DNA of 64,000 nucleotides from a bacterium (GTDB lineage Bacteria > 4484-113 > JAFGCY01): positions 62,001 through 126,000 of the forward strand of contig JADZFO010000002.1 in NCBI GenBank assembly GCA_020849855.1. The letters are read 5' to 3'. Shown here piece by piece: positions 1 to 64,000 of this stretch. Numbering within the stretch: position 1 is the first letter of the stretch; the number at the start of each line of letters is the position of its first letter. The notes below the pieces were generated by a model. It did not search any database, was not told the DNA's origin, and saw nothing but the letters and a program-made list of their open reading frames with translations. The position numbers and the translations under genes are program-made.

Positions 1-99
1 CAGGCTCATGCCCGCAGCGGCGATGACCACATGAACAAAGGCTATGAGGCCATGCTGGCCCTGCTGGACATGATGGTATTCCAGCACCGCCTGGGCTGA
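1..99 (+). CDS. C-terminal end of an unidentified protein (partial)
   Basis: An open frame enters from the left edge in frame 1 and stops at TGA 97-99, leaving 32 residues ending in the segment MMVFQHRLG. It ends 12 bp before the convergent pdxS stop. The fragment is too short to assign to a family; I see no recognisable motif. It is kept because the frame is open from the first base and has high-GC codon use typical of the neighbours. Confidence 0.45.
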   Translation, partial: QAHARSGDDHMNKGYEAMLALLDMMVFQHRLG

Positions 100-111
100 G
101 CACTCGACGGC

Positions 112-1023
112 CTACCAGCCCCTGGCGGCCATCCGCTCTTCCTGCGGCATGCTGGCGATGTCCTTGCCGCGCATCGGCTCGCCGAGGCCGGCGCTGATAT
201 CGGCCAGGGCCTTGGGGTCCTTGAAGTTCAGCACGGCCTGCACAACGGCCCTGGCGCGCGGCGCGGGGTCTTCGCTCTTGAAGATGCCGCTGCCGACGAA
301 GACCGTCTCCGCGCCAAGCTGCATCATCAGCGCGGCGTCCGCGGGGGTGGCCACGCCGCCGGCGGCGAAATTGGGCACCGGCAGCTTGCCGTGCTCCGCC
401 ACCCACTGCACGAGGTCAAAGGGTGCGCCGAGGTCGCGGGCTTCGCGCATCAGCTCCTCGCGGCCCAGGGTGCCCAGGCGCTTGATGCCGTTCTGCACCG
501 TGCGCATGTGGCGCACCGCCTCGACAATGTTGCCGGTGCCGGCCTCGCCCTTGGTGCGCAGCATGGCCGCGCCCTCGCCGATGCGCCGCAGGGCCTCGCC
601 GAGGTCGCGGCAGCCGCAGACGAAGGGGGCCTTGAAGTCATGCTTCCAGACGTGGTTTGTCTCGTCCGCCGGCGTCAGGACTTCGCTTTCGTCAATGAAG
701 TCGACGCCGATGGCTTCCAGAATCTGAGCTTCAACGAAGTGCCCGATGCGGCACTTGGCCATCACGGGGATCGACACCGCGCCCATGATCTCCCGGATCA
801 TGGCCGGGTCGCTCATGCGGGCAATGCCGCCCTGGGCGCGGATGTCAGCCGGCACGCGCTCCAGCGCCATCACCGCCACCGCACCGGCCTGCTCGGCGAT
901 GACCGCCTGCTCGGGGTTGGTGACGTCCATGATCACGCCATTGCGCAGCATCTCGGCCAAGCCGATCTTGACCGCGAAGGAGCCGGAAACCGGCCCGGAG
1001 CCGTTGACACTTGCCTCGTTCAT
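112..1023 (-). CDS. pdxS: Pyridoxal 5'-phosphate synthase lyase subunit PdxS
   Basis: This is the synthase subunit of the DXP-independent vitamin B6 pathway, which builds PLP from ribose 5-phosphate, glyceraldehyde 3-phosphate and ammonia supplied by the glutaminase PdxT. The 303-residue (beta/alpha)8 protein is the usual family length. Visible motifs are [10 protein letters not shown] with the first Schiff-base lysine at about K90, [14 protein letters not shown], and [10 protein letters not shown] with the second lysine at about K158. I chose the ATG at 1023 because GAGGTG lies just upstream and the protein then begins like other PdxS proteins. A longer in-frame ORF to 1143 adds only a low-complexity Arg-rich stretch. 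No pdxT is adjacent, so the glutaminase must be elsewhere. The residue after the first lysine is Cys; I recall Ala as usual there. Confidence 0.95.
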
Positions 1024-1147
1024 CTTGCACCTCGGACTGCCGCGCATAAGGCCCGCGGCGGGCAGAGAATGATACCGCCGGGAGCCGCCGCTTCTTTCAC
1101 CCGCTGGCCGGAGGCCGAAAGCGCGGCGCGCGGCCCTGGGCATCCTC

Positions 1148-1153
1148 TACAAT
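1148..1153 (+). promoter_or_regulatory. TACAAT -10 box, 6 nt before the M42 peptidase ATG
   Basis: TACAAT is followed by exactly six bases and then the ATG at 1160. No Shine-Dalgarno sequence is present. Transcription starting about 7 nt after the box would begin at the start codon, giving a leaderless mRNA. Confidence 0.55.
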
Positions 1154-1159
1154 TCAGAT

Positions 1160-2266
1160 ATGGAAAAGAGCCCGCTGCAGTTCCTGCGCAGCCTCGTTGC
1201 CACACCCGGGCCGACCGGCTTTGAAGCGCCGGTGGTCAAGCGCTGGCTGGAATATGTCAAGCCCTTTGCTGACGAGGTCTTTACGGACTCCTATGGCAAC
1301 GGCTTTGCGGTGCTGAACCCCAAGGGCGACCCCTGCGTGATGCTCACCGGCCATGCCGACGAGATAGGCCTGATGGTGACCTATATCGACGACGAGGGAT
1401 TCATCTGGGTCAAGGCCCTGGGCGGCTATGACCCCAAGGTGGTTACCTCCATGCGGGTCAAGGTGCACGGCAGCGGGCCTGAGGCAAAGAGCGGGCCGCT
1501 GCCCGGTCTGGTCGGCGCACTGCCGCCGCACATGCAGCGCGCCGAGCAGGGCGACCAGGAGCTGAAGGTCTACCGCTTTGGCGAGAACGTCTATGTGGAC
1601 ATCGGCGCCCGCAGCCGCAAGGAATGCGAGCGCTATGTGCGCGTCGGCGATGCCATCTCCATGGACTATGGCTATCGCGAGCTGCGCGGCGACCTGGCCT
1701 GCGGCCGCGGCCTTGATAACAAGATCGGCATCTGGAGCGCGGCTGAGGGCCTGCGCCGGGTGCGCGAGGCCCGCGACCAGGGCAGCCCGCTGGCGGCCAA
1801 GGTTGTGGCCATGGCCTCGGTGCAGGAAGAGATCGGCGGCTATGGCGCGCAGATGGCGGCCTTCCGGATCAACCCGGATGTGGCGATTGCCGTAGATGTG
1901 ACGCAGAGCGTGGACCACCCGGCCACGGAGAAGAAGAAGTTCGGTGATGTGCGCCTGGGCCGCGGGCCGGTGGTGGGCCACGGCAGCGCCAACCACCCGG
2001 AGGTTATCTCCAGGCTGGAGCGCATCGCCCGCCGCCGGCGCCTGGAGCTGCAGCACGAGGCCGCTCCGCGCTATACCGGTACGGACGGCGATAACATCTA
2101 CATCACCCGCGCCGGCATCCCCACAGGAGTGGTCAGCCTGCCGCAGCGCTATATGCACAGCCCCTCGGAAATGGTCAACCTGCGCGACCTTGAGAACATC
2201 GCCGTCCTGCTGACCGCCTTCTGTCTGGATCTGAAGGCCGGCGAGCGCTTCGCCGTGCGGGTGTAG
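1160..2266 (+). CDS. M42 family metallopeptidase (cellulase M/glutamyl aminopeptidase type)
   Basis: This is a cytosolic dinuclear-metal aminopeptidase of family M42, whose members usually form dodecameric tetrahedral particles that trim peptides. The 368 residues match family length. Metal and catalytic motifs are in order: GHADEIGLMV (H65, D67), GRGLDNKIG (bridging D186), VQEEIGGYG (catalytic E223 and ligand E224), AIAVDVTQS (D246) and YMHSPSEM near the C terminus (His ligand). There is no signal peptide. A -10-like box sits 6 nt before the ATG and no ribosome-binding site is visible. A strong hairpin with a T-rich tail follows the stop. Substrate specificity cannot be read from sequence; some members were originally annotated as endoglucanases. 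Confidence 0.9.
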   Translation: MEKSPLQFLRSLVATPGPTGFEAPVVKRWLEYVKPFADEVFTDSYGNGFAVLNPKGDPCVMLTGHADEIGLMVTYIDDEGFIWVKALGGYDPKVVTSMRVKVHGSGPEAKSGPLPGLVGALPPHMQRAEQGDQELKVYRFGENVYVDIGARSRKECERYVRVGDAISMDYGYRELRGDLACGRGLDNKIGIWSAAEGLRRVREARDQGSPLAAKVVAMASVQEEIGGYGAQMAAFRINPDVAIAVDVTQSVDHPATEKKKFGDVRLGRGPVVGHGSANHPEVISRLERIARRRRLELQHEAAPRYTGTDGDNIYITRAGIPTGVVSLPQRYMHSPSEMVNLRDLENIAVLLTAFCLDLKAGERFAVRV

Positions 2267-2305
2267 GCTGCAGCAAACAGCGAAGCAATGAGCCAGAAAA
2301 GGAAA

Positions 2306-2345
2306 GGGGCTGACAGCTCAGGCTGCCAGCCCCTTCTTGTTTCTC
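2306..2345 (+). terminator. Rho-independent terminator, probably bidirectional
   Basis: GGGGCTG (2306-2312) pairs with CAGCCCC (2327-2333), followed on the plus strand by TTCTTGTTTCTC. On the minus strand the hairpin is followed by TTTCCTTTTC, so it can also end the convergent gene whose stop is at 2361. Confidence 0.8.
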
Positions 2346-2360
2346 GCTAAAGGCTGAGTA

Positions 2361-4367
2361 CTAGGTTGACGGAATCGACTCCTGCTTGAGCACGCCCATA
2401 TCCCGGAAGCAGATCTGGCTGTGGCCCAGACCATCCTCCAGCAGGTAGGTGGCGAAGAGCTTGAAGCTGAAGTCATCCGCCGAACCGACGACGATGAGCT
2501 TGAGGTTGCTGCAGGTGCCGCCGCCGTCGATCAGGATCGGCGAGCTCCAGGCGCTCAGGTTGCTGGCGCCGCTGTGGAGCAGGTAGGCATGCCCGCCCTG
2601 GATGAAGACCAGGTAGTTGTCCCAGGACGGCACGCCGCCGGTATAGACATCAAACTCAGTGATCTCACCGGCCTCGCCGGCATTGGCAGCGTTAAGCTGG
2701 ACGTGGGTCTCAGGCATCCAGTCGCCGGGGAAGCTCTGGATCAGCATGTCCACGGAGCTGCGGTCTTCCGGGATCCAGAAGAGCGCCTTGCCCGGCAGGA
2801 GGCTTTCGCTCATCACCTGGCGGATCTCGGGGCGGAAGCCCTTGAGGCCCACAGGAGCCTCGTCCTGCCAGCTGCCGCTGAGGAACTTGCAGACCAGCGC
2901 GCCGGTCGCCGCGTCCCGGTAACTGATATGCGGCTCGGCGATCTTGGACTCCATATAGATGGGGCCGTCGGGCTTGCGGGTGTCGATCACGTGCCAACTG
3001 GCGGGCATCTCATTTTCCTGGCGCCAGTCGGTACCGATCTCGTCCCAGCTCTGCAGCATCTCGAGCTGCTGCTGGGTCTCATCCCAGTAAACAGCGCCCA
3101 GGCTGCGCGGCAGCTCGACAAAGCCGAAGAAGTGGCTGTCGGCCGGGAGCATCTTAAAGGGCTCGTCAAAGCTCACCAGTCCGCTCTGGGTGGCGGTGAT
3201 CAGCTGCATATAGGTGCCGTCCGCCTTAGAGAAGCCCAGGGTGGTGAATGGCGCGTTGACCATCTCGTTCTGATGCAGGTTGAAGGGCAGGCCAAGACCC
3301 TCGATGCCGCTGAGTTCGGAGGTGCCGATGCCGGCGGTGCTGTCGAGGAAGGCCCAGCCGTTGGCGGGCGGATAGCTGTCGGACTTGATGGCCTGGACCT
3401 CAGAGGGAGTGTCTTCGGTCTGATAGAAGAAGCTCATGTACTTGTAGAGGTTGGCCGGGATGTAGCTGGTCGGCTTGTTGAGGCCGCCGTCCACCACGAT
3501 GCCGCTGCGCTGGCCGGTGGTGGTAACGCCGGGGCTCCAGCAGGCCACCTGCCCGGTAGCGGTGGTCACCATCAGGCCCGTGCTGACCCTGTACTCATAG
3601 GGCAGGGGCGGCTGCGCACTGGTGTCCATGTACTTGACGGTCAGATAGTCCAGGGATTCCGGGGTCAGCAGTTCCCAGGGATCGCTGGAGGAAGCAGCGC
3701 GGCGTTCAACCTTGATTGCGTCGAGGTCTTCCGGCAGTGTCCAGCTCAGCTTGATGCCGTCATAGCGGTCAATGGTAGCGCTGAGATCGGTGACATCTGC
3801 AGTCCGGACGATTTCAAGGGCATTGATGCTGTTGCGGCCGGTGTTGCCGTGCATCACCAGGCCGAGGGTAAGCATGTTCTCAGAGTTAATCCAGCGCTGG
3901 CGCCCGCCGGGGAGCGTGTCCAGCAGGATAGTGAAGGTGCCGTAGTACTTGCCGATGCCGAAGTCCCAGCGCAGGTTCTGGTAGTCGCCCATGACCACAT
4001 AGTTTGGAACCTTGTAGTCAGAGCTCATCCGCACCACGACCGCCACGGTCGAGGCATCGATGGGCAGGTTGTAGATCGCGTAAGCGGTGGCGGAATCGCC
4101 TTCTTCCGGATTCACCGTACTGGGGGACAGCGAAAGGCCGGTCTGAGTGTTGAGCGTACCAATGCTGGCCACCGGGGCATAGACATCAGCCTTGTTGATG
4201 TCCGAGCGGCCCTTGATTGAGGCAAGTTCAGGCAGGCCCACAGACGCCGGCTTCTCAGCCGCGTTGCCCGTGGAAAGGGCAGTGCCGGTGCTTACATTTT
4301 GCCCAGCACATGAAAGGCTGCCTGTCACCAAGGCCGCCAGGAGGAGTCCTGCGAACTTGCGTACCAT
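2361..4367 (-). CDS. Putative secreted lipoprotein of unknown function (fibronectin-like region)
   Basis: The protein is 668 residues when started at the ATG at 4367, which has GGGGGAG three bases upstream and places the signal peptide (KFAGLLLAALVTGSLSC) at the N terminus. The longer ORF to 4484 adds an unlikely N-terminal extension. The lipobox SLSC is imperfect, so lipid anchoring is an inference. After a low-complexity linker there is a region with Fn3-like features (DLSATIDRYDGIKLSWTLP and PYEYRVS), resembling the insertions in choice-of-anchor or dockerin-associated proteins. The remaining part is rich in Trp and Asp and I recognise no catalytic motif. It shares the N-terminal style (signal, Cys, Gly/Ser/Ala linker) with the other exported proteins of this window. 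Function unknown. Confidence 0.75.
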   Translation of the reverse strand: MVRKFAGLLLAALVTGSLSCAGQNVSTGTALSTGNAAEKPASVGLPELASIKGRSDINKADVYAPVASIGTLNTQTGLSLSPSTVNPEEGDSATAYAIYNLPIDASTVAVVVRMSSDYKVPNYVVMGDYQNLRWDFGIGKYYGTFTILLDTLPGGRQRWINSENMLTLGLVMHGNTGRNSINALEIVRTADVTDLSATIDRYDGIKLSWTLPEDLDAIKVERRAASSSDPWELLTPESLDYLTVKYMDTSAQPPLPYEYRVSTGLMVTTATGQVACWSPGVTTTGQRSGIVVDGGLNKPTSYIPANLYKYMSFFYQTEDTPSEVQAIKSDSYPPANGWAFLDSTAGIGTSELSGIEGLGLPFNLHQNEMVNAPFTTLGFSKADGTYMQLITATQSGLVSFDEPFKMLPADSHFFGFVELPRSLGAVYWDETQQQLEMLQSWDEIGTDWRQENEMPASWHVIDTRKPDGPIYMESKIAEPHISYRDAATGALVCKFLSGSWQDEAPVGLKGFRPEIRQVMSESLLPGKALFWIPEDRSSVDMLIQSFPGDWMPETHVQLNAANAGEAGEITEFDVYTGGVPSWDNYLVFIQGGHAYLLHSGASNLSAWSSPILIDGGGTCSNLKLIVVGSADDFSFKLFATYLLEDGLGHSQICFRDMGVLKQESIPST

Positions 4368-4499
4368 ATGCTCCCCCAGGAGAGTGTATTTCGCACTGCC
4401 GGTGTTGCGAACTTCGCCAATCGGGTTGGAATCCGCTCGTTGAGCTGCGGATTTCATTGTGTCTGTAATGATACTCCTGCTCATGGTGATAATAACGGC

Positions 4500-4531
4500 A
4501 TCTGGCCGGAAATCCTAATCTGGCCGGAAAT
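4500..4531. repeat. Tandem 14-bp direct repeat ATCTGGCCGGAAAT
   Basis: Two perfect copies (4500-4513 and 4518-4531) lie 18 bp apart in the divergent spacer between the lipoprotein gene and ruvX. The spacing and position suggest a transcription factor site, but no matching regulator is known to me. Confidence 0.5.
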
Positions 4532-4567
4532 TTTCACCAAATCGGCATCGGCTAGATTGGAGGCACT

Positions 4568-5035
4568 TTGCGCTGGATTGGCTTCGACCCGGGAGAGACA
4601 CGCTGCGGCATCGCCGTCTGTGATCCAGCGCAGATTCTCGCCAGCCCGGTGGCCGTCCTTTCCGTGCAACCGCGCCAGACCCTGGCCGAGCGCATCAGGC
4701 AGGCCCTGGCGGCTTATGGTGCTCCCTTTGGCCCGGACGAGTACAGTGGCATGGTCTGCGGGCTGGCTCTGGACCAGCGGGGCCGGCAGGGGGAGTCTGC
4801 CCGGCGAGGCATGGAACTTGGTCAGGCGGTGCATGATGCCCTCAAGACCGAGGTGCCGAAGCTTGAGTTGCATTTCGTGGATGAGCGCTTCAGCACGGCC
4901 GGCATGCAGCGCCAGCTGAAGGACGCAGGCAGCCGTGGCAAACAGCGCAGCGCTGAGATTGATGCCTGGGCCGCCGCCTCGATCCTTGACGATTTTCTGC
5001 AGCAGCGCCGTCGGGCCGCGGAAGACCCTACTTGA
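4568..5035 (+). CDS. ruvX: RuvX/YqgF family pre-16S rRNA processing nuclease
   Basis: This is a small RNase H-fold nuclease of the YqgF family, involved in 16S rRNA 5'-end maturation and also called putative Holliday junction resolvase. Motifs are FDPGETRCGIAV (first catalytic Asp), VCGLAL with a following Gly-rich turn, FVDERFSTA (catalytic Glu) and EIDAWAAASILDDFL (final acidic residue). The 155-residue length fits. The start is TTG at 4568, chosen because GGAGG (4559-4563) is ideally spaced and because translation then begins directly at the first beta strand (RWIGFDPG). Its last 8 bp overlap the stop of the convergent hydrolase gene. Confidence 0.9.
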   Translation: MRWIGFDPGETRCGIAVCDPAQILASPVAVLSVQPRQTLAERIRQALAAYGAPFGPDEYSGMVCGLALDQRGRQGESARRGMELGQAVHDALKTEVPKLELHFVDERFSTAGMQRQLKDAGSRGKQRSAEIDAWAAASILDDFLQQRRRAAEDPT

Positions 5036-6302
5036 ACTGGTAATCCAGGCTGACGCCGGCAGGCGCGGCCGGGGCCTTTGATTGCAGGAAGGCCAGTGCG
5101 CCGGGGTCGGATTTCAGGTAGGCGTCCCAGAAAGCCAGGCTGTTGGACTGAATGATGCTGAAGATCCGCTCCTGGTCGTACTGTTCGGTCTGTTCCTGCA
5201 ATTCCTGGCGGCCCAGCAGCTTGTTTTGCAGCTTGCCGGCGATTTTGCCCTCCCGCCCGGCCGCCTTGCCGGTGAAGCTCATGTGCGCCGCGCCATCAAT
5301 GTAGAGCAGGTACTTGTCGCCCGGCGGCGCATAAATGTATGGGTCCTGGCGCGACTTGCTGGTCTGGCCTGTCTCCGCAGAATCGTCCAGGCTGCCGGTC
5401 ATTACCATCATCGGGCCGCTGCAGTCCTGCCAGGTATCTTCCTTGATTGCGCCCATCTGGCGGTCGCCGGGGCCGCGGCTGATGCCCTGGCCCGAAAGGA
5501 GCAGGGTTGCGGCGACGCGTGGCTCCTTCAGGCCTTCTATCTCGGGGCCGCCCGGGCCGTTCACGGGCATGTCCATGATCGCGCCACCCATGAGCACGGT
5601 GGTCATGGCGCCGGCGCTGTGCCCGCTCATGCCTATGCGCGTGCTGTCCAGCAGCCCGGCCAGCTCCGGCAGCTGCGTCGGGAGCTTGTCCAGGCTGTCG
5701 ATGATCAGCCGGGCGTCCTCGACACGGCTGATGCGGAAGCGCGGATCCGTGCCGAAGCTGCGCAGGATGTCCTTCATGCTGGTCATTTCTCCACGCTCCC
5801 GCGCCAGCCCGAGACTGTCCTGATGGGTGGCGGTGAAGACCACATAGCCATGGCTGGCCCAGAAGCTGAGCAGCTCGGGCGCGACTTCGCGGCTGCCGCC
5901 GGCGCCGTGGCTGAAGATGACGACCGGAAAGGGCGCGGCGTGCTGTGTGCCAGCCACGTCTGAATCGAGCTCGGGGTAGTAGACCTTGACCGGCAGGCTC
6001 CTGGAGCGGGCCTTGTCCTCCAGGCTGAAGTTCTCGCTGGAGACCCGCCACGGCCCCGCCCCATCGACGTAATCTCCCGGCCCGCCGTGCGCCGGACTGC
6101 CGGCACCCTGAGGACTGCCTGCCGTCTGAGGAGCCTGCTTTGTCGTTTCTTCTGCCGGGCCCTTGAACCAGGCCAGGGCGAGCATGACCAGCAGCAGCCC
6201 GGAGAGGCCGAAGGCGATCAGGCTGAGTGTCAGGTCGGGATTCTGTTTCTTTGTTTTAGCTGCCATCACCATCTTGACCATGTCCAGTGCGCCGCTTGTC
6301 AT
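5028..6302 (-). CDS. Membrane-anchored alpha/beta hydrolase (PAF-acetylhydrolase/dienelactone hydrolase-like)
   Basis: A serine hydrolase of about 424 residues with an N-terminal membrane anchor (LSLIAFGLSGLLLVMLAL). The catalytic set is visible: oxyanion motif FSHGAGGSREV, nucleophile elbow MSGHSAGAMT, acid in MTGSLDDSAE and His in DGAAHMSFTG. The fold most resembles secreted PAF-acetylhydrolase or cutinase/PETase-like esterases, but the substrate cannot be read. The ATG at 6302 was chosen (AGGTG upstream); an ATG at 6266 would still keep the membrane helix. Starting at 6380 would overlap the preceding ndh gene and add an Arg-rich stretch, so I reject it. It follows ndh by about 50 bp on the same strand and is probably cotranscribed. 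Confidence 0.82.
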   Translation of the reverse strand: MTSGALDMVKMVMAAKTKKQNPDLTLSLIAFGLSGLLLVMLALAWFKGPAEETTKQAPQTAGSPQGAGSPAHGGPGDYVDGAGPWRVSSENFSLEDKARSRSLPVKVYYPELDSDVAGTQHAAPFPVVIFSHGAGGSREVAPELLSFWASHGYVVFTATHQDSLGLARERGEMTSMKDILRSFGTDPRFRISRVEDARLIIDSLDKLPTQLPELAGLLDSTRIGMSGHSAGAMTTVLMGGAIMDMPVNGPGGPEIEGLKEPRVAATLLLSGQGISRGPGDRQMGAIKEDTWQDCSGPMMVMTGSLDDSAETGQTSKSRQDPYIYAPPGDKYLLYIDGAAHMSFTGKAAGREGKIAGKLQNKLLGRQELQEQTEQYDQERIFSIIQSNSLAFWDAYLKSDPGALAFLQSKAPAAPAGVSLDYQFK

Positions 6303-6354
6303 TCCGGCACCTGCATGAGAGCCGCGCCGCCTGCGCAGAGTTTCACGCCTGAGC

Positions 6355-7704
6355 TCAGAGCTCCTGAGCTTCAGCCTCACCTGTAATCAGCCTGGCGCTG
6401 CGGCCGCGGGTCAGATAGTTCCAGGCCCACTGCAGCAGAACCAGCAGGCGGTTCTCAAACTGGACTATGTAAAGCAGGTGGATAAAGAGCCAGACCAGCC
6501 AGCCCAGCAGGCCCCAGAGCCTGACCGGGCCCATGTCGCAGATTGCCGCGCCGCGGCCGATGGTGGCCATGGAGCCCAGATGCAGGTACCTGAAGGGCAT
6601 CTGCGCATCCGGGCTCTCCCCGCCAGCGGCAGTGGCGACGATCCGGCCAGCGACGTACTTGCCCATTTGCATCGCCACCTGGGCCACACCGGGCAGCGGT
6701 TTGGCTTCAGTCTGGCCCTTGAAGATCTGATGGCTGTAGTTCGCCAGATCGCCGATTACATAGACGGAAGGGAAGCCCGGGACGCTGCAGTCGGGTTCAA
6801 CCAGGACCCTGCCGGCACGATCAAGCGTACAGCCGCTGGCGGCCTTCAGGGTCTGCCCCAGCGGACTGGCCTGAACTCCCGCGGCCCACAGGACGTTGTG
6901 CGTTGGGATCAGCACTTCCTGGTCACCCTGAGCGGCGCGCACCTGGCCTTCTTCCACCGCTGTCACCATGGATGAACACTGCAGCTCAACGCCCAGCCGG
7001 CGCAGGGTCTGGGCCGCCTTAGCTGAAAGCGGGGCGGGGTAGGTGGGCAGGACCCGGTCCTGGCCCTCGATCAGGATGATCCGCGCATCTTCAGGGTTGA
7101 TGTGCCGGAAGTCATGCCGCAGGGTGTCATGCGCAATCTCAGCGATGGCGCCGGCCAGCTCCACGCCGGTCGGGCCGGCACCGACGATGACAAAGTTCAG
7201 CCACTGCCTGACCCGCGCAGGGTCCTGTTCGCGCTCGGCTGCTTCAAAGGCATAGAGGATGCGGTGCCGCATGGCAGTGGCGTCCTCAACGGTCTTCAAG
7301 CCCGGTGCCAGCGCTTCCCATTCCGGGTGACCGAAGTACTGGTGCGTCACGCCCGGCGAAAGAACCAGTGCATCCCAGGCCAGTTCCTCTCCGTCCGCCA
7401 GCAGCACACTGCCGCGGTGGCCGTTGAACTCCCTCAGGCGCAGTTCGGTTACCTCCCCCAGCAGGGTGCGCACCTTGCGGCAGCGACTGAGGATGGAGCG
7501 CAGCGGGGCGGCGATGTTCGCCGGGCTGAGCGCGCCTGTGGCCACCTGGTAGAGCAGTGGCTGGAAGAGGTGGAAGTTGCGTTTGTCCACGAGCGTCACG
7601 CGCAGGCGTCTGCCGGCTTCAGCCGGCAGGTGGCAGAACTGGCGGGCGCAGTACAGGCCGCCGAAGCCGCCGCCCACGATCAGGACTTCATAGGACTCGG
7701 GCAT
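6355..7704 (-). CDS. ndh: Type II NADH dehydrogenase (NDH-2)
   Basis: A single-subunit, non-proton-pumping NADH:quinone oxidoreductase that feeds electrons from NADH to the membrane quinone pool. The 449-residue protein has an N-terminal FAD-binding GGGFGGLYCAR, a second nucleotide-binding VGAGPTGVELAGAIAE for NADH, and conserved VYVIGDLA near the FAD. The C terminus carries a hydrophobic membrane helix (LLGWLVWLFIHLLYIVQF) typical of the subgroup with a C-terminal anchor. It lies between an SRPBCC gene and the hydrolase on the same strand. A TATCAT box sits 7 nt before its ATG. In this window it is the plausible electron entry point to the multiheme cytochromes. Confidence 0.92.
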   Translation of the reverse strand: MPESYEVLIVGGGFGGLYCARQFCHLPAEAGRRLRVTLVDKRNFHLFQPLLYQVATGALSPANIAAPLRSILSRCRKVRTLLGEVTELRLREFNGHRGSVLLADGEELAWDALVLSPGVTHQYFGHPEWEALAPGLKTVEDATAMRHRILYAFEAAEREQDPARVRQWLNFVIVGAGPTGVELAGAIAEIAHDTLRHDFRHINPEDARIILIEGQDRVLPTYPAPLSAKAAQTLRRLGVELQCSSMVTAVEEGQVRAAQGDQEVLIPTHNVLWAAGVQASPLGQTLKAASGCTLDRAGRVLVEPDCSVPGFPSVYVIGDLANYSHQIFKGQTEAKPLPGVAQVAMQMGKYVAGRIVATAAGGESPDAQMPFRYLHLGSMATIGRGAAICDMGPVRLWGLLGWLVWLFIHLLYIVQFENRLLVLLQWAWNYLTRGRSARLITGEAEAQEL

Positions 7705-7711
7705 CTTAGCG

Positions 7712-7717
7712 ATGATA
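7712..7717 (-). promoter_or_regulatory. TATCAT -10-like box, 7 nt before the ndh ATG
   Basis: The box lies in the 16-bp gap between the SRPBCC stop and ndh, seven bases before the start codon. No Shine-Dalgarno sequence is seen. It may give a separate leaderless ndh transcript. Confidence 0.35.
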
Positions 7718-7720
7718 GCG

Positions 7721-8203
7721 TCATTCTGTGCGCAGGGACTCGAGGGTCACGCGATGTCGGTAATCAAACATCCGCTCAAGGCGCTTGCGGATGTAAGGCC
7801 CGGCCACCAGCTGTCCGGGCCAGCCGAGCGGCAGGCGGTAGCTGATCTCATCTATCAGCATCGATGTTGTCTCTGTTTCAGGCACGAAGCGGTGCCGGTG
7901 CAGCCAGTAGCTGAAGGGACCGCGAAGCTGGATGTCGCTGAACTCGCGCCCGCTTTGCACATCCTGCAGGCGGCTGATCCAGCGCAGGGACAGCGGCCCA
8001 AGCCTGGGGACCAGGACGATGGTTACGCCATCTTCCAGCAGCCCGGGCTGCTCCTGACCCTGGGCGCTGCGCCAGCTCTGGATAGACACGGATTCCCAGG
8101 GCGGTATCAGGCTTGCAAGGGCTCCCGGCCGCGCATGCCAGTCCCAGAGCCGCTGGGCCGCTACCGGCATGCTGCTGCTTTTGGCGAAAGTCTGCACAGG
8201 CAA
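7721..8203 (-). CDS. SRPBCC family protein
   Basis: A 160-residue START/Bet v1-like (SRPBCC) domain protein. The family signature is clear at the N terminus, where WDWHARPGALASLIPPWE matches the SRPBCC domain often fused to or next to TIGR01777-type epimerases. Later conserved parts are FSDIQLRGPFSYWLHRHRF and MLIDEISYRLPLG. The ligand is unknown; related domains bind hydrophobic molecules. The start is TTG at 8203, needed to include the first strand TFAKSSSMPV. It lies 16 bp upstream of ndh and is probably in the same operon. Confidence 0.75.
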   Translation of the reverse strand: MPVQTFAKSSSMPVAAQRLWDWHARPGALASLIPPWESVSIQSWRSAQGQEQPGLLEDGVTIVLVPRLGPLSLRWISRLQDVQSGREFSDIQLRGPFSYWLHRHRFVPETETTSMLIDEISYRLPLGWPGQLVAGPYIRKRLERMFDYRHRVTLESLRTE

Positions 8204-8267
8204 GACTACCCCGGTTGCCTGCCGGCCAGTGTATGTTCGCCCGCGCGCAGCGCGAAATCGCCTCGGC

Positions 8268-8273
8268 TAAACT
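8268..8273 (+). promoter_or_regulatory. TAAACT -10 box, 6 nt before the arginase ATG
   Basis: TAAACT, then six bases (AGCCGC), then the ATG at 8280. There is no Shine-Dalgarno sequence, suggesting a leaderless mRNA. The box is embedded in a short dyad GGCTAAACTAGCC. Confidence 0.55.
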
Positions 8274-8279
8274 AGCCGC

Positions 8280-9275
8280 ATGGGAAAGGCCGACCGCGCC
8301 CTGCGCTCACTTGCCTCGCAGATCAATGGCAGCGTTCCGCGTGCACGCAAGAGCATCAACATCCTGGGCTTCCCGATGGACCTTGGCGCCGGCCGCCGCG
8401 GCGTGGACATGGGGCCTTCGGCGCTGCGCATTGCCGGCCTGGGGCAGCGCCTGCGCGAGCTGGGCTATGACGTGGATGACCAGGGCGACATACTGGTGCG
8501 CTGGCCGCGCGACCGGATGGAGCACGAGAAGGGCGAGCACCAGCCCGGCCAGCTGCACTTCCTGCCAGAGATTGCGGAAAGCTGCGGCTTCCTGGCCTCA
8601 TCCGTGCAGAGCATCCTTGAGGACGGCGGCTTCCCTCTGGTGCTGGGCGGCGACCACTCCATGAGCATCGGCACGCTGGCGGGTGTGGCGTCGCACTGCC
8701 GGGTGGCCGGCAAGCGCCTGGGCGTGCTGTGGGTGGATGCCCACGCGGATATCAACACCCCGCAGACCAGCCCCAGCGGCAATATCCACGGCATGCCGGT
8801 GGGCGTCTGCCTGGGCATGGGCGCGGAGGAGCTGACCAACATTGGCGGCTTCAGCCCCAAGCTGATGCCCGAGAACATCGTCTATATCGGCCTGCGCAGC
8901 GTGGACAGCGGCGAGAAGTCCGCCATCGCCACCCTTGGTATCGAGGCCTATCCGATGCCTGAGATTGACAAGCACGGCCTTTACAGCATTCTGCAGAAGG
9001 CCCTGCCGGCGCTGCTGGACCGCGTTGACCATCTGCACGTCAGCTTCGATCTCGACTCCATCGACCCGGACATCGCGCCGGGCGTCGGCACGCCGGTCAA
9101 GGGCGGTCTGTCCTACCGCGAGGCCCACCTGCTGATGGAATGGCTGCACGAAAGCGGCAGGGTGGACAGCTTTGAGGTCGCCGAAGTGAATCCCGTGCTT
9201 GACGAGCGCAATCGCAGTGCGGAGCTGGCGGTGGAGCTGCTGTGCAGCGTGATGGGTCTGAAGATCCTGCTCTAG
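8280..9275 (+). CDS. rocF: Arginase
   Basis: A ureohydrolase of 331 residues that hydrolyses L-arginine to ornithine and urea with a dinuclear Mn centre. Metal ligands are in LVLGGDHSMS (H126), VDAHADINTP (D153, H155, D157) and SFDLDSIDPD. The loop TSPSGNIHGMPVG is the substrate-binding signature of arginases rather than agmatinases, which supports the specific name. The C terminus FEVAEVNPVLDERN also fits. There is an N-terminal extension of about 20 residues with basic character and a 30-residue insertion rich in charged residues (EHEKGEHQPG). It stands alone between divergent neighbours. Confidence 0.88.
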   Translation: MGKADRALRSLASQINGSVPRARKSINILGFPMDLGAGRRGVDMGPSALRIAGLGQRLRELGYDVDDQGDILVRWPRDRMEHEKGEHQPGQLHFLPEIAESCGFLASSVQSILEDGGFPLVLGGDHSMSIGTLAGVASHCRVAGKRLGVLWVDAHADINTPQTSPSGNIHGMPVGVCLGMGAEELTNIGGFSPKLMPENIVYIGLRSVDSGEKSAIATLGIEAYPMPEIDKHGLYSILQKALPALLDRVDHLHVSFDLDSIDPDIAPGVGTPVKGGLSYREAHLLMEWLHESGRVDSFEVAEVNPVLDERNRSAELAVELLCSVMGLKILL

Positions 9276-9310
9276 CCCGGTTAACCCTTTCATCAAAACG
9301 CAACCTCCAT

Positions 9311-9336
9311 GTATTCGTGCTCACACGCACGAATAC
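9311..9336. repeat. Perfect 10-bp inverted repeat upstream of the subtilase gene
   Basis: GTATTCGTGC (9311-9320) and GCACGAATAC (9327-9336) are separated by TCACAC. There is no T-tract, so it is unlikely to terminate the arginase gene efficiently. It may be an operator or a 5'-UTR hairpin for the following gene. Confidence 0.55.
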
Positions 9337-9413
9337 GGATGCGCGGTTATTCTCTGGCGTCTTCTACTGGTCTGCACGGATGCGGACGAAAAACAGTAAG
9401 ACAGGAGTTTGGA

Positions 9414-12400
9414 ATGGGAGCAGGAGGCTTCACCCGGCCAGCCGCGAGGCTGGCCAGCTTAGTCACAACCGTGCTGGCGCTTCTCGCGTTCGCCGCCGGT
9501 TGCGGGGCCAGCGGCAGCGGCGGTCTGGGCGAATACAGCCCGGCCGGCAACCAGCCCGCTGGCGGGCGAGTGCTGCGCCGAGGCGAGATTCCCTCGCCGG
9601 TCGCCGACCGCGAGATCGCCGCCGTTCTGGCTGAGCTGGAAAACAGCCCGGCGCCGGAAGGTGTGGACAGCGCCCTGTGGCAGGATCTGCGCAGCGCTCT
9701 GGCCGGCCAGCTGGGCAGCCGCGGCGTCAGCCGTGTGGCCTCAGCGGCCCCGGGCAGCGCGGCGAGCCAGGTGACACAGTTCACTCCGCTGGCCGCCGAT
9801 GGGAGCATTCGCTTCCTCTGGCAGGAAGCCAACCAGGGCGACTACGACCATAACGGCATCGTGAGCGTCCAGGACCTGGTGCAGGTCGGCCTCTTCTTTG
9901 GCCTGGATAACGCTGCTTCCAACTGGTCCGAGGCCCGCGCGGCCGACGGCAATGGCGATGGCCTGGTTAATGTCCAGGACGTCACGCCGATTGGCTCCAA
10001 CTTCCTGAACGCGATTGCCGGCTACAACGTGTACCGCGCCCTGGGTCTTGGTTCGGCCCCCGAACTGGTGGCCAGCCTGCCGCGCTCGGCGGCCCTGGAA
10101 GCGAATGCCGAGGTCATGATCTATGACTTCACCGACAGCAGCCTGCCCGAGGGAGCTGCGGACTTTGTTTATGAAGTCCGGCCCTATGCCCCTGGCGGGG
10201 CAGCCGAGGAAGGCATCTGTTCCTATCCTTACGAAGTCAGCCTTGGGGGCGGCTTCGGCGAGCACCTGCAGCCGGCCTCGGCGGCGCTGGTGGATGAGAA
10301 CGGCACGGGCGTGGCGGTGCTGCAGGATGAGCTGCTTCTGAACTATGTGCAGCAGCCCAGCCAGGACGAGCTCTTCGGCCTGGTCTACAGCGACCTGGAC
10401 GCCAAACTGCTGGGCCAGATCCCCGGCAACCTGACCTATCGAATCGGCTTTGAGAACGCCAATGCGGACATGGGCATGCTTAAGTCGCAGGTCCAGGCAG
10501 CCGCAGGTGCAGCCTGCAGCGTGGACTTTGACTTCCTGGCTGAGCCCTCTGCCTTGAGCACTGCCCCCGGGCGCGAGGCGAGCAAGACCTACAGCGACCC
10601 GCGCCGCGCCGAGCTTTGGGGCCTGGACGCGGTCAACGCCGACAACGCCTGGGATGTCTCAGAGGGCAGCGGCGTTGTTGTCGCGGTTATCGATACCGGT
10701 GTTGAAACGAGCCATGAGGACCTGCTGGGCCAGACCGTGACCGGCGCGCGCTTTGGCGGCGTTGAGCCCTGGTCTGACGACAGCAACGGCCACGGCACGC
10801 ATGTCGCGGGCACCATCGCGGCGGCGGGTGATAACGGCCTTGGCATCGTCGGCCTGGCGCCGGCAGCGAAGATCATGCCGCTGCGCGCCGGTTCTGTGAT
10901 CAGCGGCTCCTGGCGCTTCCCGGCCAGCGACCTGACCTCCAGCATCAACTACGCGGTGAACAACGGCGCCCAGGTGATCAACATGAGCCTCGGCGGCGTG
11001 GGCAGCACCATGGGCAGCGCCTTTGAAGCGGCGCTGGCCAACGCGGAGGCTGCCGGGGTGGTGGTTTGTGTCGCGGCGGGTAACTCCAACATGGACGCCG
11101 GCGGCTATGTGCCGGCGCTGTATCCCACGGTGCTCTGTGTCGGCGCGATCGGCCCGGACATGAGCCGCGCCGGCTACAGCAACTATGGCTCAGTGGTGGA
11201 TGTCTGCGCGCCCGGCGGCGACATTGTCAGCAGCTACAGCGAGGGCATCCTCAGCAGCGTGCCGACGACAAACAGCAGTTACAGCTTCTATCAGGGCACT
11301 TCGATGGCCTGCCCGCATGCCGCGGCCTTCTGCGCGCTGCTGCTGGCGGCTAACCCGGACCTCAGCCCTGCGGATGTCAGGCTCAAGGCGGCCGAGACTG
11401 GTCGGGTGTTGCCCGAAAGCGACCAGATCGGCCCGCTTATCGACGCCGAGGCGGCGCTGGCGGCGCTGGATTCCTTCGGTGTCAGTGGCTCAGTCAAGCG
11501 CAGTGACGGCCTTGGTATCAGTGGCGTCACTGTCACTCTCAGCGACGGGGTTGTTGAATTCACAGCTACCACAACTTCCAGTGGCTCCTTCTCGCTAAGC
11601 GGCGCTCCGACCGGGACTTACGTCCTCTCGCCGCTGCGTGCCGGCTGGCGCTTCGAGCCGGAAAGCATGGAAGTGGTGCTGAGTGGCGCCAGCTACAGCG
11701 GGGCGGACTTTGAGGCCACGCAGGTTGGCATCTTCGAGACAGAGAACAACGACAATGCCGCGCAGGCCAATGCCCTGCCAGCCTTCCCCTTTACCTCAGG
11801 TGACTGGGGCGGCAGCCTTGGTTCCGGCACGGACTATGTGGCCACCGACGGCGACGCGGTGGACATCTTCAGCTTCACCCTGGATAACCCGGCGCGGGTT
11901 TACTTCGAGCTGGGCTTCGATGGAACGCGCGCCAACCTGGATCTGCGTCTCCTGGGTACAAACGGCACCACCGTTGTGGCGAGCTCCGCGCTTAAGAGCG
12001 GCAGCACTGAAGCGCTGAGCTACAGCCTGTCGCAGCCGGGCACCTACTATGTAAGCTGCGTCAAGGTAAGCGGTTACTCGGACTACACCCTTGCCGGTGA
12101 TGCCAAGGAGACGCACTCGCTCAGCGGCAGGATCCTGAACAGCAGCGGCGCGGCTGTGGCGAACGTGGTGCTGAACCTGAACTCTGAGAGCGACAGCTTC
12201 AGCGTCAAGACCGGCGCCAGTGGAAGCTACAGCTTCAGCGGCGTACCCGACGGCAGCTATGTGCTGGTCCCGAAGCTGGCCCCCCGGAGCTTCCTGCCCG
12301 AATCAAGTGATGTGGTCATCGCCGGCGAAGACCTGACGGACCAGGACTTCACGGCCGTCGGACCCTTCACGGTGACGGGACGCGTGACTAACCCGGCCGG

Positions 12401-13367
12401 CACCGGTATCAACGGCGCGAAACTCACCCTGGCCGCGGAAGGGCGGCTTTTCACCGCCACCAGCAACAGCACCGGCGCCTACACCATCAACAACGTGCTC
12501 AACGGCGATTACGCGCTGAAGTGTGAAGCCGCCGGGCGTACCTTCACGCCGGAAGGCAGCTCGGTCACGGTGGACAATGCAAACGTCACCGGACAGGACT
12601 TTGTCGGCGTAGGCCCCTTTACCGTGGGCGGCACCGTCACGCAGAACGGCCTTGGCCTGACTGGCGTGAACCTGACCCTCAGCGGCGGCGGCAAGACCTA
12701 TACGGCAAAGTCGATCACCGCGGGCAAGTTCACCGTGGCCGGTGTGCCCAACGGTACCTACACACTGACGCCGAGCATGACCGGACGCACCTTCACCCCG
12801 GCCGTGGCAGATGTCACCGTTGACGGGGCCAACGTCACCGGCCTCGCATTCACTGCCATCGGTCCCTTCACAGTGTCCGGCAGTGTGACCAAGGTGGGCA
12901 GCGCGACAGCCATCGCGGCGGTTAAGCTGACCCTCACCGGCGCGCGCGGCACATTCACGGCCACGACGGCCACCAATGGCAGCTACACGATCAAGGGCGT
13001 GCCGAATGGCGACTACACCCTGTCCGCCAGCAAGACCGGCCACAGCTTCGCGCCCTCCAGCATCGCTGTCAGCGTGGACAGCGGCAACGTGACGGGAATG
13101 AATTTCAGCGGGCGGCAGGTCTTCTCGGTGGCAGGCAGAATCACCAAGGGCGCCGTGGGCGTGGCGGGCATCGTGGTTGAAGTCAGCAATGCGGACGGCA
13201 CCTATACCGCCACCACCACCAGCCTGGGCTACTTCACGATCACCGGGGTGCCCGCCGGAAGCTATACAGTGACCCCGACCACCAGCGGCAGGAGCTATAC
13301 GCCCAGCAGCCGCAGCATCACCATCACCACAGGCAACCTGACAAACCAGAACTTCAGTTCGACCTAG
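9414..13367 (+). CDS. Secreted S8 subtilase lipoprotein with dockerin-like EF-hands, PPC and CarboxypepD-type repeats
   Basis: A 1,317-residue exported serine protease. It starts at the ATG at 9414 (AGGAG seven bases upstream) and has a signal peptide ending in lipobox AFAAGC (C30). Two calcium-loop repeats, DYDHNGIVSVQDL (about 143-155) and DGNGDGLVNVQDV (about 177-189), look like dockerin type I or EF-hand motifs. The S8 domain has catalytic D427 (VIDTGVETSHEDL), H460 (NGHGTHVAGT) and S630 (GTSMACPHAA), with the oxyanion Asn in AAGNSN. One CarboxypepD_reg-like repeat follows, then a bacterial pre-peptidase C-terminal (PPC) domain (about 775-895), then five more CarboxypepD_reg-like repeats to the end. 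The tandem repeats probably form a rod lifting the protease from the surface. Confidence 0.9.
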   Translation: MGAGGFTRPAARLASLVTTVLALLAFAAGCGASGSGGLGEYSPAGNQPAGGRVLRRGEIPSPVADREIAAVLAELENSPAPEGVDSALWQDLRSALAGQLGSRGVSRVASAAPGSAASQVTQFTPLAADGSIRFLWQEANQGDYDHNGIVSVQDLVQVGLFFGLDNAASNWSEARAADGNGDGLVNVQDVTPIGSNFLNAIAGYNVYRALGLGSAPELVASLPRSAALEANAEVMIYDFTDSSLPEGAADFVYEVRPYAPGGAAEEGICSYPYEVSLGGGFGEHLQPASAALVDENGTGVAVLQDELLLNYVQQPSQDELFGLVYSDLDAKLLGQIPGNLTYRIGFENANADMGMLKSQVQAAAGAACSVDFDFLAEPSALSTAPGREASKTYSDPRRAELWGLDAVNADNAWDVSEGSGVVVAVIDTGVETSHEDLLGQTVTGARFGGVEPWSDDSNGHGTHVAGTIAAAGDNGLGIVGLAPAAKIMPLRAGSVISGSWRFPASDLTSSINYAVNNGAQVINMSLGGVGSTMGSAFEAALANAEAAGVVVCVAAGNSNMDAGGYVPALYPTVLCVGAIGPDMSRAGYSNYGSVVDVCAPGGDIVSSYSEGILSSVPTTNSSYSFYQGTSMACPHAAAFCALLLAANPDLSPADVRLKAAETGRVLPESDQIGPLIDAEAALAALDSFGVSGSVKRSDGLGISGVTVTLSDGVVEFTATTTSSGSFSLSGAPTGTYVLSPLRAGWRFEPESMEVVLSGASYSGADFEATQVGIFETENNDNAAQANALPAFPFTSGDWGGSLGSGTDYVATDGDAVDIFSFTLDNPARVYFELGFDGTRANLDLRLLGTNGTTVVASSALKSGSTEALSYSLSQPGTYYVSCVKVSGYSDYTLAGDAKETHSLSGRILNSSGAAVANVVLNLNSESDSFSVKTGASGSYSFSGVPDGSYVLVPKLAPRSFLPESSDVVIAGEDLTDQDFTAVGPFTVTGRVTNPAGTGINGAKLTLAAEGRLFTATSNSTGAYTINNVLNGDYALKCEAAGRTFTPEGSSVTVDNANVTGQDFVGVGPFTVGGTVTQNGLGLTGVNLTLSGGGKTYTAKSITAGKFTVAGVPNGTYTLTPSMTGRTFTPAVADVTVDGANVTGLAFTAIGPFTVSGSVTKVGSATAIAAVKLTLTGARGTFTATTATNGSYTIKGVPNGDYTLSASKTGHSFAPSSIAVSVDSGNVTGMNFSGRQVFSVAGRITKGAVGVAGIVVEVSNADGTYTATTTSLGYFTITGVPAGSYTVTPTTSGRSYTPSSRSITITTGNLTNQNFSST

Positions 13368-13380
13368 GTGTCCAGCGCGG

Positions 13381-13408
13381 GGCTGGCCGGACACGCTCCC
13401 GGCCAGCC
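13381..13408 (+). terminator. Hairpin after the subtilase gene
   Basis: GGCTGGCCGG (13381-13390) pairs with CCGGCCAGCC (13399-13408) over an 8-nt loop. There is no run of T after it, so termination is only likely, not clear. Confidence 0.4.
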
Positions 13409-13455
13409 TGGCAGGCGCGAGCAAGTTCGCGGATTGGTTAGCGCCCGGCTCAGGC

Positions 13456-13461
13456 TAAACT
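13456..13461 (+). promoter_or_regulatory. TAAACT -10 box, 6 nt before the GNAT ATG
   Basis: TAAACT is followed by six bases (GAGATT) and the ATG at 13468. No good Shine-Dalgarno is present. Same arrangement and same hexamer as the arginase gene. Confidence 0.5.
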
Positions 13462-13467
13462 GAGATT

Positions 13468-14070
13468 ATGCTCAGGCCTGAGCCGGTCACGCTTTCCGGC
13501 AAGCATGTCGTACTTGAACCCCTGCTCCGGGAGCACAGCCCGGAGCTCTTTGCCATCTCCCGGCACGCGCAGCTCTGGATCCTCTCCCTGGTCCCGATGG
13601 ACAGCCAGCAGGACATCGACGCATATGTCGCTGCGGCCCTGGAAGGGCAGGCGGCCGGCACTGCACTGCCCTTTGTCCAGCGCTGCGCCCGCAGTGGCGC
13701 GCTGGTGGGCAGTACGCGCTTTGGCAATATCGATGTCTTCAACCGCAAGGTGGAGGTGGGCTGGACCTGGCTGACGCCGGAGCGCCAGCGCAGCGGGATC
13801 AACACCGAAGCCAAGTATCTGCTGCTGCGGCATGCCTTCGAGACGCTGGGCTGCTACCGCGTGGAGTTCAAGGGTGACGCGCGCAACGAGAAGAGCCGCA
13901 AAGCGCTGCAGCGCATCGGTGCAGTCTTTGAAGGCATCCTGCGCCAGCACATGCGCACCGCCGACGGCGGCCAGCGTGACAGCTTCTACTTCAGCGTAAT
14001 TGCAGCCGAATGGCCGCAGACAAAGGCGCATATCGAGGCGCTGATGGCTTCCTATCCCTCGGCGGACTGA
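13468..14070 (+). CDS. GNAT family N-acetyltransferase (RimJ/RimL type)
   Basis: A 200-residue acetyl-CoA-dependent acyltransferase of the GNAT fold. The RimJ/RimL-like signature includes GSTRFGNIDVFNRKVEVGWTW followed by the acetyl-CoA loop PERQRSGINTEAK and the helix CYRVEFKGDARNEKSRKAL with QRIGAVFEGILRQHM, typical of the acetyl_transf_3 group. The loop has QRSGIN in place of the common Q/RxxGxG/A, as is normal for this subgroup. The substrate is not predictable. It overlaps the convergent FadL-type gene by 19 bp at the 3' end. Confidence 0.85.
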   Translation: MLRPEPVTLSGKHVVLEPLLREHSPELFAISRHAQLWILSLVPMDSQQDIDAYVAAALEGQAAGTALPFVQRCARSGALVGSTRFGNIDVFNRKVEVGWTWLTPERQRSGINTEAKYLLLRHAFETLGCYRVEFKGDARNEKSRKALQRIGAVFEGILRQHMRTADGGQRDSFYFSVIAAEWPQTKAHIEALMASYPSAD

Positions 14071-15491
14071 GAAGCAGAGGCAGGGTCAGCTTCGCCAGCG
14101 TCGGCCTGTTTTGCGTGCTCCGCCGGCGGCGCTTCATCCGGGGCTTCCTCGGCGTGACAGGCACAGTCGTCTTCGCCGCAGTCGCTGCACTCACCGCACT
14201 CTTCGCAGGCGCGGTCCTTTCTGCTTGGCGACCAGCTCAGGCCAAAACCAAACTCCCACAGAGGAGTGCCGGCGCTGAAGGGCTGACCAGCACCGAAGGT
14301 GGCGTTGTAGGGGTTGCTTGCAGTGGAGGTCTGGACATTCGCCGGGGAATAGGAGGCGCCGATCTGGCCGCGCCACTCTTCGCTGAGCTGCTGCTCATAG
14401 CCCAGGCTGTAGTGCAGCTCGTTCGTGGCGGCAAAGATCGGGCTGAGGAACTCATCGCGAATCGGGGAGGCCGCGTAGTTCAGGCCGGCGCGCCAGACCT
14501 GCTCGTCGTCGCCGCGCGGGCTGAACTCGGCGCCGAGCGCCAGCACATTCTGGTCCTTCCAGTTCTGCGGGAAGACGATGGCCGGGATCCCGGGCGGCGA
14601 GATGGTGATGTTCCGGCGGACTGCGGCCCAGCCGATGTGGCGATACTCCGCGCTGGCCCTGAAGCGGCAGTCAAAGCGGTGCTGGATACCAAGGCCGTAC
14701 TCCTCGGGAAACTCAGCGCCGTCAACCTCGACGTTCTCAATGCTCTGCCCCGCCAGCGGGTTGCCCGGAGCAAAGCTGATGGTTCCGCCGTCCACAGTCA
14801 GATGGCTGCGGCTGCGGTAGTAAAGGCCCAGCTGGGTTGCGTCGTCAAAGCGGTGCAGCAGGCCGGCGCGCCAGGCATAGCCGCTGCCGGCCAGGCCGGA
14901 GAGCTCCTGTCCGCTGGTATTGGCCAGAATGCTGTAGGACTGGTCATCCGTCTCGCCGCTGGACCAGTGCAGGCTGGCGCCGATGGCAGTGTCTTCGCTG
15001 AGCTTGACCGCGATGCCGGGTGTCAGGGCCAGATAGCGTACGGACGAACTGGCGCTGTCGCGCGTGCCGGCCGGGGCACCGATCAGGCTCAGGTCAAAGT
15101 CCTGAACCTCGTAGCCCAAGTTGCTCAGGCTGAAGACACCCAGGCCCCAGGCGAAGTCCTCAGAGCCGGGCGCAGCATAAGCCAGGTTCGGCGCCCAGAA
15201 GCTGCGCTTGCGGCCCCGGCCGTTCAGCACACCGGTGTACTTCACTTCGGATTCAATCAGGCGCAGGTCAAAGTCAAAGACCGGGCGCTCCAGGAATGCC
15301 AAAGCAGCCGGGTTGCCACTGAGCGCCCCGCTGTCGGGGTCGGTGGCCACAAAGGTTCCGCCGCGGCTGATCTGCTTCAGGCTGGCTCCCGTACTGCGCA
15401 TGCCGTTTCCGGCGAGGGCCTGCGTTGCGCCGGCCGCCAGCAGGATCAGCACCAGAACCGCGCCCGCGGCTTCGTGTGCATGCAGTTTCAT
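14052..15491 (-). CDS. Outer-membrane FadL/OMPP1/TodX family transport protein with Cys-rich tail
   Basis: A 479-residue outer-membrane beta-barrel related to FadL/TodX transporters for fatty acids and other hydrophobic compounds. Evidence is a cleavable signal (AVLVLILLAAGATQALA), the N-terminal hatch NGMRSTGASLKQISRGGT, the conserved DPDSGALSGNPAALAFLE, and alternating aromatic beta-strand pattern throughout. The RBS GGGGGAAGGAA precedes the ATG. After the apparent last barrel strand (LWEFGFGLSWSP) there is an unusual tail: six Cys in a short acidic stretch (ACEECGECSDCGEDDCACH), then about 35 Ala/Glu/Pro-rich residues. Classic FadL proteins end at the last strand. The tail may bind metal or sit in the periplasm; this is inference. 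Confidence 0.82.
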   Translation of the reverse strand: MKLHAHEAAGAVLVLILLAAGATQALAGNGMRSTGASLKQISRGGTFVATDPDSGALSGNPAALAFLERPVFDFDLRLIESEVKYTGVLNGRGRKRSFWAPNLAYAAPGSEDFAWGLGVFSLSNLGYEVQDFDLSLIGAPAGTRDSASSSVRYLALTPGIAVKLSEDTAIGASLHWSSGETDDQSYSILANTSGQELSGLAGSGYAWRAGLLHRFDDATQLGLYYRSRSHLTVDGGTISFAPGNPLAGQSIENVEVDGAEFPEEYGLGIQHRFDCRFRASAEYRHIGWAAVRRNITISPPGIPAIVFPQNWKDQNVLALGAEFSPRGDDEQVWRAGLNYAASPIRDEFLSPIFAATNELHYSLGYEQQLSEEWRGQIGASYSPANVQTSTASNPYNATFGAGQPFSAGTPLWEFGFGLSWSPSRKDRACEECGECSDCGEDDCACHAEEAPDEAPPAEHAKQADAGEADPASASQSAEG

Positions 15492-15684
15492 TTCCTTCCC
15501 CCTTGCACCTGCGTGCAGTCGAATCTTAGCAGAAAGCGGACATATCAGGTCAGATAAGTGGATGGTGGCGACATCCTGCAGACAGCCATTGCTGGCTCCG
15601 CCCTTAACATTTTTCCGCCAAAGCTGCGCCCGGGCTGTGCTTGTCTGTAAAATTCAATTCCCTTACAAGGCTCAAGGGAGAGCA

Positions 15685-18600
15685 ATGATCAAGCACCTCA
15701 AGGCCGCACTGCTATCGCTGACCGCGCTGGGCCTGGCCGCCTGCTCTGGCGGATCAGACACCGCCTCGCTTGGGAGCGCCTCTGATGCGGCGCTCCAGCC
15801 GGCCCCTGCGGGCGCCGAGCTGAGCCGCAGTCTGCTGCCCGGCCAGCCGGGCCTGTATGAAGGTGCCTTCAACACCCCGGATCCAGCCGCCCTGATGCCG
15901 CAGCCAAAGAAGGCCGCCCAGGCGGGCCTGGACTTCGCCGCCGACGAGTTTGTAGTTATCTTTGAGAACAAGCCCGAGGCGGCCGCGCTGGCCCCTTACC
16001 TGGGCCAGGGCAGTGATGGCCGGGCCGATCTTCTGCGAGCCACCGACAACGAGCCCCTGGTGCGGCATGACTACTTCCGCCGCGTCAGCGCAAACCTGGC
16101 CAGCGCCTACGGCCTGGAGCTGGGAAGCCGAGTCTTCTTCAAGGACGTGAACTTCGCGGTGTTGCGCCTGCCCGCCGTTGAGGATGTCGCCGAGCTGGAC
16201 GCAGCGATGCTGAGGCTGCTGCGGGAGAACCGCGGCCTCGTGCGCGAGGTTTGCTACAACATGTTTGTCCAGACGGTTGGCGCGGTTGACCCTCAGGGCC
16301 GCCGGCTGAGCCAGGAGGACTTCCGGCGCATCTTTGGCCCGCGGCAGCCCTCCGGCCGCGGGCTGTTCAAGCAGGTCAGTGCGCCGCCCAATGACCCGCT
16401 GCATCTGAACCGCGCGGGCACCCAAGGCGGCTCCTGGGCCAACTGGCGCTGCGGGGCCTTTGACACCTTTAACGATGAAGACAGCACGGAGCTTGCTGGC
16501 GGCTGGGTCAACATGACGGGCGATGGCAGTGTGCTGGTTGGCCTGATCGACACCGGCTGCCGCATGACGCATGAGGACCTCGTCGGTAATGTCATCACGC
16601 CCTACAGCACCGCGCCCTTTAACGCCCCCGGCGTCCTGACCGACGTTATCAACAAGGACAACGACCCGGCGGATGACTATGGCCACGGGACCTACTGCGC
16701 CGGCATCATCGGCGCGGTGGCCAACAACGGCAAGGGCCTGGCCGGCATGTGCCACGACGTGGAGATCCTGCCGATCAAGGTTATCGCGGCCAACGGCTGG
16801 GGCACGGATGCCCAGGTGGCCGAGGGCATGCTGCTGGCGGACGCGCTGGGCGCGGAGATTCTCAGCATCAGCCTGGGCGGGCCCTATGCCGACCGCACAA
16901 GCCAGCTTGCCACCCAACAGTGCGATGCGGATGGCGTGCTGGTCATTGTGGCCGCCGGCAACTGGAACACCAGCGCGCCCAGCTATCCGGGCTATTACCA
17001 GGACAGCTTCTGCGTCGGCGGCACGACCCTGGTCAACGCCAGCGGCAACCAGGACTTCAGCCCGACGATAGACACCAACGAGGACATGACGCCCGATGCG
17101 CTGCCGGTGGCCAGCCGCTTTGACGCCCGGGTTGGGTTCAGCAACTACGGCCCATGGGTCGACATCGCCGCTCCGGCGGTTGAGATGCAGTCCACCACCG
17201 CCGGCGCTGACGATGGCTATGCCGGCGGCGGAGCCGGAACCAGCTTTGCCTGCCCTTCGGTGGCCGGCTGCGCGGCGCTTTTGTGGGAGTACATCGGCGC
17301 TGAGGCCAGCGCCGACCAGGTGCGCGGCCTGCTGCAGGGCACCCAGACTCCCCTGGCCACCAATGGCAACACCGCCAACCCGCGGGGTTTCATTGACGAC
17401 AGCAGCAACGGAACCGTGGGCTGCGTGAACCTGAAGGCCGCCATGGACCTCTATGACGCCGGGCAGGGAAGCGCGCCTGTGATCAGCTGGGACAACCCGG
17501 TGGATGGCGAGAGCGTCAGCGGCATGCAAGAGATCCGCGTGGCTGTCAGCGGCGGCAGCGGAAACGTGATCCGCGTCGACCTTGAAACGCCGACGCGCAT
17601 ACTCGCTACGGTCGAGGAAGCCAGCTCAGGCTTCTACCGGTTCAACTGGGACACCAGTTTTGAGTTCAACCAGCCCCTGCCGCTGACCGCCAAGGTTTAC
17701 GACGACCAGGGCCACATGGTGCGCAGCACGATAACAGTCCTGCCTGACAACGCGCACCTGGTGCCCGCGTGGAGCGAGGACTTCACGGAGGTCGCCAACG
17801 ACACTATCCCGGCGGGCTGGTTCAGCTTCGACGGCAACCAGATTGCGGGCAACACGAGCTGGGGCGCAACGGACGCTCTGGGCTCGGCGGCGGTGCCCTG
17901 CATGCACAGCGCCGGCACCAGCGATGACAACGCTTCCATGAGCAACAACTGGCTCTTCAGCCCGATCCTGGACCTGCGCGGCCGCTCCACTGCCAGTCTG
18001 AGTTTCGATCTGCGCTATACCGGTGGCGAAGTCTGGTTCCTGTACACCATCGATGACTCCACGTATTTCTATGAGTACTGGAACGCCGGCGGCATGCATG
18101 AATGGGAAAGCAAGAGCTACGACCTCACTCCGCTTTGCGGCCATGAGGTGCGACTGCTGTGGACGCTTACCGGCGGCGCGGGCAATGGTATCTGGATTGA
18201 CGATGTCAGTGTGGATACCGCCAGCGGAACGCCGCCGAGCATAGAGATCACCAGCCCGGCAGCCGGCGCAGCTGTAAACGGCATAGTGCCGGTGAGTGTG
18301 ACGATCAGCGATGACACGGTGCAGCTCAGGGTCGAGGCGGAGCCGCCGACACTGGGGCCGCTTTTTTATGACCAGCTGCCGGACAACGATCCGGAGAACC
18401 CCACCAAGACCTACAGCTTCTACTGGGACAGCCGCTGGGTCTACAAGGGCGGCTGCCAGCTGATTGTGACCGCGCGCGATGATGAGGACAACGACGGCCA
18501 GGCGGACGACCTGGCGGCCCAGGACAGTGTGGCCCTCACCGCAAGCAACATCAGCAGGGATCCCGCTTACCTGGAGGGCTTCGAGTCCATGCTGGAGATC

Positions 18601-19386
18601 GGCGGTGTGCTGGGTGGCGGGATAGAGCCGGACGGGGACTGGTTCACCTGGGACAGCGGCAGCAGTATCTGGCGCCTGACGCAGGCCAGCCCGCAATATG
18701 GCAACAACTGCCTGCGCTTCGGTCCCGAGGGCAGCGGGAACTATGGCGACAACGAGTTTGACCAGCTCTTCAGCCCGGTGCACGACTGCTCAGACACAGT
18801 GCGTCCCTATCTGCGGCTCTGGCAGAAGCTGGACCTGGAGGGCGACGGCAGCAGCGGCAACGACTTCGCCAAAATCCAGATGATGCGTTATCTGGGCCTC
18901 GAGGAGACGGTGACGACACTTGCCGAGTATCGCAAGGACAGCAGCCCGGCTGGCCAGTGGATTGAGCAGGCCTTTGACCTTGGCAAGTTCAAGGCTGCGC
19001 CCTTCAGGCTGAACTTCCTGTTCAGCAGCGACAACAACGGCCAGGCCGGCAGCGGCTGGTTCATCGATTCCTATGAGATTCTGGATGCCGACCCGGGCAT
19101 CAGCGGCCTGCAGCCCGGCCGGGCGCCCCGTAAATCTGAGGTCACCATTCTTGGTGAGAACTTCGGAATCCTCCAGGGCTCATCCAGCGTCAGCTTCGCC
19201 AAGGCCGGCGGGGGCAGGGTGGATGCCGAAGTGCTGAGCTGGGGGACTGCCGCTGTACTGGTCAAGGTGCCAGACGATGCAGTTACGGGAACCATCATCG
19301 TCAAGGTGCTGGGCTTCGAGAGCAATGGCAGCAACTTCCAGGTCATCAAGCCGGCGCCGGTGCTGGGCGGGATCAGCCAGCTCTAG
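15685..19386 (+). CDS. S8 family subtilase lipoprotein with MAM-like, Ig-like and IPT/TIG domains (paralogue 1)
   Basis: A 1,233-residue exported protease. Start ATG 15685 has AGGGAG upstream; the signal peptide ends with a perfect lipobox LAAC. A propeptide-like region (about 70-220) precedes the S8 domain with D289 (LIDTGCRMTHEDL), H334 (YGHGTYCAGI) and S520 (GTSFACPSVAG), plus AAGNWN. Following domains are an Ig-like segment (WDNPVDGESVSG), two MAM or choice-of-anchor-J-like modules (each near an FxSFDGNQ or WFTWDSGSS core with conserved Trp and FDQLFSP), a second Ig-like segment, and a C-terminal IPT/TIG domain (VTILGENFGILQGSSSVSF). It is a tandem paralogue of the next gene. Likely cell-surface protein degradation. 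Confidence 0.9.
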   Translation: MIKHLKAALLSLTALGLAACSGGSDTASLGSASDAALQPAPAGAELSRSLLPGQPGLYEGAFNTPDPAALMPQPKKAAQAGLDFAADEFVVIFENKPEAAALAPYLGQGSDGRADLLRATDNEPLVRHDYFRRVSANLASAYGLELGSRVFFKDVNFAVLRLPAVEDVAELDAAMLRLLRENRGLVREVCYNMFVQTVGAVDPQGRRLSQEDFRRIFGPRQPSGRGLFKQVSAPPNDPLHLNRAGTQGGSWANWRCGAFDTFNDEDSTELAGGWVNMTGDGSVLVGLIDTGCRMTHEDLVGNVITPYSTAPFNAPGVLTDVINKDNDPADDYGHGTYCAGIIGAVANNGKGLAGMCHDVEILPIKVIAANGWGTDAQVAEGMLLADALGAEILSISLGGPYADRTSQLATQQCDADGVLVIVAAGNWNTSAPSYPGYYQDSFCVGGTTLVNASGNQDFSPTIDTNEDMTPDALPVASRFDARVGFSNYGPWVDIAAPAVEMQSTTAGADDGYAGGGAGTSFACPSVAGCAALLWEYIGAEASADQVRGLLQGTQTPLATNGNTANPRGFIDDSSNGTVGCVNLKAAMDLYDAGQGSAPVISWDNPVDGESVSGMQEIRVAVSGGSGNVIRVDLETPTRILATVEEASSGFYRFNWDTSFEFNQPLPLTAKVYDDQGHMVRSTITVLPDNAHLVPAWSEDFTEVANDTIPAGWFSFDGNQIAGNTSWGATDALGSAAVPCMHSAGTSDDNASMSNNWLFSPILDLRGRSTASLSFDLRYTGGEVWFLYTIDDSTYFYEYWNAGGMHEWESKSYDLTPLCGHEVRLLWTLTGGAGNGIWIDDVSVDTASGTPPSIEITSPAAGAAVNGIVPVSVTISDDTVQLRVEAEPPTLGPLFYDQLPDNDPENPTKTYSFYWDSRWVYKGGCQLIVTARDDEDNDGQADDLAAQDSVALTASNISRDPAYLEGFESMLEIGGVLGGGIEPDGDWFTWDSGSSIWRLTQASPQYGNNCLRFGPEGSGNYGDNEFDQLFSPVHDCSDTVRPYLRLWQKLDLEGDGSSGNDFAKIQMMRYLGLEETVTTLAEYRKDSSPAGQWIEQAFDLGKFKAAPFRLNFLFSSDNNGQAGSGWFIDSYEILDADPGISGLQPGRAPRKSEVTILGENFGILQGSSSVSFAKAGGGRVDAEVLSWGTAAVLVKVPDDAVTGTIIVKVLGFESNGSNFQVIKPAPVLGGISQL

Positions 19387-19536
19387 CCGCAGGTCAGATG
19401 GACGGGTTAAGACAGGGCGTCCGGGCCGGCTGATGCTTGCACAATTCTGAACAGATTTAACCTTGAGTCTGTAGTCAAGAATGCTTGCTAGGGCCTAGAA
19501 TCGAGTCCCAACTCGCGTTCAAGGCAGGCGCCGTCT

Positions 19537-22500
19537 ATGGCCCGCAGTCTTCCCGTAATTCTCCTTTCCGCTCTGCTGCTTGCTCTGCTCGGCTGCGGCA
19601 GCGGTGGAAAGCAAAGTGCGCAGCTCATGCCGGGCCCCGGCGATGCTGCAGACAGCCTGGCCGGCGAGCCCGGCGGCCTGCGCTCTGACCCCGGCGCCTT
19701 TCCCCTGGCAGGGGAGGCGACACTGCTGGCGGGGGCCCGGACTGTGCCTGACCCGACAGCGGAGCAGCCGCTGCCGCGTCTGGCCGCGCAGGCCGGTGTG
19801 GACTTTGCCGCCAACCGCTTCATCGCCATACTGGAGAACAGCCCGCAGGCCAATGCCATGGCGCCCTATATGGGCAATGGCGTCGACGGCACAGCGGACA
19901 TGCTGCGCGCCAGCGACAACCAGCCCCTGGTCCAGCACCCCTACTTCCGGCGTGTCAGCAGCAACCTGGCCAGCCACTATGGCCTTGATGTCTTTGGCCG
20001 CGTCTTTTACAAGGACGTCAACTTTGTCGTGCTCGAACTGCCGGAAGTGGAGAGCGTCGCCGACCTGGACAGAATGATGCTGCGGGTACTGAACGAAAAC
20101 CGCGGCCTGGTGCGTGAAGTTTGTTATGACACCTACCTGAAGGCTCTCGGCTCAGTTGACGCCAAGGGCCAGCAGGTCCCGCAGGAGCTGGTGGACGGCT
20201 TGATCCGCAGCATGCCCGGTCGGCCCAGGGATGCCGCGCCGGCTCCCTCGCGCCGGGTCAGCACGCCGCCCAACGACCCGATGCACCTGAACCGCAACGG
20301 CAGCAACGGCGGTACCTGGGCCAACTGGCGTGTCGGCGCCTTTGATACCTACAACGATGGCACAGCCTGGACCGGCTGTTATGGCACTACTGTGGGCTCA
20401 AGCAGCGTGCTGGTCAGCGTGCTGGATACCGGCTGCCGCGTGACCCACGAAGACCTGGTTGGCAACGTGATTGTCGCCAGCACCACGCCGCCCTACAACG
20501 CGCCAGGCATCCTGACCGATGTAATCAACAAGGACAACGATCCCGCTGATGGCCATGGCCACGGCACGAACTGCTGCGGCTGTGTCGGCGCAGTGGGCAA
20601 CAATGCCAAGGGCTTGTCTGGCATGTGCCAGACCGTGAAGATCCTGCCGATCAAGGTGCTCAGTGATGGCGGCAGCGGATCCGACAGCCAGGTTTCCGAG
20701 GGCATTCTGCTGGCGGACTATCTGGGTGCGAACATCCTCAGCCTCAGCCTCGGCGGGCCCTTTGCGGACCGCACGACCCAGCTGGCGGTCAAGCAGTGCC
20801 ACGCTGATGGCCGGCTCGTCGTTATCGCCGCAGGCAATGAGAACACCAGCGCGCCCAGCTATCCGGGTTATTACCCCGAGGCCCTGTGCGTCGGCGCGAC
20901 GACCCTGGTGAATGGCTCGGGCAACCAGGACTTCAGCCACACCGTGGACACGAATGGCGACACCACGGCCGACAGCCTGCCCATCACGGGCCGCTTCGAT
21001 GCCCGGGCCTCCTTCAGCAACTATGGCGCATGGGTGGACATCGCGGCGCCAGGCGTGGAAGTGCGGACCACCAGCCGGGCCAGCGACACCAGCTATACGG
21101 CGGCCACTGCCGGCACCAGCTTCGCCTGTCCCTATACGGCCGGCTGCGCGGCGCTGCTCTGGAGCCATATGGGCGCGGCGGCGAATGCCGGCAAGGTTCG
21201 CGGCCTGCTGCAAAGCAGCGCCACTTCTATTGCCACCAATAACAACACGGCCAACCCCAAGTGCTTCATAGACAACAGCTCCAACGGCACCGTAGGTTTC
21301 TGCAACGTCAAGGCCGCCATCGACCTCTACAACACATCCCCCGGGGCGGGCCCCACCATCACCTGGGATAACCCCGCCGCCAACAGCACAGTCAGCGGGA
21401 CGGTGGAGATCCGGGTGGCTGTCAGCGGCGGCAGCGGGACCACGACCAAGGTGGAGTTCTATACCGCCACCCGGCACCTCGGCACGGTGACCGCGCCCAG
21501 TGGCGGCTTCTACCGCCTGAACTGGAACACGGTCTTTGAGTTCAACCGGCGGATGGACCTGAACGCGCGGGCCTACGACAACAAGGGCAACATCATCACC
21601 AGCACCATCCAGGTCACCCCCAACAACGCGCACGTGCTGCCCAACTGGAGCGAGAACGTCAGCGGCACCGCCAACAATGCGCTGCCCAGCGGCTGGAGCA
21701 TCCTGGATGGCAACCAGGGCAGCGGCAACACTGTCTGGGGCGCTGACGACAGCCAGGGCAGCGCAGCCCTGCCCAGCCTGCACAGCAGTGGCACGACGGC
21801 GGACTTCGCGGCGCAGAGCAACGACTGGCTATTCGCGCCGATCATCGACCTGCGGGGCAAGGCCACGGCCAGCCTGAGCTTCAACTTCTTCTACCGTCGC
21901 AGCAGCGCCGACATCTGGTTCCTTTACACCGTGGACGATGCAAACTACTTTGTCGAGTACATCTCCACGGGTAATGCGAACTATCCCACTGAGGGCGTCT
22001 GGGGTACGCGCACGGTCAACCTTAACTTCCTGGCCGGGCGTGAGGTCAGGCTGATGTGGGTGATCCAGCGCGACGGCGGCGGCGGCAGCGGTGGCAGCGG
22101 CCTGTGGATTGATGACATCAGCGTCACTTCCGGCAGCGGCACACCGCCGACAATCAGCATCACCGCGCCAGCCAATGGCGCCACCGTCAGCGGCATGGTG
22201 ACAACGAACGTAACGCTCAGCGATGACGTGGTGCAGCTGCGGGTAGAGGCCATCCCGCCCGCGCTCGGCACCTTCTCCTTCAACAGCATTCCGGATAACG
22301 ACCCGGGCAGCGGAAACAAGACCTTCAGCTTCAAGTGGGACAGCCGGCATACATGGAACGGCCCCTGCCTCTTCACTGTCTATGCCCTGGATGACGAGGA
22401 CGGCGACACCATTGCCGACGACCTGATGGCCCAACAGAGCATCTCGCTGACTGTGAACAATGCGAACAAGAGCCTGAACTGGTACGAGGGCTTTGAGTCC

Positions 22501-23295
22501 ATCACCACCCTGGGCGGCACCACCGGCGGCGGCAACAACTTTGACGGCGACTGGTACCTCTGGGGCGGCGGAGCCAGCACCTGGCGCATCAACACCGTGA
22601 GCCCGCATGCCGGCAGCAAGACCGCGAAGTTCGGTCCGGCGGATGGCAGCAACTATGGTGCCAACGAGTTCGACCAGCTCTACAGCCCGATGGTCAGCTG
22701 CCCAAGCGCGGTACACCCCTACCTGCGCTTCTTCCACAAGCTGGATGTTGAGGGAACCGGCGCGGGTGGCGACATGGCCAAGCTCTACATAGTGCGCTAC
22801 CTTGGCATCGACGACACGGAAGTGCCGATGGCCGAGTACCGCGCCGACAGCTCACCGGCCGGCAGCTGGGTGGAGCAGAGTTTTGACCTGAGCAAGTTCA
22901 AGTCCACGCCCTTCCGCTTCAACCTGCTCTTTGACAGCGATGGGGATGGCAACGCCGGTGCGGGCTGGTTCATTGACAGCTTTGAGGTGCTGGACGCCAA
23001 TCCGAGCATCACCAACCTGACGCCAAACCGTGCGGTCAATGGCAGCAGCATCACCATCAACGGCAGCAACTTCGGCGGGGTCCAGGGCAGCAGCACGGTG
23101 ACCTTCCAGAAAGACGGCGGCGGCACAGTCAATGCCACGGTCACCAGCTGGACCAACACGGTGCTGACGGTGACAGTGCCGGCCAACGCGGCGAAGGGGA
23201 ATGTGACCGTGAGCGTCCTGGGCTTCAGCAGCAATGGCGTGCAGTTCACCCCGATTCTGGCCCCGCCAAGCCTGGATGGTCTGGGCCAGCTGTAG
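19537..23295 (+). CDS. S8 family subtilase lipoprotein with MAM-like, Ig-like and IPT/TIG domains (paralogue 2)
   Basis: A 1,252-residue tandem paralogue of the preceding gene with the same domain order. The signal peptide ends in LALLGC. Catalytic residues are D297 (VLDTGCRVTHEDL), H342 (GHGHGTNCCG) and S528 (GTSFACPYTAG), with AAGNEN. The His region has an unusual extra Cys pair (NCCGC). The middle holds Ig-like and MAM-like modules with conserved WSILDGNQGSGN and WLFAPIIDLRG segments; the C terminus is an IPT/TIG domain (SITINGSNFGGVQGSSTVTF). Most of the divergence from paralogue 1 lies in the signal and linker, suggesting a local duplication. A TAGAAT box lies 36 nt upstream of the ATG, leaving a leader with a weak GGCAGG site. 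Confidence 0.9.
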   Translation: MARSLPVILLSALLLALLGCGSGGKQSAQLMPGPGDAADSLAGEPGGLRSDPGAFPLAGEATLLAGARTVPDPTAEQPLPRLAAQAGVDFAANRFIAILENSPQANAMAPYMGNGVDGTADMLRASDNQPLVQHPYFRRVSSNLASHYGLDVFGRVFYKDVNFVVLELPEVESVADLDRMMLRVLNENRGLVREVCYDTYLKALGSVDAKGQQVPQELVDGLIRSMPGRPRDAAPAPSRRVSTPPNDPMHLNRNGSNGGTWANWRVGAFDTYNDGTAWTGCYGTTVGSSSVLVSVLDTGCRVTHEDLVGNVIVASTTPPYNAPGILTDVINKDNDPADGHGHGTNCCGCVGAVGNNAKGLSGMCQTVKILPIKVLSDGGSGSDSQVSEGILLADYLGANILSLSLGGPFADRTTQLAVKQCHADGRLVVIAAGNENTSAPSYPGYYPEALCVGATTLVNGSGNQDFSHTVDTNGDTTADSLPITGRFDARASFSNYGAWVDIAAPGVEVRTTSRASDTSYTAATAGTSFACPYTAGCAALLWSHMGAAANAGKVRGLLQSSATSIATNNNTANPKCFIDNSSNGTVGFCNVKAAIDLYNTSPGAGPTITWDNPAANSTVSGTVEIRVAVSGGSGTTTKVEFYTATRHLGTVTAPSGGFYRLNWNTVFEFNRRMDLNARAYDNKGNIITSTIQVTPNNAHVLPNWSENVSGTANNALPSGWSILDGNQGSGNTVWGADDSQGSAALPSLHSSGTTADFAAQSNDWLFAPIIDLRGKATASLSFNFFYRRSSADIWFLYTVDDANYFVEYISTGNANYPTEGVWGTRTVNLNFLAGREVRLMWVIQRDGGGGSGGSGLWIDDISVTSGSGTPPTISITAPANGATVSGMVTTNVTLSDDVVQLRVEAIPPALGTFSFNSIPDNDPGSGNKTFSFKWDSRHTWNGPCLFTVYALDDEDGDTIADDLMAQQSISLTVNNANKSLNWYEGFESITTLGGTTGGGNNFDGDWYLWGGGASTWRINTVSPHAGSKTAKFGPADGSNYGANEFDQLYSPMVSCPSAVHPYLRFFHKLDVEGTGAGGDMAKLYIVRYLGIDDTEVPMAEYRADSSPAGSWVEQSFDLSKFKSTPFRFNLLFDSDGDGNAGAGWFIDSFEVLDANPSITNLTPNRAVNGSSITINGSNFGGVQGSSTVTFQKDGGGTVNATVTSWTNTVLTVTVPANAAKGNVTVSVLGFSSNGVQFTPILAPPSLDGLGQL

Positions 23296-23304
23296 CGCAG
23301 GGCT

Positions 23305-23310
23305 TAACAT
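23305..23310 (+). promoter_or_regulatory. TAACAT box, 6 nt before the gamma-carbonic anhydrase ATG
   Basis: TAACAT, six bases, then the ATG at 23317, with no Shine-Dalgarno. It fits the leaderless pattern, though the gene is only 21 bp behind the subtilase stop and could also be read through. Confidence 0.35.
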
Positions 23311-23316
23311 GCACTG

Positions 23317-23937
23317 ATGCAGCCTCTGATCCTGCCCTATGGCCACTTTGTGCCGCAGATCGACCCCTCTGCCTGGATAGCGCCCGGCGCGGTCATCACC
23401 GGCCAGACTCGTCTTGCGGCGCACGTGACCGTGCTTTACAACTGCGTCATCCGCGGCGATGTGAACCGTGTTGAGGTGGGCGAGGGCAGCAACATTCAGG
23501 ACCTCTCAATGCTGCATGTCGCTGATGACTGGCCCTGCATCATTGGGCGCGAGGTGACGGTGGGGCACTGCTGCATTGTCCACGGCTGCGTGGTGGAGGA
23601 CGGCTGCCTGATCGGCATGGGCGCGCGAATCCTCAATGGCGCGCGCATCGGCCGCGGCAGCATCGTGGCCGCCGGGGCTGTTGTGCCGGAAGGCATGCAG
23701 GTGCCGCCCGGCAGCCTGGTGGCCGGCGTGCCCGCGCAGGTCAAGAGCGAAGTCACACAGCGGCACCTGGAGCGGCTCGGCGCCCTGGAAGGGGCGGCGC
23801 AGGACCCGACAATCCCGGAGGATCTGCGGGGCCTGCCGGGGGTAGCTTTCGCCAGAAAGTATCGGCTGGTGGCAAAGGCCTACCGGGATGGCCATGCCTA
23901 TAGAGGCCTTGAAGGTCAAGGCGCGCCTGAAAGTTAA
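23317..23937 (+). CDS. Gamma-carbonic anhydrase family hexapeptide-repeat protein
   Basis: A trimeric left-handed beta-helix protein of the gamma-carbonic anhydrase (YrdA/PaaY/CaiE) family. Hexapeptide repeats run from SAWIAPGAVITGQT to GSLVAGVPAQVKSEV. Zinc ligands expected for the family are present: the His in MLHVADD and two in TVGHCCIVHGCVV, plus RGDVNRVEVGEGSNIQD with the conserved Arg/Asp/Gln residues. The 206-residue length is normal with a longer C-terminal helix. Likely function is CO2/bicarbonate interconversion, although many YrdA-type members have little measured activity. Confidence 0.85.
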   Translation: MQPLILPYGHFVPQIDPSAWIAPGAVITGQTRLAAHVTVLYNCVIRGDVNRVEVGEGSNIQDLSMLHVADDWPCIIGREVTVGHCCIVHGCVVEDGCLIGMGARILNGARIGRGSIVAAGAVVPEGMQVPPGSLVAGVPAQVKSEVTQRHLERLGALEGAAQDPTIPEDLRGLPGVAFARKYRLVAKAYRDGHAYRGLEGQGAPES

Positions 23938-23953
23938 ATTAGCTCATTGTGGC

Positions 23954-23982
23954 TTGTTTTGCTGTCTGCGGGGCGCTATAGT
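23954..23982 (+). promoter_or_regulatory. Promoter for the candidate ncRNA (TTGTTT-17-TATAGT)
   Basis: TTGTTT (23954-23959) and TATAGT (23977-23982) are separated by 17 bp. This is one of the best -35/-10 pairs in the window, and no ORF follows on the plus strand before the terminator at 24243. Confidence 0.55.
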
Positions 23983-23985
23983 CTG

Positions 23986-24265
23986 AATGCGCAGGCCCGC
24001 GCAATGCTACAGCCAGAAAGGGTGGCGGTGCCACAGAAGCAGTGCAGTTGCAGTATTCCCTGTGACTGTAAGAAGTAAGGTCACCAGCTTGGCGGGCGGT
24101 TTATGCGTATCGACAGACAAAGTCGACTTCTGCAGACACCAGCATTCCAAGCCCAGACTGATACAGCGCGGAATTGGCGCGCATCATTACGCATTTCCCG
24201 TTCCCTGGGGAATTACCGGCTGAGTTGTAGGGGGAGGCTGAGGGGGCTGCGGTGCAGCCCCTTTT
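23986..24265 (+). ncRNA. Candidate structured non-coding RNA, possibly pseudoknotted
   Basis: The 340-bp gap between two convergent genes has a good promoter, no ORF with coding character, and ends in a Rho-independent terminator on the plus strand. Complementary segments: AATGCG (23986-23991) with CGCATT (24190-24195); CCGCGC (23997-24002) with GCGCGG (24166-24171); AATGCT (24003-24008) with AGCATT (24141-24146). Local hairpins are GTGGC/GCCAC (24022-24034), GTGAC/GTCAC (24062-24084) and TCGAC/GTCGA (24110-24126). GCTTGG (24087-24092) can pair with CCAAGC (24147-24152), crossing the AATGCT stem, so a pseudoknot is possible. It does not contain tmRNA, RNase P or SRP core sequences that I recognise. 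Some blocks (AAAGGG, GGTG, GACTGTAAG, AAGCCCAGA) weakly recall cobalamin riboswitches, but no downstream gene exists. Confidence 0.45.
24243..24265 (+). terminator. Rho-independent terminator ending the candidate ncRNA
   Basis: GGGGCTGC (24243-24250) pairs with GCAGCCCC (24254-24261), followed by TTTT. The T-run is on the plus strand only, which supports a plus-strand transcript in this gap. Confidence 0.75.
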
Positions 24266-24278
24266 GCTTGCCCGCATA

Positions 24279-26426
24279 TCAGGGGCCGGCGACGCTGTAA
24301 CTCAGCACCGGGCTACTCTCACCATCCGCCGCCAGCTCTACCGGCACCAGCAGGCGAGTACTGTCAAAGAAGCACTGGCCGCCGGTCTCAAGATCGCAGT
24401 AGAAGACATAGCAGTCCAGAATGAGGGTGAGGCTGGAGGCCAGCGCGGAGTCAAAGCTGAGCTCGAGACGGAACTGTCCCTGGGCCAGCGTCTCCGGAGC
24501 CGATTCCTTGCCGCCCGGGGCCAGAAGCTCAGAGGCCGCGAAATGCACTGCGCCAGCCGGCTTGCTGGTTGCGGCAAGCTGGCTGGGGGCCAGCTCGTTC
24601 AGGTGCGTGCCGGCAGGCAGGTCAACCAGGAGTCTGATCTCCTTGGTGGCCGGGCTGAGCTTCAATCTAGGCAGCTCTAGAACGCGCTGCGGCTCGGGCA
24701 CAGCGCCAGGCAGCGCCGATCCGCCAGCCATCTGCAGCAGCTTGTCAGTGCCGCTGAGCTTCAGTGTGCTGAGCTCGGCACTGTCCAGGTCGAAGACCCT
24801 GATGAGGCCATTGTTGGTGTCGGCGATAAACAGCCTCCTGCCCATGCCAGCTATGTCGCAGGGTTCGTTCAGCTCGGCCCTGGCCGCAGGCCCATCCGTC
24901 ATTCCAGGACTGCCGGTCCCGACTAAGGTGCTGAGCACCCCGCTGGCGGGGTCGTAGACGCGGATTTTATGGTTATAGGTATCCGCAATGTAGACCCGGC
25001 CATCGAAGAAGTGTATGCCGACGGGGTGCTGCAGGCGCGCTCTGGGGTACTTGCCGTCGATATCGCCAAACTCGAAGAGGCCCTCGCCGATCAGCGTGCG
25101 GACTTCACTGCCCTTGAAATCAACCCTGCGCGCCGCGCTCGTTTCGCTGTCGGCAAAATAAAGCACGCCGCCGCGGCTGGATGGGCCGCTGCTGCTGATG
25201 CCGCTGGGCTGGGCCAGGGCTGCGTCTTTGCCGCTTCCATCCTCGATGTCTTCCCGGCCGCTGCCTGCGAAGGGCTTTGCAGCGCCGCCAGAGCTGTCTA
25301 TAGTCCAGAGCTGATGGCTGCCCGCCATGGCGACATATAGCAGCTGGCCTTCCAGCAGCAGGTCCCAGGGACTGCTGAGGCTGACATTCTGTCCTGTACC
25401 CGGTCTGGGCGGATAGGTGCTGGCCTGCTTCCCGTTACCAGACAGAGTGCTGACGGTCCGGCTTTCCAGATCGAGGACACGAATCGAGTGGTTCTCGGTA
25501 TCGGCAACAAAGAGCCGGCCCGCCGAAGGGTCAAAGCAGACTCCCTGCGGGTGCTTGAAGCGGGCGGCCTCGAAGCTGCCGTCCTTGAAGCCATATTCGC
25601 CGGAGCCGATCACCTCCAGAACCTCGCCATCCAGCCCCAGCAGCACGATACGGTTGTGCCCGCTGTCGCTGACGGCCAGGCGTGTGCCGGAAGGGTCGAG
25701 CTCAAGCTTGCCCGGGAAGCTCAGCAGGCCTGCGGGCGCCTTGTCCTTTTCCAGGTGCAGGGGGATCTTCTTCTCGCGGTCCAGCAAGCCCTGCTTGTCG
25801 AACTGTTCAACAGCCTGCTTCAACAGGGGCTGAAAGTAGTCATACACGCCTTCACCGCTGCGCGTAGTGATGATTCGCCCCTGCGGGTCAATCATCACGA
25901 TGGTGGGCCAGGAGCGCACGGTATAGCTGCTCCAGATCCGCATGTCGGCGTCGTTAACCACCGGATGCCCGATCTCGTACCTCAGAATGGCACTGCGGAT
26001 GTTGCCGCTTTGCTGCTCATTGTCGAACTTGGCGCTGTGGACGCCGATCACCACCAACTCCTCGGGATACTCCTCTTCCAGCCGGCGCAGATCCGGGATT
26101 ACATGCATGCAGTTGATACAGCAATAGGTCCAGAAATCGAGCAGCACGATCTTGCCCCGCAGATCCCTGATAGATACTGGGGCGTCGACATTCAGCCACT
26201 GGGCTCCTGCGGGGAAATCTGGCGCGTTCACGCCCTCCATGATAAGCGTGCTGGCGGCAGGCCTTGAGCCGCTGCCGGCGTCCAGAGCGCGGACAGCGGC
26301 AGTGCTCTGCCGGGCAAAGAGCGCAATTAGGATCGCGGCTGCAAGCGATATTAGCCTGGTGGCCACGCGGAGGAAGACTTCCGACGGCCGACCGGCCGTC
26401 CATGAGCTTACTTTCAGGTCTTGCAC
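24279..26426 (-). CDS. Thioredoxin-like domain/NHL-repeat protein (NHLRC2-like)
   Basis: A 715-residue protein with an N-terminal hydrophobic segment (LISLAAAILIALFA), a TlpA/AhpC-like thioredoxin domain with active-site Cys in YCCINCMHV (C103, C106), then NHL repeats forming a beta-propeller (repeated motifs GFKDGSFEAARFKHPQGV, VADTENHSIRVLDL, IADTYNHKIRVYD). A C-terminal beta-sandwich-like region of about 150 residues completes the NHLRC2 architecture. Members are thought to act in redox or folding reactions; no substrate can be stated. The start is GTG at 26426, overlapping the upstream 39-residue lipoprotein ORF by 13 bp, so translation is probably coupled. Confidence 0.85.
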   Translation of the reverse strand: MQDLKVSSWTAGRPSEVFLRVATRLISLAAAILIALFARQSTAAVRALDAGSGSRPAASTLIMEGVNAPDFPAGAQWLNVDAPVSIRDLRGKIVLLDFWTYCCINCMHVIPDLRRLEEEYPEELVVIGVHSAKFDNEQQSGNIRSAILRYEIGHPVVNDADMRIWSSYTVRSWPTIVMIDPQGRIITTRSGEGVYDYFQPLLKQAVEQFDKQGLLDREKKIPLHLEKDKAPAGLLSFPGKLELDPSGTRLAVSDSGHNRIVLLGLDGEVLEVIGSGEYGFKDGSFEAARFKHPQGVCFDPSAGRLFVADTENHSIRVLDLESRTVSTLSGNGKQASTYPPRPGTGQNVSLSSPWDLLLEGQLLYVAMAGSHQLWTIDSSGGAAKPFAGSGREDIEDGSGKDAALAQPSGISSSGPSSRGGVLYFADSETSAARRVDFKGSEVRTLIGEGLFEFGDIDGKYPRARLQHPVGIHFFDGRVYIADTYNHKIRVYDPASGVLSTLVGTGSPGMTDGPAARAELNEPCDIAGMGRRLFIADTNNGLIRVFDLDSAELSTLKLSGTDKLLQMAGGSALPGAVPEPQRVLELPRLKLSPATKEIRLLVDLPAGTHLNELAPSQLAATSKPAGAVHFAASELLAPGGKESAPETLAQGQFRLELSFDSALASSLTLILDCYVFYCDLETGGQCFFDSTRLLVPVELAADGESSPVLSYSVAGP

Positions 26427-26533
26427 TTGGTCCCGGCACCTGCGGCGGCGTCCGCACTTTCCGCGTCAGCTTTGTTGCAGGCGTTCAGCAGCAGCATTGC
26501 CGCCAGCAGAACCAGGATCAGCAGATCTCGCAT
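26414..26533 (-). CDS. Very small lipoprotein (39 aa)
   Basis: The ORF starts at ATG 26533 with GGAGAG just upstream and encodes a signal peptide MRDLLILVLLAAMLLLNAC with lipobox LNAC, followed by a short Ala/Asp/Lys tail ending in GTKCKT. It overlaps the start of the NHLRC2-like gene, indicating coupling. A TAGAAT box lies about 30 nt upstream of the ATG. Mature peptide is about 21 residues; no function can be assigned. The in-frame longer ORF to 26599 is disregarded because the signal peptide would be buried. Confidence 0.6.
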   Translation of the reverse strand: MRDLLILVLLAAMLLLNACNKADAESADAAAGAGTKCKT

Positions 26534-26720
26534 CTTCTCTCCATGCCATATCCGGCAGCAAATTCTACCCTTTGCAGCGTGGCTTTTGAGATGAATCACC
26601 TAAACAAACGTAGGCAGCTTTGCGACAAGACACCTGCTTATGCCGCTTCAGGAGTGCTTTGGCGTGATCTAAGCCCGGTGCACGAACCTGCAAGCTTCGC
26701 AGCAAGGGTAGCGCTTCGCC

Positions 26721-26750
26721 TTGACCCGCTTCTTGACCCACTGCTAGAAT
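26721..26750 (+). promoter_or_regulatory. Promoter for the sigma factor gene (TTGACC-18-TAGAAT)
   Basis: TTGACC (26721-26726) and TAGAAT (26745-26750) are 18 bp apart. TTGACCC is repeated 12 bp later, making a tandem. The roughly 100-nt leader can fold (GATGGCA with TGCCATC, and CCGCCG/CGGCGG near the start codon), so the sigma gene may be controlled after transcription. Confidence 0.5.
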
Positions 26751-26858
26751 GCCGCGGTCAGGAAGCCGGCCGGATGGCAAGGTTTGCCTGCTGCGGTGCC
26801 ATCTGCGGCCCGCGATACCGGGGAGGGAGTCCGCCGTGACGGCGGTTATGGGGATGAA

Positions 26859-27539
26859 ATGGAGGTTCTGGTGGGAAGCAATCAGGAGATCATGACTGCT
26901 GATCAGGCCGACCAGGAGCAGCAGACCGCGCCCACGAGGCGTATCGGGCTGCCTCCTGAAGAAGAGGCCTATTTGTGGGCGCACTACGACGTCCGGGCCC
27001 GCGCGCGTATCATCGAAGCATACCAGCCCCTTGTCTTTCACATCTTTGGCAAGCTCGGCCTGCGGCTGGGTGAAGAGGCCGTTGACGTAATCAGCGAAGG
27101 CACGGTGGGCCTGATCCACGCTGTCGACAACTATGACCGTCATCGCGGCGTCCCCTTCAAGAGCTATGCCTACCTGCGGGTCAAGGGTTCGATGATTGAC
27201 TATCTGCGCAGCCAGAAGATCGCCCTCAAGGGCGGTGAGCTGCGCGAGTTTGAATTCTTCTCCGGCCTGGCCAGCGAGGGTGAGGACAAAATCTCCCTGG
27301 AGCGCCTGGAGTTCCTGTTTGAGAGCCTCAAGCACCTCAGCCCACGCGAGGCCGAGATCATCATGGGCATCTACCATGACGGTCTGAGCCAGAGCGAGCT
27401 GGCGGCGCGCTTCAAGTGCACCAGGGCGAACGTGAGCATCCTTCACGGCCGGGCACTCAAGCGTCTCAAGCACCTGATCTTTGACGCTCAGCGCGACGCG
27501 GTCGGTGCCGGTCTGGCCTGGTTCAACCCCTGGTCTTAG
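26859..27539 (+). CDS. Sigma-70 family RNA polymerase sigma factor, FliA/WhiG type
   Basis: A group 3 sigma factor of about 226 residues. Region 2 is clear: YQPLVFHIFGKLGLRLG, then VDVISEGTVGLIHAVDNYD (2.1-2.2) and GVPFKSYAYLRVKGSMIDYLRS (2.3-2.4), which is the FliA-like form of the conserved region. Region 4 is SPREAEIIMGIYHDGLSQSELAARF with the HTH CTRANVSILHGRALKRLK. I chose ATG 26859 (GGGG upstream); ATG 26892 with AGGAG is a real alternative. No flagellar or sporulation gene is near, so the regulon is unknown. A small lipoprotein follows by 32 bp and is probably cotranscribed. Confidence 0.88.
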   Translation: MEVLVGSNQEIMTADQADQEQQTAPTRRIGLPPEEEAYLWAHYDVRARARIIEAYQPLVFHIFGKLGLRLGEEAVDVISEGTVGLIHAVDNYDRHRGVPFKSYAYLRVKGSMIDYLRSQKIALKGGELREFEFFSGLASEGEDKISLERLEFLFESLKHLSPREAEIIMGIYHDGLSQSELAARFKCTRANVSILHGRALKRLKHLIFDAQRDAVGAGLAWFNPWS

Positions 27540-27571
27540 CCTCCCGGCGTATGCCGGGACCTGGAGGAGTG

Positions 27572-28003
27572 ATGAACAAGAGCTTCCTGTTGCTTTCAAT
27601 CCTGCTCGTGTTTTGCCTGCTGCAGCTTTCAAGCTGCGGTTCGAGCGGCGAAGCCAACCCTAACAACAATGTCGAGCAGACCCTGACCCTGGACGACCGG
27701 GCTCCTGGTGGCACCGCGATCGTCCTCAACCTGCGTGGCCCCAACAGCGGCACAAGCACTGCTCTGACCTACTACGTCTTTGGTTCCAACGAAAGCCTCG
27801 GCGACAAGACCATTATTCCGCTGGCCCCCCTGCGGAAAGATGAGCAGTCCTTCGGGCCCTATGCCTTTGGCGAGACCGCCTCGGACATTGACCTGAGCCC
27901 CTGGGCCGGTTACCAGTACATTTATGTACGCTGCAACCCTGCCGTTCCGCAGTACATCTTCCTGCTGAAGCCTGGCCATACCTACACATTCAGCTCCACT
28001 TAA
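27572..28003 (+). CDS. Small putative lipoprotein of unknown function
   Basis: A 143-residue protein with a signal peptide and lipobox LQLSSC. The start is ATG 27572 with the strong site GGAGGAG. The mature part is a single beta-rich domain (TLTLDDRAPGGTAIVLNLRG to KPGHTYTFSST). No catalytic motif. It lies directly behind the sigma factor gene, so it may be a sensor, target or regulator partner of that sigma factor, but nothing in the sequence proves this. Confidence 0.75.
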   Translation: MNKSFLLLSILLVFCLLQLSSCGSSGEANPNNNVEQTLTLDDRAPGGTAIVLNLRGPNSGTSTALTYYVFGSNESLGDKTIIPLAPLRKDEQSFGPYAFGETASDIDLSPWAGYQYIYVRCNPAVPQYIFLLKPGHTYTFSST

Positions 28004-28248
28004 GGCTCGCTGCTCAAGCTAAGTCGACTGGCTCACCAAAGGGCCAGCTTCCTGCTGTGTTCAATCAGACTGTAGTTGGGGCTATTATTTAAATTTTCCC
28101 AAGGTACCTTGACATGCCTGTTATGCAGTCCTACCATTGACAAGTGATGCTTCACTTGTCTTCTTTGTGCTTGCTCTCTTGCCAACTTCCGGCCGGACTC
28201 CGTAGTTTCACAGGCAAATTTCCAAAATACACCATACTATGTCCTCGA

Positions 28249-28270
28249 TATCGTGGATATTTTCACGATA
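28249..28270. repeat. Inverted repeat TATCGTG-N8-CACGATA (operator candidate)
   Basis: Seven-base arms 28249-28255 and 28264-28270, about 130 bp before the nine-heme cytochrome start codon. ACGATA/TATCGT hexamers also occur in the control regions of the units at 47921 and 51411. Confidence 0.5.
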
Positions 28271-28312
28271 ATATGGTAGGATTCGACGCTGGGTAACCGA
28301 CTGGTTGAGATG

Positions 28313-28386
28313 GCATAGGGGGAATAACGCTGCAGACCCGCGGAAGCGGGAGATAGGCAGGCCGGAAACCGGTTTGCCTGATATGC
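28313..28386 (+). promoter_or_regulatory. Structured mRNA leader (three-way junction)
   Basis: GCATA (28313-28317) pairs with TATGC (28382-28386), enclosing CCCGC-GGAA-GCGGG (28337-28350) and an 11-bp stem AGGCAGGCCGG-AAA-CCGGTTTGCCT (28355-28379). The RBS AGGAGG at 28393-28398 is just beyond the closing stem, so folding could influence translation. Not a riboswitch class I can name. Confidence 0.4.
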
Positions 28387-28404
28387 GCCTTCAGGAGGCA
28401 AGCT

Positions 28405-30402
28405 ATGAGACCGAGTGGTAGAGGCAGGTTCAATCTGACCCTTACCGTGCTGGCCTTCCCTGTTTTCGGACTGCTCATGGGCGGCTGTGCCGGTGTGCTG
28501 TCCGGCGACGGAGATGACAATAATGGACCGGCTGCCAATCAGCCGCCTGTCATCATCGGAGATACCATCACGGTGAACAACACCGCACCGGAAACCGGCG
28601 ACAGCATCACCCTGTCGATCACAACCGAGGATCCGGAAAACCAGGCCCTGACCTACGCCTGGGATGATGGCAACGCCGGAGCCGGCGACTTCACCGGCAG
28701 CGGCGCATCCGTCTTTTGGAACACCAGCGTGGCGGGCGCCTATGTCATCAGCGTCACTGTCACCGACAGCGAGGGCGGAACTGATACGGAGACCATATCT
28801 ATGACCGTCACCGAGGCTGTGGTTGTGGTTCCCAACGACCCGCCGAGCTTCACCGACACCGGCATCACCAAGGACGTGACGGCTCCTGTGGCAGGGCAGA
28901 AGGTCATCTTCAGCGCCACGGCCGCCGACCCCAATGGTGACCCCCTGTCCTTCATCTGGGAGGACAATACCGGCCAGGAGAACTTCTCCGATCCGGCCGT
29001 GGGCGCCGATGGCAAGGCCAAGATCTGGTGGACCGCGCCATCCGCGGGCACCTTCACCATCACCGCGATCGCCAATGACGGCCGCAGCGGTTCCCGCGTG
29101 ATCAGCGCGACCGTCGCTGTGGATGCCGGCGTGAATGTCGGGGCCTTCCCCAGCTCCTTTAACTATGTCGGCGCGGAGCACTGCGCCAACTGCCACGAGG
29201 ACATTTACGACGCCGAGCAGATGACCGGCCATGCCCACCGCGAGGACAACATGCAGGCCGCCGGCCTTGGCCGTCTGGAATCCTGCCGTGGCTGCCACAA
29301 CGTCGGCTGGCAGGATGGCGGCTACATCGACTACGAGCTCACCCCGCAGTTCGCCAATGTGCAGTGCGAAAGCTGCCACGGCACCGGCGTCGGCCACCCG
29401 GCCAACGGCCCGCTGCCGACCAACTTCGATCCTGCCCTGTCCTGCGGCAAGTGCCACATCGGCAGCCACCACCCGACCTACACCGAATGGCAGACCTCGG
29501 GCCACGCGACCTTCGATATCTCGGAGACCGCCGAGGAAGAGAACATCATCGAAGCGGCCTGTATCAAGTGCCACAACGGTGAGTGGTTCGTGAAGATCCA
29601 GATCAACGGCGAGGCGCAGCCGGAAGAAGACCTGCCGCACGGCAGTGGTTCCCACATCTCCTGTGCCACCTGCCACGACCCGCACGATGCGAAGTACGGC
29701 AGCCAGCTGCGTGTCGACCCCGAAGGCTCGGTTACGATCCCCTTCGACGACACAGTGGTCAGCGCCGGCGCGGCCAACACCTGCCTGATGTGCCACAACG
29801 GCCGTCGTACCCGCAAGAACATGAACGACACCATCGCCAAGGGCGGCCGCGGCTTCCACGGCAACAGCCAGGGCCCGATGCTCTACGGTATTGGTGGCTT
29901 CGAGTTCGAAGGTGTCACCTATGACAAGGAGCACCCGCACAACACCTGGAACCAGGAGAAGTGCATCACCTGTCACATGTACACCGAAGAGTATGTGAGC
30001 GAGGAAGACCCGGCGATCACCGGCCACTCCTTCGCCCCGCAGTTCGAGTCCTGCCTGGCCTGCCACACCTTCGGCTCCGCCGAGGACATGGAGGCCTACG
30101 TCGAGGAGTACCAGACGGAGACCGACGCGATGCTGGCGGAGTTCGAAGCCGCCTGGCCCGCCGCCTGGAAGACCACGGATGAAGAAGGCGTGACCCTGAA
30201 CAACCGTCCGGACACCAATGACCCGCCGGAGTTCGACGGTCCTCCGACCGAAGACCCGATCGGCGACCAGTATCGCCAGGCGTGGTGGGACTACTACTAC
30301 GTCAAGGCGGATGCCAGCCGCGGCGTCCACAACCCGTCCTACGCCCGCAGCCTGCTGCAGTCTGCGATCAACAAACTCAACGAGCTGAACGCTCAGCAGT
30401 AA
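28405..30402 (+). CDS. Nine-heme c-type cytochrome with N-terminal Ig/PKD-like domains
   Basis: A 665-residue exported multiheme cytochrome. The signal peptide ends near LLMGGC, a lipobox-like site, so it may be a lipoprotein. Two Ig/PKD-like domains (about 45-245, with QPPVIIGD and YVISVTVTDSEGG) precede the haem region, which starts at C260. CxxCH sites are CANCH, CRGCH, CESCH, CGKCH, CIKCH, CATCH, CLMCH, CITCH and CLACH (nine). The C-terminal 130 residues contain no haem site and look helical (AWWDYYYVKADASRGVHNPSYA). Start is supported by AGGAGG. The architecture resembles surface cytochromes of metal-reducing and uncultured bacteria. It is followed by a NapC/NrfH-type cytochrome gene. 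Confidence 0.88.
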   Translation: MRPSGRGRFNLTLTVLAFPVFGLLMGGCAGVLSGDGDDNNGPAANQPPVIIGDTITVNNTAPETGDSITLSITTEDPENQALTYAWDDGNAGAGDFTGSGASVFWNTSVAGAYVISVTVTDSEGGTDTETISMTVTEAVVVVPNDPPSFTDTGITKDVTAPVAGQKVIFSATAADPNGDPLSFIWEDNTGQENFSDPAVGADGKAKIWWTAPSAGTFTITAIANDGRSGSRVISATVAVDAGVNVGAFPSSFNYVGAEHCANCHEDIYDAEQMTGHAHREDNMQAAGLGRLESCRGCHNVGWQDGGYIDYELTPQFANVQCESCHGTGVGHPANGPLPTNFDPALSCGKCHIGSHHPTYTEWQTSGHATFDISETAEEENIIEAACIKCHNGEWFVKIQINGEAQPEEDLPHGSGSHISCATCHDPHDAKYGSQLRVDPEGSVTIPFDDTVVSAGAANTCLMCHNGRRTRKNMNDTIAKGGRGFHGNSQGPMLYGIGGFEFEGVTYDKEHPHNTWNQEKCITCHMYTEEYVSEEDPAITGHSFAPQFESCLACHTFGSAEDMEAYVEEYQTETDAMLAEFEAAWPAAWKTTDEEGVTLNNRPDTNDPPEFDGPPTEDPIGDQYRQAWWDYYYVKADASRGVHNPSYARSLLQSAINKLNELNAQQ

Positions 30403-30411
30403 GCAAGTCAA

Positions 30412-30439
30412 ACGGGGGGCGGCACAGGCCGCCCCCCGT
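30412..30439 (+). repeat. 12-bp hairpin between the two cytochrome genes
   Basis: ACGGGGGGCGGC pairs perfectly with GCCGCCCCCCGT over an ACAG loop, immediately after the first stop codon. No T-tract follows. It may set different mRNA levels of the two cytochromes (stabiliser or attenuator). The rest of the 240-bp spacer holds a further hairpin GGGTTCC/GGAACCC (30460-30478) and no ORF. Confidence 0.55.
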
Positions 30440-30642
30440 CCATCTCCCTTCGGGGAGCCCGGGTTCCGACTGGAACCCACTCCGCTGATAGCGCCCCTGC
30501 AGCTGCTTCCCTGCGGGCCGGAGTTTCGGCCAGGGCGCAATGAAGGCGGCGGGCGCTCATCGGATCGCCGCCGCACTTCCCCGAGCCGCCGGGGTTCGGC
30601 CACGGCCGCGCCTGAAGCGAGACGGCTCAAACGAGGAATGCT

Positions 30643-31995
30643 ATGCGTAAGCTGATCCGCAAGCACTGGTTGCTCAGTATCCTGGTGGTGCTGGTGATCT
30701 TCTTCACGGGGTCCTGGGGGGCGCTGGCCTACACCAATAATCCCGCCTTCTGCACCAAGTGCCATGTGATGGACCCCTACTGCAACACCTGGGCCAGCTC
30801 CACGCACAGCAAGGTGGCCTGCGTCGACTGCCACTATGCCCCCGGAGACAAGTACAAGATCTGGGTCAAGGCCAAGTCCCTCAACCAGGTCGCGGCCTAC
30901 TGGACCGGCCACTACGACACCAAGTTCTATGCGGACATCAAGGACGCCTCCTGCATGGTCTGCCACAAGCTGGAAGACCTGAACAAGCCGGTCAAGTACA
31001 ACGGCCACGTCAACTTCGACCACTCCAAGCACTATGGCAAGGATGACCGCGGCATCAAGCTGCTGTGCACCAGTTGCCATAGCCACTCCGAAAAGGACCA
31101 GCACTTCAGCATCAACAAGAACGCCTGCTATCTGTGCCACTTCCGTGGCGAGATGAGCGCCAGTGTGCCCAAGAAGCAGGAGTTCTGCACCAAGTGCCAC
31201 GACGTCCCTGAAAAGGACATTGAGATCTCCGGCCAGACCTACTCCCATGCCAGCTATGTCGAGCAGGGGGTGGACTGCCAGCGCTGCCACATCGACGCGG
31301 TGGAAGGCCAGGGTGATGTCGAGACCCGCTCCTGCGAGGTCTGCCATGACGACCCGAAGCTGCCGGACACCGCAGCGGAGCGCGAGGAGCTGCACCGCAC
31401 CCACGTAACAGAGCACAAGGTCGACTGCTTCCGCTGCCACACCGACATCACCCACGGCGTGCGCCCGACGGGCAAGCAGATCGTCTTCTCCTGCAACCAG
31501 TGCCACAGCCAGCCGCACCTTGGCCCGCAGGAGCTATATGCCGGCAAGGGCGGCCGCGGCGTCGACGAGATGCCCTCGGCCATGTACAAGGCCCAGGTCG
31601 ACTGCGTCGGCTGCCACCTCGAGGACCACACCTTCGGCGCCGAGAGCACGATGAAGGGCGCGGTCATGCGCCCCAGCGTGAAGGCCTGCGTCGACTGCCA
31701 TGGCGACCTTGGCAGCGAGATGTACAACATGTGGACCCAGATGCTGGCTGACTCCATCGCCGCAGCGACAAAGGCGGTGGCCGCGGCCCAGAGCAAGGTG
31801 GACACCGCCGCTGAGGGCACGCCCGGCCTGGCCGAGGCCCGCAAGCTGCTGGAGGATGCGCAGTACAACCTGGACTTCGTCCGCTTTGGCAAGGGCATCC
31901 ACAACGTTGGCTACTCCACGGCCCTGCTGGACAAGTCGATCGAGTTCGCCAACCAGGCCCTCGAGAAGCTGGGGGCAGCGCCGGCGGCTGAGTAA
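30643..31995 (+). CDS. NapC/NrfH-type membrane-anchored cytochrome c with twelve CxxCH motifs
   Basis: A 450-residue protein with an uncleaved N-terminal membrane helix (LLSILVVLVIFFTGSWGAL) followed at once by the NapC/NirT signature CTKCHVMDPYCNTWASS and VACVDCHYAPG. Such proteins oxidise quinol at the periplasmic face and pass electrons on. Typical NapC/NrfH/CymA proteins have four or five haems; this one has twelve sites: CTKCH, CVDCH, CMVCH, CTSCH, CYLCH, CTKCH, CQRCH, CEVCH, CFRCH, CNQCH, CVGCH and CVDCH. A C-terminal helical region (about 365-450, Ala-rich) has no haem site. RBS GAGGAA is present. It lies 240 bp after the nine-heme cytochrome and is probably its partner. Confidence 0.9.
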   Translation: MRKLIRKHWLLSILVVLVIFFTGSWGALAYTNNPAFCTKCHVMDPYCNTWASSTHSKVACVDCHYAPGDKYKIWVKAKSLNQVAAYWTGHYDTKFYADIKDASCMVCHKLEDLNKPVKYNGHVNFDHSKHYGKDDRGIKLLCTSCHSHSEKDQHFSINKNACYLCHFRGEMSASVPKKQEFCTKCHDVPEKDIEISGQTYSHASYVEQGVDCQRCHIDAVEGQGDVETRSCEVCHDDPKLPDTAAEREELHRTHVTEHKVDCFRCHTDITHGVRPTGKQIVFSCNQCHSQPHLGPQELYAGKGGRGVDEMPSAMYKAQVDCVGCHLEDHTFGAESTMKGAVMRPSVKACVDCHGDLGSEMYNMWTQMLADSIAAATKAVAAAQSKVDTAAEGTPGLAEARKLLEDAQYNLDFVRFGKGIHNVGYSTALLDKSIEFANQALEKLGAAPAAE

Positions 31996-32030
31996 CCCTA
32001 ACCATGACCACTCGGTAATCCGTAGCTAGC

Positions 32031-32062
32031 AGGGCGGGGAGCAATCCCCGCCCTTTCCTTTC
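32031..32062 (+). terminator. Terminator of the cytochrome operon
   Basis: AGGGCGGGG (32031-32039) pairs with CCCCGCCCT (32046-32054) over a 6-nt loop and is followed by TTCCTTTCC. Located 35 bp after the twelve-heme cytochrome stop. Confidence 0.75.
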
Positions 32063-32565
32063 CGCTGCACCTGCAGCCGGGCGGGGCCGGCCCTCAGGCG
32101 GAAGAACTGCAGACGACAGCTGCGCATTCATGCAAGTGTCCAGCGCCGGCAGCGGGCCGCGCGGCTCCCGGGCCCCAGGGCGGGGTTTAACCCGCGCGCC
32201 CCTGAAACAACGTCAGTGCGTTCTTTGCGGCCGGCGGTGGCGTGGGATTTAACCTTCGCAGCTCGAAAAGCACCGAACTGCAGCGTTTTGAGTTTGCACA
32301 TCTATTTCTTTCAGTAGTTGTTTCCAAGCCGCGCTGGAGCAGCATTAAAGGTCCATAGTTGCACAGCATTGCAGTTACCTCCTTTGTGGGGCGCCAGGTC
32401 TGAGGCCGCAGGCCGCTCGCAGATCCGCAGGCAGCGCGCGCGAAGCCGCAGGCCCGGCGGACTGGCCAGCACAGAGGATACCCGCGCAGACCCTCAATTG
32501 CGAGCCGCGCAGGGGAGATTCGGGCTGTTTATCACTGGCGCTGCATAAGTGGGCCAGAAGGGGGA

Positions 32566-32621
32566 AAGGCAGAAGGCAGAAGGCACAAGGCAGAAGGCAC
32601 AAGGCAGAAGGCACAAGGCAA
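32566..32621. repeat. 7-bp tandem repeat, eight units of AAGGCAN
   Basis: Units are AAGGCAG or AAGGCAC, with the last AAGGCAA. From the third unit on, the G and C forms alternate, so the effective period is 14 bp. It is strongly purine-biased on the plus strand and continues into a further purine-rich stretch to about 32680. Such tracts are prone to length change. Confidence 0.85.
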
Positions 32622-32701
32622 GAGGGATTGGGAGAGCAAGGAAAGGGGGAATGGGGAAAGGGGTGGGAATGGGGCATGGGTGGCGCTGCCGAGCAGGCGG
32701 A

Positions 32702-32994
32702 CAGGACCGGAGCGCAGGCATCCGTGCCTGCATTCTTCCTGCGATGCCGGCTAAAGCCGGCGATCCATAAGATACGGGACTTATGTCCCGCGCTCCAGCC
32801 GGAGCGTCTCGGTGGAAGTACAGGACCGGAGCGCAGGCATCTGTGCCTGCATTCTTGTAGGGGCGCGTGGAGCGCGCCCGCGGTGTATCTGCCCAAAGAG
32901 CTACAGGACCGGAGCGCAGGCATCCGTGCCTGCATTCCTCCTGCGATGCCGGCTAAAGCCGGCGCTCCGACAAGATGCCGGCTAAAGCCGGCGT
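32702..32994. repeat. Cluster of REP-like palindromic elements
   Basis: The 34-bp element CAGGACCGGAGCGCAGGCAT... occurs at 32702-32735, 32821-32854 and 32904-32937, with a single-base difference in the second copy (C to T in the dyad loop). GATGCCGGCTAAAGCCGGCG follows at 32743-32762, 32945-32964 and 32975-32994. Each element has an internal dyad, as in REP or BIME sequences. Confidence 0.8.
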
Positions 32995-33000
32995 TCCCAG

Positions 33001-33024
33001 GGGCCCGCACTGCTGTGCGGGCCC
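33001..33024 (-). terminator. Strong hairpin after the S9 peptidase gene
   Basis: GGGCCCGCAC (33001-33010) pairs with GTGCGGGCCC (33015-33024) over TGCT. There is no T-tract on the minus strand, so termination is uncertain; it may belong to the adjacent palindrome cluster. Confidence 0.4.
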
Positions 33025-33050
33025 ACCGGGCGGGCTTTGCAGCCCTGCTG

Positions 33051-35093
33051 TTATTTCTTTCCCTGTACGTACTTGTCCATCCAGCCCTTGATTTCCTTCA
33101 GGCGGTGGATGCGGCGGTCCGTACGTCCGCCGCGGCTCATGCCATGCGGCTCATCGGGATAGCGCACCATGCGCGTCGGCACGCCCTTGAGCTTGAGCTG
33201 CACATAGACCTGTTCGCTCTGCTCCGTGGGGCAGCGCAGGTCCTGGTCCTGGAAGAGCACCAGGGCCGGAGTTTTGGCCTTGTGCATGTGGCTGATCGGG
33301 CTCATCTCGATGAAGCGCTCGCGCTCCTCCCAGACACTGCGGCTCTCCTTGCCGAACTCGCGGTGGAAGAGATAGCCGAAGTCCGAGCTGCCAAAGAAGC
33401 TCATGAAGTTGGTCACCGCGCGGTCGACGACGGCAGCTTTGAAGCGCTGGGTGTGGCCGATGATCCAGGCGGTCATGTAGCCGCCATAGCTGCCGCCGGC
33501 GCAGCCCAGGCGCTCCTTGTCGATGAAGGGGCACTGCCGCAGGACGTGGTCGGTGAAGCGCATGATGTCGCTGTAGTCGTTCTTGCCCCAGGCGCGGCTG
33601 ATGGCGGCCTTGTGCGCCTCGCCATAGCCCGTGCTGCCCCGCGGGTTGCAGTAGAAGACCACATAGCCCTGGCCGGCCAGGTAGTTGAACTCGTTCATAT
33701 AGGCCCGGCTGTAGGCCATGTGCGGGCCGCCGTGGATGTACAGGACGGCCGGGTACTTCTTGCGCGGGTTGAAGCCCGGCGGCGTCATGATCCAGCCCTG
33801 GATCTTGTGCCCGCCTTCACCGCGGGCCCAGGTTTCTGTGACCTCGCCCAGGCTCTTGCCGCTGACATAGCTCTCGCCGATGCGGCTGAGCTGCTTCAGC
33901 GGCGCATCAATATCGCTGAGTTTGCGTACAAAAATGTCGCCGGGATTTGTGGCATCGGCAAAGGCCAGGTACAGCAGGTCCCGCTCTTCGTCGATGGCGA
34001 AGGCCAGCACCACGCCGGGCTGCTTGAAGACCGGGCGGCCCTTGCCGCTGGCCACATCAAAGGCCCAGACTTCATTGCTGCCATCGCTGGTCAGCATGCT
34101 GTAGATGGTCTTGCCGTCGCGGCTCCACAGCGGGGCCGCCGTCTCGGGCGTGCCGAAGGTGTCGTTGAGGCAGGAGTTCTCCGGCGCGCGGTCGAGATCC
34201 GCGCCCAGCATCCGCGGGCCGCCCTTGCCGCTGAGGGGTGTGACAAAGAGCTTGGTGTCGGCCTCGCCCCAGAACTTGCTTTCGTCCTCCCAGCCGCGGA
34301 AGGCCAGCCACTGGCCGTCGGGCGAGACGCTGGGGCTTTCGCTGGGGCCAGCGAAGGTGGGGATGCGGCTGACCTTGCCGCCGCCCGCCGGAACCTTCCA
34401 CAGCTCGGTCTTCATGGCCTCGAAGTCCGGGTCGGCGCTCTTGTTGGAGGCAAAGATCACATACTTGCCGTCGGGGCTGAAGCAGGGGCTGGAGTTGTCC
34501 TTGCCGTCGCTGACCAGGACGCGGTCCCGGCCGCTGCTGACATCCACCACGCGCAGCTCGGCGGAGCCCTGGGCCCGCCAGCCGGCGCCGTCCAGGCGGT
34601 AGAAGTAGCGCTCGATCACGCGCACCGCCGGCTCACGCTCGGCCTTCTTTCCCTTCTTCCCCGCCTCCTCGCGCTCGATGGCCTCGGCATCCTTGGGCGT
34701 GAAGGTGAAGACGATGCTTTTGCTGTCCGGGCTCCATTCGAAGACGCCGACGCTGCCCTTGAGCTTGGTCAGCTGCCAGCTCTCGCCGCCGTCGGTAGGG
34801 ATCAGGTGCAGCTGCATGGAGCCGCTACGGCTGCTGCTGAAAGCGATCAGCTTGCCGTCCGGGCTGAAGCGCGGCCGCATGTCGCTGAATTCGCCGCGGG
34901 TGAACTGCTTCAGGCTTGCGCCGGCGCCGAGGGGCCGGACATAGAGGTTGGAGTACTTCTTGTTCTCGTCCTTGTTGTTGATCGCGCTGATGCTGGTCAG
35001 CAGTGTCCGTCCGTCCGGGCTGAGCTCCAGCTCGGTGAAGACGCGAAGTTTGTAGAGATCCTCGGGCAGGATCGGGTTGAGCTTTGCCGGCAA
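33051..35093 (-). CDS. S9 family prolyl oligopeptidase-like peptidase (acylaminoacyl/dipeptidyl peptidase type)
   Basis: A 680-residue serine peptidase with an N-terminal WD40/PD40-like beta-propeller (repeated SPDGK or SPDSK motifs such as PRFSPDGKLIAFSSSR and FEWSPDSKSIVF) and a C-terminal alpha/beta hydrolase domain. The catalytic Ser is in CAGGSYGGYMTAW (S535); the Asp is expected in LFQDQDLRCP and the His in YPDEPHGMSR. The segment LYIHGGPHMAYS is the oxyanion motif. No signal peptide is seen, so it is probably cytosolic and trims short peptides or N-acylated peptides. RBS AAAGGGGA sits just before the ATG. Confidence 0.9.
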   Translation of the reverse strand: MPAKLNPILPEDLYKLRVFTELELSPDGRTLLTSISAINNKDENKKYSNLYVRPLGAGASLKQFTRGEFSDMRPRFSPDGKLIAFSSSRSGSMQLHLIPTDGGESWQLTKLKGSVGVFEWSPDSKSIVFTFTPKDAEAIEREEAGKKGKKAEREPAVRVIERYFYRLDGAGWRAQGSAELRVVDVSSGRDRVLVSDGKDNSSPCFSPDGKYVIFASNKSADPDFEAMKTELWKVPAGGGKVSRIPTFAGPSESPSVSPDGQWLAFRGWEDESKFWGEADTKLFVTPLSGKGGPRMLGADLDRAPENSCLNDTFGTPETAAPLWSRDGKTIYSMLTSDGSNEVWAFDVASGKGRPVFKQPGVVLAFAIDEERDLLYLAFADATNPGDIFVRKLSDIDAPLKQLSRIGESYVSGKSLGEVTETWARGEGGHKIQGWIMTPPGFNPRKKYPAVLYIHGGPHMAYSRAYMNEFNYLAGQGYVVFYCNPRGSTGYGEAHKAAISRAWGKNDYSDIMRFTDHVLRQCPFIDKERLGCAGGSYGGYMTAWIIGHTQRFKAAVVDRAVTNFMSFFGSSDFGYLFHREFGKESRSVWEERERFIEMSPISHMHKAKTPALVLFQDQDLRCPTEQSEQVYVQLKLKGVPTRMVRYPDEPHGMSRGGRTDRRIHRLKEIKGWMDKYVQGKK

Positions 35094-35176
35094 GGCATTC
35101 CCCTTTGCTTGGATTAGCAGGCGGATTCTAGCGTGTGCCCGGCTTCAGGGCAGCAGCAGGCTGCACTGGTCCGTGC

Positions 35177-35182
35177 TAAAAC
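35177..35182 (+). promoter_or_regulatory. TAAAAC -10-like box, 6 nt before the menG GTG
   Basis: The spacing (six bases) matches the leaderless pattern, but the last base is C instead of T. No Shine-Dalgarno sequence precedes the GTG. Confidence 0.35.
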
Positions 35183-35188
35183 TCTTGC

Positions 35189-35929
35189 GTGTCCGAAGCC
35201 GTCCGCGGACTGTTTGATGCCCTGGCCCGCCGCTATGACCTGGGCAATGACCTGCTCAGCCTCGGCCTGCATCGCGCCTGGAAGCAGGCCGCCGCGCGGG
35301 AGGCGCTGCGCGCGGCCCAGGCAGGGCGGCTGCGCGCCCTGGACTGCGCCTGCGGCAGCGGCGACATCCTGCTGGCGATGGCGCGCCAGGCCCGGGGCCG
35401 CCTGGACTGTGTCCTGCATGGGCTTGATTTCTCCTCCGAGATGCTGGAGGTCTGCCAGCAGCGCCTGGATGCCAGCGGCGCCGGCGCGCAGGTGGAACTG
35501 GTCTGCGGGGATGTCCTGAACCTGCAGTACGCGGATGGCAGCTTTGACGCGGCGACGATCGGCTTTGGCATCCGCAACGTGGACGACCCTCTGCGCGGGA
35601 TCTGCGAGATGGCGCGCGTGGTCCGTCCAGGCGGCAGGGTGGTGGTGCTGGAGACCGGCCAGCCCGGCAACCGCCTCTGGCGCGCGGTGTACCGGCTGTA
35701 CGGGCGCCTGGTGATGGAGCCCCTGGGCGGGATCGCCACCGGGCAGCGCGAGGCCTATGCCTACCTCAACCGCACGGCCGCCAGCTTCCCCTGCGGCGAG
35801 CGCTTCATGCAGCTGATGCGCAGCGCGACGCCGGGCAGCGCGCCGGCCTTCAGCGCGGTCAGTGGCAGGGCGCTGATGGGCGGGATCGCCTGGCTTTACT
35901 GCGGCATTCGTGCGGGGCAGGAGGCCTGA
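35189..35929 (+). CDS. menG: Demethylmenaquinone methyltransferase (MenG/UbiE)
   Basis: An S-adenosylmethionine-dependent methyltransferase acting late in quinone synthesis. Signature blocks are FDALARRYDLGNDLLSLGLHRAWK, LDCACGSGDILLAMA (SAM-binding motif I; Cys replaces the usual Val), LDFSSEMLEV, DGSFDAATIGFGIRNVDD and the family-specific VVVLETGQP. The 246-residue length fits. MenG is preferred over UbiE because no other ubiquinone genes are present and the window suggests menaquinone-linked anaerobic respiration; the sequence alone cannot decide between them. The start is GTG 35189. Confidence 0.85.
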   Translation: MSEAVRGLFDALARRYDLGNDLLSLGLHRAWKQAAAREALRAAQAGRLRALDCACGSGDILLAMARQARGRLDCVLHGLDFSSEMLEVCQQRLDASGAGAQVELVCGDVLNLQYADGSFDAATIGFGIRNVDDPLRGICEMARVVRPGGRVVVLETGQPGNRLWRAVYRLYGRLVMEPLGGIATGQREAYAYLNRTAASFPCGERFMQLMRSATPGSAPAFSAVSGRALMGGIAWLYCGIRAGQEA

Positions 35930-35957
35930 AAAGTGCTGTGCTGCGCGGCTGGACAGG

Positions 35958-35963
35958 TATAAT
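35958..35963 (+). promoter_or_regulatory. -10 box of the tRNA-Gln gene
   Basis: A perfect TATAAT 33 bp upstream of the tRNA. No convincing -35 is visible at 16-18 bp. A CGGC-AAAAA-GCCG hairpin lies between box and tRNA. Confidence 0.5.
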
Positions 35964-35995
35964 CACTGCCCGGCAAAAAGCCGCGGCCTATGCGT

Positions 35996-36066
35996 TGGGG
36001 AGTAGTGTAACGGTAGCACATCAGCCTTTGGAGCTGAGCGTCAAGGTTCGAATCCTTGCTCCCCAG
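35996..36066 (+). tRNA. tRNA-Gln (anticodon TTG)
   Basis: Cloverleaf read by eye: acceptor TGGGGAG/CTCCCCA with U1-A72, D arm GTGT/GCAC with GGTA in the loop, anticodon arm TCAGC-CTTTGGA-GCTGA giving anticodon TTG, variable loop GCGT, T arm CAAGG-TTCGAAT-CCTTG, discriminator G73. U1-A72 and G73 are also features of E. coli tRNA-Gln, supporting the identity. CCA is not encoded. Confidence 0.93.
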
Positions 36067-36148
36067 TATTCAGTTAATTAAGCTCCACTATAGATTAATT
36101 CGCGCCGGCGCGGCCTATCAGTTATAGACACTCCACTGGAGGTGCGTC

Positions 36149-36898
36149 ATGCGTCTGCAGGGAAAAGTTGCACTTGTTACCGGCGCCGGAAGCGGCATCG
36201 GGCGCGGCATCGCCGAGGCCTTTGTCCGCGAGGGGGCCAGCGTGGCGCTGGCGGACTGGTCGGAGCCGGGCGGTAAGGAAAGCCTGGCCCAGATCGAGGC
36301 CGCGCACGGAACCGCCATACTGGTGCTGGGGGATGTCAGCCACGCGCAGGACGCCCAGCGCATGGTGGATGCCTGCATCGAGCGCTTCGGCCGGATCGAC
36401 ATCCTGGTCAACAACGCCGGCATCCTGCGCAGCGGCGCGCTGCATGAGACCGATGAGCAGACCTGGGACCTGGTTCTTGATGTGAACCTCAAGAGCGTTT
36501 ACCTGCTGAGCCATGCGGCGCTGCCGCACATGCTTGGCCAGGGCAAGGGCAGGATCCTGAACATCGCGTCAGTGGCCGGCCTGCAGGGCTTTGAGAAGCT
36601 GGCCGCCTACTGCGCATCCAAGGGCGCGATTGTGGAGCTGACCCGCAACATGGCAGTGGACTACAGCCCCCTGGGTATCAACGTCAACTGCATTGCCCCG
36701 GGCCTGATCGCCACCGCGATGACGGCGGGGATCCTGGAGCAAGAGGCCAGCCGCGAGGCTTTTGTGAGCCAGACACCCACGCACAGCGTGGGGCAGCCGG
36801 AGGACATCGCCAGCGCGGCGGTGTACCTGTGCTCTGACGAAAGCGACTTCGTGACCGGCGAGGTGCTGGTCATCGACGGCGGGCTGACGGTCAGGTAG
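36149..36898 (+). CDS. SDR family oxidoreductase (FabG-like)
   Basis: A classical short-chain dehydrogenase/reductase of 249 residues. Motifs are TGAGSGIGRGIAEAF (cofactor-binding TGxxxGIG), NNAGIL, the catalytic Ser in IASVAGLQG and YCASKGA with Tyr and Lys. D39 region VALADWSEP suggests NAD rather than NADP, since an Asp follows the second strand. C-terminal GEVLVIDGGLTVR is typical. The start is fixed by GGAGGTG. Substrate unknown; relatives act on 3-oxoacyl-ACP, sugars or sterols. It lies alone behind the tRNA. Confidence 0.87.
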   Translation: MRLQGKVALVTGAGSGIGRGIAEAFVREGASVALADWSEPGGKESLAQIEAAHGTAILVLGDVSHAQDAQRMVDACIERFGRIDILVNNAGILRSGALHETDEQTWDLVLDVNLKSVYLLSHAALPHMLGQGKGRILNIASVAGLQGFEKLAAYCASKGAIVELTRNMAVDYSPLGINVNCIAPGLIATAMTAGILEQEASREAFVSQTPTHSVGQPEDIASAAVYLCSDESDFVTGEVLVIDGGLTVR

Positions 36899-36975
36899 GC
36901 ATAAGGACAGCGAAACAGCGGCTTAACGGATCCATAGCAATGTTAGCGGCAGCTGTCAGGCCGCTTCAAAGGAAA

Positions 36976-37015
36976 GGGGCGGGTACTGCGCCCCGCCCCT
37001 TCAGGTCATTTGCAT
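36976..37015. terminator. Bidirectional hairpin between convergent genes
   Basis: GGGGCGGG (36976-36983) pairs with CCCGCCCC (36992-36999). On the minus strand it is followed by TTTCCTTTG, so it can end the seven-repeat lipoprotein gene; the plus-strand tail is poorer in T. Confidence 0.65.
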
Positions 37016-37088
37016 CTTGTACTAAGGCCTAAGCTGCGATCCTCAGAGCCCCTGAGCTCTGGAGGCTGGCGCCAAGCCGCCGCTTCCT

Positions 37089-38717
37089 CTACTCGAAGCC
37101 CCAGATATAGCGCAGCTGGCCGTTGGTCAGGTCGAAGTAGCTGATGGCCGCATGGCCCGCGACCACGACCAGTGATGTGTCGCGCCCGGTGATGACGCTG
37201 GACTCGTCCAGGATCACCCCTTCGCCCCAGCTGGAGCCGTCGGCGTCGTTGGCCTTGATGAAGCGCAGGTCGCCAAAGATGCCGCTGTGGTAGCTGATCG
37301 CCGGCACGCCGTCGAGGATGGCCATCGAGCCATAGGAGCCGCGGTCGTCATCCGCGCCGTCGAGCAGCAGCGACTGGGCCGGCCAGGATGAGCCGGTCTC
37401 GTCGTTGGCCCGCAGGTACATCAGGGCCGAGAAGCCGATGTCGTAGTGCGCGATGGCCGGGCGGCCGTTCACCACCAGCAGGGTGTTGTGGAAGCCGGCG
37501 TTGTTTTCCGTGTCCAGTTCCTGGGCCGGGTTCCAGGTGTCGCCGGTGCTGTCGGCCGCGCGGATAAAGCGCAGGTCCGCCGGGCCGCCGGCGCGGTAGG
37601 CAATCGCCGGCGAGCCGCTGACCACGGCCAGCGAGGTGTAGACACCGCAGTTGCCGTTGTTGTCCAGCAGGATGGATGCAGGCCAGTCGTCGCCGGTGGC
37701 GTCATTGGCCCGGACATAGCGCAGGGTGCCGCTGCCGTTGTCATTAAAGCTCACCGCGGGCCGGCCGTCGATCACGGCCAGGCTGCAGAACTCGCCCATG
37801 ATGTCGCTGCCGCTGCCGGCCAGGATCTCCGGCGAACCCCAGCTGTCGCCCAGGGGGTCGCTGGCGCGGACATAGCGCAGCTCATCGGAGGTGGTGTTGT
37901 GATAGGCGATGGCCGGGTTGCCATCCACGATCTGCATGGAGTTGAAGAGGCCGGTCTCCTCGAAGGCGTCGACGATCTGCGACTGGCCCCAGGTCGCGCC
38001 GAAGGGGTCGCCGGCGCGGATGTAGCACAGGTCGTCGGCATTCTGTTCATAGAAGGCGATCGCCGGGCGCCCCTGGACCAGCAGCATGGAGGTATAGCCG
38101 CCGGAGAAGTTCACATCACGCGCGCCGCCGGTCACATCCAGGATGAGGTCGAGCTGCTCGATGTTGATGTTGTCGCCGTCATAGGAAAGCGCGGCGATGA
38201 AGAGGTCGCCGTTGCCCGGCCGCGCGAAGTCGCGCACGCTGAGGTCGAGGCTGATCTGCGGGTCGCTTACAGGACCATAGATGGCCCAGGAGTTGGTGAC
38301 GAAGTCCGAGACCGCGAACCAGGCTGCGCCGGAGTTGCTGGAGTTCATCGTGACCACGCAGTCGGTGGCGTCCTGGGCGAAGCCAAAGTGCCAGATGCCC
38401 CAGCTGTACTGGCCCGCGCTGCTGCTCAGCACCAGCGAGTTGCCGTCGAGGCTCGTCCCCGGGATGCTGGCGCTGTACTCGCTGCCCAGCAGGGTGTACT
38501 GCACCAGGGCGCTGGAGCCGCGCAGCTGCGACAGGGGCGGCAGGCCGCGCCCGGCATCCAGCTGCTGCGGCCCGCTGCTGGGGACCACGGACATCCTCTG
38601 GGCCGGTGCGGGCCCTGGTGTGCTTGAGGCCTGCAGGGAGTCTGAAGTGTTACCGCCGCAGGACAGAAGTCCAAGCATGACGGCGCAAACGGCAGCGGCA
38701 GAACTGATGCTTCGCAT
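37089..38717 (-). CDS. Lipoprotein with seven propeller-like repeats
   Basis: A 542-residue lipoprotein (lipobox LLSC; RBS GAGGG). After an N-terminal domain of about 190 residues come seven repeats of about 48 residues with consensus S-hydrophobic-x-V-x-G-R-P-A-I-A-Y, then D/E-L-R-Y-x-R-A-x-D-x-x-G-x-x-W (for example DGRPAVSFNDNGSGTLRYV). Seven equal blades suggest a closed beta-propeller anchored on the cell surface. No catalytic residues are apparent. It may bind glycans or proteins; the assignment stays structural. Confidence 0.8.
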   Translation of the reverse strand: MRSISSAAAVCAVMLGLLSCGGNTSDSLQASSTPGPAPAQRMSVVPSSGPQQLDAGRGLPPLSQLRGSSALVQYTLLGSEYSASIPGTSLDGNSLVLSSSAGQYSWGIWHFGFAQDATDCVVTMNSSNSGAAWFAVSDFVTNSWAIYGPVSDPQISLDLSVRDFARPGNGDLFIAALSYDGDNINIEQLDLILDVTGGARDVNFSGGYTSMLLVQGRPAIAFYEQNADDLCYIRAGDPFGATWGQSQIVDAFEETGLFNSMQIVDGNPAIAYHNTTSDELRYVRASDPLGDSWGSPEILAGSGSDIMGEFCSLAVIDGRPAVSFNDNGSGTLRYVRANDATGDDWPASILLDNNGNCGVYTSLAVVSGSPAIAYRAGGPADLRFIRAADSTGDTWNPAQELDTENNAGFHNTLLVVNGRPAIAHYDIGFSALMYLRANDETGSSWPAQSLLLDGADDDRGSYGSMAILDGVPAISYHSGIFGDLRFIKANDADGSSWGEGVILDESSVITGRDTSLVVVAGHAAISYFDLTNGQLRYIWGFE

Positions 38718-38860
38718 CGTGAACCCTCACTTGCTTCCAGAATGGAATGCGCGTTGCCACTATATCAGGTCTGGCAGCGCCGCAAATCCTGCTCAATCCA
38801 GAATTCACTGAAGGACGCTGGCTGCAGCGCTGCCTGCTGATTCTCTCAAATTTGAGCCGG

Positions 38861-41800
38861 TTATTGCGCCTGCCTGCCCAGCGCCGCATCCAGGGGCGGG
38901 TCGAAGCTGTACTCCGGGTGGCCCTCCAGCATGTCGTAAAGCGGCTGGGCCGGACGGCAGTCCGGAAGCGGGTTGCTGACGGCATTCATGCTGAAAAGCT
39001 TGATCGCCGGGTTGTCCGGGAGGGTCAGGGTCCGGGCGCCGGCGGGGATGTCCAGGCTGTAGCGGTAGAGATAGCTGTACTGGTAGATCTCATTGCGGCC
39101 GCCGCTGATGTGGCGGTGGCTGGCATACCAGGCTACCGGGTCGCGGCGGGTATAGCCCGGCCGTATCCCCGTCAGCTTCTGGGCCCACTCGAAGGCGATC
39201 TCGGGAGACTCGCCCTGCCATGTGCGGCTGTCCCACTGGCCCAGGAAGCCGCCCCAGTCCTGAATGCTGATCCTGCGGCTCTGGCCGTCCACCTTGAACT
39301 CCGCATCCGGCGCGGCCGGCGAGGCCGCGGCCACGAAGCACAGGCGGGTCGCCGCGCCGCCCGGCAGGGCGATCTGCTGGCCGCGGCAGCTGACCGCGTT
39401 GGGGCTGTTGTTGCCCGCCGGGGCCAGGGTGAACTGCATGCCCGCATCGTCCAGCACCGCCGGCAGCTCTTCGGCCGCCAGCGAGCGGCCATCCGGGTCA
39501 AAGCCGCCGGCGTTCAGCTCGCCGTCGCGGCTGGCCGCAACGGTGTCGAAGGGCAGGGCCAGAGGCGCAGCCGCCGGTGCCGCCGCGGGCGGACCGCTTT
39601 GCAGGCTGATCTTGTATGTCTGGAGCTGGTAGGGGCCGAAGTCAATCTCCATGCTTTCCAGCGGGCCGGCCAGGCGGGGGTTGCCGCCGGTCGGACGCTC
39701 CTGCCCATCCACCTGCTGCCAGTTGATGATCGGCGCAGCAAAGGCAAGCTTGACGCCTGCCTGGGGCTGCGCGTCCATGTTGACCATGCGGATCACCAGC
39801 GAGTCGTCATCCTCGGCCTTCTTGAGGGCCAGCACGCGGATGCGCGGGTTGTCGATGCTCAGCAGGGAGTACTGGCGGCCGAGACTGCCGGGATGCCCGG
39901 AGGTCTCGAAGGCCAGCAGCGGCTGGTCAAAGCTGTAGGCCTGCCAGTCTGCGCCGCTGGCGCCCGGCGAGCCCTGATGACCCACCAGGGCATAGCTGAT
40001 CTCGTGGCGGCCCCAGTCCTGGCTGCACTGGTCGGCATAGTCATAGCGCACCTGGCCTTCCTTGCTCAGGACCGGGCCGGGCGTGCGCAGCAGGGTCAGG
40101 CGCAGGGTGTTGTCGCTGGGCTTGTCGCTGCCGTACTTGCTGGGGCAAAGCACGGTAGCGCCGTGGCTGCCGCTGGCGTCGGTCAGGTCGAACCACTGAT
40201 GCGCCGGCACTTCGTACTGCTTCTCATGGTTGGTGGGACGCTGGATGGTGCTGACTTCCCAGTTGTAGGTCGCCAGCGGGTTCTTCGCAGTCAGGGGGAA
40301 GACGGCCTTCAGGCTGCAGCTGGGAGTAAGCCAGTCGATTCGGTTGTGGAACTCGACCCGCTCGCCGGCCCTGCCGCTGGCCAGGCTGATGGTGGTGACG
40401 AACTTGCTGCCGCGGGCCTGGCGCGAAACCTCCAGCGCCACGCGGGCCGGACCTTTCTCGGAGATCCTGATCTCGGCCGCGCCATCGACATAGCCCACCG
40501 GCGGGGCCGACTGGTCATCCCAGTCAACGTTCCAGGCCGGCCAGTAGCCCGGCTGGTCGTGGATAAAGGCCAGACGGTGCGGCTCGGCCAGCAGCTCCCT
40601 GCCGGAGCGCTTGTCGAAGATCGAAGCCACATCGCCCGCGGCGTTCAGGCTGACCTTATAGGCAGCGTTCTCCAGGGTGCTCTCGCTGACCTTCAGTTCG
40701 CTGCTCTGCTGCTGCTCATCGGTCCAGTACTGCAGGCGGTAGACGCTGTAGCTCAGCGGCGGCACATCAGCCAGGAAGCTGACGCGGACGCGCTGCATGC
40801 CGGTGAACTGCGTCTGGGCCGGCACGCGCTGCCCGTCGGGGCCGGTGACGCTGATGCCGACGCCGTCCTCGGCCGCCTGGGTCTCGAAGCTGACGATGTC
40901 CTGACGTGCCACATTCAGAGGGTTGTAGACCACCAGCGGACGGTCGGGATTCTGGCCCTCCGGGCTGGAGGTATCAAGCCCGGCCGCGACGGCCTCAACC
41001 GAAGTTTCCAGCACGTCGGCGAAGTGGTTCAGGGCCAGGATGTTGTCGTTCCAGGAATAGTTGTAGGCCACCGGCAGGCTGGTGCCCGGCAGGATGTCGT
41101 GCATCTGGCTGCCCAGGGTCAGATACCAGGCCTTCTCCAGCTTGAGCGAAGGATAGGGCAGGCCGCGCAGCAGGCCGGCGCTGACCGCGGCGCGCTCCGC
41201 CGCATCGGCCAGCTTCTCGCAGTCGTGGTTCAGCTTCTTCATATAGGCCTGGCTGGTTACCGAGCCTGAGCTGTGCTGGGTCAGCAGCAGGTCGCCCTTG
41301 TAGCGCGGGAGTTTGGCGATCTGTTCATCGGTCAGGTCAAGGAACATCTGCTCGGCGCTGCCCGATACCACGCGTACCGAGCCGGTGCCGCTGACGCTCT
41401 TCTCAATCCACTCCACCGAGCTGTCCACCGGGGCGCCGCCTGTATCGCCGGTGCCGAAGTAGTGATAGTCCACGTAGGCCCCGGACTTGTCGCCGGTCTC
41501 CATGATGCGCTTCAGCCACTCGGGGCTCTGGCTGAGGTCTTCAGTCACCTTGCCCACATAGGCGCCGGGGTTGAAGGCGCTGACGACGATGCTGCTGCCG
41601 TCCAGGCCTTCCCACACGCCAACGTTGAAGGGGATGCCCATGGCGCTGCCCCAGGAGAGCTTCTGGGTTGAGAAGCCCTTGATTCCGCAGTGGTCGAGGA
41701 TGCAGGGCATCGAGGCCGGGAAGCCGAAGCAGTCGGGGATCATGAACTCAACGCTGCTCTTGCCGAACTCGCGCTCAAAGTAGTGGTTGCCATACAGCAC

Positions 41801-42235
41801 CTGGCGGATCAGCGACTCCGAGCTTGGCACATTCACATCGCACTCATCGACGCTGGAACCGCAGGGGAACCAGCGGCCGGCGGCGATATAGCCCTTCAGC
41901 TTTTCGTAAGCCTCGGGGTAGTACTCCTTCATCATCTGATAGCGCCGGGAGCCCGAGAAGTTGAAGACATAGTTGGGATACTTTTCAATCAGGCGGAAGT
42001 TGCCATAAAGGGTCTCCGGGATATAGTCGCGGATTACCTGCGGATAGGCCCAGCGCCACTGGGTATCCAGGTGCGCATAGCCCACGACATAAAGCGTGTT
42101 TTCGTTTCGCATTTGCATGAGTGTCAGCTCCGTGGGTCCCTCATGGGTTGAGTGCGCCAGCGCTGCTGCGGGCAGGGCCAGGCTGAGCAGCAGGCTGAGC
42201 ATGCTGAGAAGGCGGTGGATATGTGATGTTGTCAT
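38861..42235 (-). CDS. Secreted GH38 alpha-mannosidase
   Basis: A 1,124-residue glycoside hydrolase of family 38. The signal peptide ends ALPAAALA. Zinc and catalytic motifs are VVGYAHLDTQWRW (H55, D57), the nucleophile D168 in FMIPDCFGFPASMP, and the TQKLSWG and DYHYFGTGDTGG regions further along. The middle three-helix domain and the C-terminal beta-sandwich domains have normal length; an extra 250 residues at the C terminus look like an additional beta-domain. It begins with an ATG that overlaps the HPr-EI-EIIA stop by 4 bp (ATGA), so it is translationally coupled in a PTS operon. The exported location differs from cytosolic E. coli MngB, which acts on a phosphorylated substrate. Confidence 0.9.
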   Translation of the reverse strand: MTTSHIHRLLSMLSLLLSLALPAAALAHSTHEGPTELTLMQMRNENTLYVVGYAHLDTQWRWAYPQVIRDYIPETLYGNFRLIEKYPNYVFNFSGSRRYQMMKEYYPEAYEKLKGYIAAGRWFPCGSSVDECDVNVPSSESLIRQVLYGNHYFEREFGKSSVEFMIPDCFGFPASMPCILDHCGIKGFSTQKLSWGSAMGIPFNVGVWEGLDGSSIVVSAFNPGAYVGKVTEDLSQSPEWLKRIMETGDKSGAYVDYHYFGTGDTGGAPVDSSVEWIEKSVSGTGSVRVVSGSAEQMFLDLTDEQIAKLPRYKGDLLLTQHSSGSVTSQAYMKKLNHDCEKLADAAERAAVSAGLLRGLPYPSLKLEKAWYLTLGSQMHDILPGTSLPVAYNYSWNDNILALNHFADVLETSVEAVAAGLDTSSPEGQNPDRPLVVYNPLNVARQDIVSFETQAAEDGVGISVTGPDGQRVPAQTQFTGMQRVRVSFLADVPPLSYSVYRLQYWTDEQQQSSELKVSESTLENAAYKVSLNAAGDVASIFDKRSGRELLAEPHRLAFIHDQPGYWPAWNVDWDDQSAPPVGYVDGAAEIRISEKGPARVALEVSRQARGSKFVTTISLASGRAGERVEFHNRIDWLTPSCSLKAVFPLTAKNPLATYNWEVSTIQRPTNHEKQYEVPAHQWFDLTDASGSHGATVLCPSKYGSDKPSDNTLRLTLLRTPGPVLSKEGQVRYDYADQCSQDWGRHEISYALVGHQGSPGASGADWQAYSFDQPLLAFETSGHPGSLGRQYSLLSIDNPRIRVLALKKAEDDDSLVIRMVNMDAQPQAGVKLAFAAPIINWQQVDGQERPTGGNPRLAGPLESMEIDFGPYQLQTYKISLQSGPPAAAPAAAPLALPFDTVAASRDGELNAGGFDPDGRSLAAEELPAVLDDAGMQFTLAPAGNNSPNAVSCRGQQIALPGGAATRLCFVAAASPAAPDAEFKVDGQSRRISIQDWGGFLGQWDSRTWQGESPEIAFEWAQKLTGIRPGYTRRDPVAWYASHRHISGGRNEIYQYSYLYRYSLDIPAGARTLTLPDNPAIKLFSMNAVSNPLPDCRPAQPLYDMLEGHPEYSFDPPLDAALGRQAQ

Positions 42236-44787
42236 GGCTGGACCTCGGTGCCTGGAAGATTTAGCTGCCTGCTCAGCAGCTCACAGACCTCTGCGTCATC
42301 AGAAGCAGAGCTTAGCGCATCCCGGAACTCCTCTCGCATCAGCAGACGGGCGAGGGCGGCGAAGACGCGCAGGTGCAGGTTGCCGTCCGCCGCGGCGGGG
42401 TCGGCCTGCTCGGGCATGCAGAGCATGATCACTGTATGAACTGGCTGCTCGTCCAGCGCCGCCCAGTGGATGGGCCGGGCCGGGCGCAGCACAGAGAGGC
42501 TGGCATGCGCCGCGCTGCTGCTCTTGCAGTGCGGGATGGCAAAGCCGTGGCCAAGGCCGGTGGAGTAGGTGGCCTCGCGCTGCCAGATGGCCTGCTCCAG
42601 TGCGTCCGCGTCATCCGTGCGGCCGCTGGCGTAGAGCCTGTGACAGAGGTAGTGGATGGCCTGGGCCTTGGTCTCGACGGCTGCATTCAGGCAGACGAGT
42701 TCACGGCTGAGCAGGGGCAGGCGCGCTTCGGCATGCCCCACCTTGTCCAGCAGCGCTTCAACTTCCTCAGCGCTTTCGCAGTTGCAGGCCGCGTCCAGCA
42801 GGGCGCGGCAGCTGGTGCTGTCCAGCCCGCGCAGACGCCGTTTAAGCGCCGGCACGCCAGGGGATGAAAGGCTCAGCTCGTCAAAGCCAAGGCCAAGCAG
42901 CAGGGGCAGGTTGCGCGGGTCGCCGGCCATCTCGCCGCAGAGCCCCGTCCAGCAGCCGGCGCGCCGGCTGCCCTCGCACAGCAGCCGCAAAAGGCGCAGA
43001 AAGGCCGGGTGCCGGACATTATGCAGCCAGGCCACAGCAGGGTTGCCGCGATCGGCGGCGAAGGTGTACTGGCACAGGTCGTTGGAACCGACGGAGATGA
43101 AATCCACCTTGCGGCCGATCTCCTGCGCCTGCAGGGCGGCGGAGGGGACCTCCACCATCACGCCGACAGGCACTGCGGCGACCGGCAGGCCCTCGCTTTG
43201 CAGCTCCTGGCGCACAGACTCGACCAGGGCCCTGAAGTCCGCAGCCTCGCCGGCCGTGCTGACCATCGGCGCCATGATCTTCAGGCTGCCATGCAGGGAG
43301 GCGCGCAGCAGGGCGCGCAGCTGGCTGCGGATCAGCTCGGGGAAACGGCCATAGATCCGCAGGCCGCGAAAGCCCAGGAAGGGGTTGGCCTCGCGCTGGA
43401 TCTGCAGGTAGTCCAGGGGCTTGTCGCCGCCGATGTCGATGGTCCGGAAGATCACAGCGCGGGGGCCGGCGCTTTCAACTGTGCGGCGGTAAATGCTGTA
43501 CTGCTCTTCCTCAGTCGGCGGCTGTGTGCGCTCATAGAACAGCAGCTCTGTCCTGAACAGGCCGATGCCGTCGGCGCCGCACTCAAGCGCGGCGGAGGCT
43601 TCTTCAGCCGAGGCGATGTTGGCGGCAATCTCGATGGCCACTCCATCGGCGCTGCTTGCCGTGCTGCTGGCTGTCAGCAGCTCCTGGCTGGCGCGCTCCA
43701 TCCGGGCGCTGCGCTCAAGCTCGTAAAGACGCTCTGCCAGCGGCGTCAGCTCAGTCAGCAGGAAGCCGCGGGACCCGTCGATGATGCAGAGCTCTCCGGC
43801 GGCCGCGCTGGCCGCGGCAGCGGGGGCAGCGATGGCCGGCACGGCAAAAGAGCGCGCCAGGATAGCGGCGTGTGAGGTGCTGCCGGTCTCGCCCAGCACA
43901 AGGCCGGCCAGCCTGTGACTACGCAGGGCCAGGAACTGCGCCGGAGAGAGGTTCTCCGCCACCACAATGCTGTCTTCCTCGAGCTGCGGCGAATGGGCCG
44001 CTTCAGTGTGGATGCCAAGGTGCGCCAGCAGCAAAAGGCCGATGCCGCGCAGGTCCGCGGCCCGCTCACGCAGGTAGATGCTGCCGGACTGGCCAAGCTG
44101 CCGGGCGAAGCTCTCCAGCGCGCTGACCACAGCGGCGGCGGCGGAGAGCCCTTCGCCGAGCAGGCTGTGCAGGCTCTGGGCCAGCGCGGGGTCGCGCAGG
44201 AGGGCCAGGCCAGCACGCAGTATCTCTTTCTCGTCCGCGTTCGTTGAGGCCTCGACCCGCGCGCTGAGCTCCAGCTCGACGCCGGCCTGGGCCCGCTCAA
44301 GCTGTCCCAGCTCCAGCAGGGGGTCGCGGCCGGGCTGGCGGCTGAGCTCAAGGGGCAGCCGCGCGCCGGCAATCGGCACAATGCGCCCGCGGCCGAGGCC
44401 GGCGCTGATCGGCAGGCCGCTGACCAGCTTGCCGGGGGGCAGGGCATCGAGGGCCTCCTGCCAGGCCGGGCTGAGCCCGCGCGCTGCAGCCGGGGCTGCA
44501 GGCGCCTGCTGCTCGGCCAGGGGCAGCTCGCTTTGGATAAAGGCCAGCAGGCGTTCAAAGTCAGCGCTGCTGAGGGGCTCGGCTGCGCTGAGCCGGCAGG
44601 GGTCGTCAAACAGCACCGCCGCCGCTACCAGCTCTATCACGCTGGCGCAGTTGGCGCTCTGCCCGCTGCGCTCATTGTGCAGCCTGAGCCGCAGGCCCAT
44701 CTGGCCGACCAGCTCCGCCAGCAGGCTGGCGGGTCTGGCATGCAGGCCGTCGGGCAGGGGGCAGCGGAAGGAAATCTCTGTTGGCAT
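42232..44787 (-). CDS. Multiphosphoryl transfer protein: HPr-Enzyme I-EIIA(Fru) fusion
   Basis: An 851-residue fusion that carries a complete phosphorelay from PEP. Domain order: HPr (1-90, phospho-His H16 in DGLHARPAS, with a Ser at the regulatory position, S49, in NCASVIE); Enzyme I (about 115-680, phospho-His H306 in GSTSHAAILAR, PEP-binding DIGGDKPLDY, C617 in TGLCGEMAGD); EIIA of the fructose/mannitol type (about 695-845, phospho-His H753 in GFAIPHCKSS). The start ATG 44787 is chosen because MPTEISFRC aligns with HPr; the ORF extension to 45117 is antisense-like Arg/Ser-rich sequence within the EIIB gene. No RBS is visible, so coupling to upstream genes is likely. It lacks a separate HPr kinase neighbour. 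Confidence 0.92.
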   Translation of the reverse strand: MPTEISFRCPLPDGLHARPASLLAELVGQMGLRLRLHNERSGQSANCASVIELVAAAVLFDDPCRLSAAEPLSSADFERLLAFIQSELPLAEQQAPAAPAAARGLSPAWQEALDALPPGKLVSGLPISAGLGRGRIVPIAGARLPLELSRQPGRDPLLELGQLERAQAGVELELSARVEASTNADEKEILRAGLALLRDPALAQSLHSLLGEGLSAAAAVVSALESFARQLGQSGSIYLRERAADLRGIGLLLLAHLGIHTEAAHSPQLEEDSIVVAENLSPAQFLALRSHRLAGLVLGETGSTSHAAILARSFAVPAIAAPAAAASAAAGELCIIDGSRGFLLTELTPLAERLYELERSARMERASQELLTASSTASSADGVAIEIAANIASAEEASAALECGADGIGLFRTELLFYERTQPPTEEEQYSIYRRTVESAGPRAVIFRTIDIGGDKPLDYLQIQREANPFLGFRGLRIYGRFPELIRSQLRALLRASLHGSLKIMAPMVSTAGEAADFRALVESVRQELQSEGLPVAAVPVGVMVEVPSAALQAQEIGRKVDFISVGSNDLCQYTFAADRGNPAVAWLHNVRHPAFLRLLRLLCEGSRRAGCWTGLCGEMAGDPRNLPLLLGLGFDELSLSSPGVPALKRRLRGLDSTSCRALLDAACNCESAEEVEALLDKVGHAEARLPLLSRELVCLNAAVETKAQAIHYLCHRLYASGRTDDADALEQAIWQREATYSTGLGHGFAIPHCKSSSAAHASLSVLRPARPIHWAALDEQPVHTVIMLCMPEQADPAAADGNLHLRVFAALARLLMREEFRDALSSASDDAEVCELLSRQLNLPGTEVQP

Positions 44788-44827
44788 AGAAGCGGCGGGC
44801 AGGGTCAGGCGCGGACCAGACTGGTGT

Positions 44828-45127
44828 CTACTGGTCCAGGCGGGCGAAGACTGAGCGCGGGTCCTTGATGGCCGTCTGCACGGAGACTTCGAGAATGCGC
44901 AGCCCGGCGAAGCGCTCGCGCTTCTCGATCTCAATATCGCAGGCCAGGATGGCCACCTCGGCGCCGGCCAGATCGCCGGGGCCGAGTTCGTTCTCGATGC
45001 CCATCGCGCCCTGGGTCTCGACCTTGATCGTGTGACCCAGTTCGCGGCCGGTCTTTTCAAGCTGCTCAGCCGCCATATATGTATGGGCGATGCCTGTCGG
45101 ACAGGCGGTAACTGCAACGATCTTCAA
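44828..45127 (-). CDS. PTS fructose-family EIIB component
   Basis: A 99-residue EIIB domain of the fructose family. The phosphocysteine is in VAVTACPTGIAHTYMAAE. The start is TTG at 45127, preceded by GGGAGGC at good spacing; the upstream extension is in the palindromic spacer. Further family blocks are KVETQGAMGIENEL and VAILACDIEIEKRERF. Stand-alone EIIB domains of this kind transfer phosphate from EIIA (in the fusion protein downstream) to sugar passing through EIIC. Confidence 0.88.
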   Translation of the reverse strand: MKIVAVTACPTGIAHTYMAAEQLEKTGRELGHTIKVETQGAMGIENELGPGDLAGAEVAILACDIEIEKRERFAGLRILEVSVQTAIKDPRSVFARLDQ

Positions 45128-45142
45128 GATGCCTCCCTGTAG

Positions 45143-45194
45143 GGTGCAGGCGTGCCTGCACCTCTTCCAACACTGGTGCACGCACGCGTGCACC
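45143..45194. repeat. Two palindromes between EIIC and EIIB genes
   Basis: GGTGCAGGC-GT-GCCTGCACC (45143-45162) and GGTGCACG-N4-CGTGCACC (45175-45194) fill the intercistronic gap. The GCAGGC/GCCTGC core resembles the palindromes at 32.7-33.0 kb. Confidence 0.65.
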
Positions 45195-45203
45195 CTGCAG
45201 AAT

Positions 45204-46319
45204 CTAAACCTGTGCCGCCGGATCCACGCCGGGGGCGACGGACAGCTTCGGCCGCCCGATTGACTTCAGCGCATTGATCAGCAGTGCGGTCACCAGTGTG
45301 CCGGCAATGATGGCCACGATATACATCAGACGGTTGTCGACCACCGGAAGCACAATCGGCCCGCCGTGCGGCGCATGGTCGCCAACCTTGCTCAGCATGC
45401 AGATCACGCTGGCGGTCATCGCACCGACGATGATGGACGGGATCACGCGGAAGGGATCGGCGGCGGCAAAGGGGATCGCGCCTTCGGTGATGCCGATCAT
45501 GCCCATGGTCAGGGCGGCGATGCCGCTTTCGCGCTCTTCCTCGCTCCAGAGCTTCTTGTTGATCAGGGTCGCCAGGCCCATGCCCAGCGGCGGCGTGCAG
45601 ATGGCCGCGGCGACCGCGCCCATCACGTAGTAGTTGCCTTCAGCGATCAGGCCGGAGCCAAAGAAGAAGGCAGCCTTGTTGACAGGCCCGCCCATGTCAA
45701 AGGCAATCATCGCGCCGAGGATCATGGCCAGCACAACGGCATTGCCGGTGCCCATGTTGGTCAGCCAGACCTTGAGGCCCTCGTTCATGGCCACAATGGG
45801 CGGGCCGATGACCAGCAGGACCAGCACGCCGATGGCCAGGCTGGAGAGGATCGGGATGATCAGGATCGGCATGATCGGCTTGAGGTACTTGCCGACCGGG
45901 ATCAGCTTGACCCAGTTGACGATGAAGCCGGCCAGCAGGCCGGCGACGAGGGCGCCGAGGAAGCCGGTGGATACCTCCGTCGGCCCGCCTTCAACAGGCT
46001 GGCTAATGGGGATATGGCCGCAAAGCCAGCCGCCGACAAAGCCGGCGACAAGGCCCGGGCGGCCGGCGATGGCATAGCTGATGTAGCCGGCCAGGATGGG
46101 GAGCAGCAGGCTGAAGGCCGCCACGCCGATGGTCAGCATCATGCTCAGGATCGGGCTGCCGCTGGGGTCAGGGCCCGAGCCTTCCTTCATCGGGGAGAAG
46201 GCCAGCGCAGCGGCGATCAGGATACCGCCGCAGGCGACAAAGGGAATCGCATATGAGACGCCGGTCAGCAGATACTGCCGCAGCTTGATCAGGCTGCCAA
46301 GCGCCTTGTTTTCCGCCAT
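45204..46319 (-). CDS. PTS fructose-family EIIC permease
   Basis: A 371-residue polytopic membrane protein that moves the sugar through the inner membrane. Fructose-family blocks are LTGVSYAIPFVACGGILIA, VAGFVGGWLCG, AFDMGGPVNKAAFFFG and GITEGAIPFAAADPFRVIPS (substrate-binding region). Start ATG 46319 has a G-rich RBS (GGTGGGGGTGG); the ORF extends to 46397 but its extra residues are not conserved. This is the first gene of the EIIC-EIIB-(HPr-EI-EIIA)-mannosidase operon. The substrate is probably mannose, fructose or a mannoside released by the GH38 enzyme (inference). Confidence 0.9.
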   Translation of the reverse strand: MAENKALGSLIKLRQYLLTGVSYAIPFVACGGILIAAALAFSPMKEGSGPDPSGSPILSMMLTIGVAAFSLLLPILAGYISYAIAGRPGLVAGFVGGWLCGHIPISQPVEGGPTEVSTGFLGALVAGLLAGFIVNWVKLIPVGKYLKPIMPILIIPILSSLAIGVLVLLVIGPPIVAMNEGLKVWLTNMGTGNAVVLAMILGAMIAFDMGGPVNKAAFFFGSGLIAEGNYYVMGAVAAAICTPPLGMGLATLINKKLWSEEERESGIAALTMGMIGITEGAIPFAAADPFRVIPSIIVGAMTASVICMLSKVGDHAPHGGPIVLPVVDNRLMYIVAIIAGTLVTALLINALKSIGRPKLSVAPGVDPAAQV

Positions 46320-46349
46320 AGTCCACCCCCACCAGGCTCTGAAAGTCAG

Positions 46350-46355
46350 ATTATA
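46350..46355 (-). promoter_or_regulatory. -10 box of the PTS/mannosidase operon
   Basis: TATAAT on the minus strand within TTATATAATCTGAC, 30 bp before the EIIC start codon. No good -35 at 17 bp. Confidence 0.45.
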
Positions 46356-46439
46356 TAAGGGAGCGGAAAAGGCCGGAACCGGCGGCCTGGGCGGCAAGAG
46401 GCTGCCGCGGACAGGGCTTGCAAAGCTGCCGGCGCATGC

Positions 46440-46445
46440 TATACT
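46440..46445 (+). promoter_or_regulatory. TATACT -10-like box of the SecG-like gene
   Basis: Located 12 nt before the ATG at 46458. No Shine-Dalgarno is visible in the short leader. Confidence 0.35.
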
Positions 46446-46457
46446 GCCCGCCCCGGT

Positions 46458-46697
46458 ATGAATGTCGTCTTTACAATTGTCCTGATCGCGGTGATTGCCG
46501 TCAGCGGCATCATGACTTACATCACCCTGTCGCTCAATACCAAGAGCGACGGCATCGGCGCGGCCATCACGGGCGCCTCGGACAGCTATCGCGGTGCTGT
46601 CGGTGTCGAAGAGCAGAAGCGCAAGCTGCTGGGTAACCTCGGCTACACCTTTGGCGTCCTCTGCCTGCTCTATACCATCTTCGAGACCTACCTCTAG
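46458..46697 (+). CDS. secG: SecG-like preprotein translocase subunit
   Basis: A 79-residue protein with two membrane helices (VFTIVLIAVIAVSGIMTYIT and NLGYTFGVLCLLYTIF) separated by a short loop GIGAAITGASDSYRG, which resembles the SecG loop (Gly-rich GxGGAF or similar followed by Ser). Length and topology match SecG, the small SecYEG subunit that assists protein export. Without alignment the call is moderate; another two-helix membrane protein is possible. It precedes a CAP-domain gene by about 70 bp. Confidence 0.6.
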   Translation: MNVVFTIVLIAVIAVSGIMTYITLSLNTKSDGIGAAITGASDSYRGAVGVEEQKRKLLGNLGYTFGVLCLLYTIFETYL

Positions 46698-46767
46698 AGC
46701 GCGGGCTGCCGCAGTGGCTCAGCTCCCCGGTCGCGGCGCTTTGAATCACCCGGGCTCCTGCTGCGTC

Positions 46768-47718
46768 ATGTACTGCAGCATGTCCCTCCGGCCAGCTTAC
46801 TTCCCTGCCTCGCTGCAACGCGCCATTGCATGCCTGCTTGCCGGCGCGCTGGCGCTTCTGCTTGCCGCCGCCCCGGCCCATGCCGCGGTTGACCTCAACG
46901 AACCTGACAACTACCGCCTGGCCCAGGACATCATGCTGCGCCTGGTCAACGAGGCCCGCGTGCGCGAAGGGGTGGCCCGGGTGGGCTTCGACGCCCAGGC
47001 GGCGCAGGCGGCCAAAGCGCACGCGGATGACATGCTGGCCCATGACTACTTCAGCCACTGGGGCCTCGACGGCCGCAAGCCTACGCGGCGCTGGAACCTG
47101 ATGGGCTGCTATGACGCGGTGGCGGAGAACATCTATTACAAGAAGGGTGCGCTGGGCGACATCGACACGATGCTGGAGGACGCCATGCAGACCCTGCTGG
47201 CCAGCCCCGGGCACCGCAAGACCATGCTGAACCCTGACTATACCGACGTCGGGATCGGCTTTGCCATGAGCGAGTCGGGGCGCGAGCTGCTGGTGGCGCA
47301 GGAGTTTGTCACTCGCCTGGGCGGGGCCTACTACTGCCCGCTGTATGCGCGTCTCGGGGAGAAGATCGAGCTGATCGGGCGCTATGACAGCGCGCTTTTC
47401 GAGCTGGAGGCGGTTGTGCTTGGCTACGAAGAACTTCCTTCACCCAAGAAGAAACTGTGGCTTGCCAAAGTGAGATCTTATGCAGATGCAGAAGTTCGCT
47501 ACGCAGCGCTTACTCCCGTTGGCTCAGGAAGAATCTATTCTGAATATCCAACTTCACCGGAGGTGGAGCTGGACAAGGTTGGCGGCTATTTCAAATGCTC
47601 GCCGCGCCTGGACTACAAGAAGAAGCCCGGCACCTATTACCTGTTTGTGTGGCTGCGGGCCCGCGAGATGGACAAGCCCTTTTTGGCCGCTGTGGCAACG
47701 GTTGAAGTTGAAAACTGA
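46768..47718 (+). CDS. Exported CAP (SCP/PR-1) domain protein
   Basis: A 316-residue exported protein. The signal peptide contains ACLLAGALALLLAAAPAHA. The CAP domain (about 40-165) has AKAHADDMLAHDYFSHW, AENIYYKKGAL and the C-terminal LLASPGHRKTMLNPDYTDV, the expected His/Glu cavity residues. The remaining 150 residues are beta-rich and unassigned. CAP proteins bind lipids or have protease-like roles in bacteria, often uncertain. ATG 46768 or 46780 could be the start; neither has a good RBS. The stretch 47440-47570 has noticeably more A+T codons than the rest of the gene. Confidence 0.8.
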   Translation: MYCSMSLRPAYFPASLQRAIACLLAGALALLLAAAPAHAAVDLNEPDNYRLAQDIMLRLVNEARVREGVARVGFDAQAAQAAKAHADDMLAHDYFSHWGLDGRKPTRRWNLMGCYDAVAENIYYKKGALGDIDTMLEDAMQTLLASPGHRKTMLNPDYTDVGIGFAMSESGRELLVAQEFVTRLGGAYYCPLYARLGEKIELIGRYDSALFELEAVVLGYEELPSPKKKLWLAKVRSYADAEVRYAALTPVGSGRIYSEYPTSPEVELDKVGGYFKCSPRLDYKKKPGTYYLFVWLRAREMDKPFLAAVATVEVEN

Positions 47719-47920
47719 AACAATCATTCGCTATCTTTATTGATTTGCATTCCAAAACGTCAGGACTGACTGGCAACATCTGTCAATTCAGTGCCAGAAT
47801 ATGCTATCTCGGATATCGTGGATAACTCCTTCCCCTATGTTACTATTGCCGCTGTTCGCAGAGGGTTGAGCTAGGCCCCAAGGGTCCAGGTGGCAGACAG
47901 GGATTAGGAGGACTTAGCTT
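47719..47920 (+). promoter_or_regulatory. Regulatory region of the porin-cytochrome operon
   Basis: Contains GATATCGTGGATA (47812-47824), identical over 13 bp to the element at 28247, then GGTTGAG (47864-47870) and GCAGAC (47893-47898) with the same 29-bp spacing as in the first cytochrome operon. AGGAGG (47906-47911) is the RBS. Confidence 0.55.
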
Positions 47921-49129
47921 ATGTTCGCGGTGGCAAAGCAGCTAATGGCTGCTGCAGGTGCTCTGGTCTTCATGGCGACCAGCGGCTACGTCAACGCGCA
48001 GTTCGACAAGGTCGAAGGCGTTGAAGCTCCGGATGATGTGACAGGTGCTGACTGCACCATGTGTCACGGCGATGCCGCGACCAAATTCGAGTTCCACCAT
48101 CAGCCGGCCTTTGAAGGCAAGTGCACAACCTGCCACCTCGAAACCGGCACGGGCGGCCACGGCGGCCTGACCATGCCGGACCGGCAGCTGTGCCTGCAGT
48201 GCCACCAGGACCAGGAGCAGCACTATCCCCTGGCCACCTGCTGGACCTCCGCCTGCCACAGCGATATCCACGGTTCCAATGTTGACGCCACCCTGAACCC
48301 CAGCCGCCAGGAAGCCTATCCTGGTTTCTTTGAAGCCACCACCGGCGCCGAGTACACCGGCTCCGAGGCCTGCCTGACCTGCCACACCGACCAGTGCAGC
48401 TCCTGGAAGGAGTCGATGCACAGCCTCAGCGATACCGACTGGCAGAAGGCCCCCAACATGCGCGGCTGCGAGAGCTGCCACGGCCCGGGCGGCAACCACT
48501 GGGGCCGCAAGGCCGGCATCGGATCCTTCGCCTATGCCAGCGATGCCGAATCGGACGCGGTCTGCCTGACCTGCCACAAGGACGAGACCTTCGCCCCCGA
48601 GTATCAGCGCAACACCCATGTAAAGACCGGCGTCGGCTGTGTCGATTGCCATGATGTGCATTCACAGCTTGAGCGTCACAACCTGCGGGCCAGCGCCAAT
48701 GAGCTTTGCCTGACCTGCCACCAGAACCAGCGCCTGGAATTCGCCAAGTTCAGCCACCACCCGGTGGACGACAGCGATGCCCGCACGGGCCTGCAGTGCG
48801 TCGAGTGCCATAACCCGCACGGCGGCGAGGGCCGCGCAATGCTGGTGGCCAATCAGGATGAGCTGTGCTTCGTCTGCCACGTGGACAAGCAGGGGCCCTT
48901 TATCTATGCCCACGCTGGCTATGAGGCCGGCCTGGGCCAGGGCTGCAGCACCTGCCATGACTCCCATGGCAGCAACAGCCCGAACCTGCTGAAGATGAGC
49001 GGACGCGGCCTGTGCATCCAGTGCCACACCGACCGGGTGCAGCACTTCCCGGCGCAGACCTGCTGGAGCACCGGCTGCCACAGCGATCATCACGGCAGCA
49101 ACACCGACTATTTCTTCTTTGACAACTAG
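47921..49129 (+). CDS. MtrA/DmsE-like multiheme cytochrome c (12 CxxCH plus 2 CX4CH)
   Basis: A 402-residue periplasmic cytochrome with a signal peptide ending SGYVNA. Twelve CxxCH sites are visible (CTMCH, CTTCH, CLQCH, CLTCH, CESCH, CLTCH, CVDCH, CLTCH, CVECH, CFVCH, CSTCH, CIQCH). Two further CX4CH sites (CWTSACH and CWSTGCH, each followed by an HGSN motif) may bind haem in the manner known from cytochrome c3 families. The arrangement, GSEACLTCHTDQ and the pairing with an outer-membrane barrel gene 15 bp downstream identify it as the MtrA/DmsE/PioA-like partner that threads electrons through the porin. MtrA normally has ten haems, so this form is larger. Confidence 0.9.
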   Translation: MFAVAKQLMAAAGALVFMATSGYVNAQFDKVEGVEAPDDVTGADCTMCHGDAATKFEFHHQPAFEGKCTTCHLETGTGGHGGLTMPDRQLCLQCHQDQEQHYPLATCWTSACHSDIHGSNVDATLNPSRQEAYPGFFEATTGAEYTGSEACLTCHTDQCSSWKESMHSLSDTDWQKAPNMRGCESCHGPGGNHWGRKAGIGSFAYASDAESDAVCLTCHKDETFAPEYQRNTHVKTGVGCVDCHDVHSQLERHNLRASANELCLTCHQNQRLEFAKFSHHPVDDSDARTGLQCVECHNPHGGEGRAMLVANQDELCFVCHVDKQGPFIYAHAGYEAGLGQGCSTCHDSHGSNSPNLLKMSGRGLCIQCHTDRVQHFPAQTCWSTGCHSDHHGSNTDYFFFDN

Positions 49130-49144
49130 GTTGGGGGAAGGAAA

Positions 49145-51286
49145 ATGAGCCGAGGCCATGCATTTTGGGCGATGCTGCTGCTGACGGGCCTGCTGGGCCT
49201 GAGCAGTGCTTCAGTCGCCGCCGAGGAGCAGCAGCCGGCTGCGGATCCCGCGCCGTCATCCAGCTCAAACGAGGACTTCTACAAGCCCTTTGGCAGTGGC
49301 GGGGACAGCGCAGGCAGCGCTGAGGTCGCGCCGGCGGCACAGCCCGCTGCCGCGGACAGTGCTGCCGCGGAGCAGGAAAGCGCCGCTGAGCCTGCCGCCG
49401 GCGAAGCAGAGGCTGCCGCCAGCGGCGAGGCCGGAGAGCAGGATTCCGCTGACCCCTCGGGCTTCTACAACAGCTTTATCCCCGGTGGCCAGGCCGGCTC
49501 CGCTGATCCGGGCTCCCCGGACGGCACGCAGGCTGAAGCCCCGGCCGAGGCTGCGACTGAAGCCGCAGCGGAAGACAGCTCGGTGGCCATTGAGAACACC
49601 GCCGCCCAGGGCAGCGAAAGCTGGGGCGACGACTGCTGCAAGCCCGCGCCGAACCTGGACCATGAGCACGTCTTTGCCCAGGGCATCTGCGCGGACTGCG
49701 GCTGCAAGGCCGAAGGCACCGGCAACTGGATCAGCCTTGCCGGTGTATACGCCAACACCGACGGCAACATGGACTCCGTGGACCAGTACGGCTACCTGCC
49801 CCGCGAGTGGTACAGCTCGGGCAAGCTGCACTGGGGGGACAGCTATTTCTCCCGTAACCGCTTTGAGCTGCGCTGGGATGATGTCAACCGCCTCAGCGGG
49901 CGCGCCTGGAGCCGCCTGACCCTGTGGCCCATGACCCTGGAAGGCGACAGCTACATCATGCGCGGCAGCGCCTGGGACTCCTTTGGCAACACCCCGCTGC
50001 TGACCCAGCAGGAGGTCGCGACCGACAGCCTGCGCCTGCGCTGGCACCGCGGCGAGTGGGACAACATGCTGCTGGAGTTCCGCCAGTCGGATGTGGACAA
50101 GAAGGGCATCACCCCGCTGGGTGACTACTCCTACCGCCGCCTGGCCTATCAGTACAACTTCGATATCGGCTGCGATGTGAAGGGCCAGTTCCGCCAGACC
50201 GGCACCTCTTTTGACGCGCCGGCGAGCGGCATCACCAACGGCGAGATTGACAGCAGCATGCTGAAGCTGGACGCCCAGCTTAGTGACGAGATTTCAGCCT
50301 ACGGCAAGCTCAGCGCCTCTGCCTATGAGTATGAGCAGATGCCGGATCCCGAGTTCGCCAGCCAGGACTACACCCTGGGCCTGCGCTATGCGCCGGACTG
50401 CGAATGGGAGTTCAGCGCCGAGTACCGCGCGAAGGAAAACGCGGACGACAACGTGGTTTCCAGCCATGTTGAGAACTTCAGCGAGTATGGCCTGTCACTG
50501 GCCTACGCGGCCGCCTGCGGCGGGCTTTACGAGGCCGGCATCCGGCACCGCGACCTGGACTACGCCAAGCTGAACATGCAGGACGCCTTTGTCTTTGGCC
50601 TGCTGCGCAGCGGCTCCATCGTCCGTCCGGTGGACGTTGCCTCGGCGACGACCATCCTGACGCCGAAGTATGACGAGGCCTGGTTCAACATGCGCCAGCA
50701 GCTGGGCGAAGACTTCTTCTTCACTACCCGCGTGGACTACAGCCAGGGCGACATGCCTTCAAGCGAGCTGACGGCCGCCGGCAGCAGCAGCCTGTTCTAT
50801 GACAAGCGCCTGAGCCGGACCCACGGCCTGAGCTATGTCTATGACAACAACAACCAGTTTGACTTCGCCCTGCACAGCAGCGAGCTGAGCAATGACGGCC
50901 GGGCCAGCGACTTCGATGAAAACTACTTCGAGACAGTCTGGACCCATGCCATGGATGACGGCCGCTTCTTCTCCCTGGCCTACCGCGGCAGCGAGGCCGA
51001 GCTGGCCGTCCCTGGCAACACGGATGGCTATACGACGGACAACAGCGGTTACGTGGCGAGCTACAGCAATGACGATGAGGATGTCAGCTATGCGCTGCGC
51101 CTGGGCCTGGACGACGGCAGCGGAGCTGAGGAGTACACCCAGACCAGCGCCGGGGCCGATTTCAAGTTCAAGTGCCTTGGCCCGGTGGGTCTGCATCTGG
51201 AGTGGTATGACCGCAGTTACGGCAACTTTCCGGGCCTGAGCGCCTCGGCCATGACCGTCGCTGTGGACTACAAACTGGAGTTCTAA
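49145..51286 (+). CDS. MtrB/PioB-like outer-membrane beta-barrel (porin-cytochrome complex)
   Basis: A 713-residue outer-membrane barrel. It has a signal peptide (LLLTGLLGLSSASVAA), then a long Ala/Glu/Ser-rich low-complexity region (about 25-155), then a Cys cluster (DDCCKPAP and GICADCGCKAEG) and about 520 residues of amphipathic strands ending in MTVAVDYKLEF with a terminal Phe, the usual barrel-assembly signal. The CxxCxC element recalls the CXXC near the N terminus of Shewanella MtrB. Placed directly after the MtrA-like gene and followed by a tetraheme cytochrome, it should form the sheath of a transmembrane electron conduit. Primary sequence similarity to MtrB is low by eye, so the call rests on topology and context. 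Confidence 0.8.
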   Translation: MSRGHAFWAMLLLTGLLGLSSASVAAEEQQPAADPAPSSSSNEDFYKPFGSGGDSAGSAEVAPAAQPAAADSAAAEQESAAEPAAGEAEAAASGEAGEQDSADPSGFYNSFIPGGQAGSADPGSPDGTQAEAPAEAATEAAAEDSSVAIENTAAQGSESWGDDCCKPAPNLDHEHVFAQGICADCGCKAEGTGNWISLAGVYANTDGNMDSVDQYGYLPREWYSSGKLHWGDSYFSRNRFELRWDDVNRLSGRAWSRLTLWPMTLEGDSYIMRGSAWDSFGNTPLLTQQEVATDSLRLRWHRGEWDNMLLEFRQSDVDKKGITPLGDYSYRRLAYQYNFDIGCDVKGQFRQTGTSFDAPASGITNGEIDSSMLKLDAQLSDEISAYGKLSASAYEYEQMPDPEFASQDYTLGLRYAPDCEWEFSAEYRAKENADDNVVSSHVENFSEYGLSLAYAAACGGLYEAGIRHRDLDYAKLNMQDAFVFGLLRSGSIVRPVDVASATTILTPKYDEAWFNMRQQLGEDFFFTTRVDYSQGDMPSSELTAAGSSSLFYDKRLSRTHGLSYVYDNNNQFDFALHSSELSNDGRASDFDENYFETVWTHAMDDGRFFSLAYRGSEAELAVPGNTDGYTTDNSGYVASYSNDDEDVSYALRLGLDDGSGAEEYTQTSAGADFKFKCLGPVGLHLEWYDRSYGNFPGLSASAMTVAVDYKLEF

Positions 51287-51328
51287 CTATCCGCTGTTGC
51301 GCTTGAAGCGCTGTGACAATCAAAATGG

Positions 51329-51368
51329 GATATATACGATAAGTTCCGCCCATTTTGAACGATATAAT
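51329..51368 (+). promoter_or_regulatory. Control region of the tetraheme cytochrome gene
   Basis: Contains GATAT-ATAC-GATA (51329-51341), similar to the GATAT-N4-GATA in the other two cytochrome control regions, two ACGATA hexamers 22 bp apart (51336-51341 and 51358-51363 approx.), and TATAAT (51363-51368) as -10, overlapping the second hexamer. Confidence 0.45.
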
Positions 51369-51410
51369 CTTGGGAGGCGTCATGCAGATGAGGCCTTCTG
51401 GAGGTGTGTT

Positions 51411-51902
51411 ATGAGCAAAGTGTTTGCCTGGGCGATACCCGTCCTGCTCGTCCTGGGTTTCGCATTCAGTCCGGTTGATGCTGACGAGAACAAGTTCGTG
51501 GGTGACCCTGAGAAGAACTGCAAGCTCTGCCATAAGGAGCAGGTGGCTGCCTGGAGCAAGTGGCCGATGGCCAAGGCCTGGGACCGCCTGAACGACAAGC
51601 AGAAGAAGGATGAGAAGTGCATCGGCTGCCATGTGACCGGCTATAAGAAGCCGGGCGGGTTTACCAGCTTCGACAAGACCCCCAAGCTGGTGGGCATCCA
51701 GTGCGAGTCCTGCCATGGCCCGGCCGGCGACCACATGAAGGTCCCGATGAACGACAAGGCCAAGAAGAAGAGCACGATGGCTACGCCCAACGAGGCCAAC
51801 TGCAAGACCTGCCACAAGAAGGAAGGCAACCCGAACTTCAAGGACTTCAAGTACAGCGAGGCCGTCAAGAAGCTGGCTGACCACAAGCCCAAGAAGAAGT
51901 AG
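51411..51902 (+). CDS. Tetraheme cytochrome c (c554-like)
   Basis: A 163-residue exported cytochrome with signal peptide (VFAWAIPVLLVLGFAFSPVDA) and four CxxCH sites: CKLCH, CIGCH, CESCH and CKTCH. The order KNCKLCHKEQVAAWSKWPMAKAW and ECIGCHVTGY plus CESCHGPAGDH matches the cytochrome c554/NapC-like tetraheme families. The C terminus is very Lys-rich (KKKSTMATP and KPKKK). RBS GGAGGTG fixes the start. It follows the MtrB-like gene by 125 bp and has its own promoter; it could be a periplasmic electron shuttle to the MtrA-like protein. Confidence 0.87.
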   Translation: MSKVFAWAIPVLLVLGFAFSPVDADENKFVGDPEKNCKLCHKEQVAAWSKWPMAKAWDRLNDKQKKDEKCIGCHVTGYKKPGGFTSFDKTPKLVGIQCESCHGPAGDHMKVPMNDKAKKKSTMATPNEANCKTCHKKEGNPNFKDFKYSEAVKKLADHKPKKK

Positions 51903-51932
51903 CTCGCCGGAGCAGACCCAACTACGACAAAG

Positions 51933-51962
51933 AAAAGCCACGGCCCCGGCCGTGGCTTTTTG
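51933..51962. terminator. Strong bidirectional terminator
   Basis: AAAAGCCACGGCC pairs with GGCCGTGGCTTTT, followed by TTTTT on the plus strand; the A-run on the left gives U-run for the convergent multicopper oxidase gene. Confidence 0.85.
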
Positions 51963-51985
51963 CTTTCAGTGCGAACGCATGCTGA

Positions 51986-53509
51986 TCAGGGCAGCACACG
52001 AAACTCGCCCATCATCCCCAGCTCCTGATGGTGCAGGATATGGCAGTGATAGGGCCAGAGGCCGGGATGACCGTCATAGACAACCGCCAGCTCATAGATC
52101 TGGTCGCCATACTCGGTGGTTGGCAGGTTGACTGTGTCCTTCCAGGCGCGGTAAGGGTAGGGCTCGCCGTCGATCCTGAGGATCTGGAAGCGGAAGCCGT
52201 GGAGGTGCAGGGGGTGGTCCATCGGGGTGTGGTTGTTGAAGCGCCAGATCTCCGTTGTCCCAAGCCGGGGCTCAAAGACCGGCACATCCGGGAATACCTT
52301 GCCGTTGATCCTGAATTCCACCCCCAGCTGGCCGCCGCCGTGGCCGCCGCTGCTTGCGCCGTGCCCGCCGGGGTCCATGGCGACCGGGTCACTGGGCACA
52401 ATTGAGTTCAGGATGAAGCTGCGGGTGGCGACCGGCTCTCCGGGCGGCGGGATGCTGGCCAGGCTGGCTGGCAGGGCGGGCGGCTCTCCAGCGCTCTCTT
52501 CGCTGTAGCTCAGGAAGAGCAGCGGGGTCTGCGGGTCCGGCACGTATGAGGGCACGAAGCGCAGGTGCGGGTAAACCAGGCTGTCCAGCGAGGCCGCGCC
52601 GCCCGAGGCCGGGGTACTGACCACGATCTCGTTACGCTCGCCGGGCCCCATCACGATTTCGCTCATTTCGACCGGGGCCTCGATCAGACCGCCGTCAGTT
52701 CCCACCAGATGGAAGCTCTGCCCCGGCAGGCCGAGCTTGTAGACCCGCGCTGCGGCTGCGTCGAGGATGTACCAGCGCTCAAGGCTGCCACGCGCCAGCT
52801 CCAGCTGCGGCCGGATCTGGCCGTTGACCAGCAGGGTGTTACCGGTGGTGCCCAGTGAGTGCTCGATCTCGTTGTGCGCGCGCGTGGAGGCCGGGACGAC
52901 CTGCCCGGCGCTGTCCAGCTCGATGTCACTCAGCACCAGCACGCGGCTGGGCAGATCGGCCAGCGGGTCGGCGGGGTCGCGCACGAGGATCGTGCCATAG
53001 AGCCCGCGGCTGAACTGGTCGTCGCCGGCGAAGTGCGGGTGGTACCAGTAGAGCCCGGCATCCGGCAGGGTGAAGCGGTACTCAAAGCTGTCGCCGGGCG
53101 GCACGGGGTCCTGGCTGGTGTGCGCGCCGTCCATGGCCTGCGGCAGGCGGATGCCGTGCCAGTGGACCATCGTTTCCATGGGCAGCTCGTTGCGGAAGTG
53201 GACCAGCAACTCGTCGCCCACATTGGCCTCAATCTGCGGCCCGGGGAGCTGGCCGTTGTAGGTCCAGACCTCGCTGGGCCGGCCGGCGATGAACTCATAC
53301 TGCGAGACCTGCGCGGTCAAGTTGATCTCGATCACGCGCGGATCCGGGCTGAGGTCCTTAGCCAGCGCCGGCTGTCGCAGAGCCTGGCCGGCCACACCGG
53401 TGCGGATGAACTCAGGCAGCGGCGCACCGCCACGGTTGCTGGTCGCGCAGGCGCTGCAGACCAGCAGCAGGCAGGCGCTTGCCAGCAGGCCGGATTGTAA
53501 GTGAGTCAC
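51986..53509 (-). CDS. Multicopper oxidase lipoprotein
   Basis: A 507-residue three-cupredoxin-domain oxidase with lipobox CSAC at the N terminus (GTG start). All copper motifs are present: HWHG (116-119), WYHPH (155-159), HPLHLHGF and the type 1/3 motif HCHILHHQELGMM with axial Met. These oxidise a metal, phenol or cuprous ion while reducing oxygen to water. A His/Gly-rich stretch (GGHGASSGGHGGG) precedes domain 3 and could bind Cu. It lies opposite the tetraheme cytochrome but is not in its operon. Physiological substrate unknown; CueO/CopA-like copper detoxification and Mn/Fe oxidation are both possible. Confidence 0.92.
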   Translation of the reverse strand: MTHLQSGLLASACLLLVCSACATSNRGGAPLPEFIRTGVAGQALRQPALAKDLSPDPRVIEINLTAQVSQYEFIAGRPSEVWTYNGQLPGPQIEANVGDELLVHFRNELPMETMVHWHGIRLPQAMDGAHTSQDPVPPGDSFEYRFTLPDAGLYWYHPHFAGDDQFSRGLYGTILVRDPADPLADLPSRVLVLSDIELDSAGQVVPASTRAHNEIEHSLGTTGNTLLVNGQIRPQLELARGSLERWYILDAAAARVYKLGLPGQSFHLVGTDGGLIEAPVEMSEIVMGPGERNEIVVSTPASGGAASLDSLVYPHLRFVPSYVPDPQTPLLFLSYSEESAGEPPALPASLASIPPPGEPVATRSFILNSIVPSDPVAMDPGGHGASSGGHGGGQLGVEFRINGKVFPDVPVFEPRLGTTEIWRFNNHTPMDHPLHLHGFRFQILRIDGEPYPYRAWKDTVNLPTTEYGDQIYELAVVYDGHPGLWPYHCHILHHQELGMMGEFRVLP

Positions 53510-53515
53510 TGGCTA

Positions 53516-53521
53516 ATTCTA
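53516..53521 (-). promoter_or_regulatory. TAGAAT -10 box, 6 nt before the multicopper oxidase GTG
   Basis: On the minus strand TAGAAT, six bases (TAGCCA), then the GTG at 53509. No Shine-Dalgarno. Overlaps the inverted repeat at 53519-53537. Confidence 0.5.
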
Positions 53522-53537
53522 CTACAATGCATAGTAG
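53519..53537. promoter_or_regulatory. Inverted repeat CTACTA-N7-TAGTAG, candidate operator
   Basis: A 19-bp dyad overlapping the -10 box of the multicopper oxidase gene in a divergent spacer. It is positioned to repress that gene. The regulator is unknown. Confidence 0.4.
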
Positions 53538-53601
53538 GGTTGTCACTGTTCCGGCTGATCACAAGCATGCTCTGGCTGGCTGATCCTGGCGACTTGCCGT
53601 C

Positions 53602-53607
53602 TACAAT
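53602..53607 (+). promoter_or_regulatory. TACAAT -10 box, 6 nt before the sugar transferase ATG
   Basis: TACAAT, six bases (AGGCTC), then ATG 53614, without a usable Shine-Dalgarno. Confidence 0.5.
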
Positions 53608-53613
53608 AGGCTC

Positions 53614-54936
53614 ATGCCCCGCGGGCCCTCCATCCTGCATCTGCTGGCCGACTGCGCCGCTGTACTGCTGGCCTTCTGGCTGGCTTTCTGGCTGCGCTTT
53701 TCCAGTGGCTTGATCCCGGCGCCGCTGGGACAGATCAGCCCGGCGCAGTGGTGGCTGCTGGCAGGCATCAGCACGGCCTTGTGGCTGCTGATACTGGCGC
53801 TGCATGGCGCCTACTACGCCCGCCTCAAGCAGAGCTTCGCCGCCGAGCTTGGCGCGGTGACCAGCTCGGTGGCCCAGGGCTTTGTCGCCACCATCGTGCT
53901 GACCTTCAGCCTGCGTGGCCTGCCCGACAGCCGCCTGGCCCTGCTGCTGGCGGTGGCCTTCGCCTGGATTTATCTTGCTGGGTATCGATGGTTTTTCAGC
54001 CGCGCCAGGGCTGGCCGTCAGCGTGCCGTTTTGGTCGGCAGCGGTCCGATTCTGGAGTATCTTGCCCGACAGTTCGATTCAGGACGTAGCCGCTACAGAT
54101 TCCTGGCGCAAGCTGAGCGCGTTGAAGAGCTGACCGATGATTGGCTTACGCGGGCCGATGCGGTCTTCTGCGATGCTGCTGAGGCCAACAGCGTAGTCAC
54201 ACGATTGAAAAGTCTGCGCGGAGGGCAACTGCAGGCTGAGCTTCATATCCTTCCCAATACTGAGATCGCCAGTAACTCGGGATTTCGTGCCGAGAACATC
54301 GAAGGCACTCTCGTGCTTTCGCTCAAGAGCTCGGCTGATCTGGCCGTGATGCGGCGGGCCAAGCGCGCGCTGGACATCCCGCTGGCCCTGCTGGGCATCC
54401 TCGTGACCTCGCCGCTGTGGCTGCTGTGCATCCTTGGCATCGCGCTGACGATGCCCGGCCCGCTGTTCTTCCAGCACAAGCGCCGCGGGCTCTTTGGCCG
54501 GCCCTTCGGGCTCTACAAGTTCCGCAGCATGGTCAGGGACGCGCATCTGATAAAGGTCGAGGACATGAGCGGCTTTGACGACAAGTACAAGCTGAAGAAC
54601 GACCCGCGCATCACGCCCTTTGGCAAGTTCATGCGGCGCATGAGCCTCGACGAACTGCCGCAGTTCCTGAACATCCTGCGCGGCGAGCTGAGCCTCGTCG
54701 GCCCGCGGCCGATTGTGGAGGCCGAGCTGGAGAAGTACGGGGTCTGGGGCGGCCTGCTGAACACTGTGCCGCCGGGGCTGAGCGGCCTGTGGCAGGTCTC
54801 GGGCCGCAGCGACACCAGCTACCAGGAACGCATCGACTTCGACCTCTACTACATCAACAACTGGAGTCTTGGCCTGGACCTGCTGATCCTGCTGCGGACG
54901 ATACCGGCGGTGCTGAGCAGGAAGGGCGCGTATTGA
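53614..54936 (+). CDS. Polyprenyl glycosylphosphotransferase (WcaJ/WbaP type)
   Basis: A 440-residue membrane enzyme that transfers a sugar-1-phosphate to undecaprenyl phosphate, the first step of exopolysaccharide or O-antigen repeat units. Four N-terminal membrane helices (about 10-130) are followed by a CoA-binding-like domain, one more membrane segment (IPLALLGILVTSPLWLLCI) and the catalytic sugar transferase domain with PLFFQHKRRG, YKFRSMV, SLDELPQFLNILRGELSLVGPRP and SGLWQVSGRS. The central section (about 53960-54300) has visibly more A/T-ending codons than the ends. It stands alone, without other polysaccharide genes nearby. Confidence 0.9.
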   Translation: MPRGPSILHLLADCAAVLLAFWLAFWLRFSSGLIPAPLGQISPAQWWLLAGISTALWLLILALHGAYYARLKQSFAAELGAVTSSVAQGFVATIVLTFSLRGLPDSRLALLLAVAFAWIYLAGYRWFFSRARAGRQRAVLVGSGPILEYLARQFDSGRSRYRFLAQAERVEELTDDWLTRADAVFCDAAEANSVVTRLKSLRGGQLQAELHILPNTEIASNSGFRAENIEGTLVLSLKSSADLAVMRRAKRALDIPLALLGILVTSPLWLLCILGIALTMPGPLFFQHKRRGLFGRPFGLYKFRSMVRDAHLIKVEDMSGFDDKYKLKNDPRITPFGKFMRRMSLDELPQFLNILRGELSLVGPRPIVEAELEKYGVWGGLLNTVPPGLSGLWQVSGRSDTSYQERIDFDLYYINNWSLGLDLLILLRTIPAVLSRKGAY

Positions 54937-54967
54937 TTTCAACACAGAGAACACTGAGAACACTGAG
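54937..54967. repeat. Left arm of the inverted repeat flanking the GxxExxY gene
   Basis: The 31-bp arm TTTCAACACAGAGAACACTG... begins right after the sugar transferase stop codon. The right arm is 55386-55416 in inverted orientation, 29 of 31 identical. Each arm contains a 9-bp tandem of the ACACTGAGA type. Confidence 0.8.
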
Positions 54968-54990
54968 ATAAGACAAATCTGGAAACACAA

Positions 54991-55380
54991 ATGAACTCAG
55001 AAAGTGCAGTTGTCAGGGATGCCCTTACGGAGGCAGTGATTGGTGCTGCTATCGAAGTTCACCGCACAATCGGCCCTGGAATGCTGGAGAATGCCTATAA
55101 CCAGTGCCTGTGCCACGAACTCCATCTTCGTCAATTAGCATTCCAGCGCGAAGTTCCTCTGCCGTTGAACTACAAGGGTATCCGGCTGGACTGCGGGTAT
55201 CGTCTGGACATTGTTGTAGAGGGGCGTTTGGTATTGGAGCTCAAAGCGATCGACAAGGTCCTGCCTGTCCATAAACAGCAACTGCTCTCCTACCTTCGAA
55301 TGGGCGGATACAACACTGGACTGCTCATCAACTTTAGTGCCTATAAGCTCGTCAATGGGCTTACCAGACTAGTGCTTTAG
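54991..55380 (+). CDS. GxxExxY family protein
   Basis: A 129-residue protein with the family signature GPGMLENAYNQCL, N-terminal LTEAVIGAAIEVHRTIG, the PD-(D/E)xK-like core GIRLDCGYRLDIVVEGRLVLELKAI, and VHKQQLLSYLRMGGYNTGLLINF. The function of the family is unknown; a nuclease-like fold is suspected from the D...ELK residues. It has a lower G+C composition than its neighbours and is enclosed by 31-bp inverted repeats. Its last four bases overlap the convergent membrane protein gene stop. It is probably a recently acquired module. Confidence 0.85.
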   Translation: MNSESAVVRDALTEAVIGAAIEVHRTIGPGMLENAYNQCLCHELHLRQLAFQREVPLPLNYKGIRLDCGYRLDIVVEGRLVLELKAIDKVLPVHKQQLLSYLRMGGYNTGLLINFSAYKLVNGLTRLVL

Positions 55381-56672
55381 TCTTCCTCAGTGTTCTCGGT
55401 GTTCTCAGTGTTGAAAGGTATTCCTGCACTTAGTAATGTGTCGTCATACCTGATCACCTCATGCTCAGGCGCGCCGATGACCCTCCGGCGCACCAGCACG
55501 AACTCGACCCTGCCTTTGCCGCCGGTCTGGGCCTGGACCCCCCGGGCGATGCCAAGGTAAGTCGCAGGCTCAGGGAAGGGCGGGGTGTTGAGCCGCTTGA
55601 AGCACCAGCTGTAGATGTCCAGCTCATAGCTGTCAATGTCCACGCCCTTCAGTTCCTGCTGCACGCTTGGCGGCAGCGCGTCCCGTGCGATCTTGTCCAC
55701 ATAGACATAGCCCTTGTCGATATTGCCGCAGTAGAGCGCGGAGCTGAAATAGGCCGGCCAGAGGTTCCACAGGCTGAGAAGTGGCAGCAGGATGAAGAGC
55801 AGCAGAGCCAGGTGCTGCGGCCAGCTTTGCAGGCGCAGGCGCGGCAGCAGCAGATCCCGCGTGCTCCACTGCGCCGGGCCGCCGAAGAGCACCAGCAGCA
55901 GCAGGATCATCACGATGTTCCAGGGCCAAACCACGCTGTTCCAGTTGTGGCCCAGGGGGCCGAGCAGGCCGAGGATGCACAGGTGCATCAGCGCCGCGCC
56001 GATGATCCCGGCCCAGCGCAGCCCGGGAACAAGCAGCAGCACACCAAGCAGGATCTCGCCGACCGGCACGGCGATGGTCAGCGGGCCGAGCAGGCTGGCA
56101 GAGAGGCCAACGTGCAGCCGGTCCAGGGGCTGCAGCATCCAGGCCAGCACATCCGGCCCGAACTCCGGCGTGAACTTCTGCAGGCCGCTGTAGAAGTAGG
56201 TCCCGGCCAGCAGCAGGCGGGCGCCATGCAGGCCGCTGCGCAGGCCCTCACTGTGCCGCGCGGCCGCGGCCGTCGCGGAACTGCCGCTGTACCACAGCAG
56301 CATGGCGATCAGCGCTGCGTAGCCATAGGCCCAGGGCTGGCAGCGCAGGATGTCCGCGGCGCAGAGCAGAAGCAGCACAAACAGCATCAGCAGCCCGGCC
56401 GGCCGGCGCCAGCGCGGCAGCATGAGCATCAGGGCGGCCGCGAGTGGCAGCAGCAGGCCGAGCGTCGCGGCAAAGCTGCTTAGCGCCGCAAAGGCGGGCG
56501 TCAGGGGAACGTTGACCAGGTCGCTGCGCGTTTGCCACAGGGCGGGGCTGAGCAGGCGACCGCTGAAGAGTCCCAGCGCCGCCAGCAGCAGAACGTGTTC
56601 GGCCCGGGCGGCATCACTGGCCCAGGCCATCTGCCGCTGCCGGTCCGCCGGCTTTGCCGCCTCAGCTTCCAC
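55377..56672 (-). CDS. Polytopic membrane protein, HTTM/DoxX-like
   Basis: A 431-residue membrane protein (GTG start) with about eight hydrophobic helices. The pattern WYSGSSATAAAAR, GTYFYSGLQKFTPEF and WPWNIVMILLLLVLF resembles HTTM or DoxX-like domains; KGVDIDSYELDIYSWCFKR forms a soluble C-terminal segment. Function unknown. The last 12 residues (FNTENTENTEED) are encoded by the right arm of the GxxExxY inverted repeat, so the original C terminus was probably different. A TAACAT box is 6 nt before the start codon. Confidence 0.7.
   Translation of the reverse strand: MEAEAAKPADRQRQMAWASDAARAEHVLLLAALGLFSGRLLSPALWQTRSDLVNVPLTPAFAALSSFAATLGLLLPLAAALMLMLPRWRRPAGLLMLFVLLLLCAADILRCQPWAYGYAALIAMLLWYSGSSATAAAARHSEGLRSGLHGARLLLAGTYFYSGLQKFTPEFGPDVLAWMLQPLDRLHVGLSASLLGPLTIAVPVGEILLGVLLLVPGLRWAGIIGAALMHLCILGLLGPLGHNWNSVVWPWNIVMILLLLVLFGGPAQWSTRDLLLPRLRLQSWPQHLALLLFILLPLLSLWNLWPAYFSSALYCGNIDKGYVYVDKIARDALPPSVQQELKGVDIDSYELDIYSWCFKRLNTPPFPEPATYLGIARGVQAQTGGKGRVEFVLVRRRVIGAPEHEVIRYDDTLLSAGIPFNTENTENTEED
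55386..55416. repeat. Right arm of the inverted repeat flanking the GxxExxY gene
   Basis: The reverse complement reads TTTCAACACTGAGAACACCG... and matches the left arm (54937-54967) at 29 of 31 positions. It lies inside the coding region of the membrane protein gene and supplies its last residues. Confidence 0.8.
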
Positions 56673-56678
56673 GCAGCA

Positions 56679-56684
56679 ATGTTA
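56679..56684 (-). promoter_or_regulatory. TAACAT box, 6 nt before the membrane protein GTG
   Basis: On the minus strand TAACAT, six bases (TGCTGC), then GTG 56672. No Shine-Dalgarno. Fits the leaderless pattern. Confidence 0.45.
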
Positions 56685-56698
56685 GCAAGCTGCGGCGA

Positions 56699-58522
56699 CT
56701 ACTTCAGCGCGCCGAGCTGCTGCTTGAATTGCTCGATCTCCGGCTGCAGGCTCAGGATCGCGCCGGCCCAGAACTCCGGCTGCGTGCAGTCCTCGCCCAG
56801 GCTGCGCTGGACCACATCCTCCACCGTGGCGCTGCCGGTCAGGCGCAGGAAGTCCTCATAGCGCGACAGGAAGTCTGGGCCCTCCTGACGCAGCTTGTTG
56901 GCCAGCGTCCGCGCCAGCATCCAGCCCACGGTGTAGGGGAAGTTGTAGAAGGTCGCCTGGCTGATGTAGAAGTGCAGCTTGGAGGCCCAGAAGAGCGGGT
57001 CCTCGCCGCCGGGCTCCAGAGCGTCGCCCCAGATGCGCTGCTGCGTGTCCACCATCAGCTCCTTCAGGCGGCTGACGCTGACCTCGCCCTTCATGCGCTC
57101 GTCGTGGAAGGCGCGCTCGAACTCGTAGCGCACGGCGATGTCCAGGATGATGATCGCCGCGCCGGAGAGGGACTCGTCCAGCATCATCAGCTTCTGGGTC
57201 GCGCTGACTTCGCTGTTGCCGGCCATGCCCTGGGCCAGGATGTGCTCGGCGAAGATGCTGGCGGTCTCGGCCAGGGTGCTGGGGTACATGCGCGCCACCG
57301 GACGCAGGGGCTTGAGCACATGGCTGTGCCAGGCGTGGCCCATCTCATGGGCCAGGGTGCCGACATCACCCAGGGTGCCGTTATAGGTCATGTATACGCG
57401 CTGCTCGCGGGTCAGGGCGGAGCCGGTGCAGTAGGCCCCCGGGCGCTTGCCGCCGCGGCTTTCGCTTTCCATCCAGCGCTTGTCCAGGAAGTCGCTGTAG
57501 TAATCCGCCAGGGCCGGGTAGGCGCTGCGGAAGGCGCCGGCGACCATGTCGCTGCCTTCGTTCCAGCTGTACTTGCGGCTGTCTTCCAGCGGCAGCTGGG
57601 CTTCGCGCTCGAAGAACCAGACCGACTTGCGGCCGGTGAAGCGCGCCTTGGCCTTGTAATACTCGCGCGGGATCTCGATGTGCTCGTGGATCGCCGTGTA
57701 CATGGCGTCCACAGAAGCGGCGCTGATGGCGTTATTGAAGAGCGCGATATCCAGATAGTGCGGATAGCTGCGCCTGCGGTTGAGAGTGAGGCGCCAGCCG
57801 GCGATGCCGTTAAGGGCCGCCGCGCAGGTGTCCGCCACGCCTTCCCAGGTGGCATTGCCGCCCTCGAAGGCGCTGCGGCCGACGTTGAAGTCGCTGTCGG
57901 CCATCAGGGCGCGCCAGCGGCTGATCGGCAGGCTCTCAACGCGGCCGTCGGGCCAGCGCATCTCAAAGCTCAGCTTGCCGCTGACCTTGTCATAGAGCCG
58001 GCCCCAGGCATGGATGCCGTCCACGGCCAGGTCGGCGTTAAGCTTCTCCTCCGCCGGGCTCATCGAGTGGCTGGCCAGAAAGCGCATGCGGCGCAGGGCA
58101 TACTCCGCCCCGCTGGCCTGCTCAGTCTGCAGCAGGGCCTCGAAGTCCGCGTCGCTGCAGTCCTTCAGCGCGCGCTGGAACTCCACCTCGATCTTCACGG
58201 ACTGAGCGCCAAGCACGGACAGTGCCGCCACCGCCTGCGGATAGTCCTCGCTCTGCGTGTCGGTAGAGGCCAGGTTGTTCAGGTAGCTGCCCAGGTGGCC
58301 GCGCCTGACGTTGAGGTCCTCAATGCGCAGGAACACATCGGCCCAGGCATTGATGTTGCCGGAGTTGAGCGCTTCCAGACCGGCGGTCTGGCGCAGAACT
58401 TCAGCGATGTCGTTTTCAAGGTCCTGTTTGAAGGCCAGCATTTCTGGTCCGTTGTAACTGGGGAAATAGCTGCTTAGATCCCAGGTCACGCCCTGGGGTG
58501 CCATTGATGCTGCGGTGCTCAT
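56699..58522 (-). CDS. M3B family oligoendopeptidase F-like metallopeptidase
   Basis: A 607-residue zinc peptidase. The metal site is GTLAHEMGHAWHSH with the third ligand Glu about 27 residues later (LAETASIFAEHIL). The flanking YMTYNGTLGDVG and GGKRPGAYCTG segments match the PepF/M3B group, and the C terminus ILSLQPEIEQFKQQLG is typical. The ATG at 58522 is used because AGGA lies upstream and the longer ORF (to 58564) adds a non-conserved stretch. It is cytosolic and degrades oligopeptides, consistent with the external proteases elsewhere in the window feeding peptides to the cell. Confidence 0.9.
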   Translation of the reverse strand: MSTAASMAPQGVTWDLSSYFPSYNGPEMLAFKQDLENDIAEVLRQTAGLEALNSGNINAWADVFLRIEDLNVRRGHLGSYLNNLASTDTQSEDYPQAVAALSVLGAQSVKIEVEFQRALKDCSDADFEALLQTEQASGAEYALRRMRFLASHSMSPAEEKLNADLAVDGIHAWGRLYDKVSGKLSFEMRWPDGRVESLPISRWRALMADSDFNVGRSAFEGGNATWEGVADTCAAALNGIAGWRLTLNRRRSYPHYLDIALFNNAISAASVDAMYTAIHEHIEIPREYYKAKARFTGRKSVWFFEREAQLPLEDSRKYSWNEGSDMVAGAFRSAYPALADYYSDFLDKRWMESESRGGKRPGAYCTGSALTREQRVYMTYNGTLGDVGTLAHEMGHAWHSHVLKPLRPVARMYPSTLAETASIFAEHILAQGMAGNSEVSATQKLMMLDESLSGAAIIILDIAVRYEFERAFHDERMKGEVSVSRLKELMVDTQQRIWGDALEPGGEDPLFWASKLHFYISQATFYNFPYTVGWMLARTLANKLRQEGPDFLSRYEDFLRLTGSATVEDVVQRSLGEDCTQPEFWAGAILSLQPEIEQFKQQLGALK

Positions 58523-58607
58523 GAGAAAGTCCTTTGCGGGTTGTGAGTTGACGATGATACACAATGCCTGCCGCGGGTCTTATTACGCATGCTTGAATAG
58601 GCTGGTC

Positions 58608-59318
58608 ATGGAACTGATTCTCGCTTCCGCTTCGCCGCGCCGGCGCGAACTGCTGAGCAGCCTTGGGCTGGCCTTCAGTGTCGTGGTGGCAGAGGGCCTG
58701 GATGAAGCCGCGGTCCTGCAGCAGGCCTACGAAAGCTATGCCGCCGGCGCTGCCGCCACACCCCTGGAGCAGCTGGCCCTGCTGAAGGGTGAGCAGGTTG
58801 CGCGGAAGCATCCGCAGGCCCTGGTGCTCAGCGCGGATACAGAGGTATTCATTGATCCGGCGCTGGCGGGGCTGGAAGGGCCGGGGGAGGGACAGGAATC
58901 TGCCGCCGCAATTCTGCCCAGACAGCATCTTGGCAAGCCGGCGGACCGCAGCGCCGCCATCGCCATGCTGCGCCTGCTCAGCGGCAGGGTGCACCAGGTT
59001 GACACAGCCGTGGCGCTGCAGTGCCAGGCCAGCGGGCTGCGCATTTACGGCACGGAAAGCACCTTGCTGCGCTTTCGGGAGCTGACGGACAGCGAGATTG
59101 TGGCCTATGTCGACGCGGAGCATCCCTATGACAAGGCGGGCGGCTATGCGGTGCAGGAGATCGGCGATAGTTTCGTGGCCGAGATGCGGGGCGAATACAG
59201 CAATGTCGTCGGCCTGCCGCTGGGACTGACGAAGCGACTGCTACAAGAAGCTGGGTTTACCATTTGGTCGCTCTGCCAGGAGGACGGTCACCAGCCTTCA
59301 TTAGAGCCTCTCGGCTAA
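58608..59318 (+). CDS. maf: Maf family nucleotide pyrophosphatase
   Basis: A 236-residue nucleoside triphosphate pyrophosphatase that removes non-canonical or pyrimidine nucleotides (historically septum formation inhibitor). Motifs are LILASASPRRRELLSSLG, the catalytic LSADTEV region, and IVAYVDAEHPYDKAGGYAVQEIG with the Maf Asp/Lys pair. A 35-residue insertion rich in Gly and Gln (EGPGEGQESAAAI) follows ADTEV where family members have a short loop. The ATG 58608 gives the conserved N terminus. Confidence 0.87.
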   Translation: MELILASASPRRRELLSSLGLAFSVVVAEGLDEAAVLQQAYESYAAGAAATPLEQLALLKGEQVARKHPQALVLSADTEVFIDPALAGLEGPGEGQESAAAILPRQHLGKPADRSAAIAMLRLLSGRVHQVDTAVALQCQASGLRIYGTESTLLRFRELTDSEIVAYVDAEHPYDKAGGYAVQEIGDSFVAEMRGEYSNVVGLPLGLTKRLLQEAGFTIWSLCQEDGHQPSLEPLG

Positions 59319-59325
59319 CCCTTGT

Positions 59326-59331
59326 TACAAT
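59326..59331 (+). promoter_or_regulatory. TACAAT -10 box, 6 nt before the small membrane protein ATG
   Basis: TACAAT, six bases (TCAAAT), then the ATG at 59338. No Shine-Dalgarno. Confidence 0.5.
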
Positions 59332-59337
59332 TCAAAT

Positions 59338-59805
59338 ATGAAATTCAGGCAAGCTAGTGCTGGTGTTTGGGTCCGCCGCGGGGCGCTAGCGATCTTTGTG
59401 GCTCTCCTCCTTTTTGCCAAGGCCTCTAAAGTGAGTTTGCATTTACTTTCTAATGGCACACACCTTGTTGCTCCACTTGGACTCAGTCAGATTCTCAATG
59501 TTGCGGCTGCTATGTTCTTTACAGCAGTTGGCTGGCTGATTCTCGTTGTGATTCCCCTGGCATTAGATTCAGAGCAAAATGTGGGTTTGACCAGGTCTCT
59601 CGCGGCCGTGGTGGTAGCCGGCTCAGCTTTGGGAATCCTTCTTGTTGTCTGGCCCCGGCAAGGAGAGGACGTAATCACCTCCATTAGCGAAATCGGATTG
59701 TGGCTGGACGCTATCGCGATGGCACTTGGGACTTGGCTGTTCATAGAACTAAATGCTCTTCAAGGGGGAAACCCGCCGGAGCAAGCCGCCACTAGCTCCG
59801 TTTAG
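59338..59805 (+). CDS. Unknown four-helix membrane protein
   Basis: A 155-residue protein with about four predicted membrane helices (ALAIFVALLLFAK, LNVAAAMFFTAVGWLILVVI, SLAAVVVAGSALGILLVV, IGLWLDAIAMALGTWLFIEL). Composition and codon use are more A/T-rich than neighbouring genes (many TTT, ATT, CTT codons), pointing to recent acquisition or relaxed selection. I do not recognise the family. Confidence 0.6.
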   Translation: MKFRQASAGVWVRRGALAIFVALLLFAKASKVSLHLLSNGTHLVAPLGLSQILNVAAAMFFTAVGWLILVVIPLALDSEQNVGLTRSLAAVVVAGSALGILLVVWPRQGEDVITSISEIGLWLDAIAMALGTWLFIELNALQGGNPPEQAATSSV

Positions 59806-59970
59806 TTTTAAATCTGACTTATGTGCTGATTAGCCCTCTAAGCAATCCGGGTGCACTTCATCCAGGATGCACTGCATGAATACGCTGTCCAGCAGGCGTA
59901 GCATGTCCTACAATACCGGCCCGGCCAGCAAGGCCAGGCACCCGGCAGTGGTGCTTCAACGGAGCCCATT

Positions 59971-61413
59971 ATGAGCAAGACACCTATCACGGTCGCCTAC
60001 GGCGACGGCATCGGCCCTGAGATCATGCGCGCGACGCTTGACATCATTACGGCGGCCGGCGCGCAGCTCGAGCTGCACGAGATCGAGATCGGCGAGAAGG
60101 TCTACGCGCGAGGCATTACCGCTGGCATCGACCCCGAGTCCTGGGACACCCTGCTGGCTACAAAGGTCTTCCTCAAGGCGCCGATCACCACACCTCAGGG
60201 CGGCGGCTTCAAGAGCCTGAACGTGACGGCGCGCAAGACCCTGGGCCTCTATGCCAACGTGCGCCCCGCCGTGGCCTATGCGCCCTTCGTTGAAACGAAG
60301 CACCCCGGCATGGACGTGGTGATGGTGCGCGAGAACGAGGAGGACACCTACGCCGGCATCGAGCACCGCCAGAGCGTCGAGGTGACCCAGTGCCTGAAGC
60401 TCATCTCCCGCCCGGGCTGCGAGAAGATCGTGCGCTATGCCTTTGAGTATGCGCGGGCCAATGGGCGCAAAAAGGTGACCTGCTTCACCAAAGACAACAT
60501 CATGAAGATGACCGACGGCCTGTTCCACAAGGTCTTCGACGAGATCGCTCCGCTGTACCCCGACATTGAGAACGAGCACTGGATCGTGGACATCGGCGCG
60601 GCCAAGCTGGCGGATACGCCGGAGATCTTCGACGTCATCGTTACGCTGAACCTTTACGGCGACATCCTCTCCGATGTTACGGCGCAGATCGCCGGCAGCG
60701 TGGGCCTGGCGGGCAGCGCCAACATCGGCGAGAAGGCGGCGATGTTCGAGGCCATCCATGGCAGTGCGCCGCGCCGCGCGGGCCAGAATGTGGCCAACCC
60801 CTCCGGTCTGCTGCATGGCGCCATCCTGATGCTTGTCCATATTGGCCAGATCGAGGTGGCGACGAAGGTGCACAACGCCTGGCTGCGGACCATCGAGGAC
60901 GGCGTGCACACCTATGACATCTACAGCGAGGCGCACAGCACCGAGAAGGTCGGCACCCAGGAGTTCGCCCAGGCCGTCATCGCGCGCCTGGGGCAGAGCC
61001 CGCAGACCCTGAAGGCGGTCGAGTACAAGGCCGGCATGGGCAGCGTGGACGCGGACTATAAGGAGCAGAAGACTGCTGTGGTAAAGCAGGAGATCATCGG
61101 CGTGGACCTGTTTGTGCAGAAGGCCGGTGTGACACCTGATGAAATGGGCGCCATCATGCAGAAGCTTGACGGCGAGGGCCTGCAGCTCAGGATGCTGAGC
61201 AACCGTGGTGTGAAGGTCTGGCCCGGCGGCAACGCGGCCACCGGCACTGTGGACCACTGGCGTTGCCGCTACTACACCGAGAATCCGATAGCGCAGCAGC
61301 AGATCGTGAACCTGATGCAGCGCGCCGTGGATGCCGGCCTGTACTTCAACCATGTGGAAGCCCTTCAGACCTTTGACGGCGAGAAGGCCTTCAGCCTCGG
61401 GCAGGGTGAGTAA
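59971..61413 (+). CDS. icd: NADP-dependent isocitrate dehydrogenase (long form)
   Basis: A 480-residue TCA-cycle enzyme that oxidises isocitrate to 2-oxoglutarate. Motifs are TVAYGDGIGPEIM, the substrate loop KSLNVTARKTLGLYANVRP, VRENEEDTYAGIEHR, FTKDNIMKMTDGLF, LNLYGDILSDVTAQIAGSVG and cofactor segment FEAIHGSAPRRAGQNVANPSG. The protein has an extra C-terminal domain of about 130 residues (VDLFVQKAGVTPDEMGAIMQ onward), as in Thermus-type and alphaproteobacterial-type enzymes, not the shorter E. coli type. Start supported by GGAG upstream. A TACAAT at 59909-59914 may be its -10 with a 56-nt leader. Confidence 0.92.
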   Translation: MSKTPITVAYGDGIGPEIMRATLDIITAAGAQLELHEIEIGEKVYARGITAGIDPESWDTLLATKVFLKAPITTPQGGGFKSLNVTARKTLGLYANVRPAVAYAPFVETKHPGMDVVMVRENEEDTYAGIEHRQSVEVTQCLKLISRPGCEKIVRYAFEYARANGRKKVTCFTKDNIMKMTDGLFHKVFDEIAPLYPDIENEHWIVDIGAAKLADTPEIFDVIVTLNLYGDILSDVTAQIAGSVGLAGSANIGEKAAMFEAIHGSAPRRAGQNVANPSGLLHGAILMLVHIGQIEVATKVHNAWLRTIEDGVHTYDIYSEAHSTEKVGTQEFAQAVIARLGQSPQTLKAVEYKAGMGSVDADYKEQKTAVVKQEIIGVDLFVQKAGVTPDEMGAIMQKLDGEGLQLRMLSNRGVKVWPGGNAATGTVDHWRCRYYTENPIAQQQIVNLMQRAVDAGLYFNHVEALQTFDGEKAFSLGQGE

Positions 61414-61497
61414 ACTAATCGCTCCTGTGCAAGGTAATAATTCAGTCGGCACAGCCGGCGGGTTCCACTGACTGAAACCACTGAGCTGGAGATTAGC

Positions 61498-62001
61498 ATG
61501 ACCAACACTGAAGGCCTTCGGGTCGCCATCCTCATGGGCAGCGCTTCGGACTGGGATGTGATGCAGCACAGCGCGAAGACCCTCAGCGAGTTCGGCGTCA
61601 GTAATGAAGCGCGGGTGCTCAGCGCCCACCGGGTGCCCGAGGCCGTGGCTGAGTATGTAAAGACGGCTCCGCAGCGCGGCACGAAGGTCTTTATTGCCGC
61701 CGCCGGCATGGCGGCCCACCTGGCCGGCGCGGTCGCCGCCAACACGGTGCTGCCGGTGATCGGCGTGCCCCTGGCCAGCGGAGCGCTGAACGGCGTTGAC
61801 GCGCTTTACAGCACCGTGATGATGCCGCCGGGCATCCCGGTGGGCACAGTCGCCGTGGGCAAGCCCGGGGCGATCAACGCGGCCCTGCTGGCGATCTCCA
61901 TCCTTGGCACCAGCGATCCGGCCCTGCTGCAGAAGCTGACGGACTATCGCCGGGACAACGCCGCCAAGATCCTGGCCACTGAGCTGCCGGCGCCGGTCTA
62001 A
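61498..62001 (+). CDS. purE: 5-(carboxyamino)imidazole ribonucleotide mutase PurE
   Basis: Class I PurE, 167 residues, converts N5-CAIR to 4-carboxyaminoimidazole ribonucleotide in purine synthesis. Core motifs are VAILMGSASDWDVM, VLSAHRVPEAVAEY, IAAAGMAAHLAGAVAANT and PLASGALNGVDALYSTVMMPPGIPVGTVAVG. RBS GGAG is present. It is 84 bp behind icd and may be in the same unit. No purK is seen here. Confidence 0.94.
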   Translation: MTNTEGLRVAILMGSASDWDVMQHSAKTLSEFGVSNEARVLSAHRVPEAVAEYVKTAPQRGTKVFIAAAGMAAHLAGAVAANTVLPVIGVPLASGALNGVDALYSTVMMPPGIPVGTVAVGKPGAINAALLAISILGTSDPALLQKLTDYRRDNAAKILATELPAPV

Positions 62002-62025
62002 GCCTGCGGGCCGGCTGCGGCTTGG

Positions 62026-62031
62026 TATAAC
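62026..62031 (+). promoter_or_regulatory. TATAAC -10-like box, 5 nt before the final gene
   Basis: TATAAC lies five bases before ATG 62037, close to the leaderless pattern but not exact. Confidence 0.35.
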
Positions 62032-62036
62032 AGAGC

Positions 62037-64000
62037 ATGCTCTGCTCTGCCAATGGTCACGCGCCCCGCGTCCTGCTTGTGCTGCTGTGTCTATTGCTGG
62101 CGGCCTGCGCCTCGGTCAGTGCCGGCGACGGCGGACACAGCGCGGGCCAGGCCGGCAAGCCCGGCGCAGCTGCTCTGCCCAGCCTGATCCAGCTTGAAGC
62201 CGGCTTCCCAGCCGGCACAGCGCGCGGCACATCAGACATCACGCACGACCTGCTGGCTGATGTGCCGCTGAGCCTCTCGCCGGGCGCCAGCTATGACGCG
62301 GGCAGCAACTCGCTGAGCCTCAGCCCGGCGGGGGAGGCGAGCGCCTGGGCGGTCTTTGGCGTGGCCGGCCTGCCGACGGACGGCAGCCGTTATCCGCTGC
62401 GCATCAACGCCAGCGCGGACAGCGGCTATTTCATCTTCATCAGCGACTTCGCTGAGAAGCGCTGGCGCATGCTCAGCTACAGCGCGCAGGGCATCTACAA
62501 CCTTAGCGGGGCCGCCGCGCTGGTATCGCCGGCCGGCAGCAGCTTTGTCGCCGTGCTGGCCTGGCAGGCCCAGCCGAACTTTGCGGCCCTGACCCTGACC
62601 ACGAACGAGGATGTCGTGGTCCCGCCGGTGGAGCATGAGCTGTGGTACTACGAGCAGACCAACCTGCAGGTGGATGCGAACCTGACAGCGGCGATTGAGC
62701 ACCTCAACACGGCAGCCGCGGCGGGCTATACGCGCGTGCTTTATGCCGACACGAAGCTGGAGTTTATCGACCTGGCCAGTGACAAGTACCTTGAGAACCT
62801 GGCCGCCTACAAGGCCGCGGCGGATGCTGCCGGGATCAGCATCGTGCCCAACATGGTCAGCCCCGGTTATGCCAACGGCCTGCTGCTGCATGACCCCAAC
62901 CTGATCGAGGGCCAGCCGGTGGTTGATGCGCCCTTCCTGGTGCAGAACGGCTTCGCCGGCAACTTCGCCGGAGTCTTGCAGAACCCGGCGACGAGCATCG
63001 ATAACGGCGACTTCGAGCTGCACAACGGGGATGCCTTTGATGGCTGGAACCAGATCGACGGCGCCGGGCAGAGCACCTTCTTCGACGCCAGCGGCCATGA
63101 TGGCAGCGCGGGCTGCATCCGCTTTGAGAACTTCCTCGCCGGAAATCCGGAATCCGGCAACGACCGAATTACCCAGCAGATCGACGTGGACCCCTGGCAG
63201 GTCTACGGGATCAGCTTCTGGCTGAAGACGGACAACCCGGTGCCGATCGGCCAGCTCTGGGCCCGGGTCTTTGCGGAAGATGACTTCCGCCAGCTCACTT
63301 TCAACACCTTCCCGATTGCCTCGTCCCAGGACTGGACCCAGTACCACCTGATCTTCAACAGCCAGGAGAAGAGCAGTGTGCTGCTGTATCTGGGGATCTG
63401 GGGCGGGCAGAGCGGGCGCTTCTGGATCGATGACGTGCACATAGAGCACGCCGGCCTGATGAACCTGATCCGCCGACCCGGCGCGCCCTTCAAGGTGACC
63501 AATGAGGACGGCAGCATCGTTTACACCGAGGGCGTCGACTTCGGCGAGGTGAAGGATGACGGTATGGGCGAAGCGGACGGTTACCCTGGCACCTATGACC
63601 TCTGGCATCCGGCCCCGCTGATCCAGCAGATCGGCGGCGGCATCCAGATCGGAGACATCCTCAAGGTCAGCTACTACACCGCGGTCTTCACCGACGACCT
63701 CAAGCCAGCCTGCGCGCTGGAGGATCAGGCGGTTTACGACATCATCGGCGACGTGCTGGGTGTGATCAACACGGAGCTGAACCCTGAGATGGTCTTCATC
63801 GGCGTTGACGAGCACCGCGCCGCCGGCTGGAGCGAGCCGGGCTTTACGGCCGGCAAGAGCGCGGGGGCCTCGCTGGCCAGCTTCACCGCCGAGGTGGACA
63901 GCATCGCCAAGGCCATCAACCCGGCCTGGACCATCGTCGCCTGGAGCGATATGTATGACCCCTTCCATAACGCGACAGCGGACTACTACCTGACCCGCGG
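62037..64000 (+). CDS. Lipoprotein with glycosidase-like barrel and inserted CBM-like domain (partial, runs off the window)
   Basis: The frame from ATG 62037 stays open to the right edge (about 654 codons). The signal peptide ends in LLLAAC, a perfect lipobox. After a beta-rich N-terminal domain, a TIM-barrel-like part begins at TRVLYADTKLEFIDL and continues through ISIVPNMVSPGYANG; a carbohydrate-binding (CBM4/9-like) insert with IDNGDFE, WNQIDGAG and WIDDVHIEHAG follows; the barrel resumes and shows MVFIGVDEHRAAGW, reminiscent of the Asp-Glu pair in GH20-like enzymes. The family is not certain. It fits the window's theme of secreted glycan degradation. Confidence 0.75.
   Translation, partial: MLCSANGHAPRVLLVLLCLLLAACASVSAGDGGHSAGQAGKPGAAALPSLIQLEAGFPAGTARGTSDITHDLLADVPLSLSPGASYDAGSNSLSLSPAGEASAWAVFGVAGLPTDGSRYPLRINASADSGYFIFISDFAEKRWRMLSYSAQGIYNLSGAAALVSPAGSSFVAVLAWQAQPNFAALTLTTNEDVVVPPVEHELWYYEQTNLQVDANLTAAIEHLNTAAAAGYTRVLYADTKLEFIDLASDKYLENLAAYKAAADAAGISIVPNMVSPGYANGLLLHDPNLIEGQPVVDAPFLVQNGFAGNFAGVLQNPATSIDNGDFELHNGDAFDGWNQIDGAGQSTFFDASGHDGSAGCIRFENFLAGNPESGNDRITQQIDVDPWQVYGISFWLKTDNPVPIGQLWARVFAEDDFRQLTFNTFPIASSQDWTQYHLIFNSQEKSSVLLYLGIWGGQSGRFWIDDVHIEHAGLMNLIRRPGAPFKVTNEDGSIVYTEGVDFGEVKDDGMGEADGYPGTYDLWHPAPLIQQIGGGIQIGDILKVSYYTAVFTDDLKPACALEDQAVYDIIGDVLGVINTELNPEMVFIGVDEHRAAGWSEPGFTAGKSAGASLASFTAEVDSIAKAINPAWTIVAWSDMYDPFHNATADYYLTR

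What the first reader, a model, noticed from the sequence alone, without database searches (positions are those of the whole stretch)
47921..51902. Porin-cytochrome conduit with an enlarged, unusual MtrA-like cytochrome
An MtrA/DmsE-like cytochrome, an MtrB-like barrel and a tetraheme cytochrome lie in order. The MtrA-like protein has 12 CxxCH plus two CX4CH sites, each followed by HGSN, making up to 14 haems instead of 10. CX4CH sites are known from cytochrome c3-type proteins but unusual in MtrA. This may be a divergent electron nanowire system.
Basis: partly seen in the sequence, partly recalled or inferred. Interest (0 to 1): 0.75.

Follow-up and report, generated by a model that had tools for sequence, protein, structure and literature searches.

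The report
Lengthened fourteen-haem MtrA-type electron wire
This stretch encodes a protein wire of the kind bacteria use to push electrons out through their outer membrane, but here the wire has been made longer by copying its own last four iron-haem links onto its inner end, a variant found only in one small family of uncultured bacteria in the genomes sampled.

Summary
ORF 47921-49129 (402 aa) has 12 CXXCH and two CX4CH motifs, each CX4CH followed by HGSN; a barrel and a tetrahaem gene follow. The protein is an MtrA/DmsE-family cytochrome. Residues 147-402 are the normal decahaem core: the second CX4CH is haem 10, where most relatives have CXXCH+HGSN. Residues 45-122 are an added four-haem module, a copy of the protein's own last four haems. 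All four genomes of this family carry the 14-haem form, with all motifs and 15 further histidines invariant, beside a separate 10-haem paralogue. No other genome sampled (about 200 with DmsE-type homologues) shows this module; one genome of another phylum reached 18 haems independently by copying haems 1-8. The barrel does not match MtrB/PioB (PF11854), though canonical neighbours do; it belongs to a divergent group. Likely partners lie in the same window: a nonahaem lipoprotein (28405-30402), whose orthologue adjoins the 14-haem gene in two relatives, and a NapC-type 12-haem cytochrome (30643-31995). Best reading: an extracellular electron-transfer route with an MtrA wire lengthened into the periplasm. 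New variant of a known kind; haem loading, barrel fold and direction are untested.

The parts
47921..49129 (+). 14-haem MtrA/DmsE-type cytochrome: signal peptide (res 1-26), added four-haem module (res 45-122), linker (123-146), decahaem core (147-402)
   Evidence: motif count; TIGR03508/PF09699; alignments
48053..48286 (+). added N-terminal four-haem module (CTMCH, CTTCH, CLQCH, CWTSACH..HGSN), a copy of the C-terminal module
   Evidence: local alignment score 196 against null 82 +/- 13, max 132 of 1000; N-modules form one clade nested among CX4CH C-modules
48866..49108 (+). C-terminal four-haem module (CFVCH, CSTCH, CIQCH, CWSTGCH..HGSN), template of the copy; its CX4CH is haem 10 of the MtrA core
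49145..51286 (+). MtrB-like outer-membrane barrel candidate of a divergent group (no PF11854 match), Ala/Glu-rich N-terminal stretch before the barrel part, C-terminus VDYKLEF
   Evidence: no family hit; hhalign to the class's other MtrA-linked barrels 98.5% and 96.7%; starts 15 bases after the cytochrome gene
51411..51902 (+). tetrahaem C554-type periplasmic cytochrome (163 aa), likely start ATG 51411
   Evidence: PF13435; start and signal peptide; a like gene follows the barrel in G002 and G003
51933..51960 (.). perfect 12-pair hairpin with T run, probable terminator closing the cluster before the convergent multicopper oxidase gene
28405..30402 (+). nonahaem lipoprotein cytochrome with PKD/Ig-like domains, likely extracellular partner
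   Evidence: Pfam; 61% identical to the gene directly upstream of the 14-haem gene in G002; co-occurrence
30643..31995 (+). 12-haem inner-membrane cytochrome with NapC/NrfH-type N-terminus, likely quinol-side entry
   Evidence: PF03264 1e-16, TIGR03153 partial; present in all four genomes with the 14-haem form

Best explanation
An outer-membrane electron conduit of the MtrA/barrel type whose MtrA carries four extra haems. Inferred route: menaquinol -> NapC-type 12-haem cytochrome (30643-31995) -> optionally the C554-type tetrahaem protein -> the added four-haem module, which extends the wire into the periplasm -> decahaem core inside the barrel -> nonahaem lipoprotein on the cell surface (28405-30402) -> mineral, humic matter or another cell. 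Shown here: family, motif number, internal duplication, conservation, gene linkage. Inferred: haem attachment at all 14 sites, barrel fold, orientation, direction of flow. The extra haems arose once, in the ancestor of this family, by copying the last four haems of the core to the N-terminus. In solved MtrCAB the MtrA N-terminus points into the periplasm with haem A1 about 20 A below the membrane (PMC7198977), so the module should lengthen the wire on that side, by roughly 35-40 A if haem spacing is as in MtrA (my estimate).
For: DmsE family over cut-off and MtrA of 6r2q as best PDB match. Module copy: score 196 against a null of 82 +/- 13. In four orthologues from three genera all 14 motifs are kept, the N-module is as conserved as the core (0.54-0.85 against 0.54-0.80 identity), and 15 non-motif histidines are invariant, four of them (60, 80, 101, 117) in the module: enough for 14 bis-His haems. 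The haem-10 CX4CH sits at an invariant haem position, and CX3-4CH motifs have been shown to bind haem covalently (cited in PMC4245776). Cytochrome-barrel gene order in G000-G003, with the nonahaem gene directly upstream in G002 and G003; a homologous nonahaem gene lies upstream of mtrA in G381 and G015 too. NapC-type and nonahaem genes occur in all four genomes with the 14-haem form and are absent from the four class members without DmsE.
Against: The barrel matches no known MtrB family and its structure could not be predicted (pLDDT 27; only two rows could be used); the cytochrome model failed as well. No experimental data. In the window the nonahaem and NapC-type genes are 16-18 kb from the conduit genes, so that linkage rests on relatives. 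The core alone scores below the TIGR03508 cut-off.
Confidence: 0.75

Rival explanations
1. Ordinary MtrA conduit in which the N-terminal module is a tethered periplasmic shuttle or electron-storage domain, joined by the linker (123-146), not an in-line part of the wire.
For: Conserved linker LNPSRQExYPGF between module and core; the module ends with the same HGSN signature that ends the wire in MtrA, as if it were a closed unit; in MtrA the N-terminal half is the mobile part (PMC7198977).
Against: The linker is only about 24 residues and at least as conserved as the haem domains (0.67-0.83), which suggests a fixed joint. Mature protein has 26.9 residues per haem, as in compact wires.
Confidence: 0.3
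2. The conduit works inward: electron uptake from Fe(II), Mn(II) or a cathode-like donor, as in MtoAB/PioAB, perhaps with the neighbouring multicopper oxidase (51986-53509).
For: MtrA-type wires can run in both directions (PMC10734462); many MtrAB clusters without mtrC belong to Fe(II) oxidisers (PMC4245776); a CueO-like oxidase gene is next door.
Against: The oxidase is convergent, behind a strong hairpin terminator, and not kept beside the conduit in G002 or G003. A surface nonahaem lipoprotein is linked, unlike Mto/Pio.
Confidence: 0.25
3. The CX4CH sites do not carry haem: a 12-haem protein with two free cysteine pairs.
For: CX4CH is rarer than CXXCH and some maturation systems may handle it poorly (general knowledge, not tested).
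Against: The C-terminal CX4CH is at the invariant haem-10 position and is shared by all ten DmsE-type proteins of the class and by G381/G385; the following HGS with its invariant histidine is kept.
Confidence: 0.07
4. A dedicated extracellular reductase conduit (DmsE-like, as for DMSO or iodate) rather than metal, mineral or electrode respiration.
For: DmsE gives the family its name and shares the fold.
Against: No molybdopterin reductase was recognised among the ORFs around the cluster; the linked outer protein is a nonahaem cytochrome.
Confidence: 0.1

Closest known systems
MtrA of MtrCAB (Shewanella; PDB 6R2Q)
   Same: Decahaem core order, conserved distal histidines, terminal CH-x3-HGSN, signal peptide, gene next to a barrel gene.
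   Different: Four extra N-terminal haems; haem 10 motif CX4CH instead of CXXCH; barrel not of the MtrB/PioB family; outer partner not OmcA/MtrC.
PioA/MtoA
   Same: DmsE-family wire; Rhodopseudomonas PioA also has an extended N-terminus.
   Different: The PioA extension (residues 1-270) has no haem motif (PMC10654088); here the extension is itself a four-haem module.
Pcc periplasmic cytochromes with 12-14 motifs (Anaeromyxobacter, Kuenenia; IALB_1838 of Ignavibacterium album, 400 aa, 14 motifs)
   Same: Enlarged periplasmic cytochrome beside a porin gene (PMC4245776).
   Different: Reported as Pcc class, which that paper calls phylogenetically unrelated to Mtr; sequences not available here, so not compared directly.
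PCC3 / PCC4 clusters
   Same: Long periplasmic multihaem wires of about 26 residues per haem, proposed to reach across the periplasm (PMC5566968, PMC10734462).
   Different: PCC3 periplasmic cytochromes have 21-27 haems and the cluster holds a five-helix inner-membrane protein; none is seen here, and this cytochrome is DmsE-type.
GSU2203 (OmcK)/GSU2204 of Geobacter
   Same: NF041028 (GSU2203 family) scores 203.1 bits on the cytochrome; two of ten related barrels touch NF041027 (GSU2204 family) weakly, best E 7e-4.
   Different: Far below the curated cut-off (203 against 325); the window barrel itself has no NF041027 match.

Membership tests
DmsE/MtrA family (TIGR03508) | Whole-protein score over the curated cut-off | tested here: met
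   202.2 bits against 192.2; core alone 175.5 in the genome search, so the copied module lifts it over the line
DmsE/MtrA family (TIGR03508) | Conserved haem positions 1-10 and terminal CH-x3-HGS | tested here: met
   15-row alignment with invariant Cys/His columns
DmsE/MtrA family (TIGR03508) | Ten haems | tested here: not met
   14 motifs; the ten-haem core is present within, so it is filed as a variant, not a plain member
DmsE/MtrA family (TIGR03508) | CXXCH at haem 10 | tested here: not met
   CX4CH in this class and in G381/G385; CXXCH in the 26 other loci L034-L059 counted
DmsE/MtrA family (TIGR03508) | Covalent haem at every motif, bis-His ligation | not testable with these tools
   only the ligand supply was checked: 14 motif and 15 other invariant His
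MtrB/PioB barrel family (PF11854) | Pfam profile match | tested here: not met
   no match for the window barrel and nine relatives; barrels next to canonical mtrA score 1e-53 to 1e-119
MtrB/PioB barrel family (PF11854) | Profile-profile similarity to canonical MtrB | tested here: not met
   hhalign probability 3.6%
MtrB/PioB barrel family (PF11854) | Large (26-strand) barrel fold | tested here: inconclusive
   structure model failed, pLDDT 27; 27 amphipathic 9-mers against 19.6 +/- 2.5 shuffled and C-terminus VDYKLEF, a crude test
Mtr-type PCC with OmcA/MtrC outer cytochrome | OmcA/MtrC decahaem (TIGR03507) gene linked | tested here: not met
   linked outer candidate is a nonahaem PKD lipoprotein without TIGR03507 match at 1e-5, though the PF22113 MtrC/MtrF domain gives 44 bits
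PCC3/PCC4 | Five-helix inner-membrane protein in the cluster | tested here: inconclusive
   no such gene noticed among ORFs between 46.6 and 53.5 kb; the published protein family itself was not searched

The most novel reading that the evidence does not exclude
The module that forms the outward end of MtrA, the part that hands electrons to the surface cytochrome, was copied to the inward end, giving a wire with the same docking end on both sides. Together with the separate 18-haem form (G385, haems 1-8 copied) this shows that MtrA wires have been lengthened more than once by module copying to bridge more of the periplasm, making soluble carriers less necessary.
Probability: 0.4. Interest if true: 0.68.

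Novelty: new variant of a known kind. Interest (0 to 1): 0.52.

Why it matters
How electrons cross the periplasm between the inner membrane and an MtrA wire that ends about 20 A below the outer membrane is an open point in extracellular electron transfer. A natural MtrA with four haems added at exactly that end, conserved in a family that also keeps the ten-haem form, offers a direct comparison, and a second lengthening by another route shows the change is not a one-off. It also gives a modular rule (copy four or eight haems) for building longer protein wires, and shows that searches that require PF11854 barrels or count only CXXCH motifs will miss or mis-count these clusters.

Tried and rejected
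Structure prediction of barrel and cytochrome: pLDDT 27, useless, because only window and the search for related loci rows may be used; so no fold search was run. Barrel against PDB sequences: nothing. Membership of the multicopper oxidase (51986-53509) in the system: rejected, convergent, behind a terminator, not kept beside the cluster in G002/G003. The idea that CX4CH+HGSN comes from cytochrome c3: rejected, the copy source is the protein's own C-terminus and HGSN is a family signature. The idea that other long DmsE-type frames hide extra haems: nine with long open frames checked (L122-L130), all 10 haems; G050 and G245 are other multihaem proteins; only G385 is truly longer. Plasmid records: only decahaem-region matches. 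A DNA pattern for CX4CH-HGSN was mis-spaced by me and tells nothing. Naming the organism: not achieved; the collection shows a small class of ten genomes with no other phylum-mates.
Full report
Observation. The 402-aa protein at 47921-49129 has 12 CXXCH and 2 CX4CH motifs, both CX4CH followed by HGSN. It starts with a signal peptide (MFAVAKQLMAAAGALVFMATSGYVNA, seen in the sequence). The barrel candidate starts 15 bases after its stop; a tetrahaem C554-type gene follows (likely ATG 51411), and a perfect 12-pair hairpin at 51933-51960 probably closes the unit.

What the cytochrome is. It scores 202.2 bits for TIGR03508 (DmsE family, cut-off 192.2) and 203.1 for NF041028 (GSU2203 family, cut-off 325); the best solved match is 6r2q_A, MtrA of MtrCAB, E 4e-31, residues 115-372. 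In a 15-row alignment the last ten haem sites line up column by column with decahaem relatives. The second CX4CH is therefore haem 10 with two extra residues between the cysteines, and the HGS after it is invariant in that alignment. Of 27 loci from other families examined, 26 (L034-L059) have CXXCH at the last site and one (G381, L060) has CX4CH. All ten DmsE-type proteins of this class have CX4CH. In the core tree the CX4CH proteins form one clade, 100/98. CX3CH at haem 1 turns up in several other lineages, so odd spacings are not rare in the family as such.

The extra haems. Residues 45-122 align with 316-396, the last four haems of the same protein, with score 196; shuffling all residues except C and H gives 82 +/- 13, maximum 132 in 1000. 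No other part of the core scores near this. In a tree of modules the four N-modules form one clade (100/99) inside the CX4CH C-module group (the exact sister is uncertain, 84/48, and the branch is long). So the module was copied once, before the genera of this family split. It is under the same constraint as the core: pairwise identity 0.54-0.85 against 0.54-0.80, and all motifs plus histidines 60, 80, 101 and 117 are kept. With the eleven invariant non-motif histidines in the core this suffices for 14 bis-His haems.

Distribution. All four genomes of the family (three genera) have the 14-haem gene and a separate 10-haem paralogue; the window's own paralogue is on contig C15 (L002/L031). Two class members of another family (G007, G009) have only the 10-haem form. 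Outside, searches over about 1,400 genomes gave roughly 200 genomes with DmsE-type homologues (the sets overlap and not every row is printed); in the searches with the 14-haem profile every listed match begins at profile position 122 or later, that is, after the module's first haems and for nearly all after the module. One exception of a different kind: G385, in the phylum of G381, has an 18-haem protein whose extra eight haems are a copy of haems 1-8 of its own core (score 412). MtrA wires have thus been lengthened at least twice, both times at the N-terminus and both in the CX4CH clade.

The barrel. No Pfam or NCBIfam match, while barrels next to canonical decahaem genes score 1e-53 to 1e-119 for PF11854. 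hhalign gives 3.6% against canonical MtrB but 98.5% (E 2e-15) and 96.7% (E 3e-10) against the barrels beside the 10-haem genes of the same class, and only 20% against the G381/G385 barrels. So this is a diverged barrel group that travels with CX4CH-type MtrA in this class. The C-terminus VDYKLEF, with alternating hydrophobic residues and a final F, fits the usual outer-membrane assembly signal (general knowledge); amphipathic stretches number 27 against 19.6 +/- 2.5 in shuffles. The fold is not shown.

The partners. In G002 (and, cut by a contig end, in G003) a nonahaem lipoprotein gene lies directly upstream of the 14-haem gene. Its orthologue in the window is 28405-30402, 61% identical over 646 residues, with PKD/Ig-like domains before the haem part. 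A homologue without the long PKD part lies upstream of mtrA in G381 (31%) and in G015 (27%), two further lineages. So nonahaem lipoprotein - MtrA - barrel is a recurring gene order. Next to it in the window, 30643-31995 encodes a 12-haem protein with a NapC/NrfH-type membrane N-terminus, present in all four genomes with the 14-haem form and in G009. Both are absent, at E 1e-10, from the four class members lacking DmsE.

Mechanism, shown and inferred. Shown by sequence: family, motif number, copy event, conservation, linkage. Inferred: quinol-side NapC-type entry, periplasmic transfer directly or through the C554-type protein, passage along 14 haems through the barrel, exit by the nonahaem lipoprotein. 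The N-terminal position of the module means extension on the periplasmic side, since in MtrCAB the MtrA N-terminus projects there with haem A1 about 20 A below the membrane (PMC7198977). Direction of flow is not settled by sequence; the surface lipoprotein and the NapC-type protein fit export.

Known or new. An earlier survey states that all identified MtrA/MtoA/PioA have ten haems and reports 12-14 motifs only in the Pcc class, which it calls unrelated to Mtr (PMC4245776); PioA's N-terminal extension has no haem motif (PMC10654088); PCC3 wires are longer still but another family (PMC5566968, PMC10734462). I found no report of a 14-haem DmsE-type protein in the papers searched, which are open-access only. 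I rate it a new variant of a known kind.

Noticed in passing
L117:1571-3109 (G385, contig C267): 18-haem MtrA-type protein; its extra eight haems copy haems 1-8 of its own core; next to it a six-haem MtrA-like ORF (853-1425).
   Followed up: partly
window 28405-31995: Nonahaem PKD lipoprotein gene followed by a 12-haem NapC-type inner-membrane cytochrome gene; not in the finding but probably part of the same pathway.
   Followed up: yes
L031:9503-12451 (own genome, contig C15): Second conduit in the same genome: 10-haem CX4CH-type MtrA (357 aa) and its own barrel (625 aa).
   Followed up: partly
L039, L044, L047, L048, L050, L053: CX3CH at haem 1 of decahaem DmsE-type proteins in several families; motif counters that look for CXXCH only will call them nine-haem.
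   Followed up: no
window 51986-53509: CueO-like multicopper oxidase lipoprotein gene, convergent with the cluster.
   Followed up: partly
window 46594-47718: CAP-domain secreted protein gene just upstream of the conduit genes; not seen beside the conduit in the relatives.
   Followed up: no
L005 (Phycisphaeraceae record), 987-11167: Five neighbouring ORFs with 11 to 15 haem motifs each, several with odd-spaced motifs at their ends.
   Followed up: no
L004:4124-6678: Cytochrome c biogenesis genes (ResB and CcsA type by look, not tested) directly upstream of and divergent from the 14-haem gene in this relative.
   Followed up: no
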